Source: Quercus robur (taxonomy: Eukaryota > Streptophyta > Magnoliopsida > Fagales > Fagaceae). Taken from it: a DNA stretch of 64,000 nt. A program made the position numbers and the translations under genes. The DNA lies in contig NC_065545.1 in the NCBI RefSeq assembly GCF_932294415.1, forward strand, positions 19,100,857 through 19,164,856, written 5' to 3'. The notes under the pieces are model-generated. The model searched no databases. It saw only the letters and a list, made by a program, of their open reading frames with translations, and was not told where the DNA came from. This document shows, piece after piece, positions 1-64,000 of the stretch. How positions within the stretch are numbered: the stretch's first letter is position 1; each line of letters begins with the position of its first letter.

Positions 1-205
1 AACCTTGCTTGAGTTTGTGTTGGTAGTACACCAATTGAACCATTGCACTCTCTCTTCTTTCTTCAATAAAATCTAAGCACTTTTCTAGCAACTCATTGTT
101 ACTGCTCGGACTAAATGAGCTGGTCTTTAGCGTTGAGAAGCCAGTTTCTAAAGGAATAACAACCTCGGCTCTATAAGTCATTGAAAAGGGAGTCTCCCTG
201 GTTGA
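1..205 (-). mobile_element. Ty3/gypsy integrase C-terminal fragment (fossil)
   Basis: The minus-strand translation resembles the end of a plant Ty3/gypsy integrase: a stretch like RETPFSMTYRAEVVIPLE, followed by a helix ending YYQHKLKQG. It runs off the window edge and stops matching near 205. It is a short, broken piece of an older element; no LTR is visible. Confidence 0.7.
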
Positions 206-445
206 ACAGATTTTTTTTATGTGAACAGATTTTTTGTTAATGTTTCAAATCAAACCAACCAAACTAATTAAACTGAGCCGATCAAACCGCATTGCTATAG
301 GTCGGAATACTGACCCTAATCGGTATGCATCGGTTTTAATAATTACAAAACCGATCCCTATCGGTTTGGTAACAAATTTGAAAAAAAACCGAGCTGACTG
401 AACCGTGCACAACCGTAGTAGGAATAGAGGAAGTGCTCTACAACT

Positions 446-483
<38 letters not shown>

Positions 484-489
<6 letters not shown>

Positions 490-691
490 TTAAATATATA
501 ATATATTTTAAACATATATTAAAATATGGGTGGGTCGGGTCGGGTTTAGCAGGTTTAATTTTATGACCCAAACCCAACCCGACCCGCTAAAAAAAAAATT
601 GTAACCCAACCCACCAAGCCCTAAAAACTGACTAAACTTAGCGGGTTGGATTGGGTCGGGTCGGGTTTGGTGGGTTTTATGCACACCCCTA
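484..691. repeat. GGGTCGGGT-rich segment with hAT-like terminus
   Basis: This low-complexity segment of GGGT/ACCC motifs ends with GCACACCCCTA at 681-691. That is the same terminal sequence as the well-supported hAT element at 37228-43230. It is preceded by a poly-T run at about 450-482. No opposite end or target duplication could be fixed, so only a terminal remnant is claimed. The rest of 206-914 shows nothing else. Confidence 0.4.
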
Positions 692-914
692 ATTTTTTAA
701 TTCATAGAAAAGAGTGAATCCATGAATTTCGAGAAAGCGGCTTGCAAATGCAACACACAAAAACCATCCTCGGAGCATTTGCTTTTTTCTTAAATTGATC
801 CGTGCGCTTGTAGTCAAAAGCAGTCTGGAAACTCTAGTAGCTGATAGTCCCGTAGAAGCACAAGCCATTAGCCATATAGATTCTTTTGTTTATAAAGGTT
901 GATTGATAACTTAC

Positions 915-930
915 ACAACGCCTGATTCCT
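915..930. repeat. LINE target-site duplication, left copy
   Basis: ACAACGCCTGATTCCT, identical to 6751-6766. It abuts the poly-T (poly-A of the minus-strand element) that starts at 931. Confidence 0.93.
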
Positions 931-942
931 TTTTTTTTTTTT

Positions 943-3850
943 GAAACCAAAGCAAATTGCTGAATTCATTGCCAATAAGAAAAGAAAGTACAACAAGCTC
1001 CAGGAAAAAGCAGATTACAAACTATCTTCCTGAACAATTTGAAACAGCCAAGGAGGACCTACTCCTCTCCACACTTGAGATAATTCCTTTTGCCTTCCAA
1101 ACTGAGCCAACTCGTGAGCTGTCTTGTTGTATTCTCTTTTCACATGCTTGATTTTCCAGCTATTAAAAGAAGCAAGCAGACTATGAATTCCTTGATAAAT
1201 ATGGCCAAGACAGCCACCATTTCTAGCTGCTAAAACACTATTAACTACTACTAGAGCATTAGATTCCAAAATTATTTGGGAAAGCTTTTGCTCCTTGGCA
1301 AGAAGGAGACCACATTCCATCGCTAAAGCTTCAACTTCCTCCACTGAGTATTTGCCTTGTAGATATTTACAACAAGCAGCAACAATATTGCCAGCTGAGT
1401 CCCTAATTACAGCTCCCACACTAGAGTTCTTTTCACCATCCGAAGTAGGACCATCAACATTGATCTTGAATATACCTGGAGGAGGCGCTAGCCACTTACC
1501 TTCTGACCGGGACAAGCTTTGAGCACAAGCTTTTGAAGCATTTTTGAATTCAAAAATATATTTCTTTGCAAAGCTCCAAATATGATCAGGCATTTGACTT
1601 GAGAACTCATACACAATTCTATTTCTATTGCACCAAATTGCCCAAGCGGCCCTAAAGAAAATCTCCAAGTCACTGGATGAACCATATTCCAAAATCTCCA
1701 TAGCAATATCTACAATATTTCTATTTACATTCAATAACAAAACCGGACAGTCCAGCCAACAACTCCATACCCTCTTAGCCATTTCACATTTCACAAAGAC
1801 ATGACAACTTGTTTCAGGCTCCATGCCACAAACCGGGCAAACATCACAGGTATCAACACCTCTCTTATGCAGATTCACAAAAGTAGGAAGAGCATTCTTG
1901 CATAATCTCCAAGCAAAGATACGTACCTTAGGAGGAATGTTTAGGTGCCATAGCTTTTTCCATAGAGGACCTCTAGAATCACCAGTAGAACATTCGCCTA
2001 CCTCCAAAGTATCAAGCACTCCAACAACAATATACTACGCACTTCTAACACTGAATTCTCCTTTTCTATTCCCCACCCATATAATCTGGTCTTCTGGAAG
2101 GCTGTGGCAAAGGGGAATATTTAGAATAGTCCTTTCTTCAAAAGGCAAGAATAGAGATTTCACTACATCACCTTTCCACCTCCTAGTATCTCTATCAATA
2201 AGCGATGAGACCCTAGGGTAATCATTAAAAGGCTTCGGGGGGGAGATAACTTTGTATGTTGTTGGAGTCAGAAGCCATTTATCCTCCCAAATAAGAATCT
2301 TCTCACCATTGCCAACTCGCCATCGGGTGCCTCTTTTCACAACTTCCAACCCATTGAAAATGCTCCTCCAAGTATAAGAAGGGCTGGATCCAAGCTTAGC
2401 GTGAAAAATATCACCATGCGGATAATATCTTGCTTTAAAAATTTGGGCCACCAGAGAGTTAGGATTCAAAATCAATCTCCAACCTTGCTTAGCTAGCATA
2501 GCAAGGTTGAAAGCCTGAAGATTTCTGAACCCCATTCCACCACTCAACTTAGACTTACACATTTCCTTCCAACTTACCCAAGCAATTTTTGACTCTTGAC
2601 CCCTTTGACCCCACCAAAATTTCCTCATCATTGTTTCCATCTCATCACAAAGGCTTTTCGGGATATGGAAACAACTCATCGTGTATGTTGGGATTGCTTG
2701 AGCAACAGCTTTAATAAGGACCTCTCAGCCACCCACTGAAAGCATTTTTTCCTTCCACCTCGATAATTTCCTCCCCACCCTCTCTTTAATTTCAACAAAA
2801 ATTTCAACTTTTGACTTGCCAATCATTGAGGGTAATCCAAGGTATTTTTTGTGGCGAGTATCTTGCATAGGCCCCAACATATTCAACACTTCACTTCTTC
2901 TATCACCCGGGGTATTATTGCTAAAAAAGACTGAAGATTTATCCGCATTAATCTTCTGACCCGATGCCTCTTCATATAATTGGAGAATATTGATAAGATT
3001 CTGGCATTCTTGACCATTTGCTTTGCAGAATAAAAGACTGTCATCCGCAAAAAGCAGATGAGTAATCTTGGGGCAGCCACGACATATAGAAACTCCACTT
3101 ATTCTGTGATTTCTGGCTGTATCATTAATAAGAGAGGAAAAGCCATCTGCACATAAAGGAAAGATATAAGGCGAAATAGGGTCTCCTTGACGGAGACCCC
3201 TCGAAGGAGTAATGTTACCATAAACAGCCCCATTAACACGGATAGAGTAAGATACAGAAGTAATACAATGCATGATCAACTCTACCCATTTCTCATGAAA
3301 GCCCATTTTAACCGTCACTACTTTAATAAAACCCCACTCCATCCTATCATAGGCTTTACTCATATCTAACTTAATTGCTACAAAACCGTCTTTACCTTCC
3401 TTTTTGTGTTCAAGATAATGCATAAGTTCAAAAGCAGCAGCAGCAAGCACATTGTCGGTAATAAGTCTACCGGAAAGAAATGCACTTTGATTTTCAGATA
3501 TAATCTGAGGAAGGATCACTTTAAGATGATTGACTAACACTTTAGATATGAGTTTATAAACAACGTTACAAAGACTAATAGGTCATCTTTGTGGGGTTTT
3601 TTATTTTTGGCACCAAAGTGATGTTTGTTTTATTAATTTCAGCCATAGACATATTAGAGTTAAGAACATTTAATATCATGCATATCACATCATTACCAAC
3701 AATACCCCAATGATTTTGGAAAAAGGTAGCAGACATACCATCCGGTCCAGGAGTTTTTGTTGGATGCATCTGGTTCAGCGCTATCTCAATTTCCTCCCTA
3801 GTGAATTCTTGAATTAGGGACTGATTCATTTCCTCCGTGACTTTTGTTGG
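943..3850 (-). pseudogene. LINE ORF2 3' half: reverse transcriptase, zf-RVT, RNase H
   Basis: This is the C-terminal part of LINE ORF2. It starts just upstream of the RT domain (KTPGPDGM at about 3750) and continues with RT palm motifs, including SRGLRQGDP and the catalytic FADD. Next come a zf-RVT domain near 1960-1750 (Cys-rich, CDVCPVCG) and an RNase H domain near 1480-1090 (NVDGPTSDG). The ORF stops at 1015, followed by a short 3' UTR and the poly-A. Three open stretches (3540-2725, 2679-2035, 2019-1015) share one frame and are separated by stop codons. The first piece (3829-3575) is in another frame. The stop near 2727 reads TGA where related LINEs have Arg, consistent with CpG decay. 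Confidence 0.9.
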
Positions 3851-3859
3851 AATAGCAAA

Positions 3860-4027
3860 GACTCTCCCCTGTAGGAGCTTTTTCTCTCTCTGTACAGTAA
3901 GAGCTTTCTTTCTCTCTCAGTCAAGTAAGAGCTATTCCCTCCCTAAAAATCTTATCTGGGCTCTTTCTTGGATTACACCATTTTCCCTAAAGTGGTTGTA
4001 GTCCATATTTCATTTGGTTGTAGCCGT
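3860..4027 (+). other. LINE 5' UTR segment
   Basis: This CT-rich leader contains repeated GTAAGAGCT/TTTCTCTCTC motifs and lies between the inversion junction and the ORF1 ATG at 4028. Because the leader is present, the inverted half probably reaches close to the true 5' end of the LINE RNA. Confidence 0.55.
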
Positions 4028-5567
4028 ATGGATCAGGATGTAGTGAATAGTTTGGGAAACTTGAAGCTCACAAAAGAAGAAGAAGAAGAGGATATTGTTA
4101 TTACTAATAGCAACAGTTCTGAAATCTTTGAAGAATGCTCTCTGAGCTTATTTGGGCGTCTACTTTTAGATCGCCATCAAAATCTTAGAGCTGTGAAGAA
4201 CACTCTAAAAGCAGCTTGGAAAATGGGCTCTGATCTGAGAATAGTGGAAGTGGGTAATAATATTTTGCAGTTTAAGTTTGGGTCTAGATACCAGCTAGAG
4301 TGGGTGGAAAGAAGTGGCCCTTGGAATTTTGATAATAACCTCCTTCTTCTTTGCCGATGGAGGAAAGGTTTGACATCAAAAAACATTACTTTCTCCCATT
4401 CTCCTTTTTGGGTGCAAATATGGGGACTGCCATTTGAGAATATGACTGAAGATATTGGAAGAGATATTGGCAGTAAAATTGGAAGAGTGTTGGAGGTGGA
4501 CAAGAGAGCTATACAAATAGACCAAGCAAAGTTTTTAAGAATAAGAGTTGAGGTGCAAATTGATAAACCTCTCCGTAGAGGGGGGTATGTGAAGAATGAT
4601 GAAGGTGGAAGATTTTGGGTGGATTTCAGGTATGAGAGGTTGCCTACTCTCTGTTAACTTGGGCATGATGAAAAACATTGTCAAGGTAGTTCACTGGAGC
4701 AATTATCAGGGAGGCAATATGGTGAATGGCTGAAAGCTAGTGGAGTTTTGAAATTTGGAGGTGAAAAAGATAGGTTGAAAGAGCAGTCCGTGGCTGAGAA
4801 AGGAGGCTTGGCTTCCATGGTGGTGGACAGTGATGCTAGAAAAGGAAGTGGGGCGGGCAGCCAAAGCTCGCCAGCGATGGTGGTTGACGGGAATGTAGAG
4901 GCGGAGAAGGGTGTAGCGCTCATGATGGAGGCGGATCAGTTGGAGCATGAGATGAATCCTGATATGTCAAGTCACAGGAAACACGGTGAGTAGGCCAGAT
5001 GGGAAGAGACGTTGACAGGAGCTTTGAACAGTGTGGAGGAGCAGAAGACACGTGATGGGCAGAATGAAGATAGAACTAGTTCGGTAAGGACTAATTGGAT
5101 TGGGACTGAAGCCGGTCAACAAGTAGTTAGAAAGCCATTTGGGTCGGATACTAATGGGGTTGGTAGTGTAAGCCCACAAAGAATAAATGAGAATGAAGGC
5201 TTAAGTGGGGAAAAGAAGAATGGGCTGAATTTAAATGAGCTTGAAAGGAAAAAGCCCGTGGGGCTAGAAGAAAAAGAGCACTCTTTGGTGGACCGGACAC
5301 AGCCTCCTTGTCCAGACTGTGGGATTGCCCAAGGAACTAAAAGGAGATAAAAAGATTGCTAGAGAAAAAGGGAAAGCCCAAGAGGTCGTGAAGTCAGAAA
5401 GAGCCCAAGAGGTAAGTAAAAAAAGAAAGTTTAATAATGAAATGTTGCTTATCTTTGATGAAAATGTCCATAAACGTTTATGTGCTAACGTTGGGGAACA
5501 TGAAGGGGGTGCAAATTTATTTGATGAAACAGCGGTGATTGCTGAGCAGCACTGCCTAGACCAATGA
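4028..5567 (+). pseudogene. LINE ORF1 (DUF4283-type gag-like protein)
   Basis: ORF1 of the same LINE. It encodes a DUF4283-like RNA-binding region (LKAAWKMGSDLRIVEVG ... GPWNFDNNLLLLCRW ... VQIWGLPFENM). The remains of a CCHC zinc knuckle (LGHDEKHC) follow at about 4660, then a long charged, low-complexity tail. ATG 4028 is preferred over 3968 because the conserved region follows it. An in-frame TAA at 4655 sits exactly where the first knuckle cysteines should be, with several residues missing. There is another stop at 4991 and a frame change near 5320-5350. The final stop at 5565-5567 overlaps the ORF2 start as ATGA. Confidence 0.8.
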
Positions 5568-6750
5568 TTGCTTTAGGTTGGAACTGCTAGGGGCTTGGGA
5601 ACCACCGATCAGTTCGAGTGTTACGCGAGCTTGTGCAATGTTGGAAGCCTAAGATAGTCTTCCTGTCAGAGACAAAAATGAAGAAATATCAAATGGAAAA
5701 GGTGAAATTTAAAATTGGTCTATTGAATGGTTTAACTGTTCCTAGTGTTGGGAGGAATGGGGGTTTAGCTTTGTTATGGTGTAGGGATATTAAGGTTGAA
5801 ATCCAAAGCTATTCTAGGAATTTTGTTGATGCAGTGGTGACTGACCCTGAGTTCGGTTTTAAGTGGCGTATCATCGGTCTCTATGGGAACCCTGAAACTC
5901 ACCGTAGAAAAGAATCATGGGAGTTATTGAGAAGCCTTAGTCGAAAGATCCATCTGCCCTGGTTATGCTTTGGTGATTTTAATGAAATAGTATCGGTGGA
6001 AGAGAAATTGGGCGGGGTGCTAAGATCGCAAAAACAGATGGATGATTTTAGAGAAGTTATTCACCAGTGTAGGTTCAAGGATCTTGGGTTTGTTGGGCCT
6101 AAGTTTACTTGGTGTAATATGCAAGAGGGTGAAAGCAGAATGTTTTTGAGATTGGATCGTGCTTTGGCAACTCTTGATTGGGTTGATCATTATAAAGATG
6201 TAAAAGTGCATCATTTGGTGGAATCCACTTCTGACAATTGCGCTTTGCTTTTAACCGATGATACTGTTGTTAAGAGGTATCCCACTAAACATAGATTTTA
6301 GTTCGAAGCAATGTGGACTAATAGGGCGGATTGCAAAGACATCATCCAAGGGGTCTGGGATGGCTGCCAAGAGTTAAATTCTCCTATGGGAATAGCTGCA
6401 AAATTGAGATGTTGTGCTGATAATTTATCTAGGTGGAACAAATTGGTGTTTGGGCAAATTCCAAAGAAAATTCAGGAGAAAAGGGAGATTCTCAATAGTT
6501 TGGTTTGCAAAGACAGAAATGGCAGCTTGGGCGGTGAAATTAATATTCTAAGGAAAGAAATTAATGAATTATTGGATAGTGAAGAAATTAAGTGGCACCA
6601 GAGAGCTAAGGTGCAATGGCTTGGGCTTGAAGACTGAAATATGAAATATTTTCACACTAAGGCTTCAGATAGAAGGAGGAAAAATTCAATCAGCTGTATC
6701 ATGGATGATGAAGGAAATTGGCATGACTTGATTGATGGCATTGCGGGGTG
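5564..6750 (+). pseudogene. LINE ORF2 5' half: APE-type endonuclease and start of RT region
   Basis: This is the N-terminal part of ORF2: an exonuclease-endonuclease-phosphatase fold starting with ALGWNC, then FLSETKM (catalytic Glu), GDFNEI and FTWCN, with an SDNCALL stretch near the C-terminal His/Asp region. It is followed by the linker that precedes RT (KYFHTKASDRRRKNSI), and it ends abruptly at the target duplication. Everything is in one frame apart from three stops, at about 5588, 6299 and 6635; the last two sit where related LINEs have Gln/Arg codons. The ORF continues, after a short gap, in the minus-strand half. Confidence 0.88.
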
Positions 6751-6766
6751 ACAACGCCTGATTCCT
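6751..6766. repeat. LINE target-site duplication, right copy
   Basis: ACAACGCCTGATTCCT, identical to 915-930. Confidence 0.93.
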
Positions 6767-7139
6767 GACACACTCAAATGTCAAGTTGCTAATTCTAGGC
6801 AACAACTAACAAGAAACGACCTACATGTAGACCCGCAGAGTGAACTACCTAGCATGCCTGTCGTCCTAAAACCATGCGTGCAAAAAAAAGCCCAAAAAGC
6901 TTTATTGACGGAAAGTTTTATCCTTACCTCTGATGGGTGATTTGCTTACCTGAACAGTATTACCAACTACAAATATGTGAATTGGAACTTTTTTTTTTTT
7001 TTTTTTTGAGAATTTGTGAATTGGAACTTAAAAACTGATTATACATGCAATTCAGATTAATGTACAACATTAAATTTAAAATAAAAATACTTGGAATCGA
7101 ATATGCCCTCAACTCACCAATAGAAAAGGAAAATCTTAT

Positions 7140-8395
7140 CTATTGTGGGAGGTCAGAGCCTCTTATAGGTGGAGTGGATTCTGATGGATCACCGAAGCTT
7201 TGGATGCCAATGACCAGGCGGTCGAGGAAAGTAGCATGGTCCAAACCAAGAGTGTCTGGCCTTATCGAAGCCACGGGAGTAGCGGTTGCTATTGTTGGTT
7301 GATTAGAGGCTAATGAAGAAGAAGCACTCTCAGATGCCAATTCTGAACAGGGAAGAACCATATTGAGTTGTGGGGCAAATTTCCTATCATCTGCTAAAAA
7401 TATAAGAAGGTGAATATTCTCGCTATTCAAAGCAGCATTCTGAACTCTTAGTTGCCAAGAAGCCCTGGCAGCATCCTCACAAGTGGCTAGATGTGCCCTT
7501 CGTTTCTTCTCCAACTGTTGGCGCAAAATCTGGCGCTCAGCCTCCCACAACTTTCGCTCAGCCTCTAGACTTCTCAGTTGCTCAGTCAGTCTCACAATGG
7601 CCATTATTGGAGGGTCTGACAAGTACAGGTTGTGCTCAAAGGGAGCTTCGCCCTCAAAGAACTTATAGCCCGTTTGGTTCCACTTTTTGAGCCCAAAAAG
7701 GGCGTTTTCAAAAACACTGAACCCAGTTTTGCGTTTGGTAAGCTCAAAACGCAACTTTTTTATGAAAGTTGCGTTTTGAACTTTTATAAAATGTGAGGAC
7801 AAAACGCGGAAGGAAAATGGTGAGGCAGCGGTCCATAAATCAAAACGCGCTGTGCGCGTTTTGTCATATTACCGTTGTAATGGGCAAAAAGACCATTTTA
7901 CCCAGCAGAAAGTCGCCCCTCATCTCTCATCTCTGCTCTCCCTTCGCATTTTACCCAGCAGAAAGTCGCCCCTCCATCTCTTCTCTCTGCCTTGCTCTGC
8001 CTTCGTAAGTCTCTCTACTCTCTCTGTCTTTTTTCTTTGTCTTCCTTTTCTTCTTCCGCTTCGTCTTCCTCTTCTTCTTCTTTCTTTCTTTCTTTCTGGT
8101 TCTTCCTCTCCGTAAGTCTTTCTGTAGTTTTGGATTGTGGTTTGTTTTATGGGTAATGATTTTTCTGTGTGTTCTTTGGGTTGATTTGTTATGGGTATGG
8201 GTTGTTTTGATTTGGACCGAACCGGGGTTGATTCTCATGGGTCTGATTTGGGTTTTTTTGGTTTTGATTTCTCTGTTCTTTGGTTGATTTCTCATGGATC
8301 TGGGTTTGATTTCTCACTTTTGGTGTGTGGGTTTTGATTTCTCAGGTACCAAAAACACTGATCTGCTACCAAAAACCAAGTACCAACACTGATCT

Positions 8396-8429
<34 letters not shown>

Positions 8430-10344
8430 GAGTGTGGGAAAAAAAATTTCGGATCTTGCTATGAATGGGTATTGTTCCTTTACTTGTTTTGTTATTTGTT
8501 TTTGCTGATTGGAATATATAATGAAGTGTTAGTTTGATGAATATATAATGGGTATTGTTTTCGGATCTTGCTGATTGGAATATATACATGTTCTCATGAA
8601 GTGTTTTTGTTTATTTGTTTTGTTATAACAAAATTTCGGATCTTGCTATGAATGTGTATTAACTTGGAGATATTGTTATGCTTCACAGACTGGTTGTAAC
8701 ATTTTGTACTCTTCGAAGAACTTATATATTTCAGTTGTGTTAGCTTGTGTTTTGGTTTGTAACATTTAATGTCTAGATCAATGATACAATTTATTTTTTA
8801 TTCGCCTCTCCCTGTAATGGACGTTTAGATTTCACTTTTCTGTGTTTTCCTTTACTGATGTCAAGGCAGTTCAAGCAAGTATTAGCAAAGGTTATATGAT
8901 TAAATTATTTTAATTCCCCAGGATACTTAATTTGACCCTTAAAATTTTGAGTTGCTTTTATTTTGGCCTTGTACGTTTCAAAATTTTATTTTGGCATTTT
9001 ATGTTTGATTCCATTTTCATATTAGTTCTACTGTCTATTTCCATTAGTAATTTGATCATCCATAATATGTTTTTCTACCTACAATTAAATTCTTGCATTC
9101 CACAACATTTAGAGATTGTATTCCATGAAATAGTTAAATCTTCAGGGTGTCTGTTGGTTAGATTAGTGAAAATGGATAGCATGACCAATATGGTTAGATT
9201 AGTGAAATTGATGCTATGAATATATAACACTGATCTGAATTTTTGATGCTAAAATAACATATATGCTTTCTCTATCATAACATAGTATATGCGAAAATAA
9301 CATATACATAACATAACATGGTCACTGTACTTTGCTGATTTAACAATGCATGCATATGTGACTGTAGTTTGGTCACTGCATGAACTTGAAGTTCTTAATG
9401 TGAGAAGCATGTATGATAGCTTTTGAAACTTTCTCAGCCACTTAAGTACTTGTTCTTCATGCATCAGTGCTACTATATTTCCTTAAACAAATTCAAGTTT
9501 TCCAAAAGTGCAAGTGCCTAGGAAGGTGGTCAATGTGTGCTCGTTTATGCTTATGTATTGATGTCAACATATAACCTGGAAAATAGAGAAAGTGTCAAAG
9601 ACGAGGATTTGATTGCTAAGTGTCAAAGACGAGAAAATGTCAACAGACCCTGCGATGGTGGTTCTTCCTGATTCCATTGCTAATTCCATTTGGGGGGATA
9701 ATAATTAGTAGTTGTCTTTTTTTTATAATATCCTGTAGTACAATCTAAACTTGGGTTATCGGTATGTATTTTATCATCTTTTTTACATTTTTGTGTTGTA
9801 CAATTTAAACTTAGATTATTGATATGTATTTTATATGTTTTTACATTATTATGTAGTACAATTTAAACTTAGATTATTGGTGTATATTTTATCATCTTTT
9901 TACATTTTTATTTTGTGCTTCATGTTGATGGAAATTATTTAGATTTAATTAATATTATTATTATTATTGTTTAGTAAGTATATGAAATAGATGATTTAAT
10001 AAGTATGAAATAAACTCACATCCACAAAAAAAAAAAAAAACAAAACAAAAGTTTGAAATAAATTCCCTTATATATACATTGTCCTTTTTGGTCATTTATC
10101 CCTCAAAAAGCCACTTTTAACAGTTTTTACCAAACACTCAGCTTTTTCATTATGCACTTTTTAACAGCTTTTACCAAACACTCAGTTTTTTGAAACTCCA
10201 CTTTTTCATTATGCACTTTTACAAAACTCCATTTTTTCATTATGCACTTTTTCAAAAAGCTGAACCAAACTCACCCTTAGTCTCTAGCAAATTTTCTTGG
10301 AAGTTGGACCAACCATGTCGCCCGTTACCTTTGGAAGGTCGATC
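7140..10344 (-). CDS. Last exon of unrecognised coiled-coil protein, split by a transposon
   Basis: Minus-strand coding sequence in two parts: 10344-10280 and 7665-7140. The first part starts just after a plausible splice acceptor (TTCTTGTAG). Both parts are open in the same frame across the insertion once one TTA duplication is discounted. The downstream part encodes a Leu/Glu/Arg-rich coiled coil (RLTEQLRSLEAERKLWEAE and on, about 60 residues), then a Ser/Ala/Thr-rich tail, ending with TAG at 7140. I do not recognise the family. It may be a host gene or part of an old repeat-encoded protein. No upstream exon could be assigned with confidence. The insertion almost certainly destroys the product. 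Confidence 0.5.
7666..10276. mobile_element. PIF/Harbinger-like element, non-autonomous, 2.6 kb
   Basis: The ends match as terminal inverted repeats: left TAGCCCGTTTGGTTCC, right end reverse-complementing to GGGTGAGTTTGGTTC. They share GTTTGGTTC at the same offset. Flanking trinucleotides are TTA on both sides (7663-7665 and 10277-10279), the usual PIF/Harbinger target. The subterminal right end repeats TTTTTCATTATGCAC three times and AACAGYTTTTACCAAACACTCA twice. The interior holds CT-rich sequence, a 54-bp direct repeat (near 7894 and 7948) and AT-rich filler, with no transposase. Harbinger assignment rests on the TTA target and the GTTTGGTT terminus. Confidence 0.7.
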
Positions 10345-10399
10345 CTACAAGAATATAGGAAGCCCAAAAACAAACGGTGAGGCATAAATCAAATATAAA

Positions 10400-11433
10400 A
10401 TGGACAAAACATAAACGTTCCTTTTACATTGTATTTGCAATGTAGATTTATATTCATAAAAAGTGGTTAAGTGCTTTTTTTTTTTTTTTTTTTGGAGAAA
10501 CATAAAAAGTGGTTTAAGTGTTGACATTTGCAAAAAGTGTACAATATATGCCACTTTTTATGTGCCTACAATGTAAACATATGAAAATCCAATCCAACGT
10601 AAAAATAGACACATCTCAAAGACTCAAAACAGTTTTCCTTCGAATATGTCTAAACAGCAAACAAAAACGTGTAGTATTTAAAAAAAAAAAAAAAAAAAAT
10701 TTTAGCATTGTCACATGATCTATTTAATTTAGTCACTAAAATAGTCATATGTGGTATTCTAATCAAAGTGGTGCTATTGTTACTAAAAGTTTTACTATAT
10801 AGCCTTTGCAAATTGGTGTGTCACCAAGCAAAATAAGGTAATCAAACATTTATTTGTTATGTTTTAAAATTTACCAATCACATTCATTGCCTCTGTCAGT
10901 TTGTAAAGATTACATAATAAAATTTGTGGTATTTTTAACTATAGAAGCTTAAGCAAGAAATAACAAAGGAAACTTATGTTTGGAGTGAGAAAATATTAAT
11001 GAGAAATTGCATTTAGCTTAACTAGGACTGAGATTGGATCGGGTTCATAGGCACCGGCACAACCTAACCCAATAAAAAATGAGTTTTCTAAGGGAGAAAC
11101 TCAACCCAACCCGCAGATTCCCCCTCCCATGTTGTTTTGGGCCTTTTTTTCCCACATTTTTTGAGGATTTTTTTTAATTGGTGCATTTTACTACCTATGG
11201 TTTAAACTTACACATTTTACTATGAACTAATCTTATATAGAGGGACTCATGATCATGATCATAGAGAAGGAAAATAGCTAGACAGCCTAGACTTACGTAA
11301 TTGGCTGGCTTGATTCACAGTGTCTCTCCATGGAAAAAAAAATCTCAAAATTCAAAAATGGTAACAATTCTAAAGATTTGAACAATAAAACTTTTCAAGA
11401 AGGAAGAGAATGCATATAAAGTATTTAAGTGTG
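10400..11433. other. Non-coding stretch
   Basis: AT-rich intergenic sequence with poly-T (about 10467-10495) and poly-A (about 10680-10699) runs and a short CAACCCAACCC-type segment near 11030-11130. No gene or well-bounded repeat was seen. Confidence 0.5.
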
Positions 11434-11600
11434 GACAAAACTTAGATACAATACTTTAGGTGCTGTTCCTTAGGTTTCTCTCTTAAGATTCAGTCATGTG
11501 GCTACTTAACTTAAAAATACACTTCCATCCTATGAGAAAAAATCCATATGGTAGAATTTTAAAAGGGGAACTTAAGGAACAACACCTAAGTCTTGCTCTT
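11434..11600. repeat. MITE, family A copy 1
   Basis: About 165 bp beginning CAAAACTTAGATACAATAC and ending GAACAACACCTAAGTCTTG, so the ends are imperfect inverted repeats. The core ACACTTCCATCCTATGAG is shared with copies at 14371-14534 and 58143-58299. Confidence 0.7.
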
Positions 11601-12180
11601 TAAGTGTGATTGATGTCAAAAAAGGAATAAGAAATTGGAGGGAAAGTTTTTCCTTCCATGGCTGCGCAAATCACAAGGCACAGGTCTGGTATATTATAGA
11701 GGGAAAGAGAAGACTTTGTGAGATTTTATTAGCTACCAACCCTAACCTCTTTTTAAGAATTTGAATACAAAAAGTTTCTTTTTTTTTTTTTTTTATAAAA
11801 AAAAATAGCTATATATATATATTTTTAATATAAGTTAGAAATTTTAATCTAACCTAATCTAAGTGTGTATGTGTGTAAATTTCCTCCTGGAAACTTGAAC
11901 CTCGATTCTTACCCCCCATACCTCACAAACACTTAATATTTGTGAAGTGACTATCGCATCAAGAGTGTGCAATAGTATAAATAGCTATTCTTTAAAATGA
12001 ATAAGTAATAGTTATTTCAATTCTACATCTTGTATTTATTGTAATACTTATTCATATGACTATGTAATTATCATTATAATGTACTAAACGTGCCGAAAAT
12101 TCATCAACCAAATTAGAAAGTTAGTGTGATGAGGAAATCAAACACAAAAGGTTTACAACTATAAGATTGAATAATTGTAG

Positions 12181-13717
12181 GCAAAAATATCATTTTGGTC
12201 CCTATATTTTGGGATCATAGTCAATTTGGTCCCTATTGTTAACTCACAAACGGAAAATATCTCCGTGACAAACGGTTTGCATTGTTGACGCACACATGGC
12301 TAACATAATAATATAATATTAAATAATTAAATATTTAAAAATCCACCTAAGCATTTTAATTTAAAACAAAACCCCTGTAAAAAACTGAAAATATTAATTG
12401 AAAGAAAAAAAAATTATTATTTTTTAGAAAAAAACCTCAATTTCTTTTTTATTTTTTCTTCTATATTCTTAAAACATTTTCTTAGCTACTAGCCATAATT
12501 CCCAGCAACACAACAATCTAAAACTAAACAATAATCACACAGTTGTTAAAACTCAATTTTCTTTTACAATTATCTACTTTTATCTATTTTCCTAGCAACT
12601 TCACACAACCATCAAAAACCACCACAGTCAGATTCAACCATTTATAGCCACCATCAACATCCAATTATCCAAACCATTGAAGGTTGAACCACCCCAGACT
12701 GAAATCCTCAACCATCAGAAATCAGTTTTCCCATTTCTAATCCAACAAAACATTTAAAACAGCAAGGCCTAGAACCGTATCCCTACTGCCGATATCGAAC
12801 AGACGAGACCCACTTCTCCCTTTGCGTCGCCCATGACGACGTCCTCCGTTCCTGCTGCTCCCCTTGGGCATTTACTGTCGAATCCTTGCACGAAGTCACT
12901 GATGTCCCTTCTTGCTCCACCATGCTCAGCCATGGTTATTGGAAATAAATATTTGGATTTCTGTGTGTATGCGTGTGAGAGAATGAGAGAGAGAGAGAGA
13001 GAGAGAGGCAAGGAAGCTTATATTACTGAAAATAGATTGGATTTATGCGTGTGTGTGAGAGTGAATGAGATAGAGAGGTAGAGAAGTTTAGTTTCAGAGT
13101 GTTGCTGGTTATTGTGTTTGGTATTTAAGAAAGTGCAGGGATGGAAAAGGAAATAAAAGGAATTCAAGATTTATTAAAAAAAAAAATTATTTTCTTTATT
13201 TTTGTTCAGTTTAAATATTTTCAGTTTTTTTTTTTTTTTTTTTTTTTGTCTGATACAGATTTTGTTTTAAATTAAAATGCATAGTTGGACTGATAAAAAA
13301 AAAAAAAAAAGCTTAGGTGGCTTTTTAAATATTTAAATATTTAATATTATGAGAAATTATATATCCACAACATTTTTACAACAAATCTTAAGTGGCAGGT
13401 TGTTACTGATTGTTATTATTGGGGCAAAAAAGTAATCTTAGTGTTAGGTTCAAATTTGAACCAATAACAACTAACCACCTATGATTTGTTGTGAAAATGT
13501 TATGGACGTAGCACATTTCTAATATTATATTATTATGTTGGCCACATGCGCGCCAACAATGCAAACCATTTGTCAAATAGATATTTTCTGTTAGTGAGTT
13601 AACGGTAGGGACCAAATTGATTGCAACTTGAAAATAATAGGGATCAAATTAACTACTATTAAAATGTAAGGACCAAATTGACTATAACCCCAAAATATAG
13701 GGACCAAAACAGTGTTT
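12181..13717. mobile_element. MULE-like non-autonomous element with long inverted ends
   Basis: Both ends carry the same long sequence in inverted orientation: TTTTGGTCCCTATATTTTGG, then ATAGTCAATTTGGTCC, then GTTAACTCAC, extending more than 150 bp inward to CCACCTAAGC. A probable 9-bp target duplication, imperfect at 7/9, is TAATTGTAG (12172-12180) and TAATGATAG (13718-13726). Long TIRs with 9-bp duplications are typical of Mutator-like elements. The interior holds CCA/AAC-rich sequence and a GA microsatellite. No transposase is present. The right arm is interrupted by a small MITE at 13351-13519. Confidence 0.7.
13351..13519. mobile_element. 169-bp MITE nested in the MULE-like element
   Basis: Flanked by perfect 9-bp duplications TAATATTAT (13342-13350 and 13520-13528). 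The ends are inverted repeats around CCACAACATTTTTACAACAAATC and its counterpart. The uninterrupted opposite arm of the host MULE, near 12300-12335, serves as the empty site. A related sequence lies near 17950-18110. Confidence 0.85.
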
Positions 13718-14307
13718 TAATGATAGAAATTAAATCTAATAATTATGAGTGTTTAAAACTTAATGCTGAAGTGTAAGACTTGAGATTGCGTGTTAAAGGA
13801 GGGGGAGAGAAATAAAGAAACAAATAATAACATATCCAATGAATGTAGGGAATTAATTTTGAAAAGGGGAAAGGGGAGTTTTGGGTGGCTATAAGTTTAA
13901 ATTGCTTGATTTTCTCATTAAATTTAACTAATGAATTTAGACTTGACTTGGACATTGGCAGTCTAATCTAGCCAAATTCCTACTCTATAATGGCAGACCA
14001 AATTCAAAATGGGTTTAATGGAGGAAAACATGACTTAAAAGGAAATAATTTTCAAAAAATTTACATTAGAAAATTTTCAAGTGATGGTTATGGTTGACAA
14101 AAAATTGATGAAATTAAGAAGAAAATTTGTATTATGAATATTTTTTTAGAACACCATATTAGGAATATAAGTATATAACATTAGACTTTTAATTTTCTGA
14201 AATACTAGAACCAAAACAAGAATAAAACTGTTTTCTAAAAAAAAAAAAAAAAAAACAAGAATAAAACTACTCCACTAGTTTTAGCCTATGAACTAAAATT
14301 AGTCCAG

Positions 14308-14311
<4 letters not shown>

Positions 14312-14369
<58 letters not shown>
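14312..14369. repeat. (CT)n(TA)n compound microsatellite
   Basis: About 29 bp of CT repeat pass directly into about 29 bp of TA repeat. Confidence 0.95.
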
Positions 14370-14370
<1 letters not shown>

Positions 14371-14372
<2 letters not shown>

Positions 14373-14534
14373 TAAGATTTAGGTACAGTACTTAAGTACT
14401 ATTCTTTAGGTTCATCTTTTAATATTCTATCATGAGAATTTTTTCTTATGGAATAGAAGTGTATTTTTTAGTTAAATAGTAATATGGTTGAATTTTAAGA
14501 GAGAAACCTAAGATACTGTACCTAAATTTTGTCA
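14371..14534. repeat. MITE, family A copy 2
   Basis: Same family as 11434-11600: it starts GATTTAGGTACAGTACTTAAG and ends CCTAAGATACTGTACCTAAAT, so the ends pair as inverted repeats. It inserted beside the (TA)n tract. Confidence 0.7.
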
Positions 14535-15324
14535 TATATATATACACACACATATATACACAAAACAATACCTAACTCCTGTTCCTTTTTGAGCACCAAA
14601 TGTCTTCATATTCTCAAGCACCACTTCCTTCCAGCCAATCATCCTCTACCTCTACTCCTCCTCCAAACAGGTGAGAGAATAGCTAAGTATATTTTATTAA
14701 CAATTTTCTAATTTTATCAGTATTTCACAAAATTATTCCTAATAATTTTCAAATGGTTTTTGTTTTTGTTTTTTTATCGTTTTTAAAAAGATTGGGCGAG
14801 TCGGGTTGGCCCTAAGACTGACCTGAGTGTATGACCCGGACCTGACCCATGAATCCATCTAGCCCGCCCAAGATCCTTAGGGTCAGCCCTGCAACCAACC
14901 AATTAATTTACAAATGCTCTGTTATACATACACCAGAGCAAAGATAAAAACTTGGCAGGAAATTAAAACAAACTAACATCATGCAGCTCTGTACACGTGT
15001 CATAACAGAAATATCAACAGTACTAACCCAATCCTAACTAATTGAATATCAGCATGTGGCAATACGATTGAAGTTCCAGCTACATACAGAACCTACTTGC
15101 AGTTTATGTAGAACAGTAGATCAACTAAACACTATAGCTTATGCAGAAACATCGCCGACTTTAAGATTAGCATTATTCATCTAATTAAAGTAGACTGCAA
15201 TTAGAAAGATACTTAATTGATTTACACAAATGTGAAATGCAAAGGGAAGTGTCTTATTATTCGTACCGTGTGATATTTATTTAGACAAAAGACGTACCTC
15301 ATTTTATTTAGACAAAAGACGTAC
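14535..15324. other. Non-coding 3' flank of the TIR-NBS gene
   Basis: AT-rich sequence. A GGGCGAGTCGGGTTGG...GGGTCAGCCCTGC segment at about 14790-14895 looks like a repeat end. No leucine-rich-repeat exon is recognisable here on the minus strand, which is where an LRR exon of the upstream NBS gene would be expected. Confidence 0.5.
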
Positions 15325-15330
15325 CTCATG
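15275..15330. repeat. Tandem duplication across the exon 2 splice donor
   Basis: The sequence TTATTTAGACAAAAGACGTACCTCAT occurs twice in a row, with the second copy ending in the exon 2 boundary. On the minus strand this gives two copies of the donor GAGGTACGTC about 26 bp apart. Confidence 0.85.
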
Positions 15331-18300
15331 AAACCATTGTTGGCTATATTCTCCAGCTCCTTCCGAAGATTGTCTGCGGTTAATTTCTTTACCCATTTCT
15401 ATAATCAAATCATGCATTGTCAGTCTGTTCAAGCAATCGATGGTTACAAGACATCGACGACCTAAAACTGCAAGTTCACTTTCAAAGGAGAAATCTGAGT
15501 CTCCAAGTATTTTCAAAGTATAATTTTTTTCCATTCCAACAAAGAAAAGTGCAATTTTTAGAAACAGCGCCTTCTGCTTATCGCTTAGTGAATGAAAACT
15601 TATCATCAATTCTTCACAAATTTTAAAACGAGAATCTTTTAATTCTTTCACTGTACTTTTCCATTCCAACTTGCTCTTGCCAAACAGACTAGAACCCAAA
15701 ACTTTTAATACCAATGGAAGTCCCTGAGCATAATATACTACTTCGTTTGTGAGCACTACATAATTTTCATTAGGATGGTCTTTTCCAAATGCATGCCAAC
15801 TAAAGAGCTGAAAAGACTCATTGTAATCCAGGAACGGTGATTCATAGATGAAATCACACCCAGCACCATGTAGCAGGTGCTTAGCTCTTGATGTAATAAT
15901 AATTATACTTCCTGGTTGAAAATAATCCTTATCAATACCTAGCTTTCTTAACTCATCAGGGCCCCACACATCATCGAGAACAAGAAGAAACTTTTTACTC
16001 TGAATTATGTCTCTTATAACACTAATTCCTTCATAAACATCCCTAACTTTTTTCTTGGAATTTACTTGGGCACTGGAAATAATTTGCTCTTGTAAATCAA
16101 TCAGACCACCTGATTGTTCAGATCTTGTTCGTATATTTTCAAGAAAGCAACTTACTTCGAATTTACATTTTATTAGGTTATATAGAGCTTGGGCAATTGT
16201 TGTTTTGCCAATGCCACCCATCCCCCAAATGCCAACCATGCAAACATCACCTGCATACTCATCTAAATGCTTATTGATTTCTTGCACCCGAGACTCAACT
16301 CCAACTGGGTAGGGTGTAACAGTGAAGTATGCCAGATTTAATTTAATCAAAATATCTCCAATAATTTTCTCTATAAGCTTTGACTCGGAACTGCAAGTTG
16401 TATCCAAAATAAAAATAGAAGTCAGCGATCATTTATTATTTAAGATGAAACTAATTAATCATGAATAGAATGAAACACCAAAATCATATAAATACTTTGT
16501 TGCTCCCTTTTTTGTGTGTTTGTTTCTCTAAAAAAACATCTTTGTTGCTCCCTAAGATTTAATCATGACTCATGAGCTATTTTAGTCCTTAATTGCTTTT
16601 TTAGTCCCGTACATGATATTGCCAAACCAAAAACTGATACTTAGGGTCCGTTTGGATACAGCTGAAAACTGAAAACTGAAAAACATTGTAGTGAAATAAT
16701 TTTTAAATGTGTGAATAGTATCGTGGGACCCATTTTTAATGAAAAAGTTGCTGAAAAGTGAAATTTGTGGGTCCGTGAACAGTACACGATGTGCTGTGAT
16801 TGGTCAAAAAAATTTGAAAAGTCAAAGTTTGCGGCTACTGTTCATTGAACAGTGCATGAACAGTAGCCGCAACGCCCAAAACGCTCCAAAACGAGTGAAA
16901 AAAAAAAAAAAAAAAAAAAAAAACAGACAAAACGCAAACGCAGGGAACTTTCAGCCGAATCCAAACGCACTCTTAGAGCGCGTTTGGATTCGGCTGAAAA
17001 AAACTGCGTTTGCGTTTTGTCTGTTTTTTTTTTTTTTTTTTTTTTTTTAACGCGTTTTGGAGCGTTTTGGGTGTTGCGGCTACTGTTCATGCACTGTTCA
17101 ATGAACAGTAACCGCAAACTTTGACTTTTCAAAATTTTTTGGACCAATCATAGCACATCGTGTACTGTTCACGGACCCACAAATTTCACTTTTCAGCAAC
17201 TTTTTCATTAAAAATGGGTCCCACGATACTATTCACACATTTAAAAATTATTTTGCTACAGTGTTTTTCAGTTTTCAGTTTCAGTTTTCAGTTTTCAGCT
17301 GTTCAATGAACAGTAGCCACAAACTTTGACTTTTCAAAATTTTTTGGACCAATCACAGCACATCGTGTACTGTTCACGGACCCACAAATTTCACTTTTCA
17401 GCAACTTTTTCATTAAAAATGGGTCCCACGATACTATTCACACATTTAAAAATTATTTCGCTACAGTGTTTTTCAGTTTTCAGCTGGAAAAAAAAGATAA
17501 GTTACCCGTTTGGTTTCCGTGTTTTACTGTGTTTCAGCGTTTGCGTTTTGGGCATGGGACCCACGCTACAGTTGCACGCAGTAAAAGCTGCAAATGTTGA
17601 CTTTTCCACTATGAACAGTGCATCCGTGCACTGTTCACAGATCCACAAATTCCACTTTTCAGCAACTTTTTCATTAAAAATGGGTCCCAAGGCACTATTC
17701 ACACATTTAAAAATTATTTGGCTACAGTATTTTCAGTTTTAGTTTTAAATTTCAGCAAAAATAAGCTCAATCTAAACAGACCCTAGGAACAACGCCATAT
17801 GCATTTTAGGGTGTTCACTAGGTTCCAAAATAGAATTTTATACTTGAAAAAAAAAATTATATACATAATTATTTTTAAACTAAAACATTTTCTCTAAATA
17901 TTGAACACAATGACTTGAGCATCTTAAGTATTTGGGTTCAACAAAAATAGAGTAATGTTATGATTACAATAATTTCACAACAGATCTTAAGTAGTACGCT
18001 GTTATTGGTTTTCAATTGGGTACACCATTGATATCACTTTTTTTATACATCAATAACAACTTATCATCTAAAATTTTTAGTGAAATTGTTGTAAACGAAT
18101 AACTTCTCATAAAACTTATCTTGGTCCCCCCCAAACATAATATAATCCTTAACTCTTTAATAATAGTAAAAATGAACCTAAATAATAGTAAAAATTGCCC
18201 AAAGAACAACAAATGAACAAAAAATTCAACAAAAACCTATTAAAAAACATAAAAATAAAAAATAAAAACTTCTAATCTAATTCGAAACTCGTTCAACCCT

Positions 18301-20238
18301 TTATATAAAAATACTGCCTAATTTCATTTTTCCTAAAAGCAATAATAAGAGAGATACTTTGGCCATGAGATTTCCTTAGCAACTTTGCTCGAAGGCTTGA
18401 CTTCCAGCCAAAATGGCTATTACTATTTGCCCCTTTCTCTGTCACTTTCTCAATTTTTCTCTTTATTATTAACATTTTAGACCCTCTTTCATTTTTTTAC
18501 TCTCATATCAACATTATTAGTTCTCATTTTAACTCTCATTAGTCGTTTCTCCAAAAAAAAAAAAAAAAAAACTCTCATTAGTCACTTTTTGCCTATTTAT
18601 TTTGTTAGTAGAAAGAAATTGTAAACTTTATATATTTGTAAGTTTTTTTTTTTTTTTTTGGTTATATCAATATATTCAAGTTTTTTTAATGAGATTTTAT
18701 GTAATTTAAATTTCTTTTTACACCCTAAAAAAAAGATTTTAGATCAAAACAATCACTTTAACTTTGTTAGTACCTAGACTAGATCACAAGTTTAGGACTA
18801 AAATCACTCATAGAAACGTCATACAAGTTTAGAAACCATCACTATATACATGGGCGGAGCCATGTTGAAGGGTGGGGGGCCATGCCCCCCCTCCCCCCCC
18901 ATTTTGAAATTTTTTTAAATATATATATAAATTTTAATGTTTTCAAAATTTAGTCTACAAAAATAAGAGTTGGCCCCCCCAAGTATTTGAATTAGTCCAA
19001 TGATGCTTTAAAAAAAAAAAATTGGTCTAATAGTTATAGGGACAACTTTATTTTTCGCAATTTTATTTTTTATTGTAAAATGTGTCTTTATATCTGTTAA
19101 ATATTTGAAAAAGTTTGGCACCAAACATGTTTGAATTTATCTTTTTCAACCTGTTATGTGGCGATTAACAAGTCATTGACTCATTAAAAAATTATTGTCA
19201 CTAAAACTACACATGAAATGTCTCTTTAGTTGCCACATAATGGGTCAAAGCAAAATAGTTTCAAATATGTTTTGAGCCTAATTTGTTCCTCCAAGTTTTG
19301 GATCATTCTTGTTTTTGAAAATTACATTAGTTCGATTGAATAATTTTACTTACATTAGTATAAAATTTGATAATTTTTATAGAAAATGAAACTTTTTAAG
19401 AATTTCACTATGAAAATTGTGAAAATGTATTTTATTAATTTTATGAAAGATAGCCATCAAACATAATTTTGATTGAAAATATTAAGCTCTTTTTTTGTTG
19501 GGTGTGTGTATATATATAACTTATCAAATAAAAAAGTGTGTGTATATAAAAAAAAAAGCATGTGTATTTATGTGTGTGTATGGAGTTGTCTTAATAAATA
19601 TATTAGTGTTGCAACTTGGCCCCCAAATAAAAATTCCTGGCTCCACCCCTGACTATATATATTTGCCTTTTTTTTTTTTTGGTAGTATCTACATCATTAC
19701 TGTCAAATATATTTAGCAAAAAAATGAATTACCGATGTGCGTCATTTCCCGAGTCCCACCCGGCCAAGTTTGCAGCCTCAGTCAAAGCAGTCCTCCACCT
19801 CTGCACCTTACCTTCCCCGAAACGCTCCACATGACTGGCAAATACTTGGGCCAAATTCCCCTTCAGTGCACGCAACTTGGACGGCTCCACATTGTAGAAA
19901 ATGGGCAGTACAATTTGCTGCAAGCTCCGTCTGCATTCCAAGATCTTAGCCAGCTCATTCAGACACCAGCTGGAAGCAGCGTAATTTATGGAGAACACTA
20001 TAATAGCAATCCTTGATGTCTCGATTGCCTTCTCTAGCTCGGTCCAAATATCTTTCCCTCTCTCGAGCTCCTTGTCATCTCTAAAGGCGCGAATCTCGTG
20101 CCGTTTTAGAGCAGCAAAGAGGTCATGGTCTGTAAAGCTTTTGCCAGTATCATCGCCATTGTAACTTACAAATACTTCGTAACCCCATGTAGGACTTGGG
20201 CTGGATGTGAATGATGAAGAAAAGGTTGTTAGCGCCAT
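15325..20238 (-). CDS. TIR-NBS disease-resistance-type gene (no LRR seen)
   Basis: Probable intracellular immune receptor of the TNL class. Exon 1 is 20238-19733 and encodes the TIR domain (YEVFVSYNGDDTGKSFTDH, the RDDKELERG loop, SINYAASSWCLNEL). ATG 20238 (MALTTFSSS) is preferred over 20283. Exon 2 is 16390-15325 and encodes NB-ARC with all main motifs in order: P-loop GMGGIGKTT, kinase-2 LLVLDDVW, RNBS-B IIITSRAKHLL, GLPLVLKVLG and MHDLI. The splice sites CG|GTAATT and TTGCAG|TT join the exons in frame (NDAHR-SESKLIEK). Exon 2 ends at CATGAG|GTACGT, the usual TNL position before LRR exons. None is found downstream in 10.4-15.3 kb, so this is either a TN-type gene or a truncated TNL. Its 3.3-kb intron is full of MITEs. 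Confidence 0.88.
16643..17787. repeat. Cluster of related MITEs in the TIR-NBS intron
   Basis: At least four segments share GGGTCCCACGATACTATTCAC, AGCAACTTTTTCATTAAAAATG and CACTGTTCACGGACC motifs, in both orientations. The outer ends are GGGTCCGTTTGGAT on the left and CTAAACAGACCC on the right, which pair as inverted repeats. No clear target duplication was found. Members of the same family lie at 44058-44455 and 45408-45612. Confidence 0.8.
16658..17300. repeat. Large near-perfect palindrome, arms about 315 bp
   Basis: The sequence from CAGCTGAAAACTGAAAACTG at 16658 is matched as reverse complement by the end at 17300 (...TTTTCAGCTG). The centre is near 16976, where CCGAATCCAAACGC meets GCGTTTGGATTCGG. 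Each arm includes one poly-A/poly-T tract. A transcript through this intron could fold into a long hairpin. Confidence 0.88.
17950..18112. repeat. MITE related to 13351-13519
   Basis: Inverted ends TTACAATAATTTCACAACAG and GTGAAATTGTTGTAAACG flank a core with GTTATTGGTT, like the nested MITE in the MULE-like element. Boundaries are approximate. Confidence 0.5.
18849..19651. mobile_element. Non-autonomous hAT element, 803 bp
   Basis: Perfect 8-bp target duplications ACTATATA lie at 18841-18848 and 19652-19659. The terminal inverted repeats are CATGGGCGGAGCCATG and, as reverse complement, CAGGGGTGGAGCCAGG. There is no coding capacity. It sits in the intron of the TIR-NBS gene. Confidence 0.88.
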
Positions 20239-20283
20239 GAAAGCAGAGCAACAAACTATTCTTCCAAGAAAGAAATTAAGCAA

Positions 20284-21045
20284 AGCAAATTAAAAAAGAC
20301 CAATGCGCGGCGAAACATTATTAATTGTAGACTTGGTCGATCGGTAGTCTTCTTGTTATCTTCCAAGAACCACCAAGGAAGATGGGGGGAAAGTGGCAGG
20401 CAAGTGGGGATAGTCAAAAAGTTTGGTGCGATTGTCGATGGGTGGGACCCGAAATGTTGCTTTTCTGATATAATTAATCAATTATCTTCTTTTTTTTTCG
20501 GTCAACACACAAATCAAGTCACTCAACACTTAACACTACCTGACTGTCCCTCCCTCACACGTTGCAGAATGTGGAGTTCGTCGTGAATCAAAAATTGTAT
20601 ACTCAGGGATAAGATCTTTTAATTCTCTTGATGATCTATATTTACAAGCACGTTTGACAATTGTCAATTATCAAAACCAAAGACCAAATCGAAAAAAGAA
20701 AAATAAACCCTTGTAAATGAATTTTTTATTCTCTTTTAATATATAGAAACCTGTAGTATTTTTCTCTTTGGTTTTCAATAGTCCAAAATCTATTCTATAG
20801 TACTCTGAAAGCATATTTTATACTTTTATCACTCCCAGTTAAAATAAACATCCTCTCCAATGTGATACTACAATTATCCGGTGACAACATTAGACGTTCA
20901 GTTGCTCAATTTACATTTTTTGATTAGTCATTGTTTCAGTGTACTTTTGCTTTCCAATTCTTTTAGATTTATCCTCCATTTGTAAACTGATTGATCTGCA
21001 CTTTTAAATCTTTGGCCAAAAGGGTTGGCTTTAATTGTTTATAGG
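20284..21045. other. 5' flank of the TIR-NBS gene, non-coding
   Basis: Upstream sequence of the minus-strand gene, AT-rich beyond about 20600. No TATA box or other regulatory site can be named with confidence. Confidence 0.4.
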
Positions 21046-22200
21046 CAGAAATATTATTTTCGTCCCTACATTTTTACTCTATTTTCATTTTTGTATCTAC
21101 TTTTTTTTTTTTACCGGTTTTAGTCTTTATTTTGAAAAATGCATTCCGTTTTTATCTCTACCGTCATCTTTCTAATAAAAATATCCTACGTAACTAACGG
21201 AGTGCACTGTGGGCACTCAAAACGCCTACGTGGCTATTAAAATATTAATAATAAATTTTAATTTGGCATTTAAGTAATGCCACATCATTTTTTTCTTTTC
21301 TTTAATTATTTTAAAATAAAATAAAATTTTAGTTATTATTTAATTATTTAAATAATCATTAAATAAATAAAATAAAATTTTCTTTTTAGTTCATGTTCTT
21401 TATGTTCTTACTATTCATGTTCTTCATGTTTTTAGTAAATTAATTCTTTTTTCTTTTCTTTTCTTTGTCTTTCATGTACTTTCTTTATAACCAAACAAAT
21501 CAAAATTCAAAACTTAGATCGAACAATAATCAACATACACCAACCAAAATCCAGAAATCAACATACACCCACCAAAATCCAAAACCCAAAAATCGACATA
21601 CACCAACAATTAAACCTAGAAATCAACATACACCACACAACCACAAATCAACACACACTACAAACCTAGAAATCAACACACACACACAAACCCACAAACA
21701 AAAATCAGTGTACACCACAAACCCAAAAATGAACAACAGAATACAACATACACCACAAACCCAGAAATCAACAAACACCACAAACCTAAATCAACAAACC
21801 TCACGACCCATAGACCCAACATCAGAATACACCATTATCTATCTCCATCACAATCTGCACCACTGAGTTGAGAGATAAAGAGATGAAAAAGAGAGACTTA
21901 TCAATCTAGGAGAGAGAGACAACGATTTGTGAGATAGAGAATCGAGAGATAGAGAGAGTTTGAGCCATTTGGGTCTGAGTTTGAGTGAATCATGAGATAG
22001 AGAGAGTAGGTATGTCAAAGAAAGAAAAGAAAGAACCATCACCGATTGTGGTGGTGGTGGCAATGGCGATGAGCGGAGGATATCGACCATGGAGTTAGAA
22101 AGAGTTGTGACAGTTTTGGAAGAGAGAGGAAGGTTTGAGAATATTTTAGAAGGAAGGGAACCGGTTTGATAAGGTAGTGTTGGGGTTTTAAGTTTTTCTT
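21046..22200. mobile_element. MULE-like fragment, one end visible
   Basis: The left end (GGCAGAAATATTATTTTCGTCCC ... CTACGTAACTAACGGAG ... GCCTACGTGGC) is of the same style as the MULE-like element at 12181. The interior repeats AATCAACATACACCA-type units (about 21525-21790), then a GA-rich segment. No matching right end was found, and the sequence changes character near 22200. Confidence 0.45.
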
Positions 22201-22983
22201 CCAAGACGCAACATGAGACCCAACTTGTGCAATAGACCAAACATCGCCAGGGGGCTCTCAGATAGTGATTCCCCCAGACGCTCGAGGGGGAGTTCTTTAA
22301 GGCGCATCCCCCGGGCCCGTAGGAGGTTGCTCTGTCGTGCACTGTCTCTTCTGAGAGCGGCCGGGGGGAGGAGGAGGGGGAGTTGGATTTCTTCCTTGGG
22401 GCTCTTACTGTTGCGCTACTAGACGAGCTCCAGGCAGAAAGCGGTCGATAGTCATTGCTCGTCTGCTCACCATTTCGTCTTCAGCAGTGTCGGATTCTGC
22501 TCCTAAGGAATTTACCGATTCAGCTGTTGCTGGCTTGGCTACTTGAATGGGGGTTGGATCTTGAGGTCTTTCAACAGGTCTATGGATGACTCAATTTTTG
22601 GAGATTGTTTCTGCTAAAGTGTCTCTGAGGGGTACTAATGATTTCGCTTTGACTATACGGGGACTAAGGTCCCGAGCTTCACCAACCGTTAAAGATGGGG
22701 GGAGTAAATTGGAATGCCGTACGTTGATGTACGATAGTAGAGGGTTGTCCACTAGTATAGTCTGGCTGAACAACTATTAGGTAGAGTATACCGGATTGCA
22801 GCTGAGTATTAGGTAGGACGCCCGAAGCTATTTGTCCGAGTGCACAAATATCTCCGACCTGAGCACAAAATTGAGGTCCCTCACGTGCACAACTCTAAGG
22901 TCCGGTTTAAATCTTTTCCCTTCTGCACCAAAATGACAAGAAGATCAGTTAGTATATGTGTAAGTAAAATAAGGAAAAGCATC
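22201..22983. other. GC-richer debris of unknown origin
   Basis: This is clearly richer in GC than its neighbours, with short open stretches but no recognisable domain. It is probably repeat-derived. The Tat element inserted at its right edge. Confidence 0.4.
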
Positions 22984-23462
22984 TGACGGGAATGACGACT
23001 CTACATCCCGCTGACGAAGATAACATTAATGACGGGAGAATCATCCATGACGAGGTAATCAGAAACAACGAAGAAAGCCATCATCACTGACGAAGGCAGG
23101 GAGTTATTCAATGCAGTCAATCAATGACCCGAGCAGTTACCAAATCGACCAAGCAGACCGTTGGAGAGCCTCTTAAAAGTCTCATTACTGACCAGGGGCG
23201 TTACTTCAGAAAGCATTAACAGCCTCAACGGCTAGCCCTTAAGGCCTCAGGTATAAAACTTTCATACAACCAACAGAAGAGGATATATGCAAAAATACCC
23301 TGAAATTATATTTTATTTCCTTACTGTGTTTAATTGTGATCCTAACTTTGGCATCGGAGACTTTGTGGCAGGCACCACACCGGTGTCCCTCATCGAGCAA
23401 ACTTTCACTTTCTACAAGAGATTCCATCTGCTCACTCTTACTGACGGATTTGTGTTCCATCA
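22984..23462 (+). repeat. 5' LTR of the Tat element
   Basis: Starts TGACGGGAATGACG and ends GTGTTCCATCA. A TATAAAA-like box (GGTATAAAAC) near 23250 may mark the promoter. Confidence 0.95.
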
Positions 23463-23539
23463 GTTTGGCGCCATCTGTGGGGAACGAGTTTTCAGATTTA
23501 CATTCGAAAACGTAGTTTCCATCAATTCACCATATCCAG

Positions 23540-26500
23540 ATGGAATCCAACCCAGATTCAACGACCTTGGCCCAGCAAGTTCAAGCCCTGGCAGCCACCA
23601 TTGAGGAACTCACCAGGCAGAACCAGGAAATGAAGCTGCGGCTCCAGCAGGTTCAACAAGCTCAACAGGAAGAAAACCGGTCCAAGGGTAACACGGAGGG
23701 AGAGGGGGATAGCCAACAGAGGGAAACCCCCCGGAGACCAACTACTCCGGACGAACAGAACTCAGATCTTCTTCGGGAAATGAGGAAAGAGATGGACGAA
23801 CTAAGGAGCGCTATCAAGGAAAAAACAGACCGGAGTGTAGACAAGATGGTAAGGGCTACAGATTCGCCCTTCACTGCAGCGGTACTTAATTGCCCCGTGC
23901 CGTCAAAGTTTCGCCTGCCTCAATTAGAACCATTCGACGGACTCAAGGACCCTCAGGATCATCTTAATACCTTTAAGACGACTCTGGGCCTTCAGCAACC
24001 ACCTGACGAGATATTGTGTCGTTCCTTCCCTACGACTCTCAAAGGAGCTGCAAGAGAGTGGTTTACTAAGTTGCCGAACTCGTCCATAGACAACTTCGAT
24101 CAGCTAAGTAGTGCTTTCTTGCGTCACTTCATAGGGGGACAACGCCCAAGGAGACCAGTAGATTACTTACTCACCATAAGACAGGGAGAGAAGGAGACTC
24201 TGAGGTCATATGTCAAGCGATTCACCCGGGAAACTCTGGAGGTGGACGAAGCTGATGACAAGGTGCAACTGACGACCTTCAAGGCAGGGTTGAAATCCAG
24301 AGACCTTGTAGCCTCTCTTGCCAAAAACCCCCCGAAGACAATGGCTGAGATGCTCCTGAAGGCCCAAAAATACATGAACGCGGAAGATGCTCTAGCTGCC
24401 ATAAAAGATACCGAGAGGCTAGGAGACAAGTCCAAGAGGGAAGACGACCGCAGAGGGCAAAAGAGAGACAGATCAGAACGTCGGAACAATGACGGGAATA
24501 GAAGGAGAGATGACAAAAATCCTCGTCAGGTAAAATTTACTCCTTTGGTTATGCCTGTTGACAAGATTTTCACGCAGATCAAGGACGAGCATTATCTCAA
24601 ATGGCCCAGGCCATTACACTCGTCCCCTAACGTACGTGACAAGAACAAGTATTGCCGGTTCCACAGAGACCACGGCCACAACACAGAAGATTGCAGAGAC
24701 CTAAAGGAACAAATAGAGGAGTTAATACGGAAAGGAAAGTTGCAGAAATATGTAAAGAAAGGAGAATATAGCAAGTTCAGAGACGACAACAGGATCCAAC
24801 ATGAATCCTTCACTCGGGATGACGACCATCCGTCCCAACCTCCACGCAAAGTGATCGGGGAGATAAACACGATCACGGGAGGACCATCCTCAGGAGGATC
24901 GTTTAGATCACTCAAAAAAGCATGCCACAGACAGGTGAACAGCGTCCACACCGTGCCTCCGTCCAAGCACCGACGAACATACCAAGACATGTCCTTTAAT
25001 GAAGGAGACGCTAGGGGAGTAAAGCAGCCTCACAACGATCCTCTGGTCATAGTGCTGAATATAGAAGGGTTCAACACCAGAAGGATCCTTATTGATAACG
25101 GGAGCTCAGTAGATATCATCTACCTCCCAGCATTCCAGCAGTTGAAATTAGATCCAAAAAGGCTCCGCCCTTTTGACTCTCCGCTCGTCAGCTTCAGTGG
25201 AGACAGGGTCTACCCCAGGGGAATAGTGACTCTGACGGTGACGGCAGGGACCTACCCGTTGCAGTTGACCAAACAAGTAGACTTCCTGGTGGTAGATTGC
25301 CCCTCGTCCTACAATGTCATCATAGGGAGGCCCACCCTAAACAAGTGGAAGGCGGCGACGTCGACCTACTGTTTGAAGGTGAAATTCCCAACAGACAACG
25401 GCGTGGGTGAAGTGAAGGGTGACCAAGTCCTGGCAAGGGAATGCTATCAGGCCGTCCTGGCAAGAAAAGAGAACCACACGTGGACGATTGAAGAAAAAGA
25501 GGAGGACGGAATGGAGACCCTGGAAGTAGTGGAGTTGGTAGCAAGAAATGCGGACAAGACGACCAGGATAGGGACGATGCTAAGCCCCGAGATGAGAACG
25601 AGACTCATAAAATTCCTTAAGGGGAACCTAGATGTCTTTGCATGGGGTCACAAGGACATGCCAGGCATATCTCCAGAAGTCATCCAGCATAGGCTGAATG
25701 TGGACCCCAGCAGGAAGCCCGTCCAGCAACGACGAAGAACCTTCGCTCCGGAACGAGATCAGGCAGTAGCAGAGGAAGTAACCAAACTCTTGACGGCTGG
25801 ATTCATCCGAGAAGTATATTATCCAGAGTGGCTCGCCAACATCGTCCTGGTAAAGAAAGCCAACGGAAAGTGGAGAATGTGTGTAGACTTCACCGACCTG
25901 AACAAAGCATGTCCAAAGGACAGCTTCCCTCTACCAAGGATAGACCAGCTCGTGGACTCCACCGCCGGGCACAAGCTACTAACGTTCATGGACGCCTTCT
26001 CAGGGTACAACCAGATAAAGATGGCTGAAGAGGACCAGGAGAAGACTGCCTTCATCACGAGCCAAGGACTCTACTGTTACAAGGTGATGCCTTTTGGATT
26101 GAAAAATGCTGGAGCTACGTACCAAAGATTGGTAAACAAAATGTTCAGCCAACAGATTGGCAGGAACATGGAAGTATACGTGGACGATATGCTCGTCAAG
26201 AGCAAGGAGGAGTTCGCTCATCTGGACGACCTGGAGGAGACTTTTGCAACCCTGAAAAGACACCAGATGAAGTTGAATCCAAGCAAGTGTGTTTTTGGGG
26301 TGGCCTCGGGAAAGTTCTTGGGATTCATGGTATCCCAGAGGGGAATAGAAGCAAATCCAGAGAAAGTACGAGCCATCATTGACATGGCCTCACCCAAGAC
26401 CGTCAAGGATGTACAAAAGCTTACAGGAAGGATAGCAGCTTTAAATAGGTTCGTCTCTAGGGCCACAGACAAATGCCTGCCCTTCTTCAAAACCCTCAAG

Positions 26501-28714
26501 CAGGCTTTTGCTTGGACCGACGAATGCGAGGCAGCGTTCCAAGAGCTGAAGCAATACCTGAGCAGTCCACCCCTCCTGAGCCCGTCCAAAGGAGGGGAGA
26601 ACCTATACTTGTACCTGGCAGTGTCAGCCTCGGCAGTAAGCGCAGCCTTGATTAGAGAAGAAGGCAAGAAGCAACTCCCGGTGTACTACGTCAGTCAAGC
26701 CTTGCAAGGAGCTGAGTTCAGGTATCCAAGGATCGAAAAGATTGCGTTTGCACTTATAGTAGCCTCACGCAAGCTCAGGCCGTATTTCCAGTCGAATCCT
26801 ATCCTTGTGATGACGGATCAACCAATTAAGAAATCAATGAACAAACCAGAAGCAGCAGGGAGAATGGTCCAATGGGCAATCGAACTCAGCCAATTTGACA
26901 TCGAGTACCATCCCAGAGCAGCCATCAAGGCCCAAGCCCTGGCTGACTTCATCGCTGAGTTCACTCTTCCAGATGAACATGGAGTTACAGACGAAGTTGA
27001 TAAATGGACAATACAGACAGATGGTTCGTCAGCCCAAAAGAGGGGGGGAGTAGGGGTCGTCATAACCACCCCCGACGGAGAAGTGATGAGATACGGGGTT
27101 CAACTGAAGTTCCCAGCCACTAATAACGAAGCCGAGTATGAAGGAATATTGACGGGCTTGAGGCTTGGGAAAGCTCTTGGAGCCAAAAACTTGCTGATCC
27201 AGAGTGATTCAAAGCTGGTAATCGGACAGATCAGTGGAGAGTATGAAGCAAAGGAAGAAAGGATGCAGAAATACCTTAAACTGACAAGGCAACTAACTCA
27301 AGAGTTCGACACAGTGGAATTCGTCCAGATACCAAGGAGCCAGAATATGGGGGCCGACGAAGTATCAAAACTAGCGTCATCAGAAGAAGGGAAGACGAGC
27401 ACAGACATGGCAATAGAGATCCAGAAACACCCGAGTATTGAAGAGGTAGCGGTATTTTCCATCCAGAGCACAGACACCTGGATGACGCCCATAATATCCT
27501 TCCTCCAGGACGGGCACCTACCTCAGAATACTGACGAAGCCAGAAAGGTCAAGAAGAGAGCAGCCAGGTTTACAATCCTGAATGACGTCTTGTACAAGAG
27601 AGGCTTCTCCATGCCTTATCTAAAGTGCGTCGACGAGGACGAGGCCAAATACATCCTGGAAGAAGTACACGGAGGAATCTGTGGCGACCATGCCGGCTCC
27701 AGATCCCTAGTCAACAAGGTGATAAGAGCGGGGTATTTTTGGCCAACCATGCAGGGGGATGCTGCTGATATCGTTAGAAGGTGCGACAGATGCCAGCGGT
27801 ACGGGAATGTGCAACGGCTTCCAGCGGAGAAAATGACGACCATAGCCTCCCCATGGCCGTTCGCACAATGGGGAATCGACATCGTCGGTCCTCTGCCCCA
27901 AGGTAAAGGTCAGGTAAAATTCCTTCTAGTTGCTATTGACTATTTCACTAAATGGGTTGAAGCAGAGGCCCTAGCAACCATCACTGAGGCTCGGATCCGG
28001 AGCTTCGTGTGGAAAAACATAATCTGCAGGTTCGGGATTCCTTTGACGATCATATCTGATAATGGGAAGCAGTTCGACAGCCAAGGCTTCAGAGACTTCT
28101 GCTCGGACCTCGGGATCAAGAATCAGTTCTCATCCCCGGGACACCCCCAGGCAAACGGACAGACGGAAGTAACGAACAGGACGCTGCTCAAGATAATCAA
28201 AACCAAGCTGGACGAAGCAAAAGGTGCCTGGCCAGAAGAACTACCTAGTGTCCTCTGGGCATACAGGACTACAGCCAGAACCCCGACAGGAGAGACACCC
28301 TTCAGGCTTACCTATGGCACAGAGGCAGTGATCCCAGTAGAAGTTGGAGTAACAGGCATCAGGCGAGGAACTTTCAGAGATGGACTCAATGACGAGGAAC
28401 TGCGGTTCAACCTGGATTGCTTGGATGAAGTAAGAGACAATGCGTCCAGTAGAATGACGAAGTATCAAAAGAAAATGGCCGAGTATTACAACAAGAGGGT
28501 CAAACTCAGGCGTCTGGCCATAGGGGACCTTGTCCTTCGCAAAGTCACTATAGCAACTAAAGACCCTACTCAAGGGAAGCTGGGCCCTACATGGGAAGGG
28601 CCATATCGCATCGTTCACTACTCTAGGCAAGGAAGTTACCATCTGGAAACTATGGACGGACAAAAGCTCCCTCGTCCGTGGAACATTGAGCATTTAAAGA
28701 AATACCATGAGTAA
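23540..28714 (+). CDS. Gag-pol polyprotein of the Tat element (fossil)
   Basis: One long open frame of about 1,724 codons. Recognisable parts in order: N-terminal coiled coil; retrotransposon gag domain (residues about 130-300); a Cys/His knuckle-like segment (about 370-390); aspartic protease (about 495-620); reverse transcriptase with YVDDM (about 740-920); RNase H; a second RNase H with QTDGSS (about 1155-1280); integrase with zinc-binding region, DDE core and C-terminal part (about 1370-1720). It lies 77 bp after the 5' LTR. It is treated as a fossil element; it looks whole. Confidence 0.95.
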
Positions 28715-28815
28715 ATGTAATACACGAATACATTCGTTATTGAAGTTAATAAAAGTATTATTCCTTTGATGTTGTTGCGCAGGCAGTACAGGTCGACCAT
28801 GAGGCCTATAAAACA

Positions 28816-29230
28816 CTAAGTAACAAGATTCCGCCTTGACGGATGTAAGTTACTGACGAACATCATAGGATGGTAAAAAGGCTAAGTAACAAGATTCCGC
28901 CTTGACGGATGTAAGTTACTGACGAACATCATAGGATGGTAAAAAGACTAAGTAACAAGATTCCGCCTTGACGGATGTAAGTTACCGACGAACATCATAG
29001 GATGGTAAAAAGACTAAGTAACAAGATTCCGCCTTGACGGATGTAAGTTACCGACGACCATAACAGTGTTTAAAAAAAAAAAAAAAAAAACTAAGTAACA
29101 AGATTCCGCCTTGACGGATGTAAGTTACCGACGACCATAACAGTATGGTTAAAAGACTAAGTAACAAGATTCCGCCTTGACGGATGTAAGTTACTGACGA
29201 CTATAATAGCAGGGTTAAAAGACCAAGCAA
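28816..29230 (+). repeat. 66-bp tandem repeats in the Tat 3' region
   Basis: Six copies plus a degenerate one of a unit starting CTAAGTAACAAGATTCCGCC, at 28816, 28882, 28948, 29014, 29091, 29157 and about 29222. One unit is stretched by a poly-A run. Tandem arrays in this region are known in Tat/Ogre elements. Confidence 0.92.
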
Positions 29231-29557
29231 TAAGAGTCCGCCTGGACGGACATAAGTCGCCCATGCAGCACTCCCTAAAGTCACAAATGGCAGAAGTCAG
29301 TTGACGGAGAAAAAAGCGCAGTGCATTAAATCAACAACTAATTAACAAAGCACAAAAATTGTGGACGGATGTAAATCAGCCAGAACATCAAGAAGAAAAG
29401 TAAGTACGCTTCATTCCAGCCCATAACCACTGGGCCAATATCATTGTTTTCAAAATAAAGTTAACTGTTTTGAAATTAGATTTACAAAAAGAAAGGCCCA
29501 AAAACAAGATGGGCACCCACCATAAAAAAAAAAAAAAAATTTCCTAAGTATTAAGAA

Positions 29558-31763
29558 TCAAGCATCAGCTGTGCCCTCACTGGCCGGTACGTCAGCAACA
29601 GGCTCAGGAGCATCATCACCAGGGGCAGAAGATGAAGCCGCCTCCTCCAGAGCCATTTCCTTGTCAACTTCCTCCAAATCCAGGCTCTCCAGGTCGACTC
29701 CAGAAGGATGCTTGATCATGTACCTCCGGAGAAGCTCAAAACCTTTGAAATACCAGCTGAAGAGCACGGTATTGTATTCGTCAGTGGTCTGGAAAGCCTC
29801 CACGGATCGAGCGGCGATGGTCACAAGTTTCTCCTTGGCTGCCAGAAGCTGCTCGTCCTTCTCGTGAGTCAACCCGCGCTCAACTCTGAGGTCGTCCTCC
29901 AGCACCTTGACCTTCTCCTTCAACGTCGTGGCCTCGTCCATAGAAGTGATCAGGTTCGTCCTCAGGTCAGAGTTCTCCTTCTCCAAAGCCTCCATCCGGG
30001 TTGCCAGAGACGCCACCTTGGCCCCTTGAGTGAGGTACTCAGCGGTGATATGGAGACTCTCTCCCAACACCTGGAGGGAATTATGAAGTCGTCTATAAAA
30101 AAAAAAAAAAAAAAAAAAAAAATGATGATGAAGAGGGAAGAACCCCACACCTGGACCAGTTTGTGGACGTGACGAGAGGCCACATCGTTTAAGGACAAGT
30201 CAGAAAGAGCCTTCAAGTCCGCTGAAGTAACGACCTCGTGAGCTCTTTCTACGGCCAATGACTCGTCATCCCATATTGTGGATGAACGAGTATCAGTCTT
30301 CTCTTTCCCTTTGCCTGCCACACGCGGCCTTTTGGAGCCAGGAGTAGGAATCTCTTCTATTGAAACGGTCGGGGAGGCAGTCCTCGTCGTTTCGGAAGCT
30401 ATGGAAGGAACGATGCTGAGCGGGATGGAGGCAGGACCCTTCCCGGTGACTCGCACAGCCTTCTTCCCCAGATTGGACAGGGGTTCGTCCTTCTTTGACC
30501 TCATCTTTGCGTACATGTCCTTGTTGAATTTTGTCGTCATCTCTGCAAAAAGAAAGTGTGTCAAAAAATTGCTTAAGCACACATAAGAAGAACCAGCACT
30601 GACGAAGTCAAAACTTACTCTTTTTGCCTTCAATGCCGAGCTGACGAGGAACGAAAGGAGATGGGTCAGGACCAAGGTTGTAAAATGCAAGAGACCGGGG
30701 GTCGACCAGTTCGTCCTAGCTCTCAATCGTCTCAGCGTACCCGATGGCAGTCTCTATGCGTTCCTTATACCGTCTCTTCAGTCCAGGCCGTCTCTTAACT
30801 ATACCAAACAAAGAAACAGAGAAGTCAGCAAGACCAAAACCTCAAAATTGGCAAAATTGAAACAACGGGGAGAAATACTAACGCACCTAAGGTCGGGGTT
30901 CCCCACCGACGGAGCAACCTCGGGATATCACCCCAATCACTGCTGGATTGAGTCTCGAAGTCGTCCCCAGACACAAAGAAAAAGCGCGACTTCCAATACC
31001 TGAATGACGAGGGCAATCCCTTGACGATCCTAGTCTTTCTCTCCCAAGGGACTAATTCATAATACCCCCACTCCTTAGACTCTTTCAAACGATACAGGTA
31101 GGTGAGCTCGCCTATCCTGATCATATCCCCGTTGGAGGCCAACCATATTTGCATACAGTTGATGACGATCCTCCACGAGTTAGGCATGAGCTGCCCAGGA
31201 GCTATACCAAAGTGATCTAAAAGTTCCATCAGGAACGGGTGGACGGGGAGCCTAAGCCCACAGGTGAAGGTTGACTCGTAAAAGCATATTTCGCCTGGAA
31301 AGAAGTGACAGGCCCTATCTTCTTCCCTGGGTAGACGAACACGAACCCTAGACGGAAATTGAAACCTATCCTTAAATCTATTCACGGTCTCGTCATCCAG
31401 ACCACAAATCTCCCTAAGGGCATAAAAAGCCCTAACCTCTCGAGGGTCAGAGACGGCTGTATCTCCTTCAGTCGGGCCACCACTGGATGATAGCCCAGTC
31501 TCAAGATCACTAGACCTAACCTCAGACATCAATCCTCTCCCTCCTAAACCCTCGAACCAATTAAGCGATTGACGGAGCAAGGGCAACAATTCGCCCAAAA
31601 CGACGCTCAGACTATTGCCCCCGTACACAAAATTTTCCAAAAAAGGGTAAGTACCCAAAGACCCCCCTAGACGCGCAAAAAGGAAGGATATCGACGGGCA
31701 AGCTATCCTAACCTCCAAACTATCAACCATGGAATATACAGAAATCGGAGGGCAGAAAAACAA
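29558..31763 (-). CDS. Antisense ORFs of the Tat element (fossil)
   Basis: Several open stretches lie on the minus strand between pol and the 3' LTR: 31763-30825, 30726-29962 and 30148-29558. The first resembles the plant retroelement/transposase-like aORF family (charged, with a PREVRAFYALREICGL segment). The last is a coiled coil followed by an acidic Ala/Ser-rich tail. Antisense ORFs at this place are a known trait of Tat/Retand-type elements and may be spliced. Their function is unknown. Confidence 0.65.
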
Positions 31764-32246
31764 GATACAAAAACTGAAACCCCAAAAAGAAAAACAAGGA
31801 CCAACAACAGAATAGAAGCAAAGAGAAATAGCGAATCAAAAAATTATGCTACAGCAAAGGAAGAAAAAGAAGAAAGAAAAAGGAAAGAAAAACGTACCTC
31901 CAATGGTGGAACAGCAGAAGCGCAGCGCAAGAAAATCTGGAGAATGTAAGTCCTAAGAAAAATGCTCTAAAAAAAGTTGGTCTGTCTTTGCTCTTACAGA
32001 AGTAGAAGAAAAGTTAAAGAGGAGAAGTTTTAAATGTGGGCCAAAAACGATTGAAAAACCAGCGGGAAACCCAAGGGTCATGCCATTAATTCCACAGACC
32101 ATCAAGCGCCACGTGGCCATGATTGCGTGTAGCGCCGCCACTAAGCATTAAAAGCGGAACAGAACCCCAAGAGTCACAAGAAAAACTTTTCATCTTCTGT
32201 GATCGTCATGACGGGTCACCGACGACCCCAGAACCTGGGGGGCAAC

Positions 32247-32725
32247 TGACGGGAATGACGACTCTACATCCCGCTGACGAAGATAACATTAATGACGGGA
32301 GAATCATCCATGACGAGGTAATCAGAAACAACGAAGAAAGCCATCATCACTGACGAAGGCAGGGAGTTATTCAATGCAGTCAATCAATGACCCGAGCAGT
32401 TACCAAATCGACCAAGCAGACCGTTGGAGAGCCTCTTAAAAGTCTCATTACTGACCAGGGGCGTTACTTCAGAAAGCATTAACAGCCTCAACAGCTAGCC
32501 CTTAAGGCCTCAGGTATAAAACTTTCATACAACCAACAGAAGAGGATATATGCAAAAATACCCTGAAATTATATTTTATTTCCTTACTGTGTTTAATTGT
32601 GATCCTAACTTTGGCATCGGAGACTTTGTGGCAGGCACCACACCGGTGTCCCTCATCGAGCAAACTTTCACTTTCTACAAGAGATTCCATCTGCTCACTC
32701 TTACTGACGGATTTGTGTTCCATCA
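32247..32725 (+). repeat. 3' LTR of the Tat element
   Basis: Same length as the 5' LTR, one mismatch seen by eye. Preceded by the purine-rich CCTGGGGGGCAAC. Confidence 0.95.
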
Positions 32726-32730
32726 GCATC

Positions 32731-33369
32731 AAATTTAAAGCAAACAAAAGTACTCAGTACCGACCAACGTCGCGCGGCAAAATTGGGTAGGGGAGTTCAT
32801 CGGCAAGCCAATTGTTGGTCACCTGGACGAATTCTCCCGCCAAGTTTCTGTTAGAATTGAGAAGGCATGATATGAGCTGTACCCATACATCCCTAGCTTT
32901 TAAATAATAATCGAACCTAATATTGCCGCATAAACTATACATAAAGTTTATGTTATGGTGGTTTAGTTGCTGCCCGTTTATTTGTTTCAAACAAAAAATT
33001 AAATAAAATAAAAGTCAACTTGTTTAACCACCAAATAAGATTGAATTTATAATATGCTCTTTTTGACCATGATTAAAATTTGGTAAAGAGAATCTTTTAA
33101 AAAATTAGAAAATCCATTTTCTAATATTAACAAAAGGTGGATAGTGTTATCTTCCTGAAGCCTCAAGGATGAGAGTTTTTTTTTTTTTTTTTCCTTCAAG
33201 TTTGGAGTGGAGTGTTCATTCCCCAAAATTTCATGGGAGGGGAGTCTAATTACCCCCATTATATTTAAAAAATAGTTGATATGATTAATAAAAGCATGCT
33301 TCAATATGAGTTTTTTTTTTTTTTGAAGATATAAATCAAGTTGTTGTTTAACATGAACCCCTATCAGGT
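32731..33369. other. Flank with an unassigned minus-strand open stretch
   Basis: A 78-codon minus-strand frame (32990-32754) includes NNWLADELPYPILPRDVGR. I cannot place it; it may be a remnant exon or old repeat. The remainder is AT-rich with two poly-T runs, at 33178-33192 and 33310-33324. Confidence 0.3.
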
Positions 33370-36035
33370 TGGCTGAAGATAGCCCTAAAAGCGATGAAAG
33401 GTTTCCTTTGTTGAAGACATATCAGAGCCACAAATGCATTTTTCATGTCTACTGGGCTTACGTTGAATTTGTTATAGATGAAGTTTCGATATGCGAAATT
33501 GCTTAGGAAAATGCTTGTACTTGTTCCTCTTTGGACAATGGTCACCTTTGGTGTCTCGGACAAGCATGTTGTTGAGTTAATGCAACCTTCTAGTACAAGA
33601 CCCTAATATGCATGTAACTTAAATTTTAGGCCACCAGCAATATACATGTATTGTTTTTTTTTTTTTTTTTTTTTTTTTTTTTGGAGGGGTGGGAGAGACA
33701 CAACAATGGAATGAGGGAATTCGAACCCAATTTATCCTCCATGAGAGAATTATTGGAATGAAGTGAAAACAATTACTCGCTAGCGCATGATTCCAAAAAA
33801 AAAATTAATACACTAGTGCATGACCATTGATTGGTGTACAATGTATTAATTATTGGAACAAGTTTAGTTTCAAATCCATTTGGTGACTTTTCTAATGAGT
33901 CATGTGATTTATTTAAATAATACTTATGAATAGTCTTATAAATTGCAATGTAATGAGTTTGAAGAGATAGATCCAAACCAATTTGGAGTTTATCCTTAAT
34001 TATTTTTTAAGTCAGTCTTTTTTTTTTTTTTTTTTTTGGGAATCATCAAAATTAGTATTTGTTCGTTTGTGTTTTCTCAAAAATAATAGAGAGCAAGCAA
34101 TGATTTGATTGATGAAAATTTATAATAAATATACCAATATAAAGTGCAAAATGAAGACAATAGGTAACTTACCTCTAGCTGTTTTGAGATTTCAAAGTAG
34201 AGGGGATCAACAGAGACCCAAAAGGCATGCTCCCTTTCCTCAGGAGTCCCATCTATGGGGAAAACTTCCTCAGGTTGAAACCAAATATTGTTCAAGAGGT
34301 TGTCATATGAGCTACCATCTGTGACATTTACTGTATAATCTGCAAAATTTAAATACCCAAATTCTCTCGTGTAATCTCCATTTGATTTCAGGGGTAGCAC
34401 ATCTTCAGGCCCTTGCCCATACCTCTGCAGCATATATATGACAAACATTTGCAAAAAATCAACGGTACTTTAGATTATAGTTACTACAAACATGGCATTT
34501 CTAACATAATTTTATTCACTCTGAAACCTGTGAAAAGAATCCATTTTCATGATGCTCCTTATAATACTATAGTGTATGCACAATCTTTATACAAAGTTTC
34601 ACCATCCACAAACTCATAAAGCTAAATTTGGATGTAAGGTAGAAAATCAAATTTACTACCTGCCAACTCCAAAGAGCAGTATGTCCCCAATATTCAGCAA
34701 TGGTCACATCTCCTCTATTGATAGATGGGTTCACAGTTCCTGCTACACCATAATGCACTACTCCCTCTACATTGAAAAAGCTCAACAAAAGCTGAGTAGT
34801 TATGCCTGCATTTATCTAGGTAAAAAAGAAAAAAGAAAGAACAAATATCGTTAACCCCTCATAAAATTTGAGTGTAGAAAAAATTAGAAAAATGGGTCAA
34901 ACACCAAAGGAAATAAAATCAAAATTAAAAGAATATATAATACCATGCTCAGCCCAGTCATAACTAGTATGACTTTCTTCTTGCCAATGGTTCCAAACCG
35001 AAATCTTTTTCCTGAGAATAAGAAATAATTGAGGGAGGGGGGATAGTAAATAATGGATTTAGATTTCAAGATTTTAATAAAACAAAAATTCTTGCCATGT
35101 TATCTTTCTTTTATTTATTTATTTTTTGATGAATAAGTAGACATTATTATTAGAAATACACAACAGGGGTCAAAATAAAATACGTACTATACAACTAGAG
35201 AAAAGTATATCATGCACTGGAGGTATCCATCTACCCCTTATAGTATGTGGGCTCCACACATTGATCCTCTTGCAGCATATGGACTCTACACGATACGTAC
35301 TTCCTATACATGATATATCATTTACTGTAGATCTCTCACAAGTCACATGTGAGCTTCACTAGCGCATGGAACCCGTGTATGTGAGAAAAAGCAGTGTATA
35401 CAGCGAATACATGATATCCTTTCACAAACTATACGCCTTACAGTCAAAGAACTAGTAAACAAACTCCTTCCCTTCGCTAAAGAGACAACAACCTGGACAC
35501 AAATTAACCCAGCTCTAATCAAATTAATTAGAACATGACAAGAAGATCAGAGCATTTTGTAGGACAGTTGAACACCCTCCTAAACACAAATCTTACATCT
35601 AATCATTTCAAATCCACATATTAATATTTCTTAAATCTATTCATAAATTTCTTCAACAAAACAATTAATTCATCCATTCATACTTAATGTAAGTCATTTA
35701 GAACAATTAAAAACTGAAATCAAAATCCTTCCCTTCAAAACTTCTATAAAAAAAAAAAAAAAAAAACCCATTAATAAAATTATTTCAGTATGCCTAGTAT
35801 TACCAGTTTACCACTTACCAGCAATGTCTATGGTCCGGTTGTTAGACGTGTAGTTTGGAGATTGAAGAAGAGGGTACAGTTCAAATAGGTTCGGAATCAC
35901 CAAACCCAAATAAGGGCCATCTTTGTTGGCCTTAGGTATCATTTTCTGTGTCTGTGCTGTCAATGCACCATTTCCTTGTGCATTAAGCAGCATGAGAACA
36001 GAGAGAAACACACATGCAACTCTCAAAGCTACCAT
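33370..36035 (-). pseudogene. Bark storage protein / nucleosidase-like gene, 3' end decayed
   Basis: Five exons on the minus strand: 36035-35819, 35011-34944, 34815-34660, 34424-34173 and 33602 to about 33373, with good GT..AG sites and matching phases. The product starts with a signal peptide (MVALRVACVFLSVLMLL), so it enters the secretory pathway. It follows the plant bark-storage/MTA-SAH nucleosidase-like fold: GTIGKKKVILVMTGLSM, GVVHYGVAGTVNPSI, YTVNVTDGSSYDNLL, FNVSPVDM. Two things suggest decay. The usual Asp-Met-Glu of the family reads Asp-Met-Lys. After FIAFRA the frame departs from the expected GGGS segment and stops, losing about 35 C-terminal residues. It could instead be a divergent, shortened paralogue. 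Confidence 0.8.
33640..33795 (-). repeat. tRNA-derived SINE in intron 4
   Basis: On the minus strand an A-box-like GCGCTAGCGAGTA is followed by a B-box-like GGGTTCGAATTCC, then a poly-A tail that reads as a long T run at about 33654-33682. This is the order expected of a tRNA-related SINE. Target duplications were not resolved. Confidence 0.55.
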
Positions 36036-36104
36036 TTTTGTGGGAGAGAGATCAAGAGAGAGAGAAGGAATGGTGAGTTAAAAGAGCTAGCTAGCTAGCT
36101 AGCT
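35262..36104. repeat. Duplicated block, copy A (exon 1 and upstream of the bark-storage-like gene)
   Basis: From GATCCTCTTGCAGCATATGG to the GCTAGCTAGCTAGC run near 36100. It matches copy B at 37175-37227 plus 43231-44024 at high identity, including intron 1 sequence, exon 1 and the 5' UTR. Confidence 0.9.
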
Positions 36105-37174
36105 TGATGTATGCTATGGTGTGTACATGGCCAAACATTGCACACATAGTGGGAGTTGTGAGCAGATTCATGAGTAGGCTAAGAAAGCAGTATTGGGAGG
36201 CAGTCAAGTGGATTCTGAGATATCTGAAGGGTTCATCAGATACATGTTTTTGCTTCACAGGTGCAAGTTTGAAACTACAGGGTTATATAGATGCTGATTT
36301 TGCTGGTGATATTGATAGTAGAAAAAGTATTACTGGGTTTGTATTTACTTTGGGTGGTACAGCTATATCATAGGCCTCAAATCTACAAAAGATTGTCACT
36401 TTGTCTACTACAGAAGCTGAGTATGTTGTAGCAATTAAAGCTGGAAATGAGATGATTTGGCTACATGGTTTCTTGGATGAATTGGGTAAGAAGCAGGAGA
36501 TAGACATTCTACACAGTGACAATCTGTATGCAATCTTTCTTGCCAAAAATTTGGCTTTTCATTCAAAGTCGAAGCATATACAGACAAAATACCACTTTAT
36601 CTGTTACCTTATTAAAGATAAGCTAGTAATACTTGAGAAGATTTGTAGATCTAAGAACCCGACAGACATGTTGACTAAGGGTGTCATTACTGAGAAGGTG
36701 AAGCTGTGTGCAGCTTCAGTTGGCTTTCTAGCTTGAGGACAGGAGGATGAGTTGCAGGGATAAGGGATTGTTTTTTTGGAGGATCGCGGTTGATGTTGGT
36801 GATTGAACTAGTCTCCAAGTGGGAGATTTGTTGGGTTTTGTGAAGTCTAGTTTGATCCAGTTGACAACCCGACCTAACCCAAATAATGTTGCGCGGTTTT
36901 TTAATGGGAGATTTTCTAAGGCTTAGTTCATGGAGCGAAGACTTGGGCCGATAGGGTTTTTTTTTATGGTCGTCGTTCTTGAGAGACTGAAATATTGTAC
37001 TGCCGCACTTTGTATTTTTCCCTAATAATAGTAAAATCCTTGCAACTCCATAGACATAAGAAAATTGCCAAACCACATAAATACTGTCTTATGCGTGTGA
37101 TTTTTTTTTCTTTGACGTGTGTTTTCTCTATTTTTGTCTCTCACAGGTTAGGAATTTCAGGTTAATTCCCTACA
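36104..37174 (+). mobile_element. Ty1/copia 3' remnant with LTR (fossil)
   Basis: RNase H-region coding sequence (YIDADFAGDIDSRKSITGF; LSTTEAEYV) is followed by a polypurine tract (CAAGTGGGAGATT) and an LTR-like block of about 346 bp, at 36829-37174 (TGTTGGGT...CCCTACA). The 5' part of the element is missing. It is broken. It sits exactly between the two duplicated blocks. Confidence 0.82.
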
Positions 37175-37454
37175 ATCCTCTCACAGCATGTGGACCCTAC
37201 ATGATATGTAATTTCGATACATGGTATTAGGGGTGTGCAAAAAACCGAGGAACCGAAAGAACTAGCTGAAACCGACCAAACAATGTCCAAAATTTCAGTT
37301 TGGTTTTGGTGTGGTTCAGTTTCTGTTTCATTTTTCAAAAATCGAAATTTTCGGTTTCGGTTTCGGTTTCAGTGCTAGATTTTTTCAACCCGAAACCGAC
37401 TGAACCAACCGATATATATATATATATATATTTATTTATTTAACTTAAATACAT

Positions 37455-37535
37455 AACTGATTAGTGGCTGAGTGGTATGCTCCGTGCGGTTTAGCTAGTT
37501 GATCCGAGGTTCGAGCCTTTGTGTGGGACATGAGT
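37455..37535 (+). repeat. tRNA-like segment inside the outer hAT
   Basis: TGGCTGAGTGGTATGC resembles a Pol III A box and GAGGTTCGAGCC a B box, about 40 bp apart. It does not fold as a full tRNA by eye, so a SINE head or captured tRNA piece is more likely than a gene. Confidence 0.4.
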
Positions 37536-38726
37536 ATTTTTTTGCTATTTAATTTTTTAAAACCCTAGTAGTAGCATAAATATGGAAATACCCCTGTTTA
37601 TTCTTCCCTTTTCTTTTCTTCAGTTTCCCTTTTCTTTTCTTCAACCGCCCCCTTCCCCATTTTTTTCTCTCAATTTTTTCTCTATCTCTCTCTACCCTTC
37701 TCGCTTCAATTTTTTCTCTTTACCCTTCGGTCCTTCCCTAATTTTCTCTCTGGTCTCTGCGTTCAGCCACCTCACTCTTTTCTTTTCTTTTCGTTCTTTA
37801 AGTCCCATGGACCATGGCCATGCCTTTCTCTTCTCTCTAAGTCACATATCTCTGTTCTATCTTCAATTTAGATTGAAAAATCACTACAGAGACATGGAGG
37901 TAGGCGCAAGCATAGGAATGGCAACGGGCCGGGTTCGGGCTGGGTTTTTGCATACTCGGACCCGCGACCTGGACCCAGCCCGATTATTAATCGGGTTTTT
38001 TTTCCAGGGCCCAGACCCGCCTCGCCGGCCCCGTTTAGTCGCTTGGGCCCAACCAATTTTTTTTTTAAGCCCATTAAGATTTTTTTGCCAGATTCAAGCC
38101 CATTAAGATTTTTTTGTATTAAGATTTTTGGCATTTGGGCCATGTTATATAGCAGCCAAATCAATCCAAATCGTAGGTTAATCATAAATCAATAAATCAC
38201 CTGTTAATTATACATCTATAAATCAATAAATCATAACTAAAATCACCAGCTAAACATAAAAATAAAATAAATCCAACAAGTCCAAGAACTAAGTATCACA
38301 AGTCCAACAAGTTCAAGAAATTAAAAAGTTACAAAATAAATCCCACAAGTTTAAGAAATTAAAAAGGCTAAGAAATTACAAAATGTCTTATCCTCCACAA
38401 ACCAACAAATTAAAAAGGCTAAGAAATTACAAAAGGCTAAAAAGGCTTAGAATAATTACAAACTAACAAATTAATCCAACAAGTCTAAGAAATTAAAAAG
38501 ACTACTAAATTAATACAAAATGTCTAATCATCCACAATTGTGACACAACTCCCATCCTCTTCATTAGGCTTCCCATCATCAAGAATTGATTGAAGTGTAC
38601 AATCTCCAGACATAGTTGTAGAACCTACAACAACAATGAATTAAAAAATGGAATAAACTTCATCAAATTGTAACTAGCAAATATAAAAATACAATTTTGA
38701 TTTTATAAATAGAAATTAGACAATTG

Positions 38727-40882
38727 CTAACCGTTGATATTACTCCATAACCAATTCTGAGCACACATCATTGCCTCTATAGTTTTGGGATGTAGCCTAC
38801 TACGGTGTGGACTTAAAAGTCTCCCACTAGTGCTAAAGGCAGATTCTAAAGCAACAGTTGTGACAGGAATGGCTAAAATATCTCTTGCAATCCTTTGTAA
38901 AGTAGGATACTTGAGACCATTACTTTTCCACCATCCCAAAATATCAAAATCTTCACTCCTTTTCAACACTCCCTCATCAATGAAATGATCAAATTCCATT
39001 CTAGCACTCCCATGTTTCTTTGAACTACTTGACCTATTGTTCACAAACAAATCAAAAGATGACATTGCCCCACTCAACCTAAACTTCATTTGTGCCATAG
39101 GGCTTAAAGTACTTGCAGGAATATGAGAACTTCCTTCATTATTTACAGGGGACTCATCTATATCTCCATACTCATCAAGCAAATCATAACAAGATTCTTA
39201 ATTTTTTCAATCTCCAAATCAGAATTATCACCACAAATGTTAGGATAATAAAACTCTAATAACTTCATCTTATATCTTGGATCTAAGATAGCAGCAATAG
39301 TCATAACAACACTAACATTAGCTCAATAAGAATTAAATTTAGCAAGCATGCTTTCTGTCATCGTACTTATCATCTCATTTGAAGACAAACTCTATTCATT
39401 CAATGCAATTTTCAACTCACACACCAAAGTAAAATACATATTAGTTGTGGGGTACTTACGACCAAAGAAAAACTCATTTGCACTATAAAACAACTCCAAC
39501 CTCCCACAAATATCTTTGGCTAACTCCTAATCATAATCATATGGTAAACAAGTATAAGATATTTCACGTTTAGCCAAACGTGAGAAAACATCTTTATAAA
39601 TCAATGCAGTAAAAAGCATTAAGTAAGTTGAATTTCGACGAGTTTTACAATCTAAGACTAACTCTTTGGTGCATTGAACACGTAATTGACGTGCATTTTC
39701 TTCAAATTTTTGCCTCATTTTTGGTGATTCAGTCCAATAAATCACACTATTACGAATCTTTTCAATACCATCACCAATAAGAGACAACTCATCTTGAACA
39801 ATCAAATTCAAAATATGTGCAGTACACATCATATGCAACATAGACCCATCCAACATAAGAGAACTAGTATCAAGCTTATTCAAGAGAAGTCTTATCATGA
39901 TATCATTAGCACTACAATTATGAATAGTTATTGTGGACAACTTCCTATCAATGTTCCACTCTAAAAAACAATCAACAAGGACTTCAGGAAGGACATCTTT
40001 CATGTGTGGAGAAGGAACATAAACAAACCTAGAAAAATAATATGAATAATTATAACATAACTCAGTAAACATTCTAAATGTAAAGTCTTTAACATTCAAT
40101 TTATAGATAAAAAAATTACCTTAAAACCCGGCTTTGCAACGTCCAAGTATGATCAATAAAATGAGCGGTAATGACCATAAACTCTCTCTTTTTGTTACTT
40201 GAAGTTCACATATCAGTTGTAATTGTCATCCTACTTCCATTCTTGTCCGTCATTTTCAAAGCTTTCTCCCTCTCATTATCATAGATTTTAAGAATGTCAC
40301 TCTTCAAAGTATTTCTTGTGACAAGTTTAAACATAGGTTGAAGATCAGCCACAAATTCTTTAAACCCAATATGGTCAATCATTAAAAGGGGATATTCATG
40401 TAGGATGACCATACGAGCAAGCTTATTCCTCACTCTAACTTGATCAAATTGGTAAGTATTCAAACTCATAGTTCCATCCACCTTATTTTGTTGTTTAATT
40501 AAGACTTGTTATCACATATCCCTTATTTCTTTAAACTTCATCCGTGGACATCTTGCTAAATGATTACGCAAATGAGTTGTACCTTGGCTAGACTCACCCA
40601 AGTAAAGTTTGTTACAATGATGGCATTGGGATTTAACTTTTCCATCAACTTTCTTCCTTGTAAAATGAGACCAAACATCTGAGGTAGTCTTTTCTTTTTT
40701 TTACTTGTATCCAAGTCCTCATTTGTAGGCTCTTGCTCTCCCTCTGTCCCTTCTTGTTCCTCTACCTCTAAGTCTTCTCTCACTAAGTCCACCGTCGGGG
40801 ATTTCGGATTCCTAATTGGTTCAGAAGTTTGGGAGTTAGAATCAAAACAAATTATCACAAATTTATTATTACACATACTCAT
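38727..40882 (-). pseudogene. hAT transposase (RICESLEEPER/DAYSLEEPER type), decayed
   Basis: On the minus strand in order: a BED-type zinc finger near 40660-40540 (CHHC...HLRNH), an N-terminal domain (40481-40206), the catalytic-core region (40099-39527, with NIDRKLSTITIHNC and HMMCTAHILNLIVQ), and the C-terminal dimerisation domain (39182-38727, with YPTLQRIARDILAIP, ESAFSTSGR). The frame is broken: the BED finger lies out of frame with its upstream part, an in-frame TGA near 40205 replaces a Trp expected in the family, and further stops lie near 39180-39500. It is not expected to make active transposase. Confidence 0.88.
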
Positions 40883-40977
40883 TGATTAATAGGCACAAAT
40901 TCATAATTACACAGATTCACAAATTCTATCAACGCAATCATAATTAAACATAATTAACTACAAATCCAAACACTTAC

Positions 40978-41118
40978 TCGTTGTTTAATGGTGATCCTGA
41001 GGGTGAGCTGCCAGGCGACAATGGCGAGGGTGATCATGAAAATGGCGAAGGAGACCGCATAGTTGGCAAGGGACAACGTCCCTTTCTCAAGGGAGAGCCA
41101 CTTGGCGAGGAAGACCAT
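40978..41118 (-). CDS. Putative first exon inside the hAT: 47-codon membrane-segment peptide
   Basis: ATG at 41118 opens 47 codons that run exactly into a strong donor, CGA|GTAAGT, at 40978. The peptide starts MVFLAKWLSLEKGTLSLANY, followed by one hydrophobic segment (AVSFAIFMITLAIVAW). The exon is visibly more GC-rich than the surrounding hAT. It may be the element's own first coding exon or a captured host exon that drives a chimeric transcript. I do not recognise the protein. Confidence 0.5.
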
Positions 41119-42414
41119 ATTTATTTGTGTCTGTGTTTGTGTCTTCCATCTCCGTTTTAGGATCTGCATTCCCAACAAACACAAAAAACAAACAATTTCT
41201 TCCATTAAACAAACTATGCAGAAATGAGGGAAATAACAGGGGAACAGAATGCTTTGAGACTTGAATCAGGTGAAAGATATGTGTACAAAAATTCACTACC
41301 ATATTTCACACTTAGTTTCACTGATTTCAACATCCCCAATGTATTACTTATCATCAAATCCAATCCTAATTACCAAACAAACAAAATCTCCATATATATA
41401 TATATATATATATATATAGAGGGTCCTGACTCTTATTAGAAGCAACACAGCACTTCAATCCAATATTTGAGCCATGTGTTTGACATTTTTTCAAGTCATT
41501 TTCACCAATCAACTAAACTATGTCTTTCTGCTACATGAAGCCTGACATTCTTTAATGTTTTTAGGGGCCTTGATCTCAGTTTAAAAACTTAAATCACACT
41601 CACATTAAACTCACTTCCATCCTCTTTTATTTGAACAATATCATGGCATTAAAATTCTGCCAGACCAAGAAATAAGAGAGAATATTCTGAAGTAATGGAG
41701 CAGTGCACTTGTATTTGCAAAACACTTTTTAATACCAAAAAAATGCAACCAGGTAAATGTATATACGCAAAACAATAACCAAAAGGTGCAACTAGTTGTA
41801 TGCACATGAAACTTTACAAGTTGACCGATTGCAATTTTGAGAGCAAACCAAGATCTACATGGGAAGCACCTAAACCTTTGCAATTTGGTCCTAAAGCACA
41901 ATCTACAACTAAACAGACTTTTTACTTAATATTTACATGCATTGGAAACAATTTTTTCTCCAAATTAACTGCTCAAGCATATGACTTTATCAAACCCAAG
42001 TTGTATAGAAACTTCTCTGATCTAGATCGAAAGATATTACCCAAAGAGAATCTCACTGAATAATTTTAGTAAAAGGTGGCACAACATAAACAAATGGCAA
42101 TTACCCAATTCAAACATAAATATCAACAAATACACTTAGAACACACACACACAAAACAGAGCATCATACCTCATCATCAATCATCCAAATTTTCACACAC
42201 ATCTCATCATATCACATAATAAAAACTACCCAATTTTGGGTAGAGGAAAACCGAAACAGAAAAACTGAAACCAATTCAAACATAAAAACTACCCAATTTT
42301 CACACACATCTCAAAGTTCGTGATTACAAATGGCAATTTGGTACCTTCGGTTTTGCTTGCCGAAACTTCAATCGGTCCTGAGGAAGAGTGAGGCCGTGAG
42401 AGTGAGAAGGCGAG

Positions 42415-42560
42415 GGAGGCGTGACTGAGCTGAAATGAGGGAGTGTCAGAGTGTCGGAGTAAGGGAGTAAGGGAGTGTCGGAGTGAGCTAAAATGAGGGA
42501 CTGAGCTGAGGGAAAGGGAGTGTCGGAGTGAGGGAGTGTCGGACTGAGCTGAGGGAGGCG
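42415..42560. repeat. GAGGGAGTGTCG minisatellite near the inner hAT end
   Basis: Irregular repeats of GGGAGTGTCGGAGTGAG and CTGAGCTGAGGGA inside the 5' subterminal part of the inner hAT. Confidence 0.75.
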
Positions 42561-44057
42561 AGGGAGGTTGAAGAAATGAGGGATTACCGGATTAGGGTTA
42601 GATTATAGGTATATATATATATAGGGTATTTTTGTAATTTAGGGTAACGGGTTTTTAAACGGGCCGAGTTTCGGGCCGGGTCTCGAGTTTTTTTCATAAA
42701 ACCTGGACCCGACCCGAACCGGCTTTGGGTTTTTTTTTTAAACCCATACCCGACCCTATTCCTAATCAGACTGGGTAAAACCCGGCCCATTAGGGTCGGG
42801 CCAGGCCGGGTACCCGCAAGTCGAGCAAAAATTGCCATCCCTACTCAAGCATGGGGGTAGGCTCCTGCTATGGTGCAGCAACGGTAAAGTTCAAAATATT
42901 TTCAATTTTTTGTTGGAGTCTATGTGTAATACTGTAAATTGTTGAACAAATATTGTTGGAAGTTTTTCTTTCTTTGTCATTCTTATTTGTTCAACAGCTC
43001 TCTCTGTTGCTCTATTACTTTTTTTTTTAATATGTGATTTTTTTATATGTGGGTAGGCTCTTTGGAAAACCGAAAACCGACCGAAACTGACTGAAATCGA
43101 TATACACCGAAACCGATTGATTTCCAGTCATTTCGGTCGGTTTCGGTTGAGAATTTCACAAACCGAAATATTCGGTTTTGGTTGGCCATACCCATACAAA
43201 CCGACCAAAACCGAACCGAGCACACCCCTACATGGTATACATTTTATTGTAGGTCACTCACAAGTCACATGTGAGCTTCACTAGTGCATGGAACCCACCA
43301 TGTTGTGAGAAAACACAACATATACAGCGAGTACAAGATATCCTTTCACAAACTATACGCCTTACAATCAAAGAACTACTAAACAAACTCTTTCCCTTCG
43401 CTAAAGAGACAACACCCTGGACACAAACCTAGCTCTAATCAAATTAATTAGAACATCACAAGAAGATCAGAGCATTTTGTAGGACAGTTGAACACCCTCC
43501 TAAACACAATTATGGCTTTGAAGTAAATATCTTACATGTAATCATTTCAAATCCACATATTAATATTTCTTAAATCTATTCATAAATTTCTTTAACAAAA
43601 CAATTAATTCATCCATTCATACTTAATGTAAGTCATTTAGAACAATTAAAAACTGAAATCAAAATCCTTCCCTTCAAAACTTCTATACCAAAAAAAAAAA
43701 AAAAAAAAAAACACCATTAATAAAATGATTTCAGTATGCCTAGTATTACCAGTTTACCACTTACCAGCTAGACATGTAGTTTGTAGATTGAAGAAGAGGG
43801 TTCAATTCAAATAGGTTCGGAATCACCAAACCCAAATAAGGGCCATCTTTGTTGGCCTTAGGTATCATTTTCTGTGTCTGTGCTGTCAATGCAACATTTC
43901 CTTGTGCATTAAGCAGCATGAGAACAAAGAGAAACACATGAAACTCTCAAATCTACCATTTTTGTGTGAGAGAGAGAGCAAGAGAGAGAGAAGGAATGGT
44001 GAGTTAAAAGAGCTAGCTAGCTAGGAAACCAAAGTGAGAGCAGAGAGAAACACACAT

Positions 44058-44455
44058 AGGGTGAATTTGGATGTTGCTGAAAACTGAAAGTTTAGTGCAT
44101 TTTGCTTTTTCTGTGGATCTCGTGCACTGTTCACGGGACCTACAAGTACAGAATTTAGCAAATTTTATGTTAAAATTGGGTCCCACAGCACTATTCACAC
44201 ATTTAAAAATTATTTTGCTACAGTGTTTTTAGTTTTCAGCAATAAACAGTATTCAAATGGTTAGGATGAAAAATGAAAATTATTTCATTATTCAGCTTAA
44301 TTTTGCTATTATTCATGGGCCCTACTGTACTTTTTGGCACTATTTATGGGTCCTATTATACTATTTTAACTAACTTTTACCTTTATCTACAGTACTTTAA
44401 GTAATAATTTTTCAATTTAAGTAAAATAAGTGGTATCCAAACACACCCATAATAA
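44058..44455. repeat. MITE related to the 16.6-17.8 kb cluster
   Basis: Starts GGGTGAATTTGGATG and ends GGTATCCAAACACACCC, which pair as inverted repeats. It shares GGGTCCCACAGCACTATTCAC and TTTAAAAATTATTTTGCTACAG with the intronic cluster. Confidence 0.7.
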
Positions 44456-44576
44456 CGAGTTCAATGAACTTGTTTGATGACTAGTCTTTTGGTACCGCCC
44501 ATACGTTATTGTCCTTGGTGCAGGTCATTTTTTTTATTATTGTTTAATATCAATATATTAATTAAAAAAAAAGTGA

Positions 44577-44692
44577 ATTTCAATTAGTTCAACCGGTAAA
44601 GTCTTTAATGGTTGAATAAGAGATCTGGGATTGATATCTTGATTTGATGATAAAGAATATTTATCAGGAACGAACGTCATATGTTAAAAGTC

Positions 44693-44700
<8 letters not shown>
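44577..44700 (+). repeat. Degenerate plant SINE
   Basis: AATTAGTTCAACCGGTAAAG (A-box-like), then GAGATCTGGGATTGATA (decayed B box), then GATGATAAAGA...ATCAGGAACGAACGTCAT, the conserved body of a common plant SINE group. It ends in a (TA)n tract at about 44698-44727. Confidence 0.55.
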
Positions 44701-44732
<32 letters not shown>

Positions 44733-45407
44733 TTATTTTAAAAAAAAAAATTTGTTTTGCCCATCTCCTCCGGTCGCCCAACTTTTCTAACTATTCTCCT
44801 TTATGGCTTGGTCAATAAAATATTTATTCAAAAAAAAAATTGTTTTATCAATATATAGGATATATAACTGATTATTATATATATATATAGTGTGGAAGTT
44901 GATATCAATTGCGAGAAATTTTAAGAATATTGATAAGACAAAGTAATGAAATCAGACAATTTGATTAGATTCATTAATAGAATAATCTTTGTTTATGAAA
45001 ATGACTATTTATATTATTAATAAATTATAAATATAATTTGATAACTTAGGATATTATTTACAAATTTATTACACAATAAAATACCAAGTTTATATAATAT
45101 ATTTTTAGGGAAAAATTAACAAATGCCTTAAAGGCATCTGTTAGTAAAACATTTTAAGAAATTTTTTATGAGAAAAGAAAAAAAAAATTAATATTTTAGC
45201 AATCTTTTCAATTTCCCATGACAATTTCCTTCTCTTATTATGTGCTAATAACAGCCTTTTCAATTTCCCATAATATTTTAACTTGTGATACCACTCATAT
45301 CAATTTTCTATAACAATTGATCTTTGATTTTCTTAAAATTTTGCAAGCATAAAGGATATAGTAAGAATGTGCAATCCAACGGTTGGATTTTCAAAATTCA
45401 CACTTAG

Positions 45408-45612
45408 GATCTATTTGAGATTCGCTTATTTTGTTGAAACTAAAAACTTTTTGCTGAAAGTACTGTACATAAAGGTAAATGTTAGTTGAAATGGTACAGT
45501 GAGACTCATGAATAATACCAAAAAGTGCAGTGAGAGCCATAAATAGTAGCAAAAATAAGCTGAATAATAAAATAAGTTGACAAAAAATAAGTTAGCCAAA
45601 CAAACACTTAGT
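45408..45612. repeat. Short MITE related to 44058-44455
   Basis: Inverted ends TTAGGATCTATTTGAGATTCGC and AGTTAGCCAAACAAACACTTAG, with internal AAATGGTACAGTGAGACTCATG. Confidence 0.55.
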
Positions 45613-47355
45613 ATAAAGATATATGAAGAGTTTGAAGTTTGGAGAGAAACTTTGTTTCATTTTCATAGAAAATGATTTTTTTTTTTCTAGAAAATGCTAG
45701 GAAATGGTTTCAAGCCTTAAAAAAAAAAACAAAATCTCATGCTACATAATGGGCTTGTCTATTTGAAAAGCTTTGAAATATTAAAATGGGCTTAGGCGTT
45801 TAAATAATTCGGAGGATTAAAATGGACTTGAAAGAGAAACTTTTAGAAACTGGAAGTGGGTTGGGCCTAAGCCGAAGACTCATTTTTCTCACATACCCAG
45901 CTTAATGATGGGAGTTTACTTCCCGCCAAATTATTTTTCTCTATGAACTCCTATTCACCTGTTAGTTCCTCCTTTTAACTGAACTTCAAAGAAGAAAAAC
46001 CCATTCCTCTAATTCTTGCTTGGCTGAATAACCAAAAAAAATTTCCTTCTCTTTTACATTTTTTCTTGTGAAAATTTAGAGGGAGTTTGAACCTTATTTT
46101 GGGCTGAGACTTGAGAGCTATCTTAGTGTTTTTCTCTTGTTCTAACCCAATTTTGTTGTTTGGCTCCTTTCCTTTTGCTTTTGATTTCAAGTTGAAAATT
46201 TGAAGATTTTGTTTCCAATTTCTTGCCTTTTTGCTTTCTCAACAATCTCCATGAACTCCTCATCTTCCCATTCCCAAATTTCCTCTCCCATTGATCCAAA
46301 AAAGAGGTAGAACAAGAAGTATGTTCTTCCTACTGTCCAATAAGAGCATGGACTGCTACAAGATTCGACAAATCACCGGTTCTATCTACCTAGCTAGGAT
46401 TGGGGTGAGTGATTAATCTATTATCATCATCTACTCTATCAGCTCAATGCAACACAACACCTAAGCGAAGAGAATCGAGTACTAAGAAGTAGTTACTAAT
46501 TCAAAAGCTAATAAGCAATATTTCTGTACTTATCCTGACATCTCACACAAAGCGAAAGTAGGCAGGCAGAATTTTCCAGCCTCTACATGCCTTTCTGCAG
46601 TAGCTAAATTAACTACATTTATTGGTTGGAACTTAGGAGGTTCCTTCGTGAGAGATGTAACAAATTTTAACATGCTTATTAAAATCAAAGGCGAAACAAC
46701 AAACCAAATCAACAAAATTCAGTTCCACAATTTCAAAAGCGGCATGCTTAAATTCAAGTCATTTCAGGGACACCATAGCCACAATGGGCTTCACCAAATG
46801 AATACTCTTTACATACATTTCATGTGCAAGAACTAACTGAATTATCAAATACAGCCCAAGAACTAACAACATAATTTCACAATTTGGTCAGAACAAACAG
46901 CCAACAATGCCCTTTCAATGCCACTCAGCTATGCAAAGTTCTTAAAAGATCTCACTTTTCTGGAGAAACAACAATCGAGAAGAGTATAATATTTTCAACA
47001 ATAAAAAAAAAAAATTAAAAAAAAAATTATAAGAAGCATGGGACAGTACAAAATAAACACACACGACACAATACCTTAAAATTTAAAAACAAAAACCTCA
47101 GTTCATTACATAGGAATGGGGAACTTAAATCTTCATTAAACCAAATTGAAGGTTCAAGGGCCATATGATCCCTTTCTGAAACAGATGTACACCTTGATTG
47201 GAAGTGGAACACAGTCCGTTCTCTTTCTCTCCAACCATTGATTCCTTACAATCCATATCAGACAGAAATCACAAGATTATATATAAATTGCAGAATACAT
47301 TAACAAAGTTCAACAAAACAGATAATCCCGTTCTCCATTCAAAGCTCTTTCTTTC
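45613..47355. other. Intergenic stretch and 3' flank of the ankyrin gene
   Basis: AT-rich with short poly-A runs near 47005-47030. The part next to 47355 should include the 3' UTR of the minus-strand ankyrin gene. No further coding region is supported. Confidence 0.45.
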
Positions 47356-48783
47356 TCATGACACAGGATGATCAACAGAAGGATGATTCTTGAAACGACC
47401 AAAATTTAAAGGAACTACACCTTTGAGACTCTTGACATTTGCTTTAGCTCCATGAGCAATCAACGCCAATGCAACCTGCACATGCCCCATCTCAACCGCG
47501 CAATGCAGTGGCGTGTATCCAGCATCATCAACAACATCAACTTGTGCACCATTATTAAGCAACAACTTCACACTCTCAACCCTCCCCTTGAATGCAGCCC
47601 TATGCAAAGGTGTCCATCCATTCTGATCTCTCCCATTCACGTTAGCCCCTTCTGCAAGGCAAGTCTTCATTCCATGAATATCATCCACCCTTGCTGCCCT
47701 ATGCAACACATTCCCTAAATGCAACAAATCCAGCAAATGTAAATGCCCATTATCAACAGCAAGTGCAAAAGCAGTCTTCCCTTCATTATTCAACACATAC
47801 TTCACATTGGAACATTCTAACAAGTACTTCACAACCTGCAAATGCCCTTCTGCAGCTGCATAATGCAGAGGACTCCACCCATTACAATCCAAAACATCAA
47901 CTTTCCCACCAACTGATACACAAAACCTTATCACCTCAACAAACCCCCTAACTGCTGCGACATGAATTGGTGTCCGGCCATCCAAATCAACCGAGTTCAC
48001 ATCAATATCTCCAAACCTTTTACGCCAAAACTCCATCAAATCCACTCTATCCACAGCTGCCGCCTCGTGCAAGATCCTGTCAACCGAATTATCAATTTTA
48101 CAACCAGCAGCTATCAAAACCTTCAAGATACCAAGATCACCGGCACGAATAGCCAATGTAATCATTGACCTTTTATCTGAATTTTTACAATTCACATCAG
48201 CACCAGCATCAAGTATTTCAGTAACAAAATTAGCATTACTATACAATATAGCAGGTTTCAGCAATGAAGTGAGCTGAGTCCTAGTACAACCAGAAATCCC
48301 TTTCTTCAAAAAGAATTCAATTTCTGGGATCTGGGTATGGTGGGAAATGAGAAAGACAACAACTTGGTGACCCACAAGGTTGATGGGTATGGTGGCATCC
48401 CTGAAAACATGGGGTCCAGGCTTAGAAAACAAGCGGCGGAGATAATCCTGGTGAGCTTTTCCAATGGGGAGCATGGAGGATCGGACGGTGATAATATCAG
48501 GAGGAGAAGAGAGAGGAGGTTTATCAGAGGGCTGAGAGATAAGGAGGGTGTATGTTAAGGAAGAGAGTGGTGGGATTACAGAGAAAGCTTGGTTGAAAGA
48601 GTATACAGATGGCCTTGTAGTGGTTAGAGAAACTGCCACAGCCATGGCGTGCATGAGGTTGGTTAAACGAAACGTGGTGGTGCATTTTTGGCCTTTTTTG
48701 AATGCCAAGTTTATTTCTTTAAGGTCTGGTTTCACCAGCCTATCCATGGTGCTGAGTGATGACTTGCCTTTTGCCTTGCTCAC
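47356..48783 (-). CDS. MSP-ankyrin repeat protein, VAPYRIN-like
   Basis: A single-exon gene of 475 codons (463 if the conserved MDRLVKPDLKEI start at 48747 is used, which I prefer because related proteins begin MDRL). The N-terminal third is a major sperm protein/VAP domain (KKGQKCTTTFRLTNLM ... VIPPLSSLTYTLLI). The rest is a run of ankyrin repeats, e.g. DGRTPIHVAAVRGFVEVI, NGWSPLHYAAAEGHLQVV, NGWTPLHRAAFKGRVESV, AGYTPLHCAVEMGHVQVA. VAP-ankyrin proteins act at membranes; VAPYRIN itself is needed for arbuscular mycorrhiza and nodulation. This copy may be a VAPYRIN-LIKE paralogue, so the symbiotic role is not assumed. The frame is intact, with no sign of decay. Confidence 0.9.
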   Translation of the reverse strand: MSKAKGKSSLSTMDRLVKPDLKEINLAFKKGQKCTTTFRLTNLMHAMAVAVSLTTTRPSVYSFNQAFSVIPPLSSLTYTLLISQPSDKPPLSSPPDIITVRSSMLPIGKAHQDYLRRLFSKPGPHVFRDATIPINLVGHQVVVFLISHHTQIPEIEFFLKKGISGCTRTQLTSLLKPAILYSNANFVTEILDAGADVNCKNSDKRSMITLAIRAGDLGILKVLIAAGCKIDNSVDRILHEAAAVDRVDLMEFWRKRFGDIDVNSVDLDGRTPIHVAAVRGFVEVIRFCVSVGGKVDVLDCNGWSPLHYAAAEGHLQVVKYLLECSNVKYVLNNEGKTAFALAVDNGHLHLLDLLHLGNVLHRAARVDDIHGMKTCLAEGANVNGRDQNGWTPLHRAAFKGRVESVKLLLNNGAQVDVVDDAGYTPLHCAVEMGHVQVALALIAHGAKANVKSLKGVVPLNFGRFKNHPSVDHPVS

Positions 48784-51719
48784 ACCCTTTTGGTTTCTTG
48801 AGAAAGTTTTTGGCTTTGCTGAGAAAATTGGAATTGGAATTTGGGGTTTGTCTGTATCAATGCAAGCCAGATAAAGAAGATGTATGCTTAGATGCTCTTC
48901 TGGTTTTTTGTACTAAATATTTGATAATTTTATTATTATCTTCTTAATTTTTCTTTTTTTTAATTGTTAGTGAGTTGATTGATGGATTAATGTATTCCAT
49001 GTTTGTTGGTTTGGGTATGAAGTCAGCGAGATTAAGACATTGAAAATGATAGGATGGTGGACTGAAAGGGTCGCTAATCAAAGTTTGGCCTGTTTGAACA
49101 TGTGCACTTACTTTTCAAAAGTGCAAGACAATGAGGTACCTTCTGTTTTATTTCTTAAAGAATACAAAAATTGGTAGTTTGACTGGAACAGTTCAACAAC
49201 TTCAACTTGTGGTGTTGCTCTGACCTTTAAAAATGAACTGATGGTACCTGCAGCTTCCCAATAGGAGCATTTTGTTCAATTTCCACAGTGAGATCATATT
49301 ATTTTTATTAATCTTGATAGATTAGACTGTTAAAATAGGCAGCTGATTGGTTTGTTCATCTAGGAAATATTTTTCTGATAGTGAATTGGAAATCTCTGTA
49401 GAAAATGCTTAAACTAATTCTACAATATATTCGTGAGTTTTGTTAGGCTAATTCTGGCTACATTCATGAGAGGAAACATGTGCCTTAGTTAAGAGGGGAC
49501 CTTGCCGTAGCCTGGTAACCAAAGCAAGGTCCTCAGGCAGAACACACTGCACATCTTTTAGTGATGGCATATTAGATTATTAAGCCGAAATAATTATTGC
49601 AATTGAGTGATATTGAATTTCTGACTTACAGGCAGTTGTTTAACATACTAGGCATTAGAGAAAATAATTTATATGGTTCTTACACTTAATTGGTTTTGGT
49701 AGGAGCATGTAATGCAAATGAGAATGCCAAAATGTCAAGCATCATGTAAGCATGACGACTTATATTACTGGAGATTACAGACGTCCAGAAAAGGTCCAAA
49801 TTAGTTACCTGTAACTTCTAGTCTGGTAGATAGCAACTGTCCATGACATTTCGCAAACAATTATGCATATAATTATTATTCCTAAAGCTTAGTATCAAAT
49901 CACTTGTTCTTGCAGAGTTAGTGATTTCATGACTGGTCCATGGACATATATGGGAACCATTGCCATTTGACTAATGAAAGATGTCTGTGCTTGCAACTAC
50001 AAATTGATTATTTTAAATCTAATGAGCTCATAATATCACTTTCCATGGGCCTTCTTTGTATGGTTTGTAGCCATAAATAACATTCTTATTCATTTTTTTA
50101 TTTAACAATGACACCAATTGTAACTTTACACATTCAATTAGTTTTGCCATGTTAATTTTTAAAAAGTCATCGTTTTTGTTTAATGTTCTCATTTTTTTAC
50201 ACATTCAATGTCTTCATTTTTTGTTTTGTTTATATATATACATTTTTAATGAAAGATGAGAACATTGCTTAGTTTGCAGTTTGTCAATGACTCCCTGGGT
50301 TTGGGTTGTTTGACAGCTATAAGTGGGTTCAAAAGATATTTTTGTTCCTTCAATTTTAGTTTTTATCTTTTACTTTGATACACGGTCCAAATTATTTTTT
50401 GGCAAACAGACACCTTCTGGAAAATGAAAAATATAGCCGTAAACTTGAATTAGAGAATGAGTACAAGTGGAGTTTCAATAGGCTTTTACTAGATTCTGAT
50501 ATTGGTCTATATACATTCACCAAGTTGGTCAATTAATGCTGTATTTTCTTTCATAACTATATTGTTAGAAATTTTTGTCTTTCTTTTATGCAATGGAATT
50601 GGGCCTAAAGGTGCATCTTTCCATATAGTAGCTTTAGTAACTGCTGTGAACCAGTCATAATGTTTTGGTTCTAGCCTCTAGAGAGTGTGAAAAAGTAGTA
50701 AGTGGAACTAAGGTAATAATCATGTTTGACAAGTAATGGAATCAATGATTGTAACAGGGATAAGCACTATTTAGATTCTTTCATTTTCAAGGATTTATTT
50801 ATTTATTAATACTATGAATGATTAAAAATTGAAGATTGAAATTTAAAATACAGTTTTCCTTATAGTTCATATTTAAATAGGTGCACTGGCTTTCTTAAAT
50901 TTTAGTTTCTACTGGAGCTTCTATTATTGTTTGGATAAGAAAATACCAATTTAGAAACTATCTAACATCTAAGGGGCAGCATATCAACAGTAATTTTCTT
51001 TGAGCAAAGAGCAATATGAGCTCAATTTTATATGCCTGAACTCATATATATGAATCTAAAGTTTACTATGTTTGCCCATCTTTCCCAACAGTAAGGAAAT
51101 GTAATCATGGCTATAACAACCAATGCAATTGTCTGTTTTTGTCTTTTCTGATTGGCACCATTGGAAGAGTGGGCTAAACTTAGACAAAGATGCTGCACTG
51201 CAATTTGTTTTATAAAGAAAAGTTGCTACAACAGTCCAACAATAGTCACTTGCTCACTTTTTACTGTGATCAAATAAATCATTAATGACTAAAAAACATG
51301 AGCTTCCAACCATTGTACATTTTACTTGGATGCATACTTGTCTTTTTTTTAGTTCAATAAAAAAAATAAAATTTAACTTAGGGGCACCCTTAAATTCTTG
51401 TTTTATGATTCTCTACAATTTGGATCTTCTTTTGGCTGCTTTCAGTTTTGCCTTTAACGATGTGTATGCTACCAATAGCATGAGAGTCTATGTCAAGACA
51501 TACTTCTTTGCATATCTTGCAAGTAAGCCAGGATGTAAACCCATATCTGTTGTTTTGCTAAAAACTTTCATGGCAGTTTTGGGCTCGTGTGCACTCAACT
51601 TTCTGTCCTTTAACAACCTTTATGCCTCTGAACTAATTACGAAACGCTTATGCCTGCATTCTTGGAAACCTTGTTATGAAGTTTGCAGACGATAAACCAT
51701 TATTATTGATAACCAAATT

Positions 51720-51750
<31 letters not shown>

Positions 51751-53690
51751 GGTGGTGTGGAAGAAGCATATCTTAAGAGGAAAATACTTTAATCATTTAT
51801 GATGATCCTTCCAAACAAAGCACAGATTCACTTTTTCAGGAAGGGAGATTCAGTACTTGTTCGGTTTGCTATTGCCTATCAGTAAGGATCTGGACTTACC
51901 TCTAGCTGGTCCAACAAATTACTACTAATTTTTTCAAGTTAAATGCAGTTGGGAGGTCCTTGTATCATTTTTTTGATTTGCTTTCGGTTGATCTATTAAT
52001 ATAGTTATTTATTGTTTCTTTATTTGTATAATTAGAAGAAATGATTCTATCAAATGCTTACTGGCCCCTCTATTTGAAAAAATTAAACAGATAAGTTTTT
52101 CAAGTATTAATTGCAGTCAGCTGTTATCAACTCTCTGTCCATATGCCTTTAAGAATCCAAAAGAATAAGCCTATTTGGTTCTGTAATATCCATGTTACTA
52201 AGTAACCAGCAATTGTCTCATATCAAATACCAATTCATGGAGCACTATCACAAAGGGTATTGGATAGATTGTGTCAACTATAGAAAATTAGATAAAAAAC
52301 ACTCAGTCAGATAATATTAATGATAATTTAAACTTTCAGCTATTAGTCCTCTGGAGAGTGTCGTGAATACATATTTCACACATTATTTCAAAAATAGACA
52401 TCCTTGGGGGTAAGTTTACCTATCAACCATCTCTCTCAAGATGAAAAAGAAATATCCAATTGGCAAGGTACTCAGTTTTTAGAATTTAAAGTCTCACTAC
52501 AACACTTCATGCAGCTTCAGAATGAAATTATATGATAGTTTTTTTTTTTTTTTTTTTTTTACATTGGGCATTCTTGTCAACAGTAATAATTGGCATCATA
52601 ACCATAGTCAATGGAATCATGAAAGTATACATAGGATGAGTTTTGAATCTGAAATAATAATTCTCCATTTTGATATGAAGAATTAATAGCATTTTCTTTC
52701 TTTTACTCATTTAGATAGTGCATTTGTTTTTCCCTTATGATGTTTGGTTGAAATATTTTCAGCAGCCTGTCGAATTCAATTTGAAGATTCCACCTCTACC
52801 TCAGAGATCTTTGTGCTAGAATATGAAGATCATCTGTTAAAATACTTACTAGGTTGTGGGCTGTGGCATCGCAAGTCTTGCCATGAGTGATTATCCAGAC
52901 CAACCCATTTTCATTGTATTTAGGCCAGAGAAGAGATAGAAAATAGACCATGTTCATCCTTCAGCTGAATATTTCTGCAAGGTTTCTTTGTTTAGCAGCA
53001 CTGAGATATTGGGTATTTCAGAAGCTAAATGGGTGACACCTGCATCAGATGGAAGCTTTTTCACAGCTTTAGAAAGTGGAAAGCAAAACATACAATTATA
53101 GCTCAAAATCATTCTTAGTAACAAATTAGCAATCCCTGCAAACCACCCTGCAAATAAAGCTTCAGGCATTGTAGTAAGACTTCAACAGGAGCAAGAGTGA
53201 GGGGTTTTACAAGCTGCCTCCTTTCATTGAAGCTGCTTCTTTAACAACAGAGAAACGTGGTTCATGTTTTTGAGCTTGGCTGGACAGCTTATACATACCT
53301 TCATGAACAAGATATGCTGCCAACAAAAACTTGTTTCAAGGCATGGTTTTAGCTTTAGGTTGTGGTACTAAATGTTAGTTAGAATATTGATTAAGTGATT
53401 TAATTCATCATTTCTCAATAGCTTAAACTTTTGGTATAATTGGTAATTTATCATGATATTAGAGCTGGTGATTCTAAATTCTAACCCTATAAACTAACTG
53501 TAATGAATTGAGAATCTGAGATCAATTCTAAATCCTTCTAATCTCTTGTCTTTGGTATCACTAACACTTTCAGAGAGGGCAACCACTGTGTGGAATCTTG
53601 TGTTTTCAAGACCCTCCAAAATGTATTTTGAGTCAGCTTAAAGGCAAGCTAAGGGAGTGTGTTACCCCCATGATTTTTTTTTTTTTTTTT
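48784..53690. other. 4.9-kb intergenic stretch
   Basis: AT-rich, with no gene I can support. It includes a T9 G23 tract at 51721-51752. Sequence near 53420-53480 (TTAAACTTTTGGTATAATTGG ... ATGATATTAGAGC) resembles the primer-binding neighbourhood of old retroelements, but no LTR is visible. Confidence 0.45.
51730..51752 (+). repeat. Poly-G tract, 23 G
   Basis: Directly preceded by a T run. Confidence 0.9.
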
Positions 53691-54108
53691 TTTTTTGGGT
53701 GGATAATTCAGATTTTTCCAAAGAAACACATTTATGCTAGCAGGTTTCTCAAGGTTAGAAGCTCCTAAACGTACAAGGAATTTAGGGACCACTTCTAGTG
53801 TCAAGGCTAAGCTCTGGGCCCTTAAAGATGGCCTTAACCTAGGTCAGCAGCTAGGAATTAATAATATTAATGTAGAAATGGATATTGAAGTTCTTGTTTA
53901 TATGTTTATGAATCCCTCATCTATTAACTTTATGTTGGAACCCCTCTTATCTGACTGCAGGGGCAGTACAACTAATAGACTTCCTTATTTTGAATGAACC
54001 ACCGCCTGTGGTCGAACCTTTGCTGGCTTTTGATAAAGCCAGGCTATTTTGTAGTAAACTTGTTTGCTGTTAATTAATATTATGGTCTTGTTTAACCAAA
54101 AAAAGTAT
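53690..54108 (+). mobile_element. 5'-truncated LINE, RNase H end
   Basis: The plus-strand frame 53734-53997 encodes the end of a LINE RNase H domain (TTSSVKAKLWALKDGLNLGQQ ... NPSSINFMLEPLLSDC). A short 3' UTR follows and it ends in an A-rich tail (AACCAAAAAAAG) near 54100. It is another copy of the same broad L1 class as the element at 0.9-6.8 kb, 5'-truncated near 53690. No target duplication was resolved. Confidence 0.72.
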
Positions 54109-54266
54109 GTGCCTTTTAAATTCCAAAGAGTTGGGCAAAAGGAAGTGTAGGATTCCTGTGTGCCCTAAAGAGAAAGGGAAGTAGGAGTAGGGTCCATGAA
54201 AATTACCTGCAAGAGAAAAGTCCTATAAATAAATACCCAAGGTCCAAGGCAGCACTAATGTGAGAA

Positions 54267-54304
<38 letters not shown>
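54267..54304 (+). repeat. Poly-G tract, about 38 G
   Basis: The longest of three G runs in the window. Followed by AGTGGGGGGGG. Confidence 0.9.
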
Positions 54305-54305
<1 letters not shown>

Positions 54306-54760
54306 GTGGGGGGGGGTGAGGAACCCTTTAAAATCATTGACAGCTCTTAATCTTCTCAGGATTAATCAGTTGCCTCTTGCCTTCACTTTCACATGGTCAA
54401 CATGCACCTTAATTGGTAAGGTGACAAAAATGCAATCATATTGTAAAGATATTCAATTGTAAAGGAAACCTTTGATTGTTGCCACAAGAACTTGCAAAAT
54501 ACAACTATAATTAACTTGCTATGTTATTACTTTGTACAGTATCAGATGCTTGCAGCCTTCTGATAATTTACTCTGAATTTTAAAAGCGATCATTACATGC
54601 AATTGCAAATAGTAACAGTTTCTTTGAAACTCCACAAAGAGATATACGAAATTCTTTTGGTGCCTTCAGGAGTCTAGATATCCACCAAACACCTTTTAAG
54701 CCTTCCTGCTTCTCTTTCTGGTTAGAAATCCTACTGAGAAGTGAGAACTCCCAGCAACTG

Positions 54761-56607
54761 TCATATACTTGGTGTGTCATTTACAGCTTCATTGAATGAG
54801 GTAGCCAAGCTTGGTTGAGAACTTGACTTGTTTGAAGGTTCTGAAACTTTGGTCTTTCTTGTGCTAGGAGATTTTGTAATCCTGGATTTTGATGAGTCAG
54901 GGGCGTTCAAACTATTCACTAAAGCACTCATGCGCCTCCATTCAACTGGTTTCAAAAACTTCCATGGGTCTTCTAACATGGACTGATTGTAAAATTGCTG
55001 AGGCCCCGATAGACGAGCATGAGAACTTCGCCCTCGTCCACTACTATGTCCCAAAACAGGGCTCATGCTTCTTCCATACCAGCGACTCCCACCTCTTCCT
55101 GAACCAGGGCTAGGACTGCCTCCTCGTCCTGAACCAGGGCTTGGACTGTGGCTGACCCAGTGACCCCAGCCTTGCCGAGTATTAAAACGCAGGCTACCTC
55201 TTGGTCCAAACCCAGGGCTTGGATAATGACCCCCTCTAGATGGATTATATGGAAAACTACTGCTTGTTGGGGTTATTGGTGCATTCCAGACTTCTGGAGT
55301 CCGGGGATGCATGGTAAAAGGATTGGATGTTCCTATTGGGCTTCTATGTGGACCAGGGCTGTAACAAGAACCTTGTTCTTGGTACGTTATCTGATTGGGT
55401 GAACTGCTAATCTGGATTTGATGAGCAGAATACAGAGCCATTCCAGGGTTCATTGGTCCAGCTAAAGCAAGAAAAGAGAAACTTCAGGTGACAAATAATC
55501 ATCATAAAACATTCCGGCCATTATTACAATGATAATGATAACAATAATTACAATACAAGAATCCCCCTTTTGTTTCATTGATATTAAAAATAAAATTAAA
55601 ACTTTACTGCATGCATTTTCACAATGACATGCTTATGTGAGAGGTAGTGATTAATTTGCCCAAGGTTAAACTGAAGCCTGAGGCCCTGAGCATGGAAATC
55701 CAAATATTTTCCAGTCCCTGTGTCCCACCACTTGGAAAAAACATGGCTAGGATTCACTAAAGCTACATTGAATAACAACTGATCGCAAGTTCTCTACCAA
55801 CCCATGTTTCATCTCTATAAGTGGCTCCTACTTATACCATCAAATACTCAAAGCACCAGAATAAAACCGTAAGTCGCTAAAACAGAATAGCATTTTTGGA
55901 ATGAAAATAGTTTCAATTTCCACTATTTTATTAATAATGTGAAACAATCACATCACCCAAGAACTACAATTTCATTTTTAAGAAAACACTATCAGAGAGA
56001 CAAGCATGGCTATACAAAATGCGTCTAGTTGAAACAGCTATCAGAGAGTTGTTTCAAGCAAATGCACATTCACCCTGACCACATGTTCTCTAGCGCCCTC
56101 TTACCTCTTCCTTCTTCGAGCTCAGGTTATAGAAGAAGGAATCGAGAAGAAAGTATCACAACAACTACTTTTATTACTGGACAGCTCATGATGTTCATAC
56201 TAATCTATTAGGTGCCTCTGCATCTTGTGTGCGGTAATCTGATATTATCCTATGAAAAAAAGAGATGACAAAATGATGAAAGATTACAAACTACCTGGAA
56301 GAGATGGTGAAAACTGTGCCATAGGAGAACCACAATAATTGGGAGATGTGAAATAATCTGGTCTGTTCTGATTACTAGCCTTGCTACTCTTCTTGCTATC
56401 AGAGAATGCTGACATTGGGTCTGTGTAAAAATCAAACCTAGGAGAACATGACTCCTCCTGCTCTGCCATAGTTGCAGAGGTTTCAATCAATGGATTAGAA
56501 AGGGAAACAGGCATCGAAGAACTTGCAACATTAATTGAAAATTCAGACTGAGCAGCTTGCATGCGCACTGCATTCAGTCTTTCTCTCCTCTTCTCTGATT
56601 CCTCCAT
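54761..56607 (-). CDS. SIC: SICKLE-like proline/serine/glycine-rich protein
   Basis: Coding exons 56607-56295 and 55461-54761, joined at CCAG|GTAGTT and GCTTTAG|CT in matching phase, give 337 residues. The protein starts [20 protein letters not shown] and has [14 protein letters not shown]. It then has a Pro/Ser/Gly-rich middle with two [10 protein letters not shown] repeats and a conserved [14 protein letters not shown] near the C-terminus. This pattern matches the plant SICKLE family (annotated as hydroxyproline-rich). SICKLE is a nuclear protein reported to affect microRNA levels, splicing and intron-lariat turnover. A non-coding first exon probably ends at 57330 (GAG|GTTAGT), and exon 2 starts at 56612. 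The frame is intact. The gene is flanked by intergenic DNA. Confidence 0.85.
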
Positions 56608-57329
56608 TTAATCTGATAATCAAAACAGTATTCACAACTCAAAACCCTGGAAGACATGAAATAATATGAACAAACAGTCATCCAGCTCGATACAAAAACT
56701 TCAATGCTACTACTTTTATCACAGCACTGGATAACAAAACGAGTAAACTGATATTGAAGTTTACAAAAAAGCCAGCAGAATATAACTAAAAAAAAAGGTC
56801 TTATTTTCAGACTTTAAGTTATTTCCAGCCTCATGGCTTGTCATCACCGTTTTCGTCAACCAACAACTTCTAACACTTATGCTGTAAGAATAATCTAAAT
56901 AGAAAAACTGGAAACAAGAGTTTTGGGTTGCAAAATTATGAAAGAAACCTTAGCTTCATGTATTTTGTTTCTGTGGTATCATGGATCAAAGAAGGCATGT
57001 TTTTTTTTTCCAGAAACCTAAACCCAAATTCTCAAACACCCAAAAGCAAAATGCTTATCAATAATCTAAAGAATGCACAGAAGAATCATATAAAAACAAA
57101 CAATTTTAATAAATTATGATCAGTTTCATGAAGAGAAACATACACAAAGGTTGAGGAAAAAAAAAAAACTGTTTGATTATATGAAATAATTAAGGACGTT
57201 CCAATAGTTCCTAAGAGAAAGTTTTGGTATAGCTATTGACAAGAATGTATTGAAAACCCATTGAAGCATTTCAACAGACAGGTTGTAGGCAATAGTAAAA
57301 ACCCACATTAAGCAAAGAAAATTACTAAC

Positions 57330-57425
57330 CTCGATAGAGAGAGAAGATTGAAAAGGCTGAAGACAACGCAGGTCGGCGCCGGAAGTGAGGTCGCCGGCGA
57401 GAGAGAACGTTGAGTGAGATTATAT
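57330..57425 (-). other. SIC: Probable 5' UTR exon of the SICKLE-like gene
   Basis: A CT-rich, GC-richer segment on the minus strand ends in a clean donor GAG|GTTAGT at 57330. The intron to the acceptor TTATCAG at 56613 places the ATG five bases into exon 2. The transcription start is only estimated. Confidence 0.6.
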
Positions 57426-57439
57426 AGTGTGTGTCAAAC

Positions 57440-59816
57440 TGGGGCTAGAGAGGTTGGGCTGTGTGAGTGTGTATTAGACCCACCAGCCCAATAACTCAAC
57501 CCAACTAGAAAGCTCAAGTTGGTTTTGGAAGATTAATGGGCTTTGGTTTTTTAATTTTTAAATGTTGGGTTTGAGTAACTCGACCCAACTCACACTTTTA
57601 ATAACACAGTGATTTTTATAGTTATCATGAGTTCGATTAGATTGGATTGGATTGGATGTCTCAACCTTAATTATGTCAAATGGGATGCTGTGAAAAAGTC
57701 TTTTTCTATTTTAAAGTGTTTTTCATAAAATTTATTTTACGCTTGAGGAACTGAAAACATTTTCCTCCCAAAATGCTTAGTTATTTTTGTTTACTGAATT
57801 TTAAATTTCTCATTGACTCTATTTTCTTGTCATACCAAATACGAAAATTTCAAAAGATCATTTTCAAAAAAACAAACAAACAAAATTCTTTGTAAGTTGT
57901 TAATGACTTTTGGACTTAGTGGTACCTTCACCTTTGCTATGGGTCCGTATCATGTTTGGGGTTCAATTTCAATCTGCAATAAATTCACCTAGCCATAAAA
58001 GAACAAAAGTTGTTACTTGATAGATTCATATCAATTCGTTCAAAAATTATTATTTACTTTAACATAAGAATTTATTTTTTCTATTTTACACACTCACCTT
58101 TTCAAAATACTTTACATTAAATTATCTATTTTACATTATATTAAGAACAAAACTTAAGTGCTGTTTTTAAGGTTCCCCACTTAAAATTGAGTCATGTAAC
58201 TACTTAACTAAAAAATACACTTCCATCACATGAGGAAAAATCTACATGACAGAATCTTAATAGAGAAACTTAAGGAATAGTACCTAAGTCTTGCTCTTAC
58301 ATTAAAATATCAATTTTTTATGATTTTTTTTTAATGATTTCTCTATCTTTGTGCACAACAACCATCATTCACTATTTTCCTTCATTCTCGAAATACGTAA
58401 AGAAATAATAAAAAAACTAAGGGTCATGTTAACAGATGCCTTTAAGATAATTGTTAATGAACCATAATAGAAAAGTTTTGACACCACTTTTATAGGAAAT
58501 ATAAAAAGCTATTAACAACATTTATTGTTTTATCATTCTCGGAATTAAATATTTCTAAAAATAGCTCCTAAACCAATATCCCTTATAATTGGTTAACATC
58601 CCAAAAAGTAAATACAAATTGGACAGTGATAGTGTAAATTTATACAATTATACACAGATTGATGTAGGTTATTTTTTAGCAAAATTGTGTAAACTTTACA
58701 CATTTTTCTATTATACACCGATGTGATGTGAGTGCTATTAGTAGTCTTTGGGCTCCCAAAAAAAAATGATTAATGAGATCAAAGATAAAAATATTTCAGA
58801 GTGTGTGATATTATTATATTAATAATTACCCACAAAAAAAACAAGAATGAAGAAATTCATGTGTAAGTCCATTATTTGCCTCCATAGTGTAATCTTTGTC
58901 CTCTAAAAATGGCTTGGATGTCCAGCCCAGCTTTAGCCCATCATGCTCTATTATCACCATATCCATTTATACTCAGAATTAGTGAGTCCATTTTATTCAT
59001 ATATGTAACAAAGACAAATGACATGAGAAATAGTAACTTTCTTTCTGTGCCAAAATCCCCTGCAATATTATACCCCACAACATCCTCTCATATATATAAT
59101 TACAATCTAATACTGACAAAGACATCTATGTTTTATCAATTTTTTGCATTCCTTTTGGATTGAAAGGAAAAGTCTCACCACCCAAACCCCATACCCTCTG
59201 AACCAATAAATCATTAGTAGATCAATTATTTAAGATCCAATAAATGAACCAAACAAAAACTAAAAGAGGGCTCTTCATGGTCCATTTATTCAAAAGTTTA
59301 TAGAAATGCCATGTTTATCATATTTTCTAAGAACAGACAGCACATGCCTTCTTAGAGCAACAAGGGCGCAGGAAGTCACATCGCAAGATTAAATGGGGGT
59401 GCCAGTAGAGGCTATTAGGGTGATAGTGTCGAAATTGCATGAAATTTAGCAAGTTGAAAGGAAATAGCATTCTAATCCAGACTCATGATACTATGAACGT
59501 CGCCAAAATTTAGGCGAATCCCTTCATTAGGACTCCGAAAACAATGTTTTTACTATTTATAGTAATATTTGTTTTTCCTTAATAACTTTTAATTTAAAAG
59601 TCAGAATAAGGTCTCGTCTGTTTTGGAACGACCCTTAAGGTCATTAGTTTATGATTCTGCATTTAACTCAATTTTGCCATTTTTGGTAAATTTTGGTATT
59701 TTGTCACCTAATTGCGTAATTAGTACGAATTAGAGTTTTAGACGTTTTTCTCAATATTTATATGTTTTGTAGCCGTTAGAAGCAAATCAGACTATTATCA
59801 ATAAATACAGACATTT
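57440..59816. other. Intergenic stretch
   Basis: AT-rich sequence with one MITE (58143-58299). The stretch 59340-59816 has the look of an old LTR (a run of unique, non-coding sequence leading into the 401-bp repeat), but no ends could be set. Confidence 0.4.
58143..58299. repeat. MITE, family A copy 3
   Basis: Starts AACAAAACTTAAGTGCTG and ends AATAGTACCTAAGTCTTGC; core ACACTTCCATCACATGAG as in the copies at 11.4 and 14.4 kb. Confidence 0.72.
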
Positions 59817-60432
59817 GTCAAATTATTTCTCTAGTGGATTCCAGTTTTTTTCTCCTAGTGGATTCCAGTTTTTTTGTCCTTGTGGATTCAGGGAAACCCC
59901 TCATGGATTTGAGGTTTACTACCAGGAACTAGCGGTTTAGTTTATGTTCCATCAAGAGAACATCGCATGTGCTTTCTTTAGACTTCCACGACATCATTTC
60001 CTAATTATAGGAATTGCTCTCATTGGAAGCAAAGCAAGTATTCTTAGAATTTATACACAAAAAAAAAAAAAAAAAAAAAAGAGAGATTTTTTTTTTTTTT
60101 TTTTTTTTTATAGTGGGTTTTGGGTAATTGGGTTCCAAATAAAAGTCTTTTAGCTATAGGGTTTACTGGACACATCTTCTAAATGTGTATACACCCATTG
60201 CACTCAGTAGAGGGAACCACAAACTATTTCTCTAGTGGATTCCAGTTTTCTTCTCCTTGTGGATTCAAGGAAACCTCTCGTGGCTTTGAGGTTTACTACC
60301 AGGAACTAACAGTTTGGTTTATGTTCCATCAAGAGAACATCATGTGTGCTTTCTTTAGACTTTCATGACATCATTTCCTAATTATGGGAATTGTTCCCAT
60401 TGGAAGCAAAACAAGTATTCTCAGAATTTACC

Positions 60433-60472
<40 letters not shown>

Positions 60473-60604
60473 ATATAATTTTTTTGATAGTGGGTTTTGG
60501 GTAATTGGGTTTCAAATAAAAGTCTTTCAGCTGTAGGGTGATTGTTACTGGACACATCTTCTAAATGTGTATACACCCATTGCACTTAGTAGAGGGAAAC
60601 ACAT
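59817..60604. repeat. 401-bp tandem duplication
   Basis: Two successive copies (59817 to about 60217, and 60218-60604) share TTTCTCTAGTGGATTCCAG, GAGGTTTACTACCAGGAACTA, CATCAAGAGAACATC and GTATACACCCATTGCACT, with an offset of 401 bp. They differ by scattered changes and in their simple-sequence tracts: A/T runs at about 60059-60110 in the first, a (GA)n at about 60436-60469 in the second. Origin unknown, possibly LTR-derived. Confidence 0.85.
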
Positions 60605-62476
60605 TGTAGTGGGCCTTTTTGGTTAAAGTGGGCTGGGCTGCCTTCTACGGTATAGGGCCCGAGTGTTCTAGGTATGGGAGTTGAGACCAGTCCAATTGGA
60701 ACTCAACTTGGTACGGCTTATATACAAACTATGTCTCGTCTACCAGGAACACGCTTACGGCGGGCAGAACTGTTTCAAGTGAGTTGTGGCAGGCAAACAT
60801 GATAATAATAATAAAATCAAATACTTTGAGATCTTTATTAAAGTGAACAGATAAACCTCGTTTAAGGAAAGATAACCATTGTTTTAACAGCAATCATTTT
60901 ATAAGAAAAGTGAAAGGGAACGAGTGAGTTGTATGTGAGCTGATTGAGAAAGTAAATAAATTAGATCAAGTCTGATCCGCAGGACCAAAACCAGAGAGGG
61001 AAGAACACCCCTTCTCAAAGTCAATAATCTCAGGGAGATCCTGCCGTAAAAATTAATCACTTTGAGGGAAGTGGACCTGAATGATTGGCACCCAAGAACA
61101 TCTTTCGTTTCTGGCAGAGGGAAGAATTTTGAGAGAAAGAGAAGGAATGAACCTATTGGTGCATGCCTACTGTCCTCACTCTCTATCTTTTTTCTCTCCT
61201 TCCTTTCTAATATTCCCTTTTTTTCTTTTCTTAATTCTTGTTTCTATTTCCTAGTTTTCAAGTTTTCAAATACCGTAGTGCTTACTATTGTTGTTGTTGT
61301 TCCTGTACACGACAAGGGCCTCCTTATAGTGCCTGCCATGACCGGATTTTACTATTTTAGCCCTAAACCACCTTTATCTAGTTTGAGTGTACCTGCCGAC
61401 CACCACTAGTCCGACTGTGAGCCATTCCCCATCGCCAAACAAAAGAATGTTATTTTGTTTGTTTGTCTGTCGTGGCACCCTTTCCTACTACGGTATGGGT
61501 GCCTTCTCTCTCCCTATCCCTCATGGCATGCACCTAATGGTTCCAACTCAGCTTTGCCCGTTTGGTGGTATGTCATCCCAACAAAACACTTCCCCCAAAA
61601 GAGCCCTAGCAGAAACCCCAAAATAGGTTTTCCCCTCTCCCACCACCAAACCATACCCCCTTACCTCTGACCTATAACCTCACCATGTCCTATATTGGCT
61701 GGTTACAGGCTGATGGAGTCTGGGCTTTGCGCATGCCTCTCTTCCATGTATGTCCAAAATCTGCCTACTACTCATGCGTCTGCGTGGTTGGTTTGCACAG
61801 TCTGCCGTCCGTTCTTGACCATTTTCTGGTTTCCCTTTCCTTTATGGCTTGCCCTATTTGGGGCTGAGCCTTGCTTGATGATGGGCTTTGCTTTTTCCTC
61901 AGCCCACCCTTCTTCCTCCTACTATCTCCTGTCATATCACTCTATCATTCCTGCTGAGTTTGTTTGTTTCAATCTGGCTGAACCCCTTTGGACTTGCCGT
62001 TTATTCTTCCCTTAATGGCCCAGCAAGATCATTGGTTCTTGTGTTACATTACTAGCGGGCTCCTGTGTCCCATTTGTTTTCCCTTGGGCTTCCTCAGCCC
62101 TTTTCCTAACTTCGCATTACCATGGACTTTTACTGAATTCTTTGGGCTTCCCCAGCCCAATTACGTTATTCCTCATCCTTGAGGTTCATGGGCTTGTCAT
62201 CAACCCCTTACTTTCTTTGTTTTCATTACTTTGGGCCTATCGCGGCCCATTCTCACTTTTCCACATCATATACTGCCCATGGTTTGCTTTTTCTCTCTTT
62301 CTGGGCTCCTTTAAGCCCATTTACCTCCTCAAGACCCATTTATTTATCTCATGAGCCTGTGATCCATTATTCCTGCTGTTTGGGTTTAATGAGTTTTCTA
62401 TCTGTTTGCCAACCCCTTTCTGTCCGTGCTGCCAGGCTTTTCCCTTCCACTTGGGCTTCCGAAAAGGCCATCAACA
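60605..62476. mobile_element. Solo LTR, 1.87 kb (fossil)
   Basis: Begins TGTAGTGGGCC and ends GCCATCAACA (TG...CA), flanked by perfect 5-bp duplications CACAT (60600-60604 and 62477-62481). There is no internal coding region. The right half is rich in TGGGCTT/AGCCCA motifs. The size and the 5-bp duplication fit a solo LTR left by recombination. The superfamily cannot be told from the sequence alone. Confidence 0.8.
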
Positions 62477-62481
62477 CACAT

Positions 62482-62888
62482 AATGTTAGCTAAGGTCGTT
62501 TTCTTCCTTATTTTCTCTCATCATTTCGTCATCTATTTCATCGTCATTCTCAAACATCATTTTCAATTACTATAATATTTTGATAAATTAATGCTTATTT
62601 AACTTAATTAAATTCGATGCTAACATGTACTCTGACTCATTCAATTATCCATCAATAGAAGATACCAAAAAAAATTTAAAATTGAAATATATTTAATTAT
62701 CTTGGAGCAATATAAGAACTCCCCCATGTAATTTTTACAAAGTCTACCATTAGATTTCAGAACTTCCTATCCCAAGTGATTATACAATTTACATTAATTT
62801 ATTTTTTGAAGGCCAAATGGGCTGCCACAAGAAGGTGTTTTTAACAAATAACAATCTCTGACAATTCTCCATTTGAGGATTCCTTTTT

Positions 62889-62919
<31 letters not shown>

Positions 62920-64000
62920 GAATTGTAGCTTCTTGGAAATTTTCACTAAGGACTAAGTTGTCCCTAATTGAATTAACTAACACATGATCTAATTAATTAA
63001 ATAATTGTTTCAGGATTAAGTTAGAGATGTTTCTCACTATATAATATTCAATAACCACTTGCCAATTTAAAAAAAAAAAAAAAAAAAAAAGGTATTTAAC
63101 TTTGACATGGAGCTTTCAAAAAAGAAGAAGAAAACTTTGACATGGAAATTCAATGAACTGTTGTAATACGGTACTGGAATTCCTTGTAATTTATAATGTT
63201 ACCTATCAGCAAAAATTGTTTTTCTTCCCCAATACCCAACAATTCCCCTAGTTAAAACCCAATTGCTTTCACCTTTTTTTTTTTTTTCCCCTTTTCTGCG
63301 ACATTAGAGATAGAGAGAGAGTTGACCCCACAAAACAAATGGTTATAAAGTTGCAACTAAAGTAAGAACATTGAATTTTCATAAAGCAAAGGGTAGAGCC
63401 TCAATTATTCAAAATATTGGGAAGTGTAATTTTCATATATCACGAGGGTGGTTGTCAAACCCATTTTAGTTTGTCTCGAGGTTTGATTGGTCTCTCCTAT
63501 TCATCATAAAGAAACAAATACACCCAATTTGATATCATGGACTATATGTCACAAGGAAACTAGACTCAGTGACCAAGACAATGATTGAAATCTTCTTTGT
63601 TTAAGGCCAATTCTTGGACTCCACTTTAACTTTGGTGCTTCCTATATTGTTTTTGTTATTTGAAAATTGAAAATAATGGTTTAATTTATTTAATCCAAAA
63701 TCTCTTCCTCTCCCACTATGGGGTTTATACTATTATGCTATGATTATCTGGGTGATTTATGCAATATATTTCAACACCAAAATTAGGCAGTTCACTATGT
63801 AGCAAACACATGACAAACATGCCTATTTTGTCTGATTAATTTGAAGCATGGGAAAGCATAATTGAAAGTTGAATCAGCTTGACCACAAAGTGGATTAATG
63901 GTAAGCCAAATGGGTCATGCATACTTTGTTTTTTTCAATAAAATTGTCATCATAGAAAATCTTGGACCAAAATACTTGAGTGATGTCTGCTTCAACATTC
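62482..64000. other. Intergenic stretch at window end
   Basis: AT-rich; includes a T16 G22 tract (62883-62920) and a poly-A run near 63069-63090. No gene seen. Confidence 0.5.
62899..62920 (+). repeat. Poly-G tract, 22 G
   Basis: Directly preceded by a T16 run. Confidence 0.9.

Follow-up and report, generated by a model that had tools for sequence, protein, structure and literature searches.

The window analyzed here, a stretch of 64,000 nt of Quercus robur DNA, holds at positions 915–6766 a single LINE insertion flanked by exact 16-bp target site duplications (Table 1). Read from 915 to 6766, its parts follow in the order repeat, T-run, 3' half on the minus strand, the bases AGA, 5' half on the plus strand and repeat. 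The T-run is present only at the left end of the insertion, as an earlier note on this DNA had stated of the poly-A, and base 930, the last T of the left duplication, may equally belong to the A-tail. At the other end, the assignment of the last two bases of the 5' half (6749–6750) is less certain, with a G-run near this end.

Table 1. Coordinates of the parts of the LINE insertion in the window.
Feature	Position	Strand	Basis
Left copy of the 16-bp target site duplication	915..930	.	Exact match to 6751–6766
LINE A-tail, T13 on the plus strand	930..942	-	Sequence
LINE 3' half, from RT start to 3' end	943..3858	-	L009 colinearity; RVT_1, zf-RVT, RVT_3
Inner-junction bases AGA, assigned to neither half	3859..3861	.	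Comparison with L009 and other copies
LINE 5' half, inverted: 5' UTR, ORF1, endonuclease, linker	3862..6750	+	L009 colinearity; Pfam
Imperfect tandem repeat of the 5' UTR, ~28 bp	3871..3933	+	
Right copy of the 16-bp target site duplication	6751..6766	.	Exact match to 915–930

Pfam identifies DUF4283 (ORF1) and Exo_endo_phos on the plus strand and RVT_1, zf-RVT and RVT_3 (RNase H) on the minus strand; a CCHC knuckle in ORF1, also on the plus strand, scores 26.7 bits and narrowly misses the cut-off of 27. Both halves are decayed and interrupted by stops and frame changes. Together they contain the domain set of a plant L1-clade LINE, namely a DUF4283 ORF1, endonuclease, RT, zf-RVT, RNase H and an A-tail; the clade name L1 follows domain content rather than a tree. 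The nearest relatives of the RT piece in the PDB are LINE-1 ORF2 proteins, and the PDB gave no match for the endonuclease piece or for the 37 residues that end the 5' half. No further LINE copies were found inside the window by blastn, and tblastn returned matches at chance level only. Among viral contigs, GTDB genomes, plasmids and phages no relatives were found, as expected for a plant element.

Elsewhere in the window, four tiny insertions are seen at 6976–7029, 10455–10514, 14217–14268 and 18533–18583, in each of which a run of A or T, always exactly 19 nt long, and 7–8 further bases lie between direct repeats of 12–15 bp; GTTTCTCC-A19 at 18553 is one such case, and T19-GGAGAAA at 10475 is one from the opposite strand. 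Their appearance is that of LINE or SINE insertions that ended after fewer than 10 bases of the 3' end. Repeats of at least 11 nt flank 5 of 41 A/T runs, the fifth lying inside a tandem array, as against 6 of 1640 mismatched pairs. An LTR retrotransposon at 23540–28714 (plus strand), presumably Ty3/gypsy as its domain order suggests, carries an uninterrupted 1724-residue gag-RT-RNase H-integrase frame; just past this frame, units of 66 bp (CTAAGTAACAAGATTCCGCC...) form a tandem array (~28816–29130) that contains a 19-A run. Pieces of TIR-NBS resistance genes are found on the minus strand, an NB-ARC with a Roq1-like winged helix at 15304–16407 and a TIR domain at 19729–20283. The stretches 35748–35790 and 43690–43735, ~7.9 kb apart, are near-identical around an A-run, which suggests a local duplication. 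At 16898–17048, A26 and T25 runs with complementary flanks form by eye a fold-back that looks like a MITE.

The 16-bp repeat ACAACGCCTGATTCCT that delimits the LINE insertion is exact (16/16) and occurs in the window only at 915–930 and 6751–6766, in keeping with the perfect target duplication described earlier. Judged by composition, two given 16-mers would match by chance with a probability of 6e-10, and none of 1989 random pairs of 40-mers shared at least 16 nt, the longest shared word being 12 nt. This single duplication brackets both LINE halves. The right flank together with the duplication (235 nt) has one occurrence in the whole assembly, which is the window itself, and no empty site came to light with this flank.

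Related copies were sought in the window's own plant assembly (785,749,727 bases in 42 contigs), the family copies being drawn from the best 40 of 420 and the best 40 of 1947 first-look candidates. The best other match among the candidates scored is L009 (C3:67457500–67467400), a normally oriented copy of 5886 bases with a 10-bp target duplication of its own, GGAATTGGAG. The earlier note had called for an alignment of both halves to an intact LINE of the same family. In this comparison, window positions 3862–6748 are colinear with L009 7859..4961 (95.9%) and positions 933–3858 with L009 1976..4893 (94.8%). The halves cover the L009 reference once, at 3–2901 (plus) and 2969–5886 (minus), with zero overlap, and 67 nt of L009 are absent between them, or 64 nt if the last two window bases are templated; the G-run that precedes these two bases differs in length from that of L009. 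In six further copies the same gap measures 72–76 nt by BLAST ends. An estimate that preceded the use of L009, made from an alignment to human L1 ORF2p alone, gave 26 missing residues or ~78 nt, its 5' side being a 16-residue alignment (plus a 10-residue ungapped extension) that was equalled or beaten by 10 of 2000 shuffles. Domain order and the single coverage of L009 thus bear out the claim that the halves are complementary parts of one LINE on opposite strands.

The two halves diverge equally from L009, the 5' half with 100 substitutions in 2884 positions (3.47%) and the 3' half with 94 in 2882 (3.26%), which argues that both belong to one element. When the halves were compared in pieces of up to 480 nt with seven copies, L009 was the nearest for 6/6 pieces of the 5' half and 6/7 of the 3' half, whose seventh piece is only 36 nt long. 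The exception is the 3'-half piece 1423–1902, which is nearer to L030 (93.3%) than to L009 (91.3%). According to the earlier note, halves of different subfamilies or with wide overlap would favor two separate insertions; the lack of any overlap and the equal divergence of both halves from L009 argue against this.

The inner junction reads GGAATAGCAA, then AGA, then CTCTCCCC, and the AGA matches neither side in L009. The range of about 3850–3870 proposed earlier for this junction was right as to location and can be refined to 3858/3862, with the three bases in between. The outer junction, correctly placed at 6750 to within 2 nt, passes from GGCATTGCGGGGTG into the host sequence ACAACGCC. Because L009 instead continues GCGGTATC where the host reads ACAACGCC, the two share 0 nt of microhomology at this second priming site. 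The search for junction microhomology that had been recommended therefore yielded none at the outer junction and three extra bases at the inner one. Pairing between GCGGTATC and ACAACGCC amounts to 2/8 Watson-Crick positions, and the 7/8 obtained only with G-T pairs carries no weight. A difference of a few per cent between the parent RNA and L009 is possible. In twin priming generally, microhomology where the second cDNA is primed is frequent and is not required.

The inverted half begins CTCTCCCC, and L009 begins CTCTCTCCCC immediately after its own duplication, which places the 5' start of the inverted half within 2 nt of the L009 5' end. This position suggests that the second cDNA reached or neared the 5' end of the RNA. 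L010, L011, L013, and L016, four copies less close to the window, have their duplication, by eye, 21–45 nt further upstream, so that either the 5' end of the family varies or L009 and the window copy are slightly short. The earlier statement that the insertion keeps the 5' UTR accordingly holds relative to the closest copy and needs qualification with regard to these four, which extend farther.

Twin priming of one L1-type LINE RNA at one staggered break explains the segment 915–6766 with a probability that we put at about 0.94, and the proposal of a twin-primed LINE with its 5' half inverted finds support in the coverage of L009 and in the equal divergence. The nicks and primings, whose order we infer along with the use of one RNA molecule, would have proceeded as follows. 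A first nick in the top strand (GATTCCT^GACAC) would have primed on the A-tail of the RNA, giving a cDNA of ~2.9 kb that halted where the RT coding region begins. A second nick in the other strand, 16 bp away, would have released a 3' end for priming at an internal position of the same RNA, 64–67 nt upstream of the stop of the first cDNA, and the resulting second cDNA, also of ~2.9 kb, would have extended to the RNA 5' end or close to it. Joining of the two cDNA ends with AGA would leave the 5' half inverted and 64–67 nt copied by neither cDNA. The half-inverted structure is well known from mammalian L1, and twin priming with 5' inversion was reportedly described for human L1 by Ostertag and Kazazian in 2001. 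The available text of a later paper restates the steps: one cDNA starts at the tail, another starts from the opposite end of the target at an internal site of the RNA, and the two cDNA ends are then joined (PMC4245944). By our analysis the order of parts in the window is the one that twin priming predicts.

Other histories would leave some of the same marks. The two primers might each have been extended on a separate RNA molecule from this family, since near-identical RNAs are indistinguishable from one by sequence, and the 3'-half piece that is nearer to L030 is in line with such an origin. The breakpoints, however, are just 64–67 nt apart on the same element, a proximity that independent RNAs would rarely show, and divergence is equal in both halves; two RNAs are thus judged very unlikely. 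Identical orientation of the parts would also result from a normal full-length insertion followed by inversion of the 5' half and a deletion of 64–67 nt. The duplication directly adjoins the internal point 6750, however, and the element's 5' end sits at the inner junction. An inversion would thus have required one break precisely between the host duplication and the 5' end of the element, and such a later rearrangement is even less probable.

Two independent LINE insertions, head to head, would likewise account for oppositely oriented parts. The 5' half, however, has neither a 3' end nor a tail and therefore cannot be a separate product of target-primed reverse transcription; moreover, the halves are non-overlapping and jointly form one element, a single duplication brackets both, and they are equally diverged from L009, so that this origin has hardly any likelihood left. 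A comparably minute chance is given to an assembly artefact. The analysis drew on the assembly alone, but the exact duplication at both outer edges and the clean tail speak against a false join. Furthermore, the next copy among the best 40 of 420 and best 40 of 1947 candidates is only 95–96% identical, and therefore no other listed copy could supply either half. Twin priming of a single RNA remains the preferred explanation. A wider proposal can be offered only tentatively and is on balance doubtful: that the second priming in this plant LINE can do without base pairing between target and RNA, a 5' inversion from an unpaired 3' end still reaching the RNA 5' end, and that twin priming, far from being peculiar to mammals, recurs when plant L1-type elements integrate.

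A second, older copy with the inverted geometry of the window is a candidate at L035 (C1:31616000–31621500), where the 3'-half search gave two adjacent matches on opposite strands of C1. An inverted segment (2164–3345, plus) adjoins a tail-bearing 3' segment (1389–2177, minus), and the two, which are 88–91% identical to copies L034 and L012, together span L034 from position 2434 through the end a single time, leaving a gap of 32 nt. At the inner junction the BLAST matches overlap by 14 nt, of which ~3 nt (TTT) are by eye plainly common to both. No clear target duplication was found at L035, the longest exact shared word being 7 nt, on the right side and 69 nt from the junction, and the case is therefore based on geometry alone. 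Among 20 judged family copies with a 3' segment, 18 show a single orientation and two, the window and L035, are inverted, proportions that are not a rate because only the best 40 of 420 and best 40 of 1947 candidates were scored. The 18 comprise L009–L017, L019 with L023, L020, L030 with L042, L034, and L036–L040; for L030, L034, and L036–L040 orientation was judged on ~1.2–1.4 kb above the truncation point, and no inverted segment lies within 1.2–1.4 kb upstream of the 5'-truncated L036–L040 and L030 (L042). L019, which has the 5' part only, was considered as an inversion and rejected, its 3' part being found farther along in the same orientation in L023. Excluded from the 20 were L018, which lacks a 3' end, L021 and L022 (~70% alike) and other matches at 66–76% identity, which represent other LINE families or short ORF1 pieces.

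Among the matches listed in a literature search, no paper on twin priming or LINE inversion in plants appeared; subscription literature lay mostly outside this search, so that the negative is no proof of unpublished status. The available portions of PMC2848041, PMC3747384, and PMC13411279 contain nothing on 5' inversion of plant LINEs, PMC3747384 merely citing a paper on mRNA retrotransposition with 5' inversion. According to the accessible part of PMC4245944, 5' inversion has been found only with human L1 in human cells, except for one insert of a zebrafish LINE in chicken cells. The window is thus an example of a known mechanism in a new host, a plant. It indicates that twin-primed 5' inversion lies within the capacity of plant cells and of plant L1-type elements. 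The plant case is a clean one: its junctions can be gauged against a colinear copy from the same genome, and the family contains a second candidate. The frequency of such events, and the target ends from which they arise, can be studied from a defined locus.

The closest known system is twin priming of human L1, with which the window shares the inverted 5' segment, a tail at one end, a duplication in the range of 10–20 bp, non-overlapping halves and a short internal loss. For 5' inversions of human L1, target duplications of 10–20 bp are given in the text available (PMC4245944), a range that includes the 16 bp of the present insertion. The window copy differs from human L1 in its plant host and plant L1-type LINE, in an inverted part that reaches the 5' end of the element, relative to the closest copy, and in the absence of outer microhomology together with the three extra bases at the inner junction. 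L009, 95–96% identical to both halves and with its 5' start within 2 nt of that of the inverted half, is set apart by its normal orientation, its 10-bp duplication and its retention of the 64–67 nt missing from the window. Among plant elements, the L1-type LINE Celine of poplar is described, in the part of the paper available, as ~6 kb long with DUF4283 in ORF1 and with target duplications of 10–30 bp (mean 15), and the word stem "inver" is absent from the main text (PMC11288735). On the same partial source, Celine resembles the LINE of the window in its length of ~6 kb, its DUF4283 ORF1 and the size of its duplications, and differs in being a centromere-targeted family.
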